Shown here: positions 1 through 64,000 of the stretch, piece after piece
Layout of the letters: every line of letters starts with the position of its first letter
How positions within the stretch are numbered: the stretch's first letter is position 1
Origin: Timema cristinae
Lineage: Eukaryota; Arthropoda; Insecta; Phasmatodea; Timematidae
Assembly: GCA_039000515.1 (NCBI GenBank)
Contig: JBCFYV010000012.1
Location: forward strand, 8,612,287-8,676,286
DNA length: 64,000 nucleotides
Reading direction: 5' to 3'
Translations under genes and position numbers: made by a program
The notes under the pieces: model-generated
What the model was told of the DNA's origin: nothing
Databases searched by the model: none
The model's input: the letters and a program-made list of their open reading frames with translations, nothing else

Positions 1-117
1 TTTATTTTTACAAATTAAAAATAATAATAGTAAGGTGGTTTACAAATAGATTATTTTTGAAAATTATTAAAAATTTGTTAGAAATATTTGAACAATTTGG
101 TTTAATATTTATAATAA

Positions 118-170
118 TACTTAGAACCGCGTCTTACTACTGTTAATAGTTATATACCGAGTGTTTTTAA
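118..170 (-). repeat. Degraded SINE 3' tail in intron 3
   Basis: Read on the minus strand this carries the GTAAGACGCGGT-type 3' end that the (TAA)n-tailed SINEs elsewhere in the window share. The rest of the element, if present toward 560, is too decayed to outline. The same relic lies in the duplicate near 58307-58358. Confidence 0.35.
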
Positions 171-1581
171 TTGTGATTAAGAAGATGAGGTTTTTTTATT
201 AGGAAAAATTAAGGGTAGTTTACTGAAAATTTATTTTTGAAAATGTTCTTACAAGCTCTAATATATAAAGGATTGTGTTGTACTATTTCTTCGTATATTC
301 TTTATTTGCTAGTTTGGACACACCAAGATATAGTCTCGGCAAATATACAACCTTTAGTTAAGTTGTAGAAACAAGTATTCCTAAATTTAGATAGGTGGTA
401 AGAAAATAAATAAATAGTAAGCTACATATTACTACGCGTCAGGACTATCCGAATATTTAAACTAATGGCGAATGATTGAGTATTATTAACTTAAAATAAA
501 TATACCTGTGTTTCAGGTGAGGGAGTGTGGGAAACCATTTAGGAAATAATTCGTAGAGTGCTACGCACGTACTTTCTAGCTCCTTTGCCGATACATAACA
601 TTTACCCAAAAATGTAAATATTTACTTAAGGTTGTAAGATATGTAAAAATAAATAATATGCACTGTTGCATAAACATAAGGAAAAGAGAGCATCACTCTA
701 CACCAAAGAGCATAACACTCAATTCTACATTTTTTAGACCTCTATTTGCTCTTAACTTGGAAACTACTGGTTCTAAAATAAAGTCAATAAAAGTATTTTA
801 TTTTAAATATTCCTACAACTTTGCAATTACAAGATTTTTACTATCTCAAATAGTAGTGGAAATACGATCAAAATCTGAGATATTTGCTCACATAAAGTAC
901 TTTCCAAGTCTTTTTCCCAGAATAATAATCATAGCCCGATTGGTAAAATTATTTGACTATAGGCCGAGATACAGAAATACATATAGATTGCATCACGAAA
1001 ATAACTTTTTCGGGTTTAAAGGGTCATGGAACAAAATTTCAATTCCATTTTTATAAAAATTTCTTTCATTTTACGATGGCAATAATTCCTCTCTCCAAGG
1101 GTTCGCGAGAAAGTAAAACTACACCGATACACATCGGATGGCATGTGACCACTCATATACATTAGTCATAAATTATGGATTAAACATTAACATTATTTAT
1201 AAAGTGATACTTAAATGTTTAAAGCAAACTAAATAATCATTTGACGAGTATTAACTTTCTTTGGCATTTTTACTTCTCTGGCAATATTCTATGTCAATTT
1301 TATTAATTTATTTTAAAATACTACAAGGACTAGTTTATAGGGTTTATAATTTATCCTCTTGAACAACAATTTTTGATATTATTTATTTTAAAATAAATTA
1401 CCTTAACCTCTGTTGATGTGAAATCTAGCTCATTAGTATAAAATTGTTTTACAGTTTGAAAGGAGAAACGTTTAGATGGGCCCGAGAAAAACGTTTTATT
1501 TTCTCTCTTTTTCTTCTACCATAAATAGTCGTATACATTTTTTCAGTAACAAATTATGTTTATTTTTGTCTCACTGATTAG

Positions 1582-1789
1582 ATGTTTAGAATCCCCTTTT
1601 TGGCAAGAGGGCCGAGCGACTTCTTCAGAAACTTGGTAAAGACCAATATTCGAACAAGAGAGAAGGAAGGGATAATCAGGCCTGATATGATCCATCTATT
1701 GATGCAAGCAAGAAAAGGGGAGCTCACCAAGGATACACAGCAGGAAGAGAATCAAGGAAATATGAGCACTGGCAAGGCTGGAAAACTAG
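1582..1789 (+). CDS. Cytochrome P450 copy 1, exon 4 (internal)
   Basis: A 208-nt exon with acceptor TAG just before 1582 and donor GT at 1790. It enters in phase 0 and leaves in phase 1. The peptide starts MFRIPFLARGPSDFF and continues through a charged stretch ending KAGKL. This matches the segment of clan 3 microsomal P450s between helix F/G and the I helix (roughly residues 245-315). The ATG is the first codon of an internal exon, not a translation start: the same exon in copy 2 follows exon 3 in frame. Exons 1-3 of this copy lie upstream of the window. It is identical to 59791-59998. The family assignment is by motif reading; the CYP9-like label is inference. Confidence 0.9.
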
Positions 1790-1844
1790 GTATGTAAAGT
1801 ACCGTACATGTTTAAAATAGGGGAAATTTCAATCTTTTAGAGCC

Positions 1845-2360
1845 GACTTTATAATCATTTTTCGATGAAAATTTGAACTTAGCTGACTCTATAACATTTT
1901 CTGTACATCTACTTTGTTAAGTCTTATCTCAACTTAAATAATGAGAGAGATGGGTACCATCCGACATTAGAGCATTTCTCGATGAAAATTCAATCTCGGC
2001 TGACTCTATAGCATTTTGGGAGAAAACTCCATCTTATTAATCTACCAGCCGACTCTAGAGCATTTTAGGATGAAAATTTGAGCTTAACCGAGTCGATAGA
2101 GTTTTATGGGGAAGGTTCTATCTAATGACAGCTTGAGGGCATTTCCAAGAAAAATTCCAACTTAGCCTACACTTTAGAATTTTCCGGGGAAAAATTTGAT
2201 CTTATTGTGCTACTACCTGACCAGATCATTCTCTGATTAAAATTCGAGCTTAGTCGACTCTGTAGTATTTTACGGAAGAAAATTCGATCTTATAATGCTA
2301 CCACCTTAATCTAGAGTAATTTCCTATGTAAATCTGAACTTAGCCTACGCTGTCGAATAT
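1845..2360. repeat. Degenerate tandem array, about 80-115 bp period, intron 4
   Basis: About six diverged units, each containing a GATGAAAATTTGARCTTAGC-like core followed by GACTCTATAGCATTTT-like sequence. Cores sit near 1866, 1981, 2070, 2150, 2238 and 2330. There is no coding potential. It is duplicated at about 60055-60570. Confidence 0.7.
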
Positions 2361-2749
2361 ATTGAAATTATATCTAAACATAGATCCTTGATCCATATAA
2401 AATGAGGAAAGGGCAACTTTTCCCCTTTCGGTTTTGGCTTACCTCTTTACACTTACCAATGTTAACAACCCTCATAGTTTGTCATCTTATCCGAATTTCA
2501 GAGATATACCGAAACACAATAGAATTCTTCTCCCGTTTGCAAATGAGCTATATGGAAGCTTAGAAAATCTGAACTATATCTCCTTGAATGCATACAGTGC
2601 AAGATAGTGTGGAAGTGGCACATCGAGATAGGGTAAAATATTACAAATAAAACGAGCCTCGTGAAAGTTCTTGTGTATGAGTACATCACTTACAAGAATA
2701 TTCCGATCATGTTCATGTCGTTTTGATACAATTGTGAATATCAGATGAT

Positions 2750-3125
2750 TATCATTTTAGCTCAATCAAAAACCTTATCTCGGTTAATAAATCCTCAATG
2801 AGGGTTACATAGCATAGCAGACGTCGATACTTTTGCGATAGGTGTTTTACCTCTTTTCTGAGTGACAATAAACTTGCAAAACATAAGGAAGTGTGTACCA
2901 AGTATTGTGCTGTAAGGAGTACTTTCCCTCAAGAGGAAAATAAATTCCTCAAATTTAAACAGTATCGGATTTCACAAGAAAGGATTGTAATAATCGATTT
3001 GTTGAGGCACTCGTAGATACGGAAAAGCACCTAACCGACTACTATAGTACAGTTGTTCCTAAGAAACCTCTGACTCCAGTTCAAGTATCGTTCAAGGATT
3101 GTAATGAGCTACACGATCGTCAATG
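2750..3125 (+). pseudogene. Protein-primed DNA polymerase B relic (Maverick/Polinton-like)
   Basis: In the plus frame starting near 2825 there is a zinc-finger-like stretch CDRC...H...C, followed by a segment around the FPQEENKFLKFKQY residues. This layout, C2H2-like finger then lead-in to the exonuclease domain, is what I know from the N-terminal part of PolB proteins of Maverick/Polinton-type elements in insects. Upstream residues (2750-2820) also fit but in a shifted frame with stops. A one-base length difference in a T run near 2971 separates this copy from 61181, where the frame stays open longer. It is broken by frameshifts and stops and cannot be functional. It lies inside P450 intron 4, head-on to the two minus-strand relics that follow. 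Confidence 0.55.
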
Positions 3126-3430
3126 ATAGACGGAAGGCTTTAGTGTTGGTGGGGATGTTTTCTTCAGTATCGAACGTTACACAACATATTATCAAACCGT
3201 TCTTGAGTGTCTCTTCCTGATGGCTGGCATCAAACACAATGATGTGTGCGTGTGATTTGAAAATTGGAGGGTTCATTAATGGTAGGGAAGAGTTAATTCT
3301 GTAGTAGTAAGTCTGAAAACTAACTTCGTATAGTTTCGAGAAGAAATCTTGGTTAGAGTCCAAGTTCATGTTCTCCTAAGGGTACATTACTGAGTTCAGT
3401 TAGATTTTAGTCACTAGTAGGCAACAATGA
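3109..3430 (-). pseudogene. C-terminal fragment of an uncharacterised Maverick/virus-like protein
   Basis: The minus-strand frame is open from 3369 down to 3109. It contains short stretches (FQTYYYRINSS, then FDASHQEETLKNG, then EENIPTNTKAF) that I recognise as the C-terminal region of an uncharacterised protein family common in insect genomes beside PolB-bearing Maverick/Polinton-like elements. The usual downstream end is lost by a frameshift near 3150. A structural (capsid) role is inference only. It is convergent with the PolB relic, as expected for an element with genes on both strands. It is repeated at 61319-61640. Confidence 0.45.
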
Positions 3431-3468
3431 TCGAACATGCTTCTATCCAAAGCCTATACTGTTACGCC

Positions 3469-3774
3469 CTAACTGAATGACGAAAGTGAAACCGAGATGG
3501 ACTCTATGACTAGTTTCGTTATTGGAAGATAAATTATATTATTAGGTGCTTCCACTAACTTATAGCTTGGAGAAACAGTCATGATGAACTCGTGAAGGGT
3601 ATGACCCGATTCTGTGTCTATGTAAGATCCGCTAACAAGACTGCATTCGACATGGATCACATTCACATGCAAGATATTTACAGTATTTGTAGAGATGTTC
3701 ATTATCCCCTCAGGAAGAACAACATGTTCGAAACCTAGCAGAGATGTGAACGTGACTGATCGAGTACAATACAA
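3469..3774 (-). pseudogene. Second uncharacterised Maverick/virus-like protein fragment
   Basis: This is a 101-codon minus-strand frame. Its second half, around the residues NIIYLPITKLVIESISVSL, resembles the C-terminal end of another uncharacterised protein that recurs in insect Maverick/Polinton-like or integrated virus-like loci. The reading frame ends early compared with what I expect of the family, so it is truncated or frameshifted. It lies directly upstream, on the minus strand, of the fragment at 3109-3430, and the whole cluster is repeated at 61680-61985. The function is unknown. Confidence 0.4.
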
Positions 3775-4398
3775 AATACAAATATTAAAGCGAATATTGC
3801 TTAATATATATTTAAGGGTTGTGGCTCTGATTTTTTTTTCTCTTGAAGGAATTTTTAAACATAATTTACGAGCATCTATGAGTGGAAGTGTTCATTAAGT
3901 TGTAAGCGTACGCAGATATCATAACCTATATCTACAGACGCTAATCATCATTTGCATCCTCCGTATTTAAGAAACAGAACCGAAAGCAGGAGAAATGGGT
4001 CCTCGTCGCCTAAAGAAAAAAGGATGTCCCATTAGTCCTCTAATGTATTGTTACCAACGACGCAAAACTGTTTAGAAATGGCAATGGAATAAAGTATGTT
4101 AATTTAGGCAAAAATATCGGGAGATCATAAGAGAAACAAACATTGCACAATGATAGTTCAGGATAAGAGCACCAACCAGTCTATTTACAAGTAAATTGAG
4201 TACATTAAGATATATTCAGTATATTCATATACTAGCTAAGTACAAGTCGAGATATTAAAAGTTATAGTGAAATCGCAGACACTCGTTACTGATTTTAAAT
4301 ATTCATTAGATTTGCTCAATTATGTATGATTAGATATTATATTAAAATATGTTGAATTCTGACGACTCTTTATGTACAATTTCTTTTTACTTGTCTAG

Positions 4399-4620
4399 AT
4401 CTAACCGATGAAGATATAGTAGCTCAAGCAATGGTTTTCTTTCTGGCTGGATTCGATACAGCTTCCACGCTACTTTGCTACACCGCCCACTTGCTGGCAG
4501 TGAACGAGGACTCCCAGGTTCAACTCCAGTCTGAGATAGACGACATGCTGAGGGAGACGGAAGAAAACATCAGCTACGAGGCAATCCAAGCCATGAAGTA
4601 CCTGGATATGGTGATCTCAG
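4399..4620 (+). CDS. Cytochrome P450 copy 1, exon 5 (I helix)
   Basis: A 222-nt exon, phase 1 in and phase 1 out, between acceptor TCTAG and donor GTGAAG. It encodes DLTDEDIVAQ followed by FFLAGFDTAST, the distal I helix with the A/G-G-x-D/E-T-T/S oxygen-activation motif (here AGFDTAS). It then continues through helices J and K up to the residue before the ExxR glutamate. The composition fits CYP9/CYP6-type clan 3 enzymes, which act as heme monooxygenases on the ER membrane. It is identical to 62610-62831. Confidence 0.95.
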
Positions 4621-5158
4621 GTGAAGCCAATGTAGCATTGCTTCACTCTTTTGCTCTATGATAAAAACATATTCTGTAGGCTGTCGATACTCATAGTGTC
4701 GTTGATAACTAACATCAGCTTCTCCTTAAAAATTGACACAGTCCACTCGTTCTGAAGATATAACTTACTAGAGGCCATTCTTCTTCTCATGGGATTATAT
4801 TTACATGGAATAGTTATTTATAGAGGTACGTTCCTTTCACCTTGAAAAGTATCAGTCATACCATTAGCTATTACATTATGACTCTTTCTTTTAAGCTGCA
4901 CCATAGTAGAAGCCAATCAAGGTAAGTTGGCGTTCTTACAGGGTAAATGAAAGGTACTGTGCATATAAGATATTTATAAATGTTTGTCATTTTAGCCAAC
5001 TTAAATATTTAGGTTTGAACTATTTCCTTTAAAACAGTTCACATATGTTAGTGGAAAGCATAAATAAGAATCTCAATCTCAATTGTTTTGATTATTTAAA
5101 ACAGTTTTGATTCTTTTAAAACACATAGTTAAGTGATAAAAATGTTTTTTCCCTCCAG

Positions 5159-5421
5159 AGTCTCTAAGAATCTTCCCACCAGTGGATAATGTGGATAGAG
5201 TCTGCGTCAAACCATATTCGATCCCCGTCAAAGGCAATCAACCCGGCACCACATTCCAGCTGGATGACATTGCTTTGATCCCCATACTAGGATTACACAG
5301 AGATCCGGAGTTCTTCCGGAGCCTGACAGGTTCGATCCAGAGAGATTCAGCGAGGAAAACAAGTCCAGTATTAAACCCTTCACTTACATGCCCTTCGGTA
5401 TCGGCCAACGGTCGTGCATTG
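5159..5421 (+). CDS. Cytochrome P450 copy 1, exon 6 (ExxR to heme loop), frameshifted
   Basis: A 263-nt exon with acceptor CCTCCAG and donor GTAAGTT. The split codon plus the first bases give ESLR, the ExxR of helix K. The frame then runs to HRDPEFF, after which a single base is missing (a CC where CCC is expected, about 5316-5317). The +1 frame then resumes with RFDPERF and the heme-binding loop FGIGQRSCI, whose Cys is the heme-iron thiolate ligand. Phase with exon 7 works only if one base is restored, which supports a true 1-nt deletion rather than an intron boundary. The exact same deletion is in copy 2 at about 63528-63529. Confidence 0.93.
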
Positions 5422-5639
5422 GTAAGTTACCTTGTTATTTGGATGATAGCTACTATTAAGGGTACTTTCTATGTATTCGATAATAACATTTTTGCACTTT
5501 CAAAAATCAAGTGCTCAGTTGAAATATTTAAGATTTTTTTATTATTTAAAAGTATTTCTAACTGGTACAACTAGCCGTCACAAGCTTCTATTTTTCCATA
5601 GTTAAATATAATTTATATATATATATATATCACACTAGT

Positions 5640-5865
5640 GGATAGTTGCAGCAATGACTGTCACTCGACTTTCTAGTCAAAAGTTTACTCGTCAAAGACT
5701 ATAAAAGATGAAAAAAATATGTTAGGAAATTTGGGTTTTTGTTTTAAGACACTATATTTGCTGACACCCTGGCCCCCTAACCTTAAAAATGAGTGTTCCT
5801 TTGTCAAACTAAGTTAAACCGTTTTCTCGTTATTTCTATTACCAGAAACTGGCTTCTCAAATGGT
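5640..5865. repeat. Diverged dispersed repeat (pair with 9470-9630)
   Basis: The stretch TGACACCCTGG...CCAGAAACTGGCTTCTCAAAT near 5761-5862 is matched, with many substitutions, by TGACATCCGG...CCAGAAACGGGCTTATCAAAT near 9531-9622. It is non-coding and the element type is unknown. The LINE 3' tail starts directly after it. Confidence 0.5.
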
Positions 5866-7965
5866 ATAATAATAATAATAGTAATATTTGTTTACAGGCC
5901 CGGTATCTTACAATCTTTAAATCCGGGCCGTTTTTCCACACAACTTCTACTTAAATTACACAATTTTAATATGAATTTCTTTTTTAACATTACACCACAT
6001 ATTTTGGCTCTTAACTTAAATGATATTCAACCACCCCTAGCTCAATTTGATCCACCCCGGGTATATTACGCCCCCGGTACCCTCCCCCGCTAGGCCCTTC
6101 ACAATGCCCGGGATTTCACTCCCGAGTCCGCCAAGCGCTCAGCAGAGGTGGGTATCCCCATAATAACCACCTGGGGAGGCGCCCTATTAGAGTTGGTGCC
6201 CCCCTACTTTCTACCCTTGGCAGCTGAATTTCCTAATCTACCCCCTATCTAGTTCCCCCGTCCCTAATTATCTATATTAACTACTAACTAGCTAAGCTAA
6301 AATACTAAACTATTCTATTCCCATTACTGCCGGGGAACACCATCACCCAGAGGGCTGCAGGGCAGCCGCCTTTCTCCATCTTGACTCTGAGGGCCCATCA
6401 ACCATAACCCACCTCTCTTGTTTCCAAGGTGGTGGGTCATACGGTGCAGGGAACCCCTCAGAGTTCATAATCATTCCACTAACTTTTGTTCATACGACTG
6501 GAAAACTGTCTTCTGGATCTCAAGGGCATCCCCCGTGTTCCTTCAGACATTCAGTCGTACTGGAATCCAGTTCCCAGGGCTCGCGCTTGCTCCTCCAGCA
6601 CATACACATTTTTTTTTCCGGCAAGGATTGTTACAGCTTATCCCCTTTTAACAATCCTTTTTTCCCTACTCACTCCCCGTTGAGACCGCACTAGTGTCCG
6701 TGTCAGTCCCGCCCTCCGTGTCGCTGTCATCTTCTTCGTCATTGTCAGTGTCAACGTCCCGTCTTATTCGTCCCTGTGCCTCTTTAAGTCTGTCTATGTA
6801 GGCTGTCTTTGCTCTATCTGACGCTTCCAGTGCAATCTGGTCTAAGAATTTCCAATAGATTTGGTCCCTCAGTACTTCGCCTACTAATCTTCCCTGGATC
6901 TCTCTCTGGTAGTTCCTTCTTGCTTCTAGTGTAATGACACACTCAAGCACCACATGTTCAGGGGTTCCCTCCTCACCACATTGACAATTCCCCGACTCTA
7001 TCAATCCCAGCTTCCTTAGAGATGCCGGGTACGGTCTCTTCCCCGTGATGAAGTGGACAAGACCCCGAGATGGCTGGAGGTGCTTATTCTCTAGTCTCTC
7101 AACCACATTTGGGAACAATTGATAAGTCCTCCTACCTGTCCCACTTCTCTCCCAACGTCTCTGCCACTCCTCCAACAGGACTATTTCCGCCTCTCCAAAA
7201 GTTCTCACATCGTGTGTGGTGAGGAGTCTCACCTTCTCCAAGTTTCTCTTTTTTAGCCAGTACGCCACAGCTTTCTTCCTTATGAGGAGGTCCAATGGCC
7301 ATACACCTAGGGCCACACTCAATGCATCCGTTGCTACAGTCCGGTAGGCTCCCGTCAGCCTCAATAAGATGTTCCTCTGCAGACCCTGAATCGCCTTAGC
7401 CGGAGTGACATTGGTTAGTCTGTGAGCCCAGATGCACGACCCATAGCTCACAATGGAGAGAAGGATCATCTGATGGTATGTCCTTATTATCCGCATAGTC
7501 AGATAAAACCGCCTCTGTCCCGTGCTTATAATTTTATTCATCACCGACAGAGTTTTCCCCATCACTCCCTCCATGTGCGCTGTGAAGTTCCTCTTTTATC
7601 TAGGGTAACTCCCAGGTATCTGACCGTATGGCTTCTTCTTATAGATTTCGTACCTAACTTTATGGTCGGATCCCTAGCCAATCTACCCTTAAACAGCATG
7701 AAGGTCGTCTTCGCCGGTGCCATTTTTAACTTGACACTTTTACACCAGGTGTCAAGTTCTTTAAGCACCTGGTTACTTTTTTCCTCTAAGTTCCTTCTCA
7801 AGTACCCTTCTATTACTATTAGAAGGTCGTCTGCGAAGGCAACCACACCCTGCGTCTCTGGCATCCCCTCCAACAAGTACAACACTGGTTCCAGGCTGAC
7901 ATCCCAAAATATCGGGCCACATACCGATCCCTGGGGACATCCCTTCGTCAGTAGCTTCTGAACCT
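5866..7965 (-). mobile_element. 5'-truncated R1-like non-LTR retrotransposon in P450 intron 6
   Basis: A minus-strand LINE. Its 3' end at about 5866 has an (ATT)n tail, preceded by a GGCCCGG...CCGGGCC inverted repeat (about 5899-5931). The 3' UTR (about 5935-6665) contains a GC-rich block shared with the plus-strand relic at 28200-28350. The coding part (6666-7960) carries RT motifs and a C-terminal CxC...H...C domain. The 5' end stops abruptly at 7965 inside the RT domain, typical of incomplete reverse transcription. It lies antisense to the P450 gene. Confidence 0.85.
6666..7960 (-). pseudogene. R1-like LINE ORF2 relic: C-terminal reverse transcriptase and zinc domain
   Basis: Reading the minus strand from 7960: an LTKGCPQGSVCGP block (RT motif with PQG), then FADDLLIV, the YxDD-type catalytic motif, then the thumb region. 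A frameshift near 7565-7600 separates this from a 302-codon frame (7574 to 6666). That frame ends with a CQCGEEGTPEHVVLEC zinc-binding motif and an acidic tail. This order is standard for R1-clade LINE ORF2. It is dead because of the frameshift and the missing endonuclease and first half of RT. Confidence 0.85.
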
Positions 7966-7974
7966 TATTTTATT

Positions 7975-8275
7975 TATTTATTTAATTTATTATAATAGTA
8001 ATAGTAATAATAATAATAATAACCATTAGTACCGCATCTTACTACACGTTGGGCGTATATGATTAAGTAATAATTACGATAATGGGCCAGGAATTAGGAA
8101 GGTTGAATATAGAAGAAATGAACCCACATTTGCTTGGAGGTAGAGTGGAAAACCATTTAAGAACCATCTATTTCACCCGAGCGAGATTAGAACCTCGATC
8201 TTACCTTCTCTCGCAGTCTAGATCAACACGAAACTAGCGTGTTAGATAACTACGCCACTGAGGTGGGTCAAATTT
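7975..8275 (-). mobile_element. tRNA-headed SINE, family B
   Basis: On the minus strand the element starts at about 8275 with CCTCAGTGGCGTAGTTATCTAA, an A-box-like head. It has a B-box-like GAGGTTCTAATCTC near 8192 and ends with GTAGTAAGATGCGGTACTAATG plus a TAA/ATT microsatellite at 7990-8022. The head resembles tRNA-Leu/Ser; no intact cloverleaf is left. A relative lies at 33238-33497. Confidence 0.6.
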
Positions 8276-8287
8276 ATTTATCTCATA

Positions 8288-8775
8288 CTATATATATATA
8301 TATATATATATAAGAGAGAGAGAGAGAGGGTGAGAGATTGAGAAAATGTTATTGTGTGTGTGTACGCATGAGTGCGGAGTTTGTGTGAAAGAGTGTGTAA
8401 AACAAAGTGTGTGTGAATAAGAGTGTGTGTGTGTGAGAGAGAGAGTATTTGTGAGAGAAAATAAGTGAGAGTGTGTGTGAGAGAAAGTGATAGAGTGTAA
8501 TGAGAGAAAGCATATGAGAAATAAATGTGTGAGATAGCATGTTTGTCAAAAAGTTTATGAGAAAGTGTATGATAGAAATTTAGTGAAAGAAAGAGATTGA
8601 GAAAGATTTTGAGAGAGTGTGAGATAGCGAGTATGTGAAGAGAGAGTGTGATTTAGAGAGTGTATGTAATATAGAGTTTATGTTGGAGAGAATAAATGTG
8701 TGGAAGAAAGTAAGTATGTTTAGAGAGAGAGAGAGCGATAGAGTGTGTGCGTGCGCGTGCGAGAGAGAAACATAG
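8288..8775. repeat. Compound microsatellite (TA)n, (GA)n, degenerate GT/GA
   Basis: Perfect TA dinucleotides at about 8288-8312 pass into GA runs, then about 450 bp of irregular GTGTGAGAGA-type sequence. Any long frames here are repeat artefacts rich in Ser, His, Leu and Thr. Confidence 0.95.
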
Positions 8776-10980
8776 ATGGGGTACATAAACATTCCTATGA
8801 AATATTATCGACTCAAAATTATGTGGTAACATAGAAAAATAATTGAACTTATTTGTATTGAAATATTATTTGAATAAACTATCCACAACCTATACTTAGA
8901 TTATAAAACAGATGGGATACATAGTATTCACTTAAAACTAAGTTGCAATCAGGAAACATAGCTAAACTAATTAATATTGTCATACTATTAGAAAAAATGA
9001 ACACCAAAACCAATATCTAACTAAATTATTTAAAAAAATATTTAAAGAATATTTATTAATTTATGAAATTATTATATACGATACCAACATATTAAACATC
9101 ATTGTAACACTTTTAATTTATAATTCATGCACAAAACAAAAGTAAGAAATAATTTTCTCAAAATTGACTATTTAACCTTTTAATTTGCGAATTGTAGTCG
9201 ATTTGGTTAATTTAAATGATAATAAACAAAAACAATACCAATTCCAATAACGATAAATGTCTTTCCAGTCTATGAAGAATGTCGGCAAAAGATGTGCTAG
9301 GACAAGTTATATATTGGCAATTTTGTGATCAGAGGTAGTTATTCAAAAATATAAAGTATCAATGTAAACAAAATTACATATATACGTTACTATCATTGGC
9401 TTTTTGGTACATACAATTTTTGTTATAATTTTTATATTTTTTTGCACCGTACAACTTAAGTAAGAGTTGAAATAATGAAAAGCTGAGAACTCACTAGAAA
9501 ATAGGGCTTTTGTTGGAAACTACTATTTTGGTGACATCCGGAACCCTTAACTTTGAGTGGACGTTCGTCAAGATCAGTTGTCATTTTATTGTAATTTCAT
9601 CTACCAGAAACGGGCTTATCAAATTATACACGAGATTTATGTACAAATATACATATATTTAAATATGAGTATTAAAATTAAATCTTATACATGAGGATAT
9701 ACAAAAACTATCAAATTTATAAAATATTCACAGGGGAAGTAACACGATCAAAAAATTACAATTTATTTAGTCATCATAGTATCGAGTCCTGACGCACCGA
9801 TTTTAATTTATTTTTTGTTAAATAAAAGTATTTGTTTTGTGTACTCTCATATCGAGGTTTAAAAATGTTCAATAGTAAAGCCACGTACATTTCCGTTAGT
9901 CTGTGAATGTATGTATGCAGACAAGGCTCCCGGGTATCTAAAAACTAAATATATTTAACTGTAGCTATGCATACAAATCATTTCACGTCTGAACCTACTT
10001 TGGGCTTTACTATAAAAACTGTGACTTGGATACTCAAGAACGTCGACTTAAGTAATATTTGTCCTGGGTAAAATGTGAGTTAATTTAGTATTATTAATTT
10101 GGTCGGCGAGTATAATAAATACAATTTAAAAATACTTGAAACCGACAAGCATAATTACCCACAATTACCAATGGAATGGGGAGGTGAATAAAGATGGAAG
10201 CTTAAATTTAAGCCGTTGGGTTAAAACATTGATAATAATTGTAAATTTATATGGGTTTTTATATGTTTCTATCAAATCCCAGAATATAGCTATAAGAAAT
10301 TAATAAAATATTTGTTGACATTGGTTATCCTCAAGGTCTTAGCGACAATAAAAACAACTTATAGCTCAAGAGTTAGACTACAAGAAATCACTGATAACAC
10401 ATTGTTTTCATTAAATATCGGCTATTATGTAATGGCCTTGACCCTCTCACGTAGTCTTACAACTTGGGAACTATTTTTATGATCTTCAAGTATGTATTTA
10501 CCTAATAGTAAATTATAAGAGGCGTTTTACACACTTTTTATATTTTATTTATTTAAAATCTCTGCTGTGGTTATAGAAGTAATTAGCCTCATTAAAATTA
10601 AATTGTCTCTAATAAATCATATTTTACTAGCCAGGTTCACTTATATTCTGATCTTGTGCACTGAGCGTATAGCTATACTTGATGCTTACCAAGGTTTACA
10701 TTTTTATGCACAACTTATTATAGAGATAGATTATTGACGCTTAGTAGAAAATACTATTTTCGAGTACAGTCGTAAATATTCTTTAGTATATGTTCTTCAT
10801 CTTTTCAAAACTAAATCAGTTTTGTTTAATTAATAGAGATTTAAGTTGGGATGGCAATAACTTTACTTATTTAACCTCAGATATCAAAGCGAGAAGAACA
10901 AAACAGCAACGCAAAGCAAGAGCTTGGACAAAAGATAGAAAAGCACAATGTAGGAACACTTAAAAAGTGGATCTTTTTTG
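8776..10980. other. P450 intron 6 sequence without recognisable genes
   Basis: AT-rich sequence with stops in all frames. The only structure seen is the diverged repeat at about 9470-9630, paired with 5640-5865. Confidence 0.6.
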
Positions 10981-10989
10981 TTTAAAATT

Positions 10990-10990
10990 A

Positions 10991-11022
<32 letters not shown>

Positions 11023-11033
11023 TATATATATAT
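10990..11033. repeat. (TA)n microsatellite
   Basis: Near-perfect TA dinucleotide run with one interruption (ATAATA) in the middle, in intron 6 of P450 copy 1. Confidence 0.95.
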
Positions 11034-11793
11034 TAACCTATGAATGTTAATGTACTGGGTACACAGTGTTTACTTTGACCGTCTTAGCCTGGCCGATGAA
11101 AGTATATCTATATCTTATATTAAACAGATCCAGAGTGCATATCCTAAAGGTAAGTTCCCTAGCCTTCAGGTTAAGTGGAGTGCCCGTATCTGATTCTTTT
11201 CTAACACAGTAGCAGCATTACATTCGTTATTATTTTGGAATATGGACCATTTATAATTTATATCCACTCACCTTGATTGATTTTTCGAGCCAGTATGTCA
11301 GAAGATACCAATAGGAGTAGACCTACAAAGATAAAGTTATTTTGTCTTTTGTGATATCTTGATATTTCTATAATTTAATTTAAAAATAAAGGTTAATCAA
11401 GTTTATAGATTAACTTGATTTTTATAGAGATAAATTATAAATTCTATCCCCATTAATAATGAGGAATATCAGGACTAAAATAATTCAAGCTCCGATTGTA
11501 TAGGTCAGACACGTGTAATAATGAGAGCGTGACTTCTCAAGAATGCGTTTCAGCAAAAGAGCTTAGTTCATTTTCACATTTATAACATTAAATATATTCA
11601 AATATTTCAAGGTTAAATAGGTAGCTTCTATATTAAGTTTGCTTTTTCTGGTATTTCGATTTTTAGTTAAATATTCCAAATACCCTTGAGTAAGAAGTCA
11701 ATTTCCTTATTTTATTGTAAATAAAAATTATTTAAAGTATTTAAAATGGTCTGCAGGCAGGCCCCTTAATATCATTGTCTTGAACTTTTCCAG

Positions 11794-11969
11794 GCAACAG
11801 GTTCGCCCTGATGGAAGCAAAGGTGGCCCTGGTTTTTCTACTGTCCAAATTCAGCCTGAGAGTCGTCGATAAAACCGCAGTAAAGATTGAATTTTCGGCG
11901 AATAATCTTACTCCAACTCCAAAAGGCGGATTTTGGTTGGGAATTCAACTTAGAGACAGAAAAGAATAG
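11794..11969 (+). CDS. Cytochrome P450 copy 1, exon 7 (C-terminal, with stop)
   Basis: This exon is short and easy to miss. The acceptor TTTTCCAG at 11786-11793 is followed by 176 nt entering in phase 1 and ending at TAG 11967-11969. The split Gly codon completes the CIG of the heme loop. It continues NRFALMEAKVALVFLLSKF, the helix L that packs on the heme, and ends in a beta-sheet segment with NLTPTPKGGFWLGI, the usual C-terminal pattern of CYP9/CYP6 proteins. Phase, motif order and position after the heme-loop exon all agree. The matching exon of copy 2 must lie beyond the right edge. Confidence 0.93.
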
Positions 11970-12005
11970 ACATTTTTACTTTTTACCACATCATTGAATC
12001 CACAG

Positions 12006-12011
12006 AATAAA
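12006..12011 (+). promoter_or_regulatory. Candidate polyadenylation signal of P450 copy 1
   Basis: AATAAA lies 37 nt after the TAG stop. The position fits a short 3' UTR, but such hexamers are frequent in this AT-rich DNA. Confidence 0.45.
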
Positions 12012-12318
12012 ACTTGAAGTAAAGTATAGTAAAAATATAAAACGATACATCAACCTGTAAATGAAAGATAAATATAATTCAACTATACCGATTCTGTTCG
12101 GAATAAACATAACAATTAACATTTAAATTTTGTAAAACATTCAATTAAGTTGGGTTTGATACGAAATTATTTAATATTAAGAAAACTTTATTTTAATAAT
12201 AAGGTAATTGGTTTTCTGATACATTTTGAGTAAATGCGAAAAAATTGAAACAAAGTAAGTAGCTTTTAGCTAAGCTCGTTGTTCACAATGAACATGAATA
12301 ACCTTTATTAGTTAATTA

Positions 12319-12485
12319 TGTGGGGAATGCCAGGCCTCCACCGTGGTTCGGATCCCATGTTAAATTTTAGGTCCTCCATTTCATCTCACTACCACCTACC
12401 ATCACACATTAGCGTAAGTGCGTATAACCCAAACGGGTAGTAAGACGCGGTGCTAATAATAATAATAATAATATAATAATAATAA
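12319..12485 (+). mobile_element. 5'-truncated tRNA-type SINE, family A
   Basis: Starts near GGGGAATGCCAGGCCTCCAC, runs through CCATTTCATCTCAC and GTGCGTATAACCCAAACGGG, and ends with GTAGTAAGACGCGGTGC and a (TAA)n tail. The tRNA-like head seen in the copy at 25701 is missing. Confidence 0.8.
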
Positions 12486-12606
12486 AAATTCGTTAATTAA
12501 AAGTAAAAGAAACGTATTAGTTTTTTTATAAAACATTTTTTTTTTAATGGAGGGAATGGCAACTTTTAAGGCATTGGATCGGTATCTTATGTTTCACGTT
12601 ATTTAC

Positions 12607-12690
12607 ATTTCTAACGATAATGCACCAGTGGCGTACTAAGCCAAATGTACTGCGTTAAATTCCCTTGTCCAGGTGTCATTTTTAAATTTA
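12607..12690 (+). repeat. Diverged SINE head, family D
   Basis: CCAGTGGCGTACTAAGCC...GTCCAGGTGTC resembles the better-preserved copy at 12943-13040 and the inverted copy at 53948-54030. The A box is weak. Confidence 0.4.
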
Positions 12691-12942
12691 AAAAATATGA
12701 TAATATTTGATGCAGCTATAAGCGTATTTACAATTAATATAATAGCTTTGCTATTTAATACACTATTTTTAACGAGCTATCCAGTAGTCATCTCGTGCCC
12801 AAAATCATGCTTCACATATTTTAAGGCCTTCTGAGTTGAAAATGGCTGCGTTATTCGATTGATCGTAATTGAGCACACGATGATTTCCACACGTCCATCA
12901 CAAATTTTCCTTAAAATATGAGTGAAGAATGGCTCTTGATAC

Positions 12943-13040
12943 GAGACGACCTCTGGATGACTGAGTGGTTAGAACATTGGCGTAGTAAGCCAAGGGTCCT
13001 GGGATTTCCCGTGTCCGGGTGTCAATTTTCAATTTAAACT
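12943..13040 (+). repeat. SINE-like tRNA-derived head, family D
   Basis: GATGACTGAGTGGTTAGAAC fits a pol III A box. It is followed by GGCGTAGTAAGCCAAGGGTCC, then GTGTCCGGGTGTC and an AT-rich body. It is not a functional tRNA because the B box is degraded. Confidence 0.5.
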
Positions 13041-13916
13041 TTTTAAAATATTAAACCATTAACATGTTTATTAATAATCGATACAATTAACAATAATATT
13101 ATATAATGCTGAAGTAGTACTGTTTATATTTACCATTATGTTCATGTTCCCTTGTAATTACGGAATACTATTTAAATCGTACTAGGGAGTGTTTTAAGTA
13201 TAAACTAAAAAATATAAATACATTTTTAAATAATTAAAATGAGTTGTCACATTATGTTAAGCTATCTATTGAATTATCTATTGGACTTAAGTTCACGAGA
13301 GCTCTATCGGCAATTAAATTGTCATTATCGGCCTTGGTCGGAGTGTTGATGTATTCAACATATAGGTTGAATATAAAATGATTAATGATAACTCTTATAA
13401 TGTTATAACATTTTAATACCATCATTATCAATGTATTTATTTCAATGACGTGGAAAAGGAGTTCTATTTTCCCGTGCTTGAAAGTTGTTAGTTTCTCCTT
13501 ACTGATTTGTACTAGATCTAGTTTAACAATATTGCTGAAACTTCGCCTGCAGCTAATATAATTAACTTTTTTGTATTATATGATGAAAGTATGTATTATT
13601 TTGATATTATTTTGTAGGCAGCACCATAAAATAAATTAAAATGTTAATTATTGTAATATATTATAATAATCTAAATACACTTGGATCCTATTTTATTTAC
13701 ATTTTTTGTTACATTTAATGTTAAACAAGAAATTTAAAAATAAACTAAGGAACTGAGCAGCTCATTTTTGTTGAAAATCTGGAAGTATTGGAGACCAAAC
13801 TCAGGACCTCCGGATCTGTAACCAGGAACTCTGACTCAACTATCGAAGTTCATATTTTGGTGAGTAAACTTTTCTCACAGTATTCTGTGTGTAAAAATGA
13901 TAGAAATATTAATTTT

Positions 13917-14446
13917 TCAAGTACATTACCGTGCTGATACTCCACTTAGATTGTTCAACTACATTACCGTGCTGATACTCCACTTAGATTGTTCAAGTAC
14001 ATTACCGTGCTGATACTCCACTTAGTTTGTTCAAGTACATTACCGTGCTGATACTCCACCTAGATTGTTCAAGTACATTACCGTGCTGATACTCCACTTA
14101 GATTGTTCAAATACATTACCGTGCTGATACTCCACTTAGATTGTTCAAGTACATTACCGTGCTGATACTCCACTTAGTTTGTTCAAGTACATTACCGTGC
14201 TGATACTCCACTTAGATTGTTCAAATACATTACCGTGCTGATACTCCACTTAGATGTTCAAGTACATTACCGTGCTGATACTCCACTTAGATTGTTCAAG
14301 TACATTACCGTGCTGATACTCCACTTAGATTGTTCAAGTACATGACCGTGCTGATACTCCACTTAGATTTGTTCAAATACATTACCGTGCTGATACTCCA
14401 CTTAGATTGTTCAAGTACATTACCGTGCTGATACTCCACCTAGATT
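13917..14446. repeat. 38-bp minisatellite, 14 units
   Basis: Head-to-tail units of TTCAAGTACATTACCGTGCT followed by GATACTCCACTTAGATTG. Fourteen copies of the ACCGTGCTGATACTCCAC core can be counted. Units differ at a few fixed positions (AAGTAC/AAATAC, TTAG/CTAG, GATTG/GTTTG) and two are 1 bp off length. There are no spacers and no coding frame. Confidence 0.97.
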
Positions 14447-14970
14447 TTTTATTCTAATTTTAATGATGGCTTACCACGACCATATCAGTCAAAGAATTTG
14501 TATGAAACCCGAATGAATATTATAAAGAGATGCTAACTAAGTAAAAGCATTATTGAGCATTATGTGGAGATGATTATCACTCATTATCATAAGCGCAACA
14601 CGTATATTTGGAAGTCGGTCACCAGATTCTGGATTACAAAGAATAAAAAAAAAATCTTGAAGTGATTTGACAATCATAATCCTTTTTTACAATGATCAGA
14701 AAAATAACTTGTGCCCATCCCAACATTTGTAAGCAGATTTCACTATTAATTGCGATAAGTCAAAATAGATTGTAAAGAAAACCACATAAATGCAGAATAT
14801 CACCATTCAAAACAAAGTTGCTGGATCCATAATTCAACATCTGTGAAGAGCAAGATAGAGTTTTATGATCTAACCCTGCTCTATTTGACGAGGTTTCCAA
14901 TAAGATACCTTAATAAGTCTTGCGGAAATAGCACACCAACATACACATGATACTTCATTGATAGTGTGTG

Positions 14971-15126
14971 CAACCTGTGAATGTGAGGAATGCCAGGCCT
15001 TCGCCATGGTTCGGATCCCACGTTAAACTGTAGGTCCTCTATTTCATCTCACAATCATCCTACCGGTACACATTACCGTAAGTGCGTAGAGCCCGAACGG
15101 GTAGTAAGATGTGGTGCTAATAATAA

Positions 15127-15179
<53 letters not shown>
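14971..15179 (+). mobile_element. 5'-truncated tRNA-type SINE, family A
   Basis: Starts CCTGTGAATGTGAGGAATGCC, contains CCGAACGGGTAGTAAGA, and ends in a long (AAT)n run to 15178. No tRNA-like head is present. The Asn- and Leu-rich frames over the tail are artefacts of the trinucleotide repeat. Confidence 0.82.
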
Positions 15180-15180
<1 letters not shown>

Positions 15181-17501
15181 GGTGCTTGCTCAATAGTTGT
15201 AAGCGGTCAGAAAGAGTAATTAACCATGGAGAGTTATGCACTCAATATGTTAACGTTGTATTTTCATGTTATAAAGGTACTGATATCTTTTTATGAGTAC
15301 AATAGTCCTCCGAATACAATTTATGAAGAGCACAAACATTAGAAAATTGCTAAACACCTTTGAAAATCGAAAATATGTGACTGTCATTTTGCAAACTACT
15401 TCTACTTCAAACACAACATATTTTAACACATTAATGAAGGCGCTCAATGACAGGGTTCTAAATTAAAGTAAAGATCTGTCTGGAATACATTTCTATGTTG
15501 TTTAATCTGTGTTTGGAAACTTACACCTTTTAATGTGCAGCTCCAACTCCTTCAAAAGTCTGATTGAGTTGCAGTTCATGTTCAGTGATATTACAGCCTC
15601 AAAATAATTAGAAAATGATCAATGTGATATATTCAATCTGCTATCAACAAATTAATCAGTAGGGAAACAGTTCTTCCGAGTTTGCATGGACGCACAGGAT
15701 TGGTTGGTAAACTTTCTAGAGTCACCTACTGCGGGTGGCAGATGATAATTGGTGCCCTGATCCATACTATCCGCGTATTGGCTGGTGCACCCTATGATTT
15801 ACTTAACTTCATGAGTGGGAATTCCCTATTGTGGATTGTGGCCAATGCAGATAAATAAACTGTAGGATCATAGAAGCATACATGTTGTCGCAGACAAACT
15901 AGATTATGGCAGAAAGCTGAACGAAAACGCCAATGAATTATATGTGCAAAAACAAAGGTGAACATATAAGTATAATCTAACACTTGTAAACAGTGTTTTT
16001 GGTGTTATAAGACAGGAATAAAATTCATACCATTTGTATCAGGTAGACGTGAGTGATAAATGGTAAACACGAATGATAGGCCTACCTTTGTTTATAAAAT
16101 GTTCTCACTTGTTACAATATACATACATGTAAAGGGCTGCGATCGACTTCCGACCGAGTATTGGATGAAAAAGTTTGACCCTTATGTTAATTGAAACGCA
16201 CTTTAAAGTTTCTGATCTGTTTAAATCACTTGGTAATGTTTTAGGAGGAGGAACTAAGCTATCTCGATACAGTTTTGAAATATATCAGGCCTACTAATTT
16301 TTTAGCTTAAAAACACAAACATACAAATTATATTAATTGTATTATACGCTATGAATTATTTGCCAAGAGTTTGCATTAACTTTTCTCATGAAATGTGATA
16401 GTCATGATACATTACGTCACTATATCACATGTATAGTGAAATGTAATATTATTTTAAAACTCCCTTGGTGGGCATGTAAATTTAATTGTCAGATTCATAT
16501 GTTCTGTTTTGCAGGAGGTAGAGAGGTGAGTTAAATATTGCATTTTCTAAATGGTTTCCCCATTCTCTATAAATGAATTCTCTTCGAGCTAATTCGGTTT
16601 CACTTCCTCTAAGAAACCTTCCACGTCCATAGTTCAATTAAACCGTTAATAGTCTCGGTGTTAAACGTAGTTTTAAATCAAACACCAGCCCTGGTTGGTG
16701 AAAATACACTTGATCTCAGACTCAGTAGTCGGTCGCGCTGACTCCTCACCTAGACCCTGGCAAGCAGGGAGGTGTCGTGAATCAAACGTACACCCCAGAA
16801 TAATCACGTGTTCTAAGATGGGATTGTTTCGACACGAACACAACATCGATAGCAGCAAAGTGTTTACCAGTGTTCATGAATAATTGAAAACACCACTCAG
16901 ATATTGATATTGATTGAAGCACTATAGCATGCTAGGCTTATAGCGTGTGGAACATCACGGCCGGGGTTCGGATGTGTGAAGTTACCGTTCGGGGGCCTCT
17001 TCAAACAAAGAAAATCTTGTTTCGTTTAACATTTAACAGTGTTAAGATGGTTCTTAATGCCCAGTCTACAAACAGTCGAACCCTATTTTCTGACTTGAAT
17101 TCATAATATTGTCTGTCTACAATAATACACGCAAGCGCAATCGTATGTCAGAATCATTATTTGAAGGAGAGGACCAATGACAATCAATTGTGTGTATGTG
17201 GTTGCGTTGGTTTGTGTTCAGCCAATAAGAAACAAATATGTTTTTAATACAATAATCAAATACAAATATTAAGTATTTTGTTAAGGACAACAGTTTGTGG
17301 AAATAAAGGGTCTTTAGTAATAAACATCATATTTTAAAAATTTGCCATAACAATAATGTATATTAAAGATTTTAAATATTTATTTACTATTTAAAAACTT
17401 TAATGTGACTTTGATTTTTGTAGTAAAAGTCTTTGGTGTTTGTAATTTGTGCTCTTTGGCTTGAGCCTTCTAGACGTGGGGTGTTTAGTACTAACATTTT
17501 T
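15180..17501. other. Intergenic, no recognised gene
   Basis: Only short random frames. A weak tRNA-SINE-like patch may lie around 16680-16830 but it has no clear boxes or tail. I see no exon with supporting splice sites. Confidence 0.5.
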
Positions 17502-17877
17502 CAGTAGTACTACTACTATGACTACTACTACTACTAAATATTGTGCGTCTAGGCTACATAATTCGTAGCCCAGTTTGTGGGAATATTAGCCAGTACTAAT
17601 GTACCGTTGTCCAGGGGACGCCCTAATGTATTAATCGTACATCCTTTCCGTGGAGGCTCTTTCCATACGCGATGATATGAGGTGATGGTGATAGTGGGTA
17701 TCAGAGAGGGGAACCAATGGAAACACTTAAACCTAAACTAAGCCTAACTAGACAAACCCTGGTGATCGTTGAGATAATTCCTCTTAAAAGAAAAATACAC
17801 ATGTTCCCGGCTGGGGATTGAATCTAGGAGCCCTAGGCTCGTAGCCAGGTGCACTGACCATACACTATGGGCCCAGT
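17502..17877 (-). mobile_element. tRNA-headed SINE, family C, with (AGT)n tail
   Basis: On the minus strand the head at about 17877-17810 reads ATAGTGTATGGTCAGTGCAC (A-box region) and then CTAGATTCAATCCCC (B-box-like). After a body of about 300 bp the 3' end is a TAG/AGT trinucleotide run at 17502-17537. Tail unit and body differ from families A and B. Confidence 0.65.
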
Positions 17878-18813
17878 TAAATTTTTCAATAAATTTCAAT
17901 GATATTAGAATTTTATGACAAATCATTATTGAAAACGGTGCCATACAGTATATCATTATATAAATTGAAACAGTCTAGTGTATTTAATATTTTTTCAATG
18001 CGTATGTTTTCTTGATTCCTATTGGTCGAAATTACGTGCTCCGGTATTTCATTGAAGACAGTCCATTTTGTTAGAGGAATCAAATTACGATACACCTCCG
18101 AGTGCTCTACGATTGTGAGTCCAACAAGTAGGTGCGACTGGTTGTGGACTGGCTCTAGAGAGTGAATTTGTGATAGAATGTGTTTAAAACATACGGTAAC
18201 CGCTGGGGAAATAGTCGTACAGCTATGCTCACATATAAATTATTAAGTCAATTAATGAAAACTAACTTATAGTTTGGTTGTTTTTTCACCGCGTCTCACT
18301 TTCCATACGAGCATTCCACGTTTAATTACACTAATGAGGAAGAGAGGATGGGGGTATAATCTAGAGGAAATGTCCGCACTTAAGTGGAAGCTTGGAAAAA
18401 CATTTAGTACACCTGGCCACGATTCGAGCCCCGATTTCTCCACCATGGGAAAATTAAATGAGACTAACGTTTAGTTCGCGAGCACACGAGCAAACCGATG
18501 AGCTTAGCTTACATTTAAAATATAATATTTTGTTTTATAAAGGATACTGGTTCGATTTAAGGTGGGGTTAACGAATGTATTTAGAAAAAAATGTATGGTT
18601 AGTAAATATGTAGGCAATGTTATATTTATAATATAGTGCTAATATAATATGTGTGTTTAGAAACACATATCAAATATCGCAGTCTAAAAAATTATAATTT
18701 GTTGTTTGACATATTAAATGATTGGTTTAACAGATTTCAGCTAAACTTATTGGACACGTTCGTCAGTCTTCAAACATCATTAAATATATTTTAATATTTT
18801 ATTCATTCAAGGG
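17878..18813. other. Intergenic up to the gap
   Basis: AT-rich. Around 18340-18480 there is a faint match to the body of SINE family B (ATCTAGAGGAAATGTCCGCA and a GATTCGAGCC box) on the minus strand, too weak to call. Confidence 0.4.
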
Positions 18814-18913
18814 NNNNNNNNNNNNNNNNNNNNNNNNNNNNNNNNNNNNNNNNNNNNNNNNNNNNNNNNNNNNNNNNNNNNNNNNNNNNNNNNNNNNNNN
18901 NNNNNNNNNNNNN
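18814..18913. other. Assembly gap of exactly 100 N
   Basis: One hundred consecutive n. A round number normally stands for a gap of unknown size, so distances across it, including the apparent 58.2-kb spacing of the P450 copies, are not reliable. Confidence 1.
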
Positions 18914-19200
18914 TGCCCTCCAACCCAAAGCAGAGTCCAATGATTCTCTCCAGTAAAAAGTGAAAATTTTGAATTCACCTAAAAGTTTTTAGAGGGGTCA
19001 TCACTAATTAGCAAATCTTTGAAAATTAAATGTCTCTAAAATATATTTGGAGTAGCCTTCACTTGCCAAATTTTTGTAAATCAGACGCCCATAGAAGTTA
19101 TTTGAAAGTCTTAGTTTGGCAAATTTTTGAAAATTAGATGCTTAGAGATACTATTTGGTGTGGCCTTCGTTGGAAAATTGTTTAAATTAGTTTCCCATTA
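18914..19200. repeat. Relic of the MITE-related AT repeat, three degenerate units
   Basis: Units of AAATTTTTGAAAATTAGATG and TTAGAGATACTATTTGG-like sequence recur about every 60-75 bp. The same phrases, inverted and diverged, occur inside the MITE at 26950-27277 and at 34030-34310. Confidence 0.5.
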
Positions 19201-22019
19201 GACTAAGAAATGTACCTAGATTGAATTCATTCAACACATCTTCGTGCTCGATTTTACAGTTCAACTTAATGTATTTTTAATTTTTACTAAAATTATTTGG
19301 GTCTTAGAGGGAGAAGGGAGGACTGCCCCATTTGCCCTACTTCCTGGATGGGTCACTGGGCTCATGCGAAGCAATTTTTTCATAATAAGAAGACATACAT
19401 TTAGAAATCAGGAAAAGGTTCCTAATGATGAATAATGTTAGGAACACAATCATTATACCACCGGTATTCGAAGGTTCCACTATTATTTGCTTCCTATTAC
19501 ACTATCATTGTCTCTACAAAATATAATTTAACACATTTTTGTATTGTTTACTGCTAAACTGACGCGATCACAGATACTATGTCTAATATTACATTACCAG
19601 TAACACCGTGATCCAACTTTGTCACTATAGAGCACATTCAGCAACTTAACAATCATTATCAAGTATAAATAAAGCAAATAAGATACGCTTACTACCCAAC
19701 AAAGAGAGTGAGGACTTGAAGGTCAAGATCCATACTGAGGTTCTGTCTTCATTAAGTGACCTTGATAAATTTACTGCATTCAAAACTGTCTGAAGCTGAT
19801 AGAGTTCATGCATGTAACTATGGAAGAGATTCAGAATGCTGCTATCAAGAAGACAACAAAACCAGCTAGGCAGAACTAGGCCGGAACAAAAGGACTACTG
19901 TAGCTACTTACAGTATATGGTAATGCACTAATAATACATACTGTAATTTTTCTGTTTATCTGTTCATTATTATATGTGTACCTTAGTCAATCTTAATTTT
20001 GATTATAACTAACTCAGCCTTTTATTTTTATTAATTCTTTTGTGCACCTGTATAAAATGTAAACCTGCCAAAATGGGGGGAAAAAAATTGTGTCCTATCG
20101 GGTTCTGTTTTAGACAGGTTTTACTATACCTGGAATACATTTCACTGCGTTGTCGATACAATGTTATTCCCGCTTTAACTAATTTTGATTGCTGTAACCG
20201 GGAACCGGAGAGCTCACATTGCTTTGTGGTTAACTTTAGCTCACTAACTATCTGATTCAAATCTTCTTCTTTAATTAACCCTTTCCAGCCTAAATTAACT
20301 AAGGTGTATCTTAAGAAATATTTTTTTAGAAAAATATTTTAAAATTCATTTATAGCTTACAAAAAAATTAATAAAATTTGAAAATTCTTTTCTTCATAAC
20401 TCGTTCTTTCATCCCATGTTTTTGGAAAAACTGGCAGGTCTTCACTATGTGGAGTGGACCTTATTGCAGATATTTTAAACTGTGCTTGAATTTTTTGACA
20501 TCCCTGATGCTTTTGTCACATGGACACAGCAATCATTAACGTAGTTATGTGGTTCTTGTAATATCATAAGTACAGAAAAAGTCATAATTTTGAGTTTTCC
20601 ATCCAACCACATCCTCAGATTTGTTGTGCGGTTAACAAAGCGCAAAAGTGAATTCACAGTTTCCATCTTGGTCGCCTATCTTGCAACCAAAATACAAAGA
20701 TTACGCACATTTAGTAATACTTAAGATTTACTTCTTTAGAGTTTTCATTCTAAGGCTAATACACACGCATCAGAAATTGCCTGGGTGATTAAGACACTTA
20801 TCTGCTTATGAATTATATTAATAATACAATGGTAGACAAATCAGAAGATCGAAATACTCCTCAAATAAACACAGATTAATCGCTCACGCTATAGCTGTTT
20901 CCCCATAAATAAAAGAGTAATGTGTTATCATAGACACAGTACAACAGTCAACAACTATACTCTCGAGACACTACTACCACCATCTATGAGCGAATTAGAA
21001 AAATATTTGGTTATGTATCTGATCAGTGTCATATTTTATTATAAGTTACTTACTATTTTTGCATGCAACAACAATTTTGTTGGTTGTATGACAGGTCAGG
21101 GCCATATTCCCTTTATTAAAACGTAGTAAGATACACATAACTTACTACACGTGAACACAGAAACCTACATAAACAAAAAATGGCAAGTGATTTGACAATT
21201 TTACTATCATTTTCGAGATATACACACAAAAATGGACTTAATACAACCAAAACATATCTGAAGGTAAGAACCATGTTCACGAGTGTAATCAAAATTTATA
21301 GGATCCTTCCATTCAACAACACAATGGTACTTAAGATATAAACCAAGGATAAAATACGAAATCTAAACTTTTCAACATGGTTCCCAAAATTGGGTAGGGA
21401 AAGGGCCACATTATCTCTCCCCCCCCCCACACAAATCATCCACAAGGAATGAGAGGAACGTAAAAAATTAACACTCTGTTAGCTTAAGCGGCTCGTGAGA
21501 TACATAAATTAAAATATGCTTATTTTGGGACTCACTGTCTCATTCACTGATCATCAAAACATATAGGACACTTTCAGTCAACATACAGCCTTGAAAATTA
21601 GTATAGAGGATGTAAGCCAAGGAAAAAATACCAAATCTCAACTTTTCAACAGTCCCCAAAAAAGTGAGGGTTAGGTGTAATAGAAGGAACGGAATTTTTA
21701 ATTTTATTACAGCCATGTAGCATATCATTTTAAAGGCCTTCATAAGTCGATGTATTGTACCTACTTGTTATAAAAGTATTCATATATCTAATCTACGCAA
21801 GTATTGATATCCCACCAAAAACCTCTATGTAAAACACGTGGCAAGTTCTACAACCCAAAAATCCTTAAATTATTCAACCTCTAAAAGAAGTAAGATATAA
21901 AAGAATGTAAAGTTCAACTTTTAATGTCTTTCCAAATAAATTGTCACTTCTTTAGATCTATCATAGCGCATTAAAATGATTTTAAGTCTCTAGTTAAAGT
22001 TGTTCTATACACTTCAACT
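19201..22019. other. Intergenic, no recognised gene
   Basis: No domain or splice-supported exon found. Short frames such as 20040-20255 and 21540-21743 show no family resemblance. It contains a C run at 21420-21429. Confidence 0.5.
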
Positions 22020-23010
22020 AACTAACCACTCGAATTTGAGGCCCCCTTCCCCCCCTTTTCAAAGATCTTCCGGAGCCCCTGACCCCCTCCAATTCTTTTT
22101 AAAACTGAGTTATATTTTATGTTTAATTGGAGTATTCCCGCTACATTCCTGATAAATTTAACTTTTATACCCTACTTAAGAGTGTTTGTTTCTACTTGTA
22201 TATATCTCACCTTCCCTTTCTATTTCTAGGGGTCCCATTTTAAAATTTAACACTTATTTTTACTTGGAGTGTTCCTTATACCTGCTCGAAGAATTTCAGT
22301 TTTATACCATAAAATAAATGTTTTTTCTATTATTTTGTTGAAATTTTGACTCCCACCCTACCCCAATTTTTTCAACCTCCACTTAGAAATTTCAAATTCT
22401 AAGACTGTGTAGTTTTTCAGATCTCAACTCTACCACACCTAAAGATGGTTGTCCTGTCTATAGCTCCTGATCTCCCCCTCCCCCTTAAAATTTTAATTTT
22501 AAAACTAAGAGTTTTCAGACTTTTACTGCTATTTGGATTGTACCCTCTACTTTTCTGGCAAATTTCACTTTTCCACTTCACATAAGAGTGATTTAATTAT
22601 ATTATAATATCACCTCACCCCATTTTCCTATTTCTCGGAGTCCCAATTTAAAATTTTCATATTTTTATAGTTATTTGGAGTAGTCCCTTTACCTGCCTGT
22701 CAAATTCCAGTATTATATTCCACCGAGAATAGCTTTGGAAAATTTATAACCACCCCAAATCGCTCTTAGAAAGTCCAAATTTTATGATTTATTTGGCTAT
22801 CTGCAGTGGTCTTTTTTGTGGGTCTTCTTAATTTTATTTTTATACCTAATTTAAAAGGTGTTTTTTTCTACTATCTATAGCTTTCCGTTATCTGGAGCCT
22901 CATTTTAAAATTTCTCATTTTTAGATTTTTCTTGTTTTTTGGGGACATCCCTCTACATTCCCGCCAAATTTCAGTTTTCCAGCATGACGCGGCTTTTCTT
23001 TTTCTGGACA
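22020..23010. repeat. Block of diverged tandem-like repeats
   Basis: The phrase order TATTTGGAGTATTCCC, CTACATTCCTG.CAAATTTC, CTTCACATAAGAGTG, CTATTTCT.GGAGTCCCA, TTTAAAATTT recurs about four times, at roughly 22120, 22260, 22530 and 22670, and partly again at 22920. Units are strongly diverged with C-rich interludes. The block ends near CAAACACACAAACACAAAC. The element type is unknown. Confidence 0.6.
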
Positions 23011-25068
23011 AACACACAAACACAAACACTTACTTTACCTATGTTTTATCAATACAGATTGATTTAGGTCATCATTCGTTAAGGAGTGATAAACCATAAA
23101 AACAAGGGATGTAAGCTTTAATAAAAAGTAAAATACCTTGAAAAGTAATTAGAATTTTTGAAATATTTCTCTAAGGTTTAAAATCTCATCTTTGAAATAA
23201 AAGTATAAATATGTCAAAATTAAGACCAATGTTACTTACCCATGAATATTTTACAATCTAGTAGGTGTAAGAAAACACAAAATTACTGAATACATTAACT
23301 TTTCAAATGTACTCAATAAACAATTAAACATTATTAAATGTATTCAATAAATAATTAAAGGCTAACTATAAAACTGGTTTCAAGTTGTTAAACAGACAAA
23401 ACTTGAACACTTCAACCCGAACAATACCTAAAGACATCTAAACAGACCTTCTGTTCCAATAGCATTAACAAGAACATTTCTTGGAAATACTACCTCAAAA
23501 TAAATGCACGCGTACAACCCCTAGTCCTATTAAAAAAATTACTTTAACTTCTCATTGTTTTCTGAACCCAGGTAAAACTAAATAATGGAATAGCCGCAAA
23601 CCAACAGTTTTACTTTTTATTTTCTCACGACCTCTTGGAGAGAAAGTATTATGATCATCGACAAAATTTAACCCAATATTTGGATAAATGTCAACGTGTC
23701 ATGTCCCGTGAAACAAAATAAAGTTTTCTTCGTGGGCTAGAGCAGAGATTATTTTATCGATTGAGCTTAGATTTAGTATCTGGTGTTTTCATAAGATATC
23801 TCCTAGGGATTTTGGAATTAGATATCTAACCCTAAATTTAAAGGTAGTTTACTGAAGGGCAAAAATAGAAAAAAATCTATTTTCTCGAAATTCGCAATAG
23901 ATATTTTGATTACATTTTATATCTAGCCATTGTTTATCATTATAAACAAGATGGAAATTTTAATTTTCTCATGAAAATGACTGAGGGTATACTTCATATA
24001 GGGGACTTTTCCAATTTTCATAATTTCTCCGCAACTATTTGAGATACGAAATAGCTTATCATTGTAAAATTGTAGTACAGTTAAAGATAACAATCTTTTA
24101 TTTGAAACATATTTTGATAAAACCAATAGTAACTGAGCTATAAGTAAATATATATATATAATATACTTTTTAATTAAGGTCTTTGAAAATGAATTTGACT
24201 CTTGTGCTCTTTGGTGGAGAAAGATTATTTCTTTTTTCCCAATTTTTCTGTAACAGTGCTCCTAGTTCCTAATGACATAGCGTAGGTGTATATTATTTAA
24301 TTTATGATCTTTGGTGTAACGTTTTTTACAACAATGTTTAAACCTATTTCGTTCCACAAATCTTAAGAATTTTTAGTAAATGCATATTTTAAGATCAAAG
24401 CGGGAGAAAGTCTGTGCGGTGCGCTGTAACATTTATTTTATACTTTATTTCTACAACTTTTTTTTTCAAGCTAAGTTTATGTTTGAGGGAGAGGGGGGGA
24501 GTGTTGATCCTGTAATCCCCACCCACCATTAAATACGACTGAATGTATGTACTCAAAGCACATGGACAAACGGCTATACAATTGTTTGAGATTTAAAATT
24601 TTTCTTCACCGCTATAAAGCAGTCGTACGATGGTGCGCGCGATGCCAATATTGAACGTTGGATATCAGCTGATTAACATTAGGCGAATAGTATTTTTTAA
24701 TAAGTAATGAACTTGTTTGAATTAAGTTGTCAAAACTACTAGTTTGTTTTGTTTGTATTTATATTGAGTGAAAATAGTCAACAATGTATATTAACATTTA
24801 AAAACATGTTATAACAAATATTGTTGAAAATTGATTCAACATGAGGCCAAATTTTACTAGTGTGATGGATAGTGATTTCCCCTTTGCTAAATAAATATTC
24901 AAACAGGTCAATTATATGAGCCAATTTCCATCCACGTGAGGCCAAAATCATCATTACTCCTATGAACAAAATATGACTTTTGCCCCCCATAGCTCTGTAT
25001 GAAGAGGACCTCACTTCTAAGCTACCGCGCATTTACAATGAGTCCTTATATTTATGCATCAGGTTTAT
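23011..25068. other. Intergenic, no recognised gene
   Basis: AT-rich with stops in all frames. A GGTAGTTTACTGAAGGGC phrase near 23842 links it to the repeat family described at 29150-30720. Confidence 0.5.
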
Positions 25069-25270
25069 ATTATTATTATTATTTATTATTATTATTATCA
25101 CTGCATATTACTACCCGTTCGGGTTATACGCACTCACGCTAATGTGTAATTGTAGAGTGATTGTGAGAAGAAATGAAGGACCTACAGTTTAACGTAGGAT
25201 CCGAACCACGGTGGAGACCTGGCATTCCCCACATTCACAAGTTGTGATTAATACACGTCTTGTTAGAGGT
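25069..25270 (-). mobile_element. 5'-truncated SINE family A, inverted
   Basis: On the plus strand: (ATT)n, then ACTACCCGTTCGGGTTATAC, then GAAATGAAGGACCTACAG and CCACGGTGGAGACCTGGCAT, extending to CACGTCTTGTTAGAGG. This is the reverse complement of the copy at 25701-26006 and stops before the tRNA-like head. The two form an inverted pair about 430 bp apart. Confidence 0.82.
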
Positions 25271-25700
25271 TAAGTATGCAGGAGGTATTTGTTATTAATT
25301 AAAAGACCATCAGTTTTATTCGTCAGGCTGTGTGTAATAAACACAACACACACACACATATATTCAATGGTTGTTTTATTAAACACATGGGGATGTGACA
25401 ATTCTACTCAGTGACGGAGGTACACTTCAAGTTTAATAGGAAGAACCTTAGCTGACAGAAAATCTGCCAGATCTACTTTCAGGTATTCATACTTCAAGTC
25501 ATGTGATCAACAGCTGTAACTTTTGATAGATATCAAGACCTATAAAATAATACTGACAATATAATATAATGTTATCAATTTTGACAGAAAAAAAACTATT
25601 TGCTCAAAGGTCATTCCTATAAAAATGGGATTTTAGAAGCAAATCGTTTACTTTGATACAAAAATAAGATGCCACATCATATTCTCTGGTTTACATCGGT

Positions 25701-26006
25701 TGGGGTGACCTGGCGGTCTAAGGGCAAGGTGTCAGACCTCTATGCTGGGTTCCAGGGTTCAATCCTCGGTCCCGGCACAGATTTATCTGATTGACAAACC
25801 CTTCCTTAACCTCTGACAAGACGTGTATTATTCACAACTTGTGAATGTGAGGAATGCCAGGCCTCCACCGTGGTTCGGATTCCACGTTAAACTGTAGGTC
25901 CTCCATTTCATCTCACAATCACCCTACCTTATACATTAGCGTAAGTGCGTATAAACCTAACGGGTAGTAAGACGCGGTGCTAATAATAATAATAATTAAT
26001 AATAAT
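25701..26006 (+). mobile_element. Full-length tRNA-derived SINE, family A
   Basis: The head GTGACCTGGCGGTCTAAGGG resembles the D-arm and A box of tRNA-Leu. The B box GGTTCAATCC is near 25757, followed by TCGGTCCCGGCA. The body runs through GAATGCCAGGCCTCCACC and CGGGTAGTAAGACGCGGTGC and ends with (TAA)n. About 305 bp in all. Pol III transcription is inferred from the boxes. Confidence 0.85.
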
Positions 26007-26941
26007 AAATATACCGGTTGTTGACAAACGCGCACGTGACGTATGTTGTTTGCTAGTGGTATAGTATGTTATCTGTCTGTACGGACTATAAATACACGTA
26101 CTCATTGTATATAGTGATCTGTTTACTGCCCATCATTAAACTAGAAATACACATACTCATCGCATCTAATGAGGGTGCATTTTAGATATGTTGTAAGAGT
26201 GTTTCCCTGGAATGGCAATTCGCACAAATAAAGAACAACAATAAAATAAAAATTAACACAGAGCTGTCTGAAATAGTCTATACTTGTTTTATTATGTGTT
26301 TTTTTTAAGTTAGTAGGCTGATATGGATTGAATGTCATTCATAAAATGTTTCACAATTTTCTTGTGAAAAATCAAACTCTAAAATTTGTTTCGATCAATA
26401 TGAAATTAAAATTTCATCTGCTAAATGGTCCCGAGTTCAAGTATCGCTCTGGTTAAAAAAATATACCATTGATCAAATTAGGGATTTTCCCTTTCAGATT
26501 TAAGAATTCAAGGCTAAAGGATGATGTGTATGTTTCTTTTCAAGTTTTGATAGTTTGTATGCCACGTACTTATATAATCGGAGAGTTTTAAAAATATAAG
26601 CTAGGAAAATGGAGGCTTCACAGAGATAGTGGATGCTATTGAGATGAGAATAACGTAGACAGGGAATACTTTCTCCGGAATATGGCGATGGATGCATCGC
26701 CGACATAAGTCGAGGGAAGGCGCACATGTTTGTAATTGGTTACATGATACGGCCCTCCAACGAAGTCCTCCCTCCCCCTCCAACGACTTCCCCAGACCAA
26801 AGGAGGAGCAAAATGATGTTCATCCGCGCAAGAGGAAAGATATCTTGTGTACACTATTAAAGGGCACTGTAGCCTTCATAATAAACTTGCACAAACATGC
26901 TCTCTACAACTGGGAGGATAAGCTTAAAAGCCCTTCTCACG
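26007..26941. other. Intergenic, with a promoter-like patch
   Basis: CTATAAATACACGTACTCA at about 26085-26103 is partly repeated 55 bp later as CTAGAAATACACATACTCA (26140-26158), so the TATA-like box may be part of a small direct repeat or an LTR remnant. A 103-codon plus-strand frame at 26692-27003 runs into the MITE and resembles nothing I know. Confidence 0.35.
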
Positions 26942-26949
26942 GCCGAATG

Positions 26950-27277
26950 CAAGGCCGTAGTCAACGGGGGTTTTGGGGGTTCAAACGCCCTGAAACTTTA
27001 TGAACAAAATATATATGGCTTTATTTATGATTCAAACAATATCAAAATTAAGGTACAAGATTTACCATAAAAATCACTTCAGAAAGCGTCTAGAGGTATT
27101 TAGTATCTAGAATTTTTTTTCCTAGCCTCCAGCAGTTAAGGGTTTATGTCGCCATAAAAACTACTTCAAATAGCTTCTAGAGATGTTTCATATTTATAAA
27201 AATTTTTTTTTAGCCTTCCACAATTGTGGAATGTGCCCACCAAACCCCCCTGAGATTATTGGCTGGCTGCGGCCTTG
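26950..27277. mobile_element. hAT-type MITE with 8-bp target duplication
   Basis: This 328-bp element starts CAAGGCCGTAG and ends CTGCGGCCTTG, imperfect terminal inverted repeats. It is flanked on both sides by GCCGAATG (26942-26949 and 27278-27285). An 8-bp duplication with a CA..TG terminus is the signature of hAT-superfamily insertion. The inside is AT-rich and non-coding with two TAAAAACTACTTCAAATAGC-like units, so it is non-autonomous. Confidence 0.85.
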
Positions 27278-27639
27278 GCCGAATGACTGGGATATTAGAC
27301 AATATTATGCTCGTAGCAGAAAACTTTTAAAAGTACGATTATATTATGCATTATTTCTAAACAACAATGAAATTGGGTTCAATTAAATAGTATTTTTCAT
27401 TTTAAAATAACTATTTTTTATTTTCTTGTATTGTTTTTAAATATGGTAATATGTATTCACGTGTTTCCATGGCAATGTATTCTCATGGAAAATACAAGCA
27501 ATTTCTTTACTTTGCGACGATTGGCTCGAGCTGAGATTGATTCACACACTTGTTGAAAATAGAGAGCAGAATCTGGTCGAGCGGCACTAGCAGACATGTA
27601 CGCTGACCAACAGCCCGTAACCAGAATTTTATTTCAGGG

Positions 27640-28505
27640 GGTGGGGGGCTCAATCTTCAAATATTGTCCGACGATGATGGTCATCTCAAGACTAAATAGC
27701 GAGGGAAGGGGGGCGGATGAATCTAATCTGCACGGAGGGAAAAATATATCAAGATTTCGTACAAAAATATATTAAAGTAGACCCATTCTTGCAATCAATA
27801 ATATACGAGGAACTGCAGGTCATCCGGAGCCCAGCTGAGGAAGGCTCCCTCAGGATGCCAGTAGTGGAAACTGCTGAGGGACCTGAAGCAGCAGAGCTAC
27901 CAGCTGGGAATTAGAGTAATCGAAGAACATCATGAGACGGAGGAGGAAAACCCTCAACTAGCATGGTCTGGCCCACTTGTCAACAAGTGAGGTGGTGAAC
28001 TGGGGCTTCCGGTCCGTCAAGGTTTCTTCATTGACTTATCAGTAGATGAAGAAACAAGGAAGAATATTAAGATGCTCTGCGGCCACGAGTTGCCAAGAAA
28101 TGTATTAGTTAAGTTAGTTTTATTTATATTTTCTTATGTCTTATCATGTTTAGTTTTAGGTCCTAGGTAGTGGTCTTAACTGAAGGTAGGTGGAACAAAA
28201 TCTCCGGTAGGGGCCTCCCCAAGTGGTGGATAGGGGGATGCTCGCCCCCGCTGGGGCTCGCACCCCTCCTGGACTATTAGATACGGAAGCAGTGGGACAC
28301 CTAGCGGGGCAGGGTGCCGGGGGCGTAAAATACCCCGGATGGACCACCTAGTAGGATAAAATTAGAAGGTGGGGAAATAGGGACACTTAGATTAGGAGCT
28401 ATAATCAACATCAAATTAAATAATATGATTGTAAATTGGATAAACCAGTAATTAGCGGAGGTAGAGAAACAATGTATCATAGGTCCTGAGTTACAGTCTA
28501 TTCGT
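27640..28505 (+). mobile_element. R1-like LINE 3' end relic
   Basis: The 3' UTR-like block GGGCCTCCCCAAGTGGTGGA ... GGGTGCCGGGGGCGTAAAAT (28205-28350) is clearly homologous to the minus-strand LINE 3' UTR at about 6050-6200. Upstream, broken plus-strand frames (27717-27911 and to about 28100) would be the end of ORF2; they are too decayed for domain calls. The sequence reads as a 5'-truncated sibling of the element at 5866-7965. Confidence 0.6.
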
Positions 28506-29149
28506 CAGGACAGAAAGTAAGGATAGATAAATAAATAATTGATATACTTTGTTTTACTTTTAATAGAAAATAAACTAATTTTACATATATTTTTATAAAA
28601 AACTAATATATTTGCTATTAAATTCATAAAAAGTATATTAATTATTAGTGAATGCAAGCATGGATCATCTATAATATATTTTTTTAAACAAAATGTTGAT
28701 ATATTTTTATCTCCGTGTGTGTGTGAATTCATCAATGACACACCCGCTTTCCATTTGGCGAATTATTTCAAATCTACTCACGAAAGAAACTCTGCTGGTT
28801 GCTTGTATATAGTTTTGTAGGCGCACGCACTCTGAGTAGGTCAGTCTAAGGTAGATGTTTATTCATTCAGGAAACTCTATTCTAAAGACAAGATATTTAC
28901 TAATTGTACAAAGCTGTGTACAGATAGCACATGCATATATCATAATTCATAACTATTCGGAATAAAACCACGGTTGTCAATAATGTCCCTAGCCATCACG
29001 GATGATAAGAGGTGAGCCATGTTATATAAAAATATATAACTGATATATTTTCCATTGTTGAGCTTTTTGTGCTGAGGTATACACTTAGAATATTCACAGG
29101 AAAATATTTATTTAGAAATAGACTGTTGACACAATCGCACTCATATTGT
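28506..29149. other. Intergenic, no recognised gene
   Basis: AT-rich, nothing recognised. Confidence 0.5.
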
Positions 29150-30720
29150 GTATTATGGCTTCGAAGATAATGTTAAAAAATAGGTTTTGAGTTAACTACC
29201 CTTAAGTATGATGGATTAAAAAACTAAGTTATTAAAATTTTTTATTATGGTAGTAGCCCCATCTAAGTATCATTCATTAAATTAAGAAATTACACTTGGA
29301 TCCGGAAATCAAACCCGACCGAAGGTCCCGGAATCGATTCCCGTATTCATGTGTAATTTTTTAATTTATTGAATACCCATAAGTATGTTTTCCTCATAAA
29401 ATCAAACACATCATCTTATTAATCACAATAATCACTCTTTAGTTTATATATAAATTTTAAACCAAACTGTTCAAATTTATATATTTAACAAAAGTCAAGT
29501 TTTCAAAAATCAATTATTTGTAAACTACCCTTAAATTACTTGTTATTTGTAAACATAAAAACATACTCTTATTTACCATGAAAAACTACTTCCAGCTTCC
29601 CATTTCCAATTCAATCTTCAAGGCCAATATTTTTTAAAAATCTAGAATTTGTCGTAAGTAAACTACCGTTAAATTAATTTATTTTAGATACATAAAGAAA
29701 CATTACTAATGATAGGGTAAAATAGTCCTCCAATACAAATTTTGAATCAGATCATTAAAATTATTTAAAATAATATAATTTTACAAAAATTAGTCCTCAT
29801 TAATTAACTATTATTAAATGATTTTACTAAGAACAAATATACATAACTATTTATAATATAAGCCACTTAACATCCATCCATTTTGAATCAAATCATTACA
29901 TCTAATTTTTAAATATTAAAATTTTAATTAAGCCGACATCAGTAAACGAGTAAATACCCAATACCGGATTTCCTCCCTTAAAAACAAGTGTACAGCTTTA
30001 TTTGTTATGTCAATGTCAAACACTCCCCCGATATACATTTTAAGCACTATAGACATCTTCAAAATAATTCGTATTTTCCAAAATCACTCAACAGTAAACG
30101 GCTTTTTATCAAATTTATATTCAAAATCAAGAATACAGGGTTATTTTTGTGTCAAACACTACCAAGATACCCACTTGGAACTAAATCGTTGTAGCATTTT
30201 TTTAAAAATATTTCCAGTTTTTGAAAAATCAGTAGTCAACTACTCATAAATGAGTTTCTGGCCAGATCATAGGCTATACAGTATACACTGTTATTTGTCA
30301 TATCACACAATCTCCAGATATACATTTTGAACAATATCATTAGAGCTATTTTAGAAATCTTTAGAATTTTCAAAAATTCCCCTTCAGTAACTACCCTTTA
30401 ACGAATTTTCGCTCAAAAACTAACTATACAGTGCTATTTGTCATGAAAAAAACAAAGTTATGCATTTTAAACAAAATCGTTGGAACTATTATCGAAAAAA
30501 TTTTAATTCAAAAAGTTACACATCAGTAAGCTACCCTTAATTGAAGGGCCAAGGTAAATAAAAACACGTGGTATAGCCCTATACAATATAAATATCAAGT
30601 TTGAACAAAATCCATCAAACTGTTTTGGATTCGTGGCCAGGAATAGACAGACAGACGGATAAACAGACTTGGGAACAGACAATTGTAAAATACACTTATT
30701 TGGGTTCATGTTCACATAAA
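29150..30720 (-). repeat. Large AT-rich repeat with recurring ACTACCCTTAA phrase
   Basis: AACTACCCTTAA-type phrases recur near 29195, 29521, 29662, 30250 (partly), 30390 and 30530, each about 130-160 bp after ACATTTTAA..AAAATC phrases. The reverse complement of 30560-30720 matches 57440-57600 (a TTGTCTGT...GGATTTTGTTCAAACTTGA-like stretch). It is a repeat family of unknown type, here in minus orientation. Confidence 0.6.
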
Positions 30721-32269
30721 ACGTACAGATTCCTCATAATCTCGAGATAGATTTTTTCACGAACACAATACTTTCTTTGATATGAAAAAGTAAAAATAGA
30801 AAAATAAGAATATCGCTCAGTGTATTCATTAAATAACAATTAGCTTTGTTTTAAGATAATTTTGCTTTTTTTAAATGTTGCGCTAAAATATGAATGGACT
30901 CTTTAAGCCAACATTCGAATCAATAGCTAGTTACAATAATTATTTTGAGAGGAATCAAATTTAGCAAATATACTTTTTATTGCAATAACGACCGCATTGG
31001 TAGACACGCTGCAGTCCTCTGGTCTGATTTGCAGGGGATGGGGAGGTGGGTTGGAATTTGGTCTGTGAATAATGATTTGATTTTCCCCCACGTGCTCCTC
31101 TTAACTGACAAAACCAGATCATATTAGGTCAACGCCTTAGACCATCTGCCCATCTAAAGTAATCCCTAAATCGAATCCTTTGCGATGTGCCAACACCAAA
31201 CAAAATGTTCTGCCACTATGCCCATTGACCGGTGATGTAAGCTTTTGACATCTCATTAATAAATATATAGTGAATTTCGTCAATATTGGCTACTCTACAT
31301 TTAATTATCGTGTCTTCTAGAAAATATTTTTCTATGTCAAATCGGATGAATATTACGATGCTTTATTTACTAACACGTAACGATGACTATCGTTTTATGG
31401 TGGGTTTTCAGTATTAAGTGATAAAGCGAGCGACCATGACTCCTCCGATATATTGCTCCTTGGAGAAGAAAGAACACAGAATGTCATTTCAAAAGATTCA
31501 GACCTACGAGTGTTTGTTATCAGTTGTAAACACAGCAGATAAGAATAATATAAATACTCATTGTAATTATTTTAACTGTACATTCAACATACGAGGATCA
31601 CGCAGGGCGGAGTGTGGTACTTGAAAGATACCTTCGCGGGTGAGAAAAATACCTTGTTTTTTATTATTGGGGCTAAAACCAACTATTTCAATAGAGTAGA
31701 TTTTTATAAAATTCTACCAAAATTAAAGCATTTATTCCCAGTTTTCTTTTTTTCACACCAAATGAAAGTTAAGCCTATAACCAACTGATTTCCAATTTTA
31801 TAATAAACCAAATAGAAAGTGGTTTAGGATTAAATGAAGATTATATAAAATATATATTCAGCTGTAAACTAAAGGCCTTTGCTAATTTACATTAGATTTT
31901 ATTTATGTAAAAGGAAATAACAGTCCTAACCGGGGGGAAAATCGCCAAAGTAGACTCTTGCTTGTCCAAATCACAGAATTTGTAGCTAAGACTAATGAAA
32001 ATTCAGACTTTTGTGATATTTGTGTAAATTTAGAGCTCAATATTATTTAAAGAACACAACCACTAATTGTGTATACATTATATGCGCTTATTTATACTTG
32101 ATATAACTTATAATAGAGAAACGAAAGTTGAAGTGCGGCAATCGTGTCATTATGATTGTGCAATTATTGAGCCTGTATTTAATAGATACATATTGGTGTG
32201 AGTTAGTGACCGGTACTCCCCTTAGAGTCGTCGGGCTCAAACACATAGCTCAAGGAGGTTTTAGAAACT
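30721..32269. other. Intergenic, with a SINE-head relic
   Basis: Around 31060-31160 the minus strand reads GGGCAGATGGTCTAAGGCGT, an A-box-like SINE head with no tail nearby. Otherwise nothing is recognised. Confidence 0.4.
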
Positions 32270-32590
32270 ATTCAATACTAAAAACTAGTTTCTACTGCCA
32301 CGTAACACGTTACAAACCCCAAACGAAGATTAACTTTGCTGCTTTTTACAAGTGCTATTTGTGGGCTACTCGCAACAATGATCACTTTAACTAAATTGTC
32401 AAACTCATTATTGTCTGAGTTGCCTGTCACTGGTAAAATGTGTTTCAAATCTTGACCGAGGATAGCAATGAGCTTTTTCCGAAATACATGTCCCTCCCAC
32501 CCCTTTATCCACAACTACTGGTGCAGTTCCTCAAATTCGACCATCCTTAATCATATTCCGTTAGTGTATATACGCGGATAATCTGGACGG
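32270..32590 (-). pseudogene. Possible PIF1-type helicase fragment (Helitron relic)
   Basis: The minus-strand frame 32514-32278 contains ILGQDLKHILPV followed at the right distance by VKSSKVNLRL. This recalls the GDxRQxLPV motif and following segment of Helitron PIF1-like helicases. Several key residues are changed and no Helitron termini were found around it. Confidence 0.35.
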
Positions 32591-33237
32591 GAAGTGCACA
32601 CATAAAAAAAAGTAGGTTTGCGTCGGATATCTGATTCTGAACCAATTTGGGACTGGATAAATTTGTTGAATTAAAGGAAACCTAGGAATTTGGAATTCTG
32701 ATACGAAAGAGCACAGCTATCATACTTGAATATAAGCTAATAGAATTGCTTATGCATTTCAAGGTCAACACAACCCCCCACCCCACTCTTTACATCCCTC
32801 ATATTATATATTGATATCTCTTATACATTTAAAGGTCGAAGATAACCCAACCCCTTACATATTTATTAATTGGAATAATACACCTTTCATTTTCAATAAA
32901 TCAATAAATCTCTAATATTTTTGAAGTTTACTCTTTATTAATTAGTTGTGATGTAAAATAATACTGCCACTTATTGGGCCATCGTTACGTGGTCCTTCCA
33001 CCGCATTTACACAACTCCAGCCATTCAATATTATTGAAACTTGTCTTATGATTTTGCCTCTTTTCATTAACTCCTTTTAATAAAATAGATTCTGGTTTTG
33101 ATCTTATCCTAATTGTGACTTAAGCCCTTAGTTTCCCCATCCCATCCTTATCATTGCCATTTGACATGTTTAGACTTGCCAAGATCTTATATTCGAAAAT
33201 CACCCCTTTCTCCCCCCATTTTTTTGGTAGGCGATTC

Positions 33238-33497
33238 CACTGTTATTTTTAGCACCATGTCTTACTATCCATTCGGGTTATACGACTATGTACTAATTAC
33301 ACTAACGTGCTAGGGATAAGAAAGGTTACATTTAGAGGAAGTGTACACACATTTGCGTAAAGGAAGAAGGGAAACTAATTTAGGAACACTATCCTCAGAA
33401 CACCCAACTGGGGTCAAAACCCCATTTTCCCCACCTTCGGTAGTCTAGTCTATTGCGAGAGTAGTGCCTTAGACCATGTGGCCACCGAAGTGGGTTT
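33238..33497 (-). mobile_element. tRNA-headed SINE, family B
   Basis: The minus-strand head CGGTGGCCACATGGTCTAAG (33490-33471) is A-box-like. The B-box region is TGGGGTTTTGACCCC near 33420. The 3' end is CGAATGGATAGTAAGACATG plus GTGCTA at 33253-33280. It shares head and tail with 7975-8275. Confidence 0.65.
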
Positions 33498-33949
33498 TTA
33501 ATTAATTAAATGTTAACAAGTTTTGTCCTACTTGGAACTGGTTATATATTTTTAATCGTGTTTTATTTTATCTCCTATTTATGAGGTACAGCACTTGATT
33601 TAATAAGAGATTAATCCTTGAAAAGTACTTTATATATTTTAATGTGTATGAGGATTTGAGCGCAGTAATGTAATTATTTCATAATAAAAATATTAATAAA
33701 ACGAACATTTAATATGTGTGAAATATCATCTTCGAATAAGCGTTTATATTTTCAATTTCTACTCGGTGGGGGTTTATTGATTAACCGAATGCATAATTTA
33801 AGTAAATAATTTTATTTTAAGATATATTTTTTAAGATATTAACCAAACAATATCTCAAAAGGTGCTTTACTCCACTTACAGTATCCTTAAGCTAATGTAA
33901 ATAGTGGCTAACATGGAAAGGCAGTAAGACCTGTGGCGCACACAAGTTA

Positions 33950-34310
33950 TGTAATTTGGTAGGGTATAACCCGATCGGGTAGTAAGACGAGGTGCTAAAT
34001 ATATATATAGTTGTGTATGGGAGAAAGTCAAACTCATCTTTGATTATGATTAAAAACACATTCCAAAAACTTCTAGGTGCATTCAACTAAAAAAACCAAT
34101 AAAGGATCACTTCAATTAATTTATGAAGACATTCAATTTATCAAAATTTACCTCTAGAAGCCCACTCAAAAATAAATAACTTATAAGAGAATAAATATTT
34201 TTAAACACACTCAAATAGCTTCTAAGGACATCAAATTTTCAAAAATTTGCCAAGGTTCACACCCAATAGCATCTAGGGGCAATAGCATAGGGACTATATC
34301 CCTGTCCCAC
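33950..34310. repeat. SINE tail plus MITE-related AT repeat remnants
   Basis: 33963-33998 carries the family A/B 3' end (CGATCGGGTAGTAAGACGAG). 34030-34310 holds three CTTCTAGG...CAAATTT units like those inside the MITE at 26950-27277. Confidence 0.5.
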
Positions 34311-36657
34311 TTATTGATCATTTATTAATTTGATATAACAATTAAACTATTTATCTCATCCCTTCTAAGACAGGTAGGGGCACATTTTTTCTTTCATTCT
34401 CTCATTTTGTCAAATACCTGTTTTATAATTTTATTCTTGCATTACATTTGTAACTCTTACAAAGGTTAATCTCCTTGAGGACTTCTAAATTATTACTCTG
34501 CGAATTCATATTGGTGAAAAAATGATAGATCATGCCTTCAATTATGCAATCAAAACTCAAGAAATATTCACAAATCAAAAGACAAGGATCACAGTTAAAA
34601 TGGTATAAAATTATAAGTTACAACAGATTATTGATTTTAGATCTGATTACAATAAACAACTAGCTCTGCATCACGTAAGGAGTGAATCGCTTCCGGTTAT
34701 CGCTTAGAATGTTCTTGTACATCGAAAAGCTGCTCTATACATCAAACGTAGAGCGGGGATAATACCTGAAACTAGTCGTCTTTGTAGGAGTATACAGGTA
34801 CTCTGTCACTTTTTTTTTCACTCTAAAGAACTTAGCTGATTTTTTGCAAAACACATAGGCCTGCATTCCTTTTCAATGTGTTATGAAATGTATCTATCTA
34901 TCTGCCTTGGCTCTACAAGTTGTACCAAACACAGTACTATCTGATTACTTGTAGAACAGCCCCAAAGAGTCCGATGGCTGTAAACCTCGCGTTTCAAGTT
35001 TGTTGATGGTGTCAGGAAGTGTTTTATAGTGTGCCTAATTGAATACAAGAGCACTCTGCAACTCATTCTTCTCCCAAACACTGATTGCAGATTTGATACT
35101 AGTTGCATCTTCAGGATTCAGCTAACTCAAAATATACAACCATCCAATCACAACAATTTCTCCCGTTCCCTTCTGTCTCCATTGGCGCTCTCAAATTCCA
35201 CTACCGTCCAAAGACCATAGTTGATCTTTGCGCTACCTACCCGAATCCCTGTTCATGGTCAGTTGTAAAATAGACTACATAAATGGAGTTAAACTAACGT
35301 CACCTGCTAGATTTTTTCTTGACAGTTTAGAAAATGTTTTTTTAAATCATTTATAACTATTGTATTTATAACTTTATATGCATATTAGCGCAAATATGCA
35401 TTTATATTTGAAATTTGCATTAATATGCATATACAACTTGGTAGTTTTGTTTGGTATTGCATAAAATAAATATCTAATATCTAAAGTGTGACATTATAGA
35501 TACTACCCTTGTTTATTTAATAATTTTAAAACATTTTAAGTGTAAATATTATTAAAATACGATCACATGGAGCTTAGTTAGTTATCCAAGAATGACGTAT
35601 TTCCACAACGTGTTTTTTTAAAATAAAAACAAACACGGCATCTGAAAGATTTACGAATTTATGAGGACTTGGAAATAATATATAAATAAACAATGAGAGG
35701 TAATATTGGACACTTAACAGTGCAGGTTAATTAAAATTTTCAATTTTCATCGGTATGGACAATATTTATAAACAGTGTTTTCGTACGGAGGTCATTGTCA
35801 TTGTTATGTTTAAGTTAACAATCAAGAAAACTAGAGTGTGAGCGAGAAGATATAGACCAAACAAGAAAGAGGGATTTTTTTTTTAGATCTAAATGCCACG
35901 AGCTTCGAATTTCATGGACCGTAAATTTAAAAAGAAAAGTTATTATCTTATATCGATTCGATTCTATTTTCAAACTATTTCCATTATTATTTCTTACCTC
36001 TCCAGTTTAATATCAGTTTAAATCTACAGTTTTGGGAGTATTACTTATACGGTAAGAGCTCACCTCTCCAACTCCACTAAGGACAGTTTTTGAATTATCC
36101 CTGGCGGAAGTGATCTGGCCCATTTTGCATTTTTATCGAAGTTATCTTAATCTTGGCGTCGTTTTAAATATTTCCTAAATCAACAGTTGTGAATTTTCTC
36201 ACAAGCGTAAATATTCTCAAAAGGATACTAAAGTTGAAAGTTAATGTGTCAACAGTTAGCCCTGGATCCCAACTAGGGCTGAGAATATTTGTGAGAAGAG
36301 TTTATAAATATTAACTGTATTATGAAGATTTTCATCATTCAATAATTTTCTACAATATTTTTTCATCAGAAGACTAAATCAATGAGTGAAATGTTTCTGT
36401 TTTTATCTCAAAGGTATCCCTCATCATTTGAAGTCATCTAAGAACATCTTTTACTCTAAATATTCTACAAAATCTGAACTGCTATCATTAAACCTTTTTA
36501 TATATGAACAAGTTTACATTTTTAAATATTTAATATCTGTCAACTTTTGTTGTCATAATTTTTCAACATTTATAACTGAACATTGCTCCCAGATTTAGAA
36601 TTTAATATAAAAAGTTTGACATATACTTAAGTTTTTACATTTCAAGTATATTCATTA
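34311..36657. other. Intergenic, no recognised gene
   Basis: AT-rich. Frames at 34881-35108 and 35029-35220 overlap on opposite strands and resemble nothing known to me. Confidence 0.5.
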
Positions 36658-39600
36658 CTAGCTTTTGCCCACGGCTTTCTCGCGTTAATATAGATTTTGA
36701 CAATAAATTCAGGTTGTCGTTCCAAACAGGAAGTATGAAAAAAAAGAGATAAAGAAACATATAAACTACACAATATAAATAAGGATTAAGTGTAGGAGTA
36801 GAAAAGAAGTAGCAGAGTGTGTGTCAGTAGAGTCATAGGTTATGCCTTGCCGCGAATTGAACATCCCACTCCATCTTAAATTTTACCCACAGTTAATTAA
36901 TATCCTTTATTTACTCCGCTTGTTCTTGGCCGTTGCAATCATGGGAACAGAATAGATCATTATGTTAGGACGCTCCTATATACTATGTTGTATGTCCTTC
37001 CATTTGGCGCAAATACATACAAATTCTGAGCATTGGACACACGCGAACATGCTATATATAGCTGCCATGGGAAAAACATGGCTTTTCCAAATGCACCACT
37101 GCTTACCTGCAATGATTTCCCTCGCGCTTTGTTAATAGTAATAGCAAAACTAAGTTTGATTGGAAACTGGAGTCTTTTGAATTGAAATGGTAGGTCAGTG
37201 GGAATTATTGGGATTCGAGGTATCATAAAACTTTCCCCTTTTCCCACACCTGTTAAAATGGTGCACAGATTATATTTTGCCCTAATTGTGTAATCCGAAG
37301 CCTCGCACCATTACATAATCGGGGTGCATCTAAATTTCGCATAAGCATAACTGGTACACCTAATTTCAATTGTAGTTTATGCGAGGGTACGCCCGATAGC
37401 TCCAGAGAATTTAAAAACTCAGCGGGATATGAAGTGATTGTATCTATTGACAAATACTCCTTTATTTCTCCCTAACCTCTTTCAAAATGTCAGTGTTGAT
37501 TTTGTTAACGATTTCATTTTTTGGTGCAAGAATTGCTCTTGCACACAACCAGTGATCACAATTTAAATTTAGTTGTAAGTCTGGGTAAACTTTAGCAGTG
37601 AGCTCCACATATTTTTCCACCAAACTATAGAATTCCCCTGTAAGTAAAATACAACCTTCAGCATCTGTGTCCAAACGTCCATTGCCAATTTTCAATAGTC
37701 TCTCTGCGTAATGTCCTACGTCATTATAAAGGTGGACTCTCATATTCATTGTTAGGCTGAATTTTTTTAATTTTTGCTCACAATCGTGATGACTTGAGAC
37801 AGGCTTTGATTTCATCTGCATGTGTGCCCCTCTGAATCACCGGCAGAGTTTGTCGGAAGTCACCAGCCAGTAAAACTACCATTCCTCCCATCATATCTGT
37901 ACTGTCTCGCAAGTCCTGAAGAGTTCGGTTTAACGTCTCTATAGCTTTTTTTGTGGGACATCGTACTTTCGTCCCACACTAAAAGTTTACATTGTCGTAG
38001 CATCATACCTCGAGAGCTATTTTTGCTGAAATTGCAGATGAGTGACTCTTCCTGTGCAAGTGCAAGATTTAATGGCAATTTTAGAACGGAATGTGCAGTA
38101 CGGCCGCCGTTCAGTAGTGTAGCTGCTATACCGGGGAAGTCACGGCAACAGCAATTTTCTGGTCTTTTCTTATGAACGCCAATAATAAGTTCAGCAAAAA
38201 CGTTTTCCCGGTTCCTCCAGGGGCGTCGAGAAAGAGGAACGCACCATTCCCTGACTCTACTTGACGTAACATCTGTTGAAATACGTGACTTTGTTCTGGA
38301 AGCAACCAAGGAACTAATTAGGTTACTTTCTGTTACAATGCTGTGAAATCATAGTTTAATTCCGAGTAATTTCATCGTTTAAGTATTTTCGTTGATCGTT
38401 GAGGGCTTACCATTCCAAAATCTTGAAGCTTCTTCCCCGTCATTGTCGTAGCACTGTTTTCAATTTTCGTCATCACTTCGTAGTAGATGTGCTCATTGAA
38501 AGTCATATCTGCATGTACTTGCTGTAGCAGTCACAAAATATCTTCCACCATGTACTCTTTGTACTTATCCTACAGCGTTTGAGGGTTGGAAAGACCGCAA
38601 GATGATATGAGGGTTGTGTAAAGTTCCCTGATTTTTTCTGATGATCGGCACTGCACTCTTCCCCATAGTTTCGTCCCAGTGGTTATCATTTCTAACAAAC
38701 GTAGAGCTTCACATGCTTCTCTATATGTTCGAATTCCTGACCATTGACAATTTTAAGGTCTCTATGGCTAGTTGGACCTCGAACATGATGCAATAACATG
38801 CGCAGACAAAAGCATTAAAGGTTCGTTACATGGACGGTGTAGACACGAGGAATTTCAAAAAAGAAAAAGGTAAAGAAAAAAAAAGTTTTTTAATAAATAA
38901 AATAAAAAAACCTAAAAGTTACCTAACCTAATAATTAAAACAGACAAACTATTGCCTTAAAGGTAAAAAAATATAATTAGAAGTAAGATAGCTAACCTAA
39001 AAATAATAAATGATAAACTATCGCTCAAATAAAAAAAAGGAACACCATAAAACAATTAAAATATTATTAAAATAGGACTAAACACAGATAAATTAACGTT
39101 AACTAATCAATGTTTGTAAACAAATGAATCTCAAACATGTATTGTTATTTCCCATCTATACGGTCCCCCAACTCCCTTTCTTCCCTTTATCCAAACTTCA
39201 CAATTATGATTTTAAAATAGCCATAGATAATACAAAACGATACCGCGTTTTAAAATATGCTCAGCGCCATCTATCGAGTTGTTAAGTACTAAACGTTAAA
39301 GCCACTTTAGTAAAAATAATATTTCTATTTGATTTCATCACAGTATTATACCAAACTGCTTACGACAGTTACGACAATTTTGTCAATTACCTTAACAGGG
39401 TGAAAAGACAGAGCTTAATTAGCTGAATGTAATCATTTTTAATAACTTCAAGATAAATGTGCCTAAAATAGCTCGGGAACAGAATTTATTAAGATCAGTA
39501 GGCCGAGTTGTTATGCCGGACGACCGTCTAAAAGTTATTTTTTTTCTATCCCTCGGGAACAGTACTTTTTTCTGGATGTAAGGTACCCTATGTCCTTTTC

Positions 39601-39845
39601 TGTATCCCTCGGGAACAGTACTTTTTTTTCTAGGTGAAAGGTACCTACCTTATGTCCTTTTCTGTACCCATGACAATGTGTATGTGAAATTTCATGATGA
39701 TCGGTTGAGTATCTTAGGCGTGATCTGTACCCATGCAAATGTATATGCGAAATTTCATGATGATCGGTCGAGTAGTTTAGGTGTGAAAACGTAACAAACA
39801 AACAAACAAACAAACTCACATTCGCATCTATAATATTAGTTAGGA
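36658..39845 (-). mobile_element. Helitron (minus strand), internally deleted, with both termini
   Basis: On the minus strand the element begins TCCTAACTAATATTATAGAT at 39845, with a following GTTTGTTTGTTTGTTACG run. It ends ...GTGGGCAAAAGCTAG at 36658, preceded by a GC-rich short hairpin region. The 5' TC, 3' CTAG and insertion between A and T (flanking A before TC, T after CTAG) are the Helitron rules. At about 3.2 kb it keeps helicase-derived sequence (36960-38820) but no recognisable Rep/HUH domain, so it is non-autonomous. Confidence 0.88.
36960..38820 (-). pseudogene. Helitron PIF1-like helicase, multiply frameshifted
   Basis: Successive minus-strand frames show, 5' to 3': a decayed N-terminal region (38820-38420), GIAATLLNGGRTAHSVLKLP (about 38140-38080), KLLVWDE (Walker B-like), LNSLELSGVPSHKL...GVPVMLMRNLD (37410-37290) and, near the C-terminus, LSFAITINKARGKSL...LYIACSRVS (37170-37030). 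These are the conserved blocks of Helitron helicases. The Walker A segment near 38220 falls across a frame change. At least four frameshifts make it non-functional. Confidence 0.85.
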
Positions 39846-41308
39846 TATTAGCTTACAAATGAAGCTATCGTAGCCCCACAGGAAGAGGATGTTGTTTGAC
39901 CTAAGATTACACGAAATAAATGATATAAAATATTATTTTTATTTATTTAATTTTATCCTCATACATTTACCACATTAATATTGAAGTGTTTATAAATTTT
40001 TTCCCTAAATATTGTTGCTGTACAGATACCAGTGTAAGCTATGTATCAAGTTGCTATGACAACCAGGTAGGGTCAGTGAAGTTGCTATTAGCATACAAAT
40101 ACCCAGTAGTCCGGAGAGTGTGAAAGTTTCGTGCATATGAGTAATACGTTTGTATTAACCACCCCCTTCTCCGTAAGTCTAGCTAATATTACATTATATT
40201 TATTTAGAAAATGTGAGAGTTTATAGTATAATTTCATAGTACTGTGTGTAAACGATATTTCTTATCATAATAAAGTTATCATATCCATATCAACAAAGGA
40301 AATGGTATGTGTGCAAAATACGCAGCCTTATTATAATGTGTTTGTAAATGGTCCCTTTTATTAAAAAAATAAAAGCTGATTGTACCTCATGTTTATCTTT
40401 TCTGCTGATGTTCTTTGGGCACTTATTTAAATAAGAAAATAGTAATGGTCCTCTCAACATTTGTTTTATTGAATAATACATAGGTTTACCATAGAGAAAG
40501 GGATACATTTCTCTATGGTTTTATGAAGCTGTGGTGTATAACAGGGTTTTCTTAAGTTTATATACATTTATACCATCACTTTGGTCTTTGAATCATCTAG
40601 ATGTGATAGATTTTTCAACTATAGTTTTTCTTATCCATAGTTAGTATTGTGAAAAGTATAATACTGTACGTTCATAAAGGCCTATATGAACGCGTATACC
40701 GGTTTCTAGACAGTAAAATGATCAAGTATTGATTTTGTAGCAATTATTGCTCCAAGTAAAACAAAATGGGCAAGTCAATCATAATCTCACCGACCAGGCT
40801 AGGCACCTCGAATAACAACACTTCTGGCCACATGAACAACACGCGAACGACTGCTAACGCTGTAAGGTCTCGCTGCTAGAGATCACCATCCTGCTAAATG
40901 CCACCACAACAACAATAACGAGAATAGAGTAGAAAATGATAGTATCTGCCAGGCCTTACCAGAAGAAAGTAGAAGTTTCGAGTGCCGCGCGCATCCCCCC
41001 CCACCTTTCTGTGTGTTTACCTCAGTGATCCCCACCATTTTGTGATCCCGTCTCTCTTGTTCGACGAGTGTGTGCACCATATATAAGACCGTCCGTCAAG
41101 TAAGACTCCACTCTTGGACTAGGCTTGGACATCTGTAGGACGAAGCGGAGGCTTCAAGGACATATTGATATAATGTAAGGAGAAATTCATTTTTGGCGTA
41201 AATTTAGATATTGTAACTTTTCAAAATTCTTGTTTGATCATTCTTTCTTTTTTAATTATAATTATTGAAGTCTTGTATGAATCTTCGTTCTTTTGCAGAA
41301 CATTGGGT
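39846..41308. other. Upstream intergenic, no recognised gene
   Basis: Nothing coding is recognised. The stretch 40780-41160 is locally richer in GC and holds the TATA-like box annotated at 41080. Confidence 0.5.
41080..41086 (+). promoter_or_regulatory. TATA-like box in GC-richer patch
   Basis: TATATAA, followed about 20 bp later by CCGTCAAGTAAG, which could hold a start site. No gene is seen downstream within 3 kb, so it may be the promoter of an old LTR or chance. Confidence 0.25.
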
Positions 41309-41602
41309 TTAACTTTATTTATCTCACATTTGTGAGTTGTGTTGCAATATGAGTTTAGTAAATATTTTTGTGGGAAAGTGGTTATAACTTTAAGTCAGAA
41401 CTTGTCAAATGTTAGTAAAGCTAGGCGTTACGCTTGACAGTTATACATATTAAATTAACTTTATTTATCTCACATTTGTGAGTTGTGTTGCAATATGAGT
41501 TTTGGAAATATTAATGTGGGAAAATTGTTTACTACATTTATGCCTGAAACTTTCAAAGTGTTAGTAAAGTTAGGAAGCTTCCTTGACATTTTTTAAAAGT
41601 AA
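41309..41602. repeat. 146-bp tandem duplication
   Basis: Two head-to-tail units both contain AACTTTATTTATCTCACATT followed by TGTGAGTTGTGTTGCAATAT, at 41311 and 41457. They diverge by substitutions and short indels after that. Non-coding. Confidence 0.85.
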
Positions 41603-44371
41603 CGTTATTTACAGTACTTGTAGATTTAGTAAAGAGCTACTTAGGAGGGTTCAGTAATTAGATTATCCCTTGACATTCAAGATTAGCGACGTTATGAGTA
41701 AGTATACTTGTTACGTATGTATAAACAATAAACTTTAAAACTTTTACTAATATGTTGTATTTTCGCAACTAGTACTGAAATGTGTCATATAGGAAGAAAT
41801 CATCTATAATATTAGATGTTGTCATACTCAAATTTAATAATGTCAGGCATTGATATTTAATTCACGTAATATGTCCGTGGTGAATAATATATATAAAAAG
41901 AAAAGAAAAACTTTAAATGTTTATGAAGTATTTTCCTTTTGGATTAATCGAATGTTATTATTGCGCTAAGTGATTTACTGCTATTGTATCTATGAGGAAC
42001 CATTTAAGATTCTTCAAAATATATGCATGTTTCTTTAATAAAACTTTTCAGAAATTAAATCAAAGTGCTCGTAAGACTTGAAATCTTTTAATATTGTAGT
42101 TATGCCCTGTTATCCCTAGGTTTTAGAGATGTTTAATATCCAAAACGCTTTTAACTTAGCCTTCGACCTCTTCGTATAATATTATTTGATCATTGAAGGT
42201 GGACCGTAGTTTTCCGCTTCTAGGAGTGAGTTGCGTGCACTGGGACCGTGTTGTGTACCCAGCATTTTTCAACACAAACAAAAAGTTAATCACACTGCGC
42301 ATCCTATTGGTCTATTTTTTTCCTATTTTTATAACACTGGACTATTTTTATATGTATATGTATTTTAACCCCTCTAATCTTAGAGCTTGGGTTACAATTT
42401 TAGAAGGTAGACTTTACAAATAGATGGAATAGAAAACACTTTTTGGTCAATATGTTAATATTTTAATTTTTAACTCCAATTTTGATTTATTAAATTCTAC
42501 AACAAATGCTTGAAATCATTGTTTAATTCGTTAATCCAATTAGGTCATAATATCATTTAATTTGATAAGCTAATCCCGCCCCCCACCTCGAGTTCAACAA
42601 CTTTCTTATCGAATTGATCATTTAGTTGGACATTGTTGCTTTGAGATAATGCTTCCAAGGTATTTGAAGTTTGAAACTAATTCTAATCCTGTCCTCTCTA
42701 AAAGTGTGTTTGAACTTAATCCTTTTCTGTTGACAATTATTTACATTGTCTTGGTATTACTGGTATGGAACTCCCCCCCTCCCCCCAATCCTTCTGTACG
42801 AGTCCCTGCCTGGTTCAATGTTTGCACTACCTAGTTAAAATACTGAAATTCCCTTATGCTTTCAATAAATACAAGCTAAACGGATATTGTACTTTCATTT
42901 TAATAATCGATTCAACTTGATCATTTACAAATTGTCTGTCTCAATGGTCTACTTAACTTTCATTGTATACATTATAAGGAAATAATGGCAACAGATGAAA
43001 AAAAAACTAAACATTATGCAATTGTATCCGCAAATTTGATAGAATAATATTTTGAATTTTTGGGATATACTTTGAAGAACAAATTAGTGTTATTTTAAAA
43101 GTGAGGGATGAAGCCAATTTAATAATTCCTTACCAAGCTTAAAGTACATTAATCATTTACCGTACTCAAAAAATATTTTACAAAATTAATGAAACAAGCA
43201 TTCCTTTTCAACAACAGAGTGAATATATGCTACCTCATTGTTGTCTACTTCTAACTTATTAATACTTATTAGTTCCTTATACCTCTATTAAGAAATGGAA
43301 TACTTATCAGAAAACAGAGTGGAAAATATATTTAGTAGCTTATACGATACAAAAGATTGACTTGAAGTTGATTAGTCTAAAGAATCTTGAATTACATCAA
43401 CCGTTAATTATATTTAAGCTTAATCGATGATTGCCCTACAAAAAAAAAAATAGATTGGGACTTATTTAAAATTAAGATGTACATGTTAATGCAAAAACAT
43501 GCTCTTTTTAAGTTTTTTCTCCACTACACATGGTACTTTTCTTTTGTCGAGGATTACGATCGTAGATCAATCGGTTAAAGATATGAATTATTTTTAAAAC
43601 GTTCGTGATTTATAATAGTATAATAATAATAATAATAATGAAATTTTAGCTGCAGATCCAGATAGTCCATTTGAGACTATATTGAATGCTCTAGAGTAGC
43701 TTAAGTATCATATCAAAGGCAAGGATTTGCGCCGATTCAAACTACTTAATTTGATGGAAAATAACATCCTTAGGCATTCCATTCCACAGATGTGAATTGT
43801 ACGAAAACATCATAATACCTTTCAAAATATTCTAATCTTAGATGTACGATAAAAGTGCTATCTAATCTACAAATACTTTGGTATGTTATTTTGGGATTTC
43901 AACTGGGCGCAGAGATATCGTAGCTTGAAGCTCTTGTTTATTCGATCACTGCAACTTAGAATAATGAAACGGTCCAAACAACGATTAAATATATAGGCCT
44001 AATTATTCTGACTTTAACAAAATTGTCGAATAAAATAATTCTTTCAAGGCTGTATCCATTAGTGGAATAGAAATTAAACAAAATATTATTCATGAAGTGT
44101 ATAAGAACTACCAAGAAAGAACAGGGGTGGGAGACGTTAGCACTACTTATTTGGTAGCATGTCAACACGTATTTAATACAAAATAATTGCCAGTATTTGT
44201 GGGCACGTGGATTAAAAGTAAATCTTGTTTGGTCTTATTTGCCGGTGAAAGAATTAAAATTCCAGCCAAGTGTAATGAGGATATATTTTTCCTAAATATT
44301 TACCAGCTACCCTATATGAAAATTCATACATATTCTCTCTAAATTTTACCTTCCTCATTTCCTACCTCATT
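41603..44371. other. Region upstream of P450 copy 2
   Basis: AT-rich. It has a short (AAT)n at 43620-43640, followed by about 170 bp with a broken plus-strand frame (DPDSPFETILNALE and on) that might be a transposon relic. No other exon is recognised. Confidence 0.45.
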
Positions 44372-44378
44372 TATATAA
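44372..44378 (+). promoter_or_regulatory. Candidate TATA box of P450 copy 2
   Basis: TATATAA lies 129 nt upstream of the ATG at 44507. A pyrimidine-rich stretch ending in AG at 44457 could instead be the acceptor of a 5'-UTR intron, in which case the promoter is farther upstream. Confidence 0.3.
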
Positions 44379-44506
44379 TTTACATAGAGCTTGACCACAG
44401 TTGCAGATAAAATTAATACTATTAAGTATCATATATTTATGTTCTATTTTATTTTAGGTAAAACAACACACTGCCGTTTATTCTTGGACCACTGTGACTT
44501 GCAACC

Positions 44507-44900
44507 ATGTGCATCTTCAGTGCCTTATGGTCATTTTCTTACTGGATCACCATTGCGATTATATTAATTTACGTCATCTATCTAGTTGCAACATGGAACT
44601 ACGATTATTTTTCGAAAAGGAACATCCCGTACTCGAGACCAGTTCCATTTCTAGGAAGCATGGCACCTCAACTATTTGGCAGAAAGTCGAATGCTGACGT
44701 AGTTTGGGAACTGTACAAAAAATACAAAGGTCACAGACTCTCCGGCTTTTTCCAGTTTCACAAACCAATAACGTTCATCAATGATCCTGAACTGATTAAA
44801 ATGATTGCAGTCAAAGATTTCGACCATTTTGTTGACCATGAAACTTTGGTCCCATCTGAAGTGGACCCACTTTTTGGTGGGAACCTTTTCTTTCTTAAAG
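44507..44900 (+). CDS. Cytochrome P450 copy 2, exon 1 (N-terminal, start codon)
   Basis: The ATG at 44507 opens a 394-nt exon ending at donor GTAAGT (44901), phase 1. Residues 8-32 are a hydrophobic ER signal-anchor. Then comes the proline-containing hinge IPYSRPVPFLGSM, then helix A and beta-1 up to FGGNLFFLK. This is the usual N-terminal layout of microsomal clan 3 P450s. The overlapping frame from 44494 (67 aa) is a shadow. Joined to the other exons and the homologue of exon 7 it gives about 530 residues, normal for CYP9/CYP6. The gene probably encodes a detoxification or other small-molecule monooxygenase working with NADPH-P450 reductase; the substrate cannot be told. Confidence 0.93.
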
Positions 44901-45061
44901 GTAAGTGTTGCTTGAGTCACTTTAACAAAAAATATTACAAAACTTTATTTACTTTTCATGTGTCCGATCGTGAATACATAAGTCCATTAGATGATAGATT
45001 CGTAGGTTAGAATGATCTATCTAAATAACGTGGTATATTTAACTTTATTCTACTTCTTTTT

Positions 45062-45300
45062 AGTATGCATTTGGGTTATATATACGTAAACATGAATTAA
45101 ATTAATGGAATATGGACGAAGAAGGTAAAATTTAAGAGAGAATGCACCTGCATTAGAGGGAGGAAAGACTGTGAAACTATTTAGGTAAAACCATCTTCAA
45201 TTCACTTGACCAGGATTTACATCTTGATTTTCCCGTTAAGAGCAATCTAGTCTAAAACAAGAGTGACGTGTTTGGGCCATTAGTTTCATCAACTCGGATG
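45062..45300 (-). repeat. Degraded SINE family B relic in intron 1
   Basis: Plus-strand ATGCATTTGGGTTATATATA, a body with TTTAAGAGAGAATGCACCTG and AACTATTTAGG, and a tRNA-like end CAACTCGGATG. The order matches family B in minus orientation but with heavy divergence. Confidence 0.4.
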
Positions 45301-45849
45301 TCTCATTTAATTTTTCTTATTTTTGAATGTAAACCAGGGAGAGTTTTTCCTAACGCAAATCATTATTTTTAAATTTTAGAGCTGAGTAAGGTGCAGACAG
45401 AATCATCAGTGGGAGCATTTGTCCCCCAACCATCACCTAAGACCTCATTATTTTAAAAACTGCTGAGTCCTAAAATGATGAAGTAAAACTATGAATAGAA
45501 ATTATATCATTGACTATGTGACAAATGCTTAGGCTAAACTTTAAACCAGGCATACTTCTTGAAATTCAAAAAAATCATTGACTAATTATATACATTAAAA
45601 GTGCCCCTGATTTCCTCAATAGAGAAATCCTACAAAAATAAATTAGATTTTATATATTTTAACTCTTCTCTTCCTTTCAAAGCACATTTCTGGGTGCGTA
45701 GCAGCAAATAATTGGTGAGATACGAAGATTTAGAGCCGTTAGCTTAGACCTATAATTTTTTTCTCTTTCATCCCCTATCCCTTTCTATCGTTTATCTGCC
45801 TTATGAAACGATAGGTCAAATGCACCAAATAAGTTGATAGTTAGTTGTT

Positions 45850-46076
45850 CAAAGGAAAAGATCGGTATAAGATTACGGCTACAAGTATTTCGAAAGTAGG
45901 TTGGTTATATTTTATCTCACATGGTCTAGATCAACGCACATATTGCACAAACACAGCCCGTTACACACCTCTCCAATCCACCACGTTCGCAATTCCACGC
46001 ACTCACGGTCCTCTCTCTCCTTCACAACAACCAGTCTCGCCAACTTCACGGAATAAGTTTCGGTGAGTTTCTAACA
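45850..46076 (-). repeat. LTR (3' LTR of the element)
   Basis: Shares TATCTCACATGGTCTA, CACATATTGCACAAACAC, CCACGCACTCAC and TTTCGGTGAGTTTCTAACA with 50960-51239. It has a deletion of about 40 bp relative to that copy. The left boundary is approximate. Confidence 0.7.
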
Positions 46077-46231
46077 CTCGGCCATCCTGTAGCATTCATC
46101 GTTCCTATGAAGTTTGTTCACACATGTACACATGTAATATACAAATGCACTCTCAAATAACTCTTAAACTATCTTACTGCTATATGGTGATATACACAAT
46201 ATACGGACAATAGCACACAATGCCATACTAA

Positions 46232-47489
46232 TCACATCGCTCCGGTGACAAAATCCTTTAGGTACTTGGGCCGATGTCGTTCTCGAATAGGCCGAGTCCT
46301 TGCTTGGTCTCTTTCAGTTTCACCGACATCAGAACTGTCTGAAAATGTCACAGGACTGATATCAGGGTTGGTTGTTTTCAGCTCTGATCCATTTGACCTA
46401 TCATCTTCTGACTCGTCACTCACAGGTTCACCAATATCAATCTGGTCTTTGCTACCCCATGACTCGAGTTGAGAAACGTGCGCAGTGGTGGCATAGTGTT
46501 TCTGTTTAACATCTCCTGTCAATTGACTAACTCGATAAGTGTTGCCATCTGGGAACACTTTCAACACCACAAGAGGACCTCTGTACTTCGATGCCTTTTT
46601 TGGTTCGCCAGTATGCACTGGTGTGCGTCGATCATCACCACTTCTCCAATGTTAAAACTTGAATGAGTATACCTTCTCTTATCAAAATATGCCTTCTAGT
46701 GAAGCTGTTCTACTATGATTTTATTGCGTACTGTTTCCTGTATTTCTGCAGGTGGTTGGTACGTGCTGTTCCCAGGTACATTGGTGGGACTCCAAAGTGC
46801 CCCATCATGATGCCGAGGTCGATAGCCGTGAAGTGCCTCAAAGAATGATATCCCAGTCGTCTTGTTGATAGCAGTGTTGAAGTCACGTTGAATCGTCTTA
46901 CTTTCTTATCTCAGTCCTTTACGTCTGCTCACTGAAATGAAACGGATATCATTGGCGTCAAGGTTGGTTCACTCGTTATACGTGCCCATTGGCTTGGGGG
47001 TGTCTAGCAGAGTTTAGTATATGGTATATTGCACGTGAAACACAAAGTTCTTCAAATACATATGAAGTGAAACACGTTCCTCTCTCACTGATTATTTTTT
47101 CCGGTAGACCACGCTCATAAAAAAAATATCAAGGCACTTCAATACACCTTTGGTGGACGTATCACGCACTGCATAAGATGCATAGATTTTGTCAGGTTAT
47201 CCACGATTACAAGGAGTTCACAATTACCCTTTGAGCTTCGAGGAAAAGTTCCTAAATGATTGATGTGCACAATTTGAAAAGGCCAAGTGCCTGGAGGTAT
47301 TGGGTTGAGTAGACCAGCTTTTCGTCGCCCTGGGACCTTACTCAAGAGGCACTCAAAGCAGTGAGCTATATTATGCTTAACATATTTTTTCATGCCAGGA
47401 AACCAGCATCCTCCTAGCATCTCCACATCACCTCCAACTGCACTATCCATAGCTATATCAGAAACTATTCTTACCAATGAAGTGATCAC
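46232..47489 (-). pseudogene. LTR retrotransposon integrase relic
   Basis: Read from 47489 down: a zinc-binding remnant (H...C..C in NIAHCFECL), then the core start PFQIVHINHLGTF and VIVDNLTKS. A later broken segment near 47060-46990 has LNSARHPQANGHV, the usual block before the last catalytic Glu. A C-terminal domain frame (46618-46232) starts with KYRGPLVVLKV and ends in a charged tail. The core position where HxDH is usual reads HINH, so the first catalytic Asp is lost. Several frameshifts. Confidence 0.75.
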
Positions 47490-47813
47490 ATTTTATGTGG
47501 CCCGAACACATATAAACTCTTTTTAAAAGGTTTAATTGTCAACCCAGACTTGATGGCTGCTGTGGCTTGTATTGTGCAACAAGAACTGCCTGTGTCTATT
47601 AACGACATAAATGATACAGGTCCTATCTTAACTTCCTTCAGGTATTTATCCAAATCTGCAGTTATGTTCCTCTCAGTGTTAGTGATTCGAATATGTTCTT
47701 CCGCTTGCCTGTTTCGGTTAGTACAGAAACACCTGGTATGACCCTTTTGGCCACAAACTAAACATTTTATTGGTCCTCTTGTCTCCGAGCAGTCTCGAGA
47801 CATGTGTCCATAA
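47486..47813 (-). pseudogene. Gag zinc knuckle end and retroviral-type protease remnant
   Basis: Reading from 47813: GHMSRDC (the end of one CCHC knuckle), then CLVCGQKGHTRCFC (a second knuckle), then about 40 residues later SLIDTGSSCC, the aspartic protease DTG active site. The frame ends soon after and the next minus-strand sequence is integrase, so RT and RNase H are deleted. The first half of the first knuckle lies across the nested insertion, near 49760. Confidence 0.75.
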
Positions 47814-47820
47814 TTTGCAC

Positions 47821-49752
47821 CCTACCTTTTAGAGCTAAAAGGGAGGGGTGCAAGTATACATAACACAAATAACATTGAAAGCAACAATTTATTGGGTGAA
47901 CACATTAGATAATACATAACCAAATCAATGGAATGTTCATAGGATTTTGGTTGTCCATTATTTGCTTATCACAAGCAATCGTAGGCGTTCTCTTCAACAG
48001 ATTACAAAGGAATAATACAGCTGGCTAGCAGCCAAGTAGTGCGTCTGGGGGTACCCTAGAAACCAAACTATATTAGATATTGGCTAAAGCCACAAGTACA
48101 GTTTACTCAAAATGCCCTAAGGCGGACCCTAACCAATAAAATACTCAAGTGTACCCGTTTAGGTAAACAAGCTAAACGGCGTTAAGGTCATGCCCACGGT
48201 ACCGGGAGTCAACTGTACCTCACAATCTAATAAATAGTACGCCCCAATAGGGGACCTACAGCATTGGTAGAGGTATACCAACACCGAGTTAAATATCAAG
48301 GTTTACAATTAGAAAGTACATAATATAAGGGTAACTGTCCTCCAGGGCGAGGCTTAAGGCGCTCGTCTAATGGAAGAGATAAAGCAACAACCCAGCGACG
48401 CCCTGCGGTCTCGCATATACTCGAAAATCCCAAAACAGGGGCTACAATAATACTAAATAGCAATAAAGTAGGCGGGTCCTAGAACAGGCCCGGACAACCC
48501 AATTAGGCAGATAATTACTTCCAGTAACTCCCTAATACCCAAGGCAGACGTACTCCACAGTAACAATTGTATTTAACAAATCTTAACAACAATACAACGC
48601 TTCAGCGCAACTATTTTTATTTAGTCGAGGCACCCACATATTGATATGAGTAAGTTCCCTACAGGTATAAAAGCTGACATGTAACCAACACAAAATTTAA
48701 CTTATGGTGAACCCACACTACCAATACATTTGGGCGTAGCATCAACCCTAGCACGCTAGTGTGGAGAAGGTAGGCATTCCCACTTTACAGAGTATACAAG
48801 AAACACGTGTAAACAAACTGACTAGCTGTCCGAATGGGGCCTAGCCGTCTACTAGTCATCCAACTGGTATAAAGGCTAAAACATAACCAACATAAAACTT
48901 AAACAATGGTGAACCCATGCTAACAATATCGGTGGGCAGACCACCCAACCCTAGCAGCCAGGTGTAGCTAAGGTAGGCATTCCCACCTCACAGAGTACAC
49001 AAGAAAAACATATTAGCAAAACGAACTAACTGCCCTAAGAGGGCCTAGTTCGCTGCTACTCTTCACTCAGTTAGTCGGACGATATCACATCCATATTACT
49101 ATAGTCGGTTGCACGCCAAGAGTTCAGCGAAGTAACAAGACCTCCACCATGTCTCCTTCAAACAAGTACGGTACCTTACAGTAAAACAAGTTCATTAGCC
49201 ATTGGAAAACGTAGCCAACGATCCTCTACCCCAATTGTTTCTATTGGAAAACAATAGAGCGTAGAGTGCACCAGCAGATTAATATGTTGTGAGCAAACCA
49301 GCAGTGGCGGGGGCTAGCTCAGGCGAGCTCAGGATACCACTCCTTTGGACGCCATAGCGTCCTGATGTAGAGGTGAAGATCCTCCGAGACACAGCCGAAT
49401 AGAACTATAGTAGGTCAGCCAGTCGGTTCTATACAATAAAAAAAGGTGTTTTTCTCAGCACGACACTCGTAGTACCAAAAAAAGGAAAGTACGGAAAACT
49501 CACCGCCAGGGATGAGAACCAGGGATAAGAGAGGGGTGGAAGAATAAACCAATCGCACCTCAGGAAGGCCACGCATGCGCAACCAGCCAAGAGGGGAGTA
49601 AAAAGGTGGGGGGGCAGAAATCAAACGACGGAAAAGTCTAGGGGTTTAGGGGTAGAACATGAGAATTCCCGACAGACGCCAAACTAGTCGGTAATTAATA
49701 TTTCATAACAGGCAATCACTTGTGCGAGCTAAATCATTTTAGCTCGGCACAA
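47821..49752. mobile_element. Unclassified 1.9-kb non-coding insertion with a hairpin at each end
   Basis: This sequence splits the first gag CCHC knuckle: CFNC lies just right of it and GHMSRDC just left. Each boundary is a strong palindrome. 47815-47853 has arms TTGCACCC and CCTTTTAG paired with CTAAAAGG and GGGTGCAA. 49720-49752 has arms TTGTGC and AGCTAAA paired with TTTAGCT and GCACAA. Both share the TTG..C plus TTTTAG/CTAAAA scheme. The inside is GC-richer than the flanks, has no credible ORF and holds a tandem duplication of about 200 bp (48664-48845 and 48866-49049). No clear target-site duplication was found and the exact edges are uncertain by a few bases. Confidence 0.6.
48664..49049. 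repeat. Tandem duplication of about 200 bp inside the nested insertion
   Basis: Both units run GGTATAAAAGCTGACATG-like, ATGGTGAACCCA, AACCCTAGCA, GGTAGGCATTCCCAC, CAGAGTAYACAAGAAA and GGGCCTAG in the same order, at about 75-85 percent similarity by eye. Confidence 0.75.
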
Positions 49753-50435
49753 ATTTTAACAATTAAAACAACGTTGTTTCCGTTTTTGCATTTTGATAGT
49801 ACGTTGAATCTGGTCGCTCATGCTTTATTTCATTTTGAGATGGTCAGCCTCTTTCTTGACTAATATCGTGTAAGCTGCCCATGTCACTTCCGGTTTGTAG
49901 TCCTAGCCTAGGTTGCTTACCTTATCTCCATGAAACCTGTTTCCCAGGACGATTTGCAGCACGTTTTGAACGCTGTGCATTCACTTCTTCGAAATCCCTT
50001 ATGTCATGAAGGAGGTAATCCAGGTCATCATGGTGTTTGCTTATGAGGAGAGTACTTAATTCACGTGACCACAGGCCAATCGCAAGTTGTTTATTAGTGT
50101 CTGTGAACTCTAATCCCATGTATGTTCTCATTTTTGTCTTGCATACGGCTCTTCATTTGATCAATTTTTTCTGTGAGGCTTAAAGTTCCCACAAAGGTCC
50201 GTCGAAATTGACGTTCGAATTGGTCCCAGCTGACTGTTTTTGATAGATGGGACCGATACCAATGTTGAGCTGCACCTATGGGGTGAGTCCTAGGGACTCT
50301 AACTTGAAAGGATTCTGCCATTTATGGAGTTCCACCATGGTGTTTTTTATCTGTAGCCACTCAGACGCGTTCATTCCTGATGACTCACCATTAAAGTGGG
50401 GGATGGTTTTCGCTAAGTCAGGCATTATATTTTAA
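49753..50435 (-). pseudogene. LTR retrotransposon gag (capsid) relic
   Basis: Minus-strand frames: 50321-50094 holds HPIGAAQHWYRSHL...WDQFERQFRRTFVG, the typical retrotransposon Gag capsid pattern (A..WY...W..F...F). 50131-49922 continues with FTDTNKQLAIGLW. Further down, in another frame, comes KRKQRCFNC, the first half of a zinc knuckle. At least two frameshifts. Confidence 0.7.
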
Positions 50436-50959
50436 GTTGGTTCTGGTATTTGATGTTGCTGCGAACTCATCATTTCAAAAAGAGTTTATCACGCTGGCGG
50501 TTTCTTTCCAAAATTAGGTTCAGAACATCCTGCATGGACATAACCAAGTCCGTCTGATGTTCCGCCACTACCTCCTCATGGTTTCCTCCAAAACGTTTTG
50601 GTCTTGCTGTTACATTTTGTATTTATTTTATTTTTGTCAGGTTATTGGAAATTAGATCACAATTAGTTCGTTTTCAAACACTTGTAACTCAAGATATATA
50701 TATATAATACATACACAAATATTGTGTAAATTTGTTCCACGCTAGCCAAGATGGTGACCATGGCGTACACACGTATTCAAGTCTTATTTTACCGCTCATC
50801 ATCCGTGACAATTTGTCTATTTTTCTATTTTTATTTTATTAGCAATGGCAACCCGTTAATATTACTATTTAAGTCCAAGACATGTAACTTTGATGAATTT
50901 TCCGATTGGGTACCACAAACATAAATAACGCGTCAGGTGTTTTGTGCAATTAAACACAA

Positions 50960-51239
50960 AGAAAACCGGTTACGCATTTAAACTCAGAAATGGGTAAATT
51001 CTATGTTCATCTCCCTTCTGATTTATTGTATCTCACATGGTCTAATTATCGCACAATTGTTGGTCAACATAACATATTCTACACACATATTGCACAAACA
51101 CGCCCCGTTACACAACCCTCGCTCACACACCTCTCATCCCGTTCGCATGTCGACATTCCACGCACTCACTGTCCTGTTTCTCCTTCGCAGCAACCAGTGG
51201 TTCCAACTTCACGCAATTAGTTTCGGTGAGTTTCTAACA
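50960..51239 (-). repeat. LTR (5' LTR of the element)
   Basis: The outer end TTTCTAACA at 51239 equals the inner end of the other LTR at 46076. The left limit (near a possible primer-binding site) could not be fixed. Confidence 0.7.
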
Positions 51240-51835
51240 GGTACAACATATTTTTGATACATTGTAAATGTAAACTGAAGTGCTAATGACCTACTCCTAA
51301 TGCGATTAGCACCTATAAACTCGATAAAAGAGATGACCAAATGGTTAATAGACTATTTATGGCTATAGTCAATGCTGGAAAAAGTTGGCTCGAGAAAGAC
51401 TTTTACATAATATTTCAGAGACCCTCACGGGAATCGTCACTGAAAACGTAGATTCTGAAACATTATTAGAAATTGAAGCAGACATCTCAATGGTGGATTT
51501 GAGGTCCTAGAAAACTGTGTCGGTACCAGGAAGCCCATCAGAATCCGAACACAGCCCTGCAACAACGAGCACCAGACAAGGGTCAGTTCCCCACCAGCAT
51601 GATCAAGGACACCACCAGAGCTACCTTCCTTTATAGTGCAAGGAGAATCAGCAGTCACCCCTTCAAGGATCCGGTAATACAGCCCTGTTACAAGCCCAGC
51701 CAGAGTAGTCCAGTTTAGAAAATACATCGAAGAGATCGAGATGCCAAGGTAAGAATACCAGCAGTTAATGCAATCTATTCAGGCAAACAGACGCATGAAG
51801 ACCGATTTAGAAACATCGAGACCCATCTGTACCGC

Positions 51836-52252
51836 ATGACCCCCAGAGAGGGTCCGGCTCATCAACACCCACCAGCAGGAGGAGGAGCGGTGCCTAGACC
51901 GGCAGCGATCGTTCCGACGAGAGAGGCGTGGCAGTCGTTACTCCCACCAGACACGGCCCTGCTGGAGGTAGATGAAGCATCCGCTTTGAGGGCCACCCTA
52001 GCCCTGAAAGCAAAATCGACTGATCTCCCATCTGGACGGGACAAACACCAAGTGAACTTCCTGCTTACAATGACTTACAGATACCCGGATATACCGGCCC
52101 AGACCCAACAGGTGCTAATACACCGGATAAACACAATAAACATTGTCCTAACAAAGGGATGGTCCACAGATATAGTGGCAGCAGGAGGTGACACTATATT
52201 TGGTATCCATCGACGGGGAGGTTCGTGTACCAATCCTGGTTTTGTACACTAG
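51836..52252 (+). other. Unrecognised 139-codon frame in GC-richer patch, possible transposon relic
   Basis: An open frame with Pro/Gly-rich start and mixed helical middle (TALLEVDEASALRATLALK), ending TNPGFVH. The frame reads open upstream (EDRFRNIETHLYRM). Composition differs from the surrounding intron. It recalls ORF1/gag-like proteins of retroelements in style, but I cannot name a family. It lies in intron 1 of P450 copy 2 and has no splice sites joining it to the gene. Confidence 0.25.
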
Positions 52253-52542
52253 GGGCTAGTGTCAAAAACCTTAGCTCAGTTCAAATCTCATTTGTAAACT
52301 GAGATAAGGGTCGTTGCCTCGATTTTATTTATGGCTGCGTAAGATATTATTAGTAGCACGTCAGTTTCAGCTTTCACAGTGATTATTTTACGACAAAGGG
52401 TCTGGATGTTTGTTTTGTTTTGGAGCGCATTTAGTTTGTAAGTCCTGGGTTTATTTAAAAAAATGTTTAGAGAGCATACTCTAAATATCTATTTTAATAA
52501 TAAACCAAGTCATCACATTTATTTAGTAACTTGTGTGTGTAG

Positions 52543-52677
52543 GTCAACGCTGGCGTGATATGCGTAATGCATTGACCCCTACCTTCACATCCAGTAAGAT
52601 GAGGAGTATGTTTATTCTGTTGAACCAAGTTGGTCAGCAAATGGCCGAATACCTGCAAGATCTACATAAAACACATG
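52543..52677 (+). CDS. Cytochrome P450 copy 2, exon 2 (helix C)
   Basis: A 135-nt exon, acceptor GTGTGTAG and donor GTAAAAGC, phase 1 in and out. It encodes GQRWRDMRNALTPTFTSSKM: the WxxxR motif (WRDMR) of helix C, whose Arg contacts a heme propionate, followed by the conserved P-x-F-T/S-S-x-K-M segment. It then continues into helix D. No counterpart for copy 1 is in the window because that copy is cut at the left edge. Confidence 0.95.
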
Positions 52678-52884
52678 GTAAAAGCTTACATCGTTATTTA
52701 ATTTCATATACACAATTTGAAAACTTTCCCAAATCTACAGGATATATATTATTTTATTTTTATAGTAACCTTATAATAGTAGGTTAAGCGTCCAGACACA
52801 AGGGATGGACAGCAGTGTGTCACTAGCGAATCTGATTTGTTTCTTTACTTAAAATTGCTTATGCTAACAGAAAAAAAGTTATTG

Positions 52885-52975
52885 GTATAGTAATAGTAAT
52901 AGTAATAGTAATAGTAATAATAATAATAATAATAATAATGGTAATACTACTAATAATAGTAATAATAATTAAAAT
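52885..52975. repeat. (TAG/TAA)n microsatellite
   Basis: AGTAAT units pass into AATAAT and TAATAG units. On the minus strand this directly follows the LINE relic at 52970-53620 and is probably its 3' tail. Confidence 0.9.
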
Positions 52976-53620
52976 ATGAACTTTCTTTCGAAAGGTCCAA
53001 TGCCTTGTCCAAATTGAGCCTTCCAGCATGTCCTATAAGCAGCTTCCTTTAATAGATTCTTAAACTTAATCCTATTCCCTTGTTTAAGAATATATCCACC
53101 GGTCACATTTGACTTATTCATGGTCCTCTTCCACTCTTCCACTCTGCCTTCTATGGCATCACTCAATAAGCCATTTCTTATAAGACTGTGACCCATCTAT
53201 TTGGCCTTTCTTTGTAGAATAATCTGCAAAGTGGTTCTCTTTTCATTGACACTTCCTAGAAAATTTGAATTAGTCATCCGATCTGCCCACTTTATCCTCT
53301 ATATTTCATTTCAGCCCCAATTTGTGAAGTTCCACATTCTCCAGCTACAGATTTCCCACAGCAATTTTCAGTAATGATTTTCTCTGGGATATTCTCATTA
53401 CGTTATACTATTTGAGATAAACGTTCATTACATACATTCGTCCAGTTTTAACTAATTTATTTATCATAACTTGAAGACCTTCTTTGTTCTAGTCTACTAT
53501 GCTAAATCCGAAGTTGATTGTACTTATCCTCGTCCTCGTCTTTTAGAAATCTCCAGCTCCAGCCACTAAAGCTTCCTTTGCAAGCCACACTCTATACATA
53601 TTGAAAAGACTTAATGATAA
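52970..53620 (-). pseudogene. LINE reverse transcriptase C-terminal relic
   Basis: Minus-strand pieces: WLAKEAL near 53580, then KWADRMTN, then VNEKRTTLQIILQRKAK, then MGHSLIRNGLLSDAIEGRVEE (53196-53130). This series (I-K-W-x-D-R-x-T-N ... R-x-x-W-x-G-H-x-x-R ... I-E-G) is the usual C-terminal tail of many LINE pol proteins in insects. It is frameshifted and has stops. It lies in P450 intron 2, antisense. Confidence 0.65.
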
Positions 53621-53947
53621 GACCCTTACCTTACTACTCTTCCTGGCTACAAGCTATTGATATCCCTGTATTCAATATTAGTCATAGCTTTATTTACCAT
53701 TTTCTTATCATTCTTATTTTATTTATTACTATTCTTTTCTTTATTACTATTTTTTTCTTTATTATTATTCTTTTTTACATTTTTATTCTAGTTATAATTC
53801 AATTTTTATATTCTATTGTTCTTATCATATTCGTCTATGTATAGCTCCCATATTTCTATTAACTCTTTCTGATCGTTCACTTCCTTTCCTGTTGAATCTT
53901 CTATTTCTTGTGTTCAAATTCCGTTGCTCCCTTTTTATGTAACCTTT

Positions 53948-54030
53948 AAATTAAAAAATAACACCTGGACCCGGGAATATAGCCCAGGACGCTTGGCTTA
54001 GTACCACTGGCCTCTTCAGGAGTCATACCG
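53948..54030 (-). repeat. SINE-like head, family D, inverted
   Basis: The reverse complement reads GGCCAGTGGTACTAAGCC then AAGCGTCCTGGG and CCCGGGTCCAGGTGTTATTT, matching 12943-13040. Confidence 0.45.
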
Positions 54031-55230
54031 TGCCAATAATTTTAGGCAGTTAATTCATCTTCGCTTACATAATTTTATGTATGCTAATTATTTGTAATCC
54101 ATTATCTCTTTTTATTTAACATTTATAACCCCTTCTCTAGCCCTATCAGTCTTTCTTCTCGGCTCATTGTTCAGTCTTCTATGGTCTTGTCTTCCTTTTT
54201 ATATGCTGATATTCTTCCCACTATTATTTTCTGCCATCTTATCGAGCGTGTATTATGCTATCCATAGTTTCGTTGGACCGCTCTTTCTTTTACAGAGTCT
54301 CTTTCAATATTTCCAGTCTATACTTATTGACTTCATACCACTATTCCTCAGCAAACACACTTTCACTAATATCACTTAATTATTTCACAAATGTCTTCCG
54401 TACTATATTTTGTGCACATATGAGGTTCTCTAGATCCCCTATAGTCTTTTTTTTCAGTCCCTTGAATTTCTTCCAGCATATTGTGGTCTGAATGAATGTC
54501 TACTGATAGCTTTGTTTTCGCAATTTTCACACGGTTTCTGAATCATTGATTGACGATTGTAAAGTCTGAGACCCGTCCCTGTATCCCGGTTTTCTTATGT
54601 CTGTGTTATGTCTACTGAACAATGTATTTGTGACCACCAATTAAGTCCTCTGACAGAAATTTGTGATCGTGTCTCATTTTCTATTTCTCTTTATTATTTA
54701 ATATCGGCCTATTGTATCACGTTTTCCTCATTTCCCCACGCTCCTGTTCCGATTCCCCATTAAAAGAGTATGTACTTTTCCTCTTCTTTCTTGTCCAAAT
54801 AGTTCTACTATTTAATAATTTATTCCACCTCTTTATTGCCATGGACTGATGTTAACATATACAACAGTACAATGAGAATATCCATTAGATTTACACTCAT
54901 ATTAATGCATATTAATCTGTTATCTACACTTTGAACACAGTTTGCTTGATTTACAATAACTACCATTCTCTCTCTAGAATAGTTAATGTGATATTATCTA
55001 GTCTTAAGATAGAGGTCCGGGGTTAGAGTTCTGCTAGAGTCAAAAATGTATTATTGGTGAATTGTTGGCCGGAGAAGTGTTTGTGGTGCCTATTATACAA
55101 TATCAAGTTTGTTAGTAAATTATGTGCAAATATAATCAATGTATTCAAAAAGTGTACATTAAGTACTTCTAATGGTCATTTCCCTAACTGGTAAATTAAT
55201 ACCATAGGATTCGTTTGATGTTTTAGAAAA
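54031..55230. other. P450 intron 2, pyrimidine-rich, no gene
   Basis: T/C-rich on the plus strand, giving spurious hydrophobic frames (53614-53844, 54167-54379). Some of it may be the upstream part of the minus-strand LINE, but nothing can be read. Confidence 0.45.
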
Positions 55231-56340
55231 GTGGTCTTAAACTCAAACTCGTCAAAGGATCAGATTCACAAACTCGGATTGCTTTGCGGGCCACAGTCTA
55301 TAAAAATATGTTCACTTAAATCTGTTAAATATTTTTGTCTTACTACCCTTCCCGAAAAGCAAAGTAAGGCGGTCGTTGGGAAAAATGCAGAAATGTTATT
55401 AGAGGCTAGTAAGGAGATAGGTTTAGAAGAGAACGCTTAAAACACTAAATATATGATCACACAGAGACAACCGATTGGGCTCAATAATTTGAAGATTACT
55501 GAGAACAACATATCATTTGGTGACTGGCGGTCTAGGGGTAAGGTGTCAGACTTCTATGCTGGCGGCCGGGTTCAATCCTCGGTCCCGGCAAAGATTTATC
55601 TGATTACCAAACCCTTCCTTCACCTCTGACAAGACATCTTGTGAATGTGAGGAATGCCAGGCCTCCACCGTGGTTCGGATTCCACGTTAAACTGTAGGTC
55701 CTTCATTTCATCTCACAATCACCCTACCATTACACATTAGCGTAAGTGCGTATAACCCGAACGGGTAGTAAGACGCGGTGCTAATAATAATAATAATAAT
55801 AACATATCATTTGACAGTGTTAATGATTTTAAATATTTGGAACAGTTTTAACTACCAATAATGATATTTGTTTAGAAATTAGGAAGATAACACAGCATGC
55901 TATAACTCGGTCAGTATGTTGTTGACATCTCACCGGCTGTCAAGGAATGTAAAACTAAGGATATAAAAAACAAAAGTTTTACCGGTTGTTCTCTGTGTGC
56001 ATGAAACGTGGGCTCTTACCCTACATGACGAAAACAAATGTAGGATGCTCTAAAGGGAGGTATTTGGTCCAAAAAGGGATGAATGAGGCTACTGGGGAGG
56101 CGAGGTCACATAATTTTGAGCTATATACCCTGTACTAATTAAAAGACATTGTTAGGATAGTAAAGTATCGTAGATTACGGTGGGCAGGACATGCAGCGTG
56201 AATGGGAGATTCTAGAACCTTGTTAAGGATATTAACCTGCAAACCTAATGGGAAGACATAGATATAGATGGGAGGATAACATTATAATGGACCTGAAAAC
56301 GATAGTATGTAAAGATGTGAACTGGATATAGCTATCTCTA
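55231..56340 (+). pseudogene. LINE pol C-terminal relic split by a SINE
   Basis: Plus-strand pieces in changing frames: LLEASKEIGLEENA (about 55395-55437), LKITENNISF just before the SINE, then after it FKYLEQF, DISPAVKECK and the RRLRWAGHA block (56172-56200), followed by NPMGRH-type remnants. These match the end of the RT domain and the R-R-x-R-W-x-G-H tail of insect LINE pol. Stops and frameshifts throughout. Confidence 0.7.
55520..55800 (+). mobile_element. Full-length SINE family A with 13-bp target duplication
   Basis: The head is GTGACTGGCGGTCTAGGGGT, B box GGTTCAATCC, body as in 25701-26006 and (TAA)n tail to 55800. It is flanked by AACATATCATTTG at 55507-55519 and again at 55801-55813, a clean LINE-type target-site duplication. 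It interrupts the LINE relic frame, so it is younger than that element. Confidence 0.92.
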
Positions 56341-56833
56341 TAGGGTGTAGTGATATGGGCTGGATAGAACTATCTCAAGATAGTGTTAGGGTGGAATGAT
56401 GTAACACTACACTAGCTACTTGATTCTATATATGTATTTAAAAGCACTGGTGTGTATTAATTAAAATATTTTAAAACTTATAGCACCCAATTGTTTATGT
56501 GGTCTAGCGACGTCCTTGAAGCATTATTTGTTAAGCTATGTAAATAAAAACTTTCACGCAAAATGATGCAGCTATTAGATAAAATTAAATTTCTAGAAAT
56601 ATAGAAAGAGTTCCTCCAAGATATAATTAATTTTGTTTTAATATGGTCACAATAGGAAATTCTAATATAAATGAGAATTGTTTAAGTAGCTTTTAAGTTT
56701 AAGAATTGCCTTTTCAATAAGAAATACAGCCCTTAGAGGATACTTCCCTTCAATTAAGTGAGACCCTTGTTTATTACCTATTCTACAAAAAAATTAAATG
56801 TGTTTAAACAGCTCTTTACACTTTTTCTTTCAG

Positions 56834-57039
56834 GCAAAGACGTTCATACTATGGAGATGAAGGATTTTTTCACAAGATTTGCCAGTGACGTGATCGCCAC
56901 AGCAGCTTTTGGTATCCAAGTAAATTCTATGAAGGACCCGACCAACGAATTTTACAAGGCAGGAAAACAGCTCGCCAATTTTGAGGGCTTACAAAAGTTG
57001 ATTTTCCTCGGCTACTTATTCTGCAGCAAACTTATGACA
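56834..57039 (+). CDS. Cytochrome P450 copy 2, exon 3 (helix E-F region)
   Basis: A 206-nt exon, acceptor CTTTCAG and donor GTGAGT, phase 1 in and phase 0 out. It encodes KDVHTMEMKDFFTRFASDVI ATAAFGIQVNS, followed by a DP..EFY segment and a hydrophobic F-G loop region. The sequence pattern DVIATAAFGI is typical of CYP9/CYP6-type enzymes. In-frame stops bound it on both sides. It joins exon 4 at 59791 without a split codon. Confidence 0.95.
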
Positions 57040-57419
57040 GTGAGTTGAATTTCAAACAAAATATAATTATGTTTTACTATTTGAAAGAAAACAACCTCAT
57101 AGCTAAGGATGACGTATTTTTATTAAATTATTACACTCAATATTTTAACATAATCAAAGTTTTACTTATGAAACAAAATTATTTAATGGCTAGAAAATTG
57201 GAGGGGTTGTCAAAAAACTAATAAAAACCCGTGAAAATTGGTTATAAAAAGGAAATTTATTTATCACTCTTAAGATTATGTTGGTCAAATTATCTTGGGT
57301 TAAATTCTTTGAGCATTAGCTTAAAATTTTCTTTCACTTTCTCACCTCAAGCCTAAGTATTGTAATAATGAGAATTTACGACCTCAAAATAATTATAAAT
57401 TTTTACGTTTTATGTTTGT

Positions 57420-58460
57420 CTGAACCCAAAAAAGTAGATTTTACCCTTATGTGTGTCCCCATGTTTGTCTCTCTACTTCTCTGGCTACATTTTTGAAACA
57501 GTTTTATGGATTTGGTTCATACTTGATATTTAGATGTTATATGGCAATATCTAGGTTTTTTAAAATTTAGACCCTACCACTAAGGGTAGTGTACTGATGA
57601 GTGCTTTTTTTGAATTTCAAATTTTTCGAAAGTAAATATAACGATTTTATACTTGATTTTTGGGTAAAAATTCGGCTTACTGATAAATGATTTTAGACAT
57701 TTCAGAATATTGAGAAAATGGCTCTAACAATTTTGTTTAAAATTTTGATTTGGGTTGCTTTTGATGCACTCAAATAACATTTTATACTTGTTTATTAGGG
57801 CTAAATTCGTTTAAGGGTATTTTACTATTGATGGAATAAAGAAATTGAAACATTTTAAAACCCACTCAATTGATTTGGTTAAAAATAAAATCTGGTAAAT
57901 AAAATGTGTATTTATTTTTCTTTAAAAAACATTTACAAGTAGTTTATTGATAACTGATTTAGTAAAAGTGGCATTTTTAGAAAACAATCTTAATGCTTTT
58001 GTTCAAAATATGTATTGAAGTACTATTTTATTTAATAAATAATATAATACGAGTATAACATTTTTTTAGGGCACCTTACATTTGACAGATCTTAAAAAAA
58101 TTTGAAATATTTTTAAGTTGACCTTGAATATTGAGCACAAAAGAAATATCAGGGAATCGATTTCATGATAAATAAGAATAGGCTACATTTTTATTTTTAC
58201 AAATTAAAAATAATAATAGTAAGGTGGTTTACAAATAGATTATTTTTGAAAATTATTAAAAATTTGTTAGAAATATTTGAACAATTTGGTTTAATATTTA
58301 TAATAATACTTAGAACCGCGTCTTACTACTGTTAATAGTTATATACCGAGTGTTTTAATTGTGATTAAGAAGATGAGGTTTTTTTATTAGGAAAAATTAA
58401 GGGTAGTTTACTGAAAATTTATTTTTGAAAATGTTCTTACAAGCTCTAATATATAAAGGA
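57420..58460 (+). repeat. AT-rich repeat with AAGGGTAGTTTACTGA phrase, plus orientation
   Basis: AAGGGTAGT.TACTGA-type phrases occur near 57583, 57808 and 58400 (the last equals 200-225 in copy 1). The stretch 57440-57600 is the reverse-oriented match of 30560-30720. Family unknown; part of P450 intron 3. Confidence 0.6.
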
Positions 58461-59790
58461 TTGTGTTGTACTATTTCTTCGTATATTCTTTATTTGCTAG
58501 TTTGGACACACCAAGATATAGTCTCGGCAAATATACAACCTTTAGTTAAGTTGTAGAAACAAGTATTCCTAAATTTAGATAGGTGGTAAGAAAATAAATA
58601 AATAGTAAGCTACATATTACTACGCGTCAGGACTATCCGAATATTTAAACTAATGGCGAATGATTGAGTATTATTAACTTAAAATAAATATACCTGTGTT
58701 TCAGGTGAGGGAGTGTGGGAAACCATTTAGGAAATAATTCGTAGAGTGCTACGCACGTACTTTCTAGCTCCTTTGCCGATACATAACATTTACCCAAAAA
58801 TGTAAATATTTACTTAAGGTTGTAAGATATGTAAAAATAAATAATATGCACTGTTGCATAAACATAAGGAAAAGAGAGCATCACTCTACACCAAAGAGCA
58901 TAACACTCAATTCTACATTTTTTAGACCTCTATTTGCTCTTAACTTGGAAACTACTGGTTCTAAAATAAAGTCAATAAAAGTATTTTATTTTAAATATTC
59001 CTACAACTTTGCAATTACAAGATTTTTACTATCTCAAATAGTAGTGGAAATACGATCAAAATCTGAGATATTTGCTCACATAAAGTACTTTCCAAGTCTT
59101 TTTCCCAGAATAATAATCATAGCCCGATTGGTAAAATTATTTAGACTATAGGCCGAGATACAGAAATACATATAGATTGCATCACGAAAATAACTTTTTC
59201 GGGTTTAAAGGGTCATGGAACAAAATTTCAATTCCATTTTTATAAAAATTTCTTTCATTTTACGATGGCAATAATTCCTCTCTCCAAGGGTTCGCGAGAA
59301 AGTAAAACTACACCGAGTACACCAGTCTGGAACTGGGCCATGTGACCACTCATATACATCTTAGTCATAAAATATATGGATTAAAACATTAACATTATTT
59401 ATAAAGTGATTACTTAAAATGTTTAAAGCTAAACTAAATAAATCTATTTGAACGAGTATTAACTTTCTTTGGCATTTTTACTTCTCTGGCAATATTCTAT
59501 GTCAATTTTATTAATTTATTTTAAAATACTACAAGGACTAGTTTATAGGGTTTATAATTTATCCTCTTGAACAACAATTTTTGATATTATTTATTTTAAA
59601 ATAAATTACCCTTAACCTCTGTTGATGTGAAATCTAGCTCATTAGTATAAAATTGTTTTACAGTTTGAAAGGAGAAACGTTTAGATGGGCCCGAGAAAAA
59701 CGTTTTATTTTCTCTCTTTTTCTTCTACCATAAATAGTCGTATACATTTTTTCAGTAACAAATTATGTTTATTTTTGTCTCACTGATTAG

Positions 59791-59998
59791 ATGTTTAGAA
59801 TCCCCTTTTTGGCAAGAGGGCCGAGCGACTTCTTCAGAAACTTGGTAAAGACCAATATTCGAACAAGAGAGAAGGAAGGGATAATCAGGCCTGATATGAT
59901 CCATCTATTGATGCAAGCAAGAAAAGGGGAGCTCACCAAGGATACACAGCAGGAAGAGAATCAAGGAAATATGAGCACTGGCAAGGCTGGAAAACTAG
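59791..59998 (+). CDS. Cytochrome P450 copy 2, exon 4
   Basis: Identical to 1582-1789. Phase 0 in after exon 3 (57039) and phase 1 out at donor GTATGT. It codes for the region between helix G and the I helix, with charged linker residues KGELTKDTQQEEN. Confidence 0.93.
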
Positions 59999-60054
59999 GT
60001 ATGTAAAGTACCGTACATGTTTAAAATAGGGGAAATTTCAATCTTTTAGAGCCG

Positions 60055-60570
60055 ACTTTATAATCATTTTTCGATGAAAATTTGAACTTAGCTGACTCTA
60101 TAACATTTTCTGTACATCTACTTTGTTAAGTCTTATCTCAACTTAAATAATGAGAGAGATGGGTACCATCCGACATTAGAGCATTTCTCGATGAAAATTC
60201 AATCTCGGCTGACTCTATAGCATTTTGGGAGAAAACTCCATCTTATTAATCTACCAGCCGACTCTAGAGCATTTTAGGATGAAAATTTGAGCTTAACCGA
60301 GTCGATAGAGTTTTATGGGGAAGGTTCTATCTAATGACAGCTTGAGGGCATTTTCCAAGAAAAATTCCAACTTAGCCTACACTTTAGAATTTTCCGGGGA
60401 AAAATTTGATCTTATTGTGCTACTACCTGACCAGATCATTCTCTGATTAAAATTCGAGCTTAGTCGACTCTGTAGTATTTTACGGAAGAAAATTCGATCT
60501 TATAATGCTACCACCTTAATCTAGAGTAATTTCCTATGTAAATCTGAACTTAGCCTACGCTGTCGAATAT
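60055..60570. repeat. Degenerate tandem array, second copy
   Basis: Duplicate of 1845-2360 with one extra T near 60354. Confidence 0.7.
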
Positions 60571-60954
60571 ATTGAAATTATATCTAAACATAGATCCTTG
60601 ATCCATATAAAATGAGGAAAGGGCAACTTTTCCCCTTTCGGTTTTGGCTTACCTCTTTACACTTACCAATGTTAACAACCCTCATAGTTTGTCATCTTAT
60701 CCGAATTTCAGAGATATACCGAAACACAATAGAATTCTTCTCCCGTTTCAAATGAGCTATATGGAAGCTTAGAAAATCTGAACTATATCTCCTTGAATGC
60801 ATACAGTGCAAGATAGTGTGGAAGTGGCACATCGAGATAGGGTAAAATATTACAAATAAAACGAGCCTCGTGAAAGTTCTTGTGTATGAGTACATCACTT
60901 ACAAGAATATTCCGATCATGTTCATGTCGTTTTGATACAATTGTGAATATCAGA

Positions 60955-61336
60955 TGATTATCATTTTAGCTCAATCAAAAACCTTATCTCGGTTAATAAA
61001 TCCTCAATGAGGGTTACATAGCATAGCAGACGTCGATACTTTTGCGATAGGTGTTTTACCTCTTTTCTGAGTGACAATAAACTTGCAAAACATAAGGAAG
61101 TGTGTACCAAGTATTGTGCTGTAAGGAGTACTTTCCCTCAAGAGGAAAATAAATTCCTCAAATTTAAACAGTATCGGATTTTCACAAGAAAGGATTGTAA
61201 TAATCGATTTGTTGAGGCACTCGTAGATACGGAAAAGCACCTAACCGACTACTATAGTACAGTTGTTCCTAAGAAACCTCTGACTCCAGTTCAAGTATCG
61301 TTCAAGGATTGTAATGAGCTACACGATCGTCAATGA
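60955..61336 (+). pseudogene. Protein-primed DNA polymerase B relic, second copy
   Basis: Same as 2750-3125, but the T run near 61181 has one base more. The plus frame therefore stays open from the zinc-finger-like part through residues ending NELHDRQ at 61336. The longer frame keeps the spacing expected before the next cysteine pair of such polymerases, which suggests that copy 2 is closer to the ancestral sequence here. Still only a fragment of the N-terminal part. Confidence 0.55.
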
Positions 61337-61640
61337 TAGACGGAAGGCTTTAGTGTTGGTGGGGATGTTTTCTTCAGTATCGAACGTTACACAACATATT
61401 ATCAAACCGTTCTTGAGTGTCTCTTCCTGATGGCTGGCATCAAACACAATGATGTGTGCGTGTGATTTGAAAATTGGAGGGTTCATTAATGGTAGGGAAG
61501 AGTTAATTCTGTAGTAGTAAGTCTGAAAACTAACTTCGTATAGTTTCGAGAAGAAATCTTGGTTAGAGTCCAAGTTCATGTTCTCCTAAGGGTACATTAC
61601 TGAGTTCAGTTAGATTTTAGTCACTAGTAGGCAACAATGA
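61319..61640 (-). pseudogene. Uncharacterised Maverick/virus-like protein fragment, second copy
   Basis: Identical over its open frame (61579-61319) to the fragment at 3109-3369; see there for the basis of the call. Confidence 0.45.
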
Positions 61641-61679
61641 TCGAACATGCTTCTATCCGAAAGCCTATACTGTTACGCC

Positions 61680-61985
61680 CTAACTGAATGACGAAAGTGA
61701 AACCGAGATGGACTCTATGACTAGTTTCGTTATTGGAAGATAAATTATATTATTAGGTGCTTCCACTAACTTATAGCTTGGAGAAACAGTCATGATGAAC
61801 TCGTGAAGGGTATGACCCGATTCTGTGTCTATGTAAGATCCGCTAACAAGACTGCATTCGACATGGATCACATTCACATGCAAGATATTTACAGTATTTG
61901 TAGAGATGTTCATTATCCCCTCAGGAAGAACAACATGTTCGAAACCTAGCAGAGATGTGAACGTGACTGATCGAGTACAATACAA
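61680..61985 (-). pseudogene. Second uncharacterised Maverick/virus-like fragment, second copy
   Basis: Identical open frame to 3469-3774. One extra base lies just upstream of the shared region's end near 61659. Confidence 0.4.
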
Positions 61986-62609
61986 AATACAAATATTAAA
62001 GCGAATATTGCTTAATATATATTTAAGGGTTGTGGCTCTGATTTTTTTTTCTCTTGAAGGAATTTTTAAACATAATTTACGAGCATCTATGAGTGGAAGT
62101 GTTCATTAAGTTGTAAGCGTACGCAGATATCATAACCTATATCTACAGACGCTAATCATCATTTGCATCCTCCGTATTTAAGAAACAGAACCGAAAGCAG
62201 GAGAAATGGGTCCTCGTCGCCTAAAGAAAAAAGGATGTCCCATTAGTCCTCTAATGTATTGTTACCAACGACGCAAAACTGTTTAGAAATGGCAATGGAA
62301 TAAAGTATGTTAATTTAGGCAAAAATATCGGGAGATCATAAGAGAAACAAACATTGCACAATGATAGTTCAGGATAAGAGCACCAACCAGTCTATTTACA
62401 AGTAAATTGAGTACATTAAGATATATTCAGTATATTCATATACTAGCTAAGTACAAGTCGAGATATTAAAAGTTATAGTGAAATCGCAGACACTCGTTAC
62501 TGATTTTAAATATTCATTAGATTTGCTCAATTATGTATGATTAGATATTATATTAAAATATGTTGAATTCTGACGACTCTTTATGTACAATTTCTTTTTA
62601 CTTGTCTAG

Positions 62610-62831
62610 ATCTAACCGATGAAGATATAGTAGCTCAAGCAATGGTTTTCTTTCTGGCTGGATTCGATACAGCTTCCACGCTACTTTGCTACACCGCCCA
62701 CTTGCTGGCAGTGAACGAGGACTCCCAGGTTCAACTCCAGTCTGAGATAGACGACATGCTGAGGGAGACGGAAGAAAACATCAGCTACGAGGCAATCCAA
62801 GCCATGAAGTACCTGGATATGGTGATCTCAG
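62610..62831 (+). CDS. Cytochrome P450 copy 2, exon 5 (I helix)
   Basis: Identical to 4399-4620: acceptor TCTAG, donor GTGAAG, phase 1 in and out, AGFDTAS oxygen-activation motif. Confidence 0.95.
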
Positions 62832-63370
62832 GTGAAGCCAATGTAGCATTGCTTCACTCTTTTGCTCTATGATAAAAACATATTCTGTAGGCTGTCGATA
62901 CTCATAGTGTCGTTGATAACTAACATCAGCTTCTCCTTAAAAATTGACACAGTCCACTCGTTCTGAAAGATATAACTTACTAGAGGCCATTCTTCTTCTC
63001 ATGGGATTATATTTACATGGAATAGTTATTTATAGAGGTACGTTCCTTTCACCTTGAAAAGTATCAGTCATACCATTAGCTATTACATTATGACTCTTTC
63101 TTTTAAGCTGCACCATAGTAGAGCCAATCAAGGTAAGTTGGCGTTCTTACAGGGTAAATGAAAGGTACTGTGCATATAAGATATTTATAAATGTTTGTCA
63201 TTTTAGCCAACTTAAATATTTAGGTTTGAACTATTTCCTTTAAAACAGTTCACATATGTTAGTGGAAAGCATAAATAAGAATCTCAATCTCAATTGTTTT
63301 GATTATTTAAAACAGTTTTGATTCTTTTAAAACACATAGTTAAGTGATAAAAATGTTTTTTTCCCTCCAG

Positions 63371-63633
63371 AGTCTCTAAGAATCTTCCCACCAGTGGATA
63401 ATGTGGATAGAGTCTGCGTCAAACCATATTCGATCCCCGTCAAAGGCAATCAACCCGGCACCACATTCCAGCTGGATGACATTGCTTTGATCCCCATACT
63501 AGGATTACACAGAGATCCGGAGTTCTTCCGGAGCCTGACAGGTTCGATCCAGAGAGATTCAGCGAGGAAAACAAGTCCAGTATTAAACCCTTCACTTACA
63601 TGCCCTTCGGTATCGGCCAACGGTCGTGCATTG
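63371..63633 (+). CDS. Cytochrome P450 copy 2, exon 6 (ExxR to heme loop), frameshifted
   Basis: Same 263-nt exon as 5159-5421, with the same missing C at about 63528-63529 between HRDPEFF and RFDPERF. As written, translation leaves frame before the heme loop. The other frame, from about 63540, encodes FGIGQRSCI and ends at donor GTAAGT. The final exon (homologue of 11794-11969) should follow several kb beyond the window. Confidence 0.93.
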
Positions 63634-63832
63634 GTAAGTTACCTTGTTATTTGGATGAGCTACTATTAAGGGTACCTTCTATGTATTCGATAAGAACATT
63701 TTATGCACTTTCAAAAATCAAGTGCTCAGTTGAAATATTTAAGATTATTTATTTATTTAAAAGTATTTCTGACTGGTACAACTAGCCGTCACAAGCTTCT
63801 TTATTATGTTACATACAATTTTTTTTATATAT

Positions 63833-63935
63833 ATATAAATATATACACACATATACACATACATACACCCTAGTATATATATCCACTAGTGGATAGTTAT
63901 ATATATATATATACACACTAGTGGATAGTTGCAGC
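63833..63935. repeat. Expanded (TA)n/(CA)n microsatellite with duplicated CACTAGTGGATAGTT
   Basis: Copy 1 has a simple (TA)n followed by one CACTAGTGGATAGTT (5634-5648). Here the tract is longer, has TACACA units, and the CACTAGTGGATAGTT phrase occurs twice, around a further (TA)n. Confidence 0.85.
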
Positions 63936-64000
63936 AATGACTGTCACTCGACTTTCTAGTCAAAGTTTACTCGTCAAAGACTATAAAAGATGAAAAAAAT

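Follow-up and report, generated by a model that had tools for sequence, protein, structure and literature searches.

Within the 64-kb window (the whole stretch of DNA analysed, 35% GC), a discrete element of 1,936 bp splits a zinc knuckle in the degenerate gag of a gypsy-like element, which is read on the minus strand. The element, its insertion site and the surrounding (host) retrotransposon comprise the following features.

45913-46076, minus strand: LTR-like repeat of the host, one side (edges by eye)
47142-47492, minus strand: host frame with a weak match to an integrase zinc-binding domain (Pfam Integrase_H2C2)
47489-47811, minus strand: host, rest of zinc knuckle 1, zinc knuckle 2 and protease-like LIDTGSS (motifs by eye)
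47812-47815: left copy of the target-site duplication, AATT (AATTT, 47812-47816, in a 5-bp reading)
47815-47853, no strand assigned: left-end hairpin, its outermost T taken from the duplication; by eye (plus strand) one U-G wobble, one mismatch and one bulged G
47816-49751, plus strand (orientation slightly preferred): the element, 1,936 bp, TGCACC...GGCACA, probable solo LTR
48658-49048, plus strand: two-copy tandem duplication, units 48658-48844 and 48860-49048
48666-48671, plus strand: TATAAA in the first duplication unit, candidate promoter
48868-48873, plus strand: TATAAA in the second duplication unit, candidate promoter
49435-49440, plus strand: AATAAA followed by GGTGTTTTT, candidate poly(A) signal and GT-rich downstream element
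49720-49752, no strand assigned: right-end hairpin, its outermost A taken from the duplication; one bulged G, stem otherwise paired
49752-49755: right copy of the target-site duplication, AATT (49752-49756 in the 5-bp reading)
49759-49770, minus strand: host, start of zinc knuckle 1 (CFNC)
51029-51239, minus strand: LTR-like repeat of the host, other side (edges by eye)

Judged from the weak integrase match (E = 0.00067, 20.2 bits, under the cut-off of 25.5 bits), the motifs recognised by eye and the two LTR-like repeats, which are 78% identical over 162 bases, the host is a gypsy-like retrotransposon in decay that runs on the minus strand. No Pfam family was found for the frame at 47489-47811, and two pieces of the host used as protein queries gave no homologue. 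At 47142-47821 the protease-like motif almost directly adjoins the integrase-like frame, and the host reverse transcriptase and RNase H may therefore be missing.

Elsewhere in the window, cytochrome P450 fragments were found in two of nine frames searched against Pfam (E = 1.2e-15 and E = 0.00038, the latter below the cut-off). Genes of this type suggest that the window is animal, probably arthropod, DNA. A 5.6-kb stretch that includes a P450 match (frame 4356-4658) is present in two copies, 1-5630 and 58190-63836, which are 99.1% identical and 58 kb apart and represent either a recent segmental duplication or an assembly duplicate. The second copy has extra pieces of 22 and 51 bp at about 63800-63927, where a palindrome holding CCACTAGTGG lies beside TA-rich repeats. 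Self-comparison also showed a tandem array at 13909-14450 (period about 76 bp, units about 93-97% similar), and a dispersed repeat family has members of about 160-300 bp on both strands (12318-12489, 14971-15155, 25062-25274, 25704-26015 and 55519-55802; about 85-93% identity between members).

When the two flanks of the element are joined minus one copy of the duplication, the minus-strand gag frame reads CFNC*NYGHMSRDC, which has the exact CX2CX4HX4C spacing of a zinc knuckle, with a single stop codon at a variable position. A direct repeat of 5 bp, AATTT, is present on both sides (47812-47816 and 49752-49756). This repeat can be read as a target-site duplication of 5 bp (element GCACCC...GGCACA), of 4 bp (TGCACC...GGCACA) or of 2 bp (AT; TTGCACC...GGCACAA), and under all three readings the empty site is identical and the element plus duplication amounts to 1,940 bp. 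The 4-bp reading was preferred because it gives TG...CA termini, although the sequence does not force this choice. Among 15 x 16 pairs of possible boundaries, 4 had a repeat of at least 4 bp, three of them being shifts of the AATTT repeat, and given a 4-bp match rate of 0.00575 in 20,000 random pairs about 1.4 such pairs are expected. The direct repeat alone is thus weak evidence of insertion and could be due to chance; it is the combination with the restored knuckle spacing that makes the insertion convincing. The base composition also differs, with 34.5% A and 21.5% T in the element as compared to 26% A and 32-36% T in the flanks. These results confirm a precise, discrete insertion of non-coding DNA in a decayed retrotransposon gene. 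A previous sequence-only reading had proposed such an insertion in the gag zinc knuckle with edges at 47815 and 49752; the discrete element was borne out, and the TTG..C outer arm given for its palindromes is one base wider than the TG..CA element defined here.

Each end of the element is a strong palindrome. In DNA folding, the left and right hairpins had z-scores of -5.14 and -5.73, respectively, and none of 200 shuffles of either sequence was as stable. The whole 64-kb window was also scanned for compact hairpins, with overlaps within 12 bases merged, and the left (score 35) and right (score 30) hairpins ranked second and joint third. First place in the window goes to an AT microsatellite, and an AT-rich palindrome shares the score of 30. 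Over 20 dinucleotide shuffles of the whole window, top scores ranged between 24 and 32; a score of 35 was never attained and a score of 30 was attained in two. Neither edge hairpin is present in an ungapped inverted-repeat listing of the window, probably because there is a bulge in each stem and the arms are extended without gaps in that listing. The outermost T-A pair of each stem borrows one base from the flanking repeat. What weighs most in the finding is that an insertion defined independently of them has one of these hairpins on each edge, and the palindromes noticed in the sequence-only reading hold up both in the folding that it had called for and in the scan. Two further adjacent hairpins, with scores of 26 and 29, are located at 52240-52310 and are unlinked to the element.

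The two hairpins had also been described as having the same architecture. They do have the 8-mer GAGCTAAA and GTGC/GCAC outer arms in common, but their overall similarity is weak, being matched by 10/400 and 31/400 shuffles in the two orientations, and is at most suggestive of a relationship. Where an LTR would have short inverted repeats of about 7 bp, the termini here compare as TGCACC versus TGTGCC, and the inverted similarity of the two 60-base ends was near that expected by chance (46/400 shuffles).

As the sequence-only reading stated, the interior is non-coding and contains a tandem duplication of about 200 bp. The longest stop-to-stop frame wholly inside the element is 76 amino acids, and among the six longest internal frames no Pfam match was obtained except one with E = 0.09, below the cut-off. 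Self-comparison gave 75% identity between the two duplication units over 189 aligned positions at an offset of 202, and Tandem Repeats Finder listed nothing at this duplication. No terminal direct repeats joining the two ends were present in the repeat listing of the window.

The candidate promoter and poly(A) motifs occur on the plus strand in the order found in LTRs. The plus-strand AATAAA at 49435 has G or T at 10/12 downstream bases and lies about 316 bp before the end of the element, and the only two TATAAA motifs are both on the plus strand, one in each duplication unit, with none on the minus strand of the element. The AT skew of the element is +0.233 on the plus strand with T-rich sequence on both sides, and in a scan of 621 overlapping intervals of the window the one starting at 47801 had the strongest positive skew; one other region, near 53 kb, had a larger skew of the opposite sign. 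Given the lack of TATAAA on the minus strand and the A-rich plus strand, the plus orientation is slightly preferred. This preference is weakly supported because AATAAA with a GT-rich downstream stretch also occurs twice on the minus strand (11/12 G or T each). TATAAA and AATAAA are short motifs that can be obtained by chance in A-rich sequence.

Searches for related copies were performed both inside and outside the window. Self-comparison of the 64-kb window showed no related copy: aside from the left palindrome and its own internal duplication, the element matched only pieces of 24-25 bases with E values of at least 0.12. No related copy was found in a phage collection by blastn, and the two hairpin patterns had no match in a viral contig collection. 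A 17-mer from the tandem duplication matched 5 stretches of viral contigs and 18 stretches of prokaryote genomes. When the element was compared with all 23 loci by BLAST, only pieces of at most 48 bases were obtained (best E = 0.003), and three pieces from one MAG reflected a GC-rich repeat common among themselves. The 17-mer loci and the BLAST pieces were taken as chance matches.

From the single copy examined, the element is probably a solo LTR of a long-LTR retrotransposon. Benachenhou et al. 2013 (PMC3601003) describe as LTR motifs short TG..CA inverted repeats, AATAAA and a GT-rich stretch, together with a TATA box that is less conserved, and LTR elements are described as generating target duplications of 4-6 bp (PMC5659011). 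The solo LTR interpretation is favoured by the TG...CA termini in the 4-bp reading (other readings being possible), by a duplication of AATT or AATTT that fits 4-6 bp (a shorter reading being possible), by the TATA and poly(A) motifs and by the absence of terminal direct repeats, and it makes a new class of element unnecessary. Counted against it is that the TG..CA ends are a choice among three readings of the duplication (2, 4 or 5 bp), that the inverted repeats formed by the termini are short and imperfect and that 4-bp boundary repeats are expected by chance in a scan as permissive as the one used. The 5' end, TGCACC, agrees in the first two bases only with the published consensus TGTTRNR. 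The 64-kb window showed neither a second copy nor a paired-LTR parent, and neither a primer site nor a polypurine tract. Drosophila errantiviruses are described as preferring palindromic 4-base targets, TATA, CGCG or ATAT (PMC5408687); AATT is palindromic like these but is none of the three.

The main rival is a non-autonomous DNA transposon that has two separate hairpins as its ends in place of a single pair of inverted repeats, each hairpin being recognised by a transposase that makes a target duplication of 2-5 bp. We consider this unlikely, even though both hairpins stand out in the window and even though both hairpins lie at the very edge, share GAGCTAAA and the GTGC/GCAC arms (weakly, as judged from the shuffles above), and under the formally allowed 2-bp reading (AT) have TTGCACC...GGCACAA ends that are the exact outer edges of the stems. 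There is no trace of a transposase in the listed frames or in the six frames searched against Pfam, the TATA boxes in a duplicated region and the LTR-like layout are not expected for such an element, and a mechanism without a name is needed, whereas a solo LTR needs none. More doubtful still is a new kind of non-autonomous element with hairpin ends, in which a recombinase or transposase would recognise each end as its own hairpin and make a duplication of 2-5 bp. The sequence-only reading had offered both a new hairpin-ended type and a solo LTR, and the motifs and ends favour the latter of the two.

The single copy could also be a fragment, truncated or rearranged, of a different repeat, or host DNA that was captured, with AATT and hairpins flanking it fortuitously, and short motifs and 4-bp repeats do arise by chance; such an origin is improbable given that the knuckle spacing is exactly restored minus one duplication and that strong hairpins are found at both edges. 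It is very improbable that the element is a part of the gypsy-like host itself, inside which it is situated, since the zinc knuckle that it interrupts has exact spacing once the insert is taken out, the composition shifts at its edges from T-rich on both sides to A-rich inside, and the host LTR-like repeats (at about 45.9 and 51.0 kb) gave no match to the element at E <= 1. The hairpins likewise appear not to be part of the host, an origin that the sequence-only reading had named as contrary to its proposal: the joined flanks restore the knuckle spacing without them and the host has its LTR-like repeats elsewhere.

Several known classes were examined and rejected, and the exclusion of the first three agrees with the sequence-only reading. 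Helitrons have TC...CTRR ends and insert without target duplication; here such ends are absent and a duplication is present. For a classical TIR DNA transposon, the end-to-end inverted alignment was reached by 46/400 shuffles and no repeat pair joins the ends. SINEs have a Pol III promoter and a simple 3' tail; a SINE was rejected since no tail was seen by eye, ARAGORN found no tRNA gene, and Rfam gave two matches in 47700-49900 (E = 0.017 and 0.23), both far below the gathering scores. A complete small LTR element (TRIM or LARD) was rejected on the absence of terminal direct repeats.

If the element is a solo LTR, its full-length parent would have been inserted by a DDE integrase into the gypsy-like gag, which is older, and would have lost its interior and one LTR when its two LTRs recombined. 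In the plus orientation, U3 would begin at 47816 and reach about 48.7-48.9 kb, and the two TATA boxes would be those in the tandem duplication. The end of R would fall a short way past the AATAAA at 49435, which leaves about 290 bp for U5. The left hairpin would then open U3 just after the polypurine tract and the right hairpin would close U5 beside the primer-binding site. The hairpins may give the RNA a structure near the primer site and the tract, or may shape the cDNA ends that are gripped by the integrase, and as a hypothesis we suggest that they have a role in priming or in presenting the cDNA ends to the integrase.

If copies share the hairpins, they would define an LTR family in which both ends are self-complementary. 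These ends would be the very sequences that are gripped by integrase and that adjoin the primer site and the polypurine tract, and such a family would allow a test of selection on RNA or DNA structure at LTR edges. If no paired-LTR parent exists, this would point to an undescribed mode of transposition.

Foldback elements have long inverted repeats between their two ends, whereas the two ends of the element described here do not pair together beyond chance. Foldback and Mutator-foldback (Tm1) elements are similar in that they are named for foldback or hairpin ends and, as described, have target duplications (PMC3169594). In the fungal GalEa elements (Copia), the Conserved Hairpin Site resembles the present hairpins in being located at the junction of LTR and interior (PMC5445492). 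In that account the hairpin is conserved, lies directly after the 5' LTR with a palindromic arm that includes the final A of the LTR, and is possibly part of a larger hairpin spanning the junction (PMC5445492). It thus follows the 5' LTR of a fungal Copia element, whereas here the hairpins lie at the element's own edges. In the literature searched, which was mostly non-subscription, no LTR was seen described as having a hairpin of its own exactly at each end, which is weak evidence. Sire has a stem-loop at the 5' end of U3 that pairs with sequence outside the LTR, and retroviruses have the stem-loop U5-IR; both are described as RNA structure at the start of U3 or in U5, near the polypurine tract or primer site, as would apply here (PMC3601003). 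Compared by description, the stems of the present element are internal save for the outermost pair, whereas the Sire stem pairs outside the LTR. There is also a likeness in layout to solo LTRs of animal Ty3/gypsy elements (Metaviridae), as described in the same source, which agree in TG...CA, the 4-bp duplication reading, AATAAA with a GT-rich stretch, a TATA box and non-coding sequence (PMC3601003). Compared with these by motif list and not by LTR sequences, the present element differs in having a strong self-palindrome at each end.
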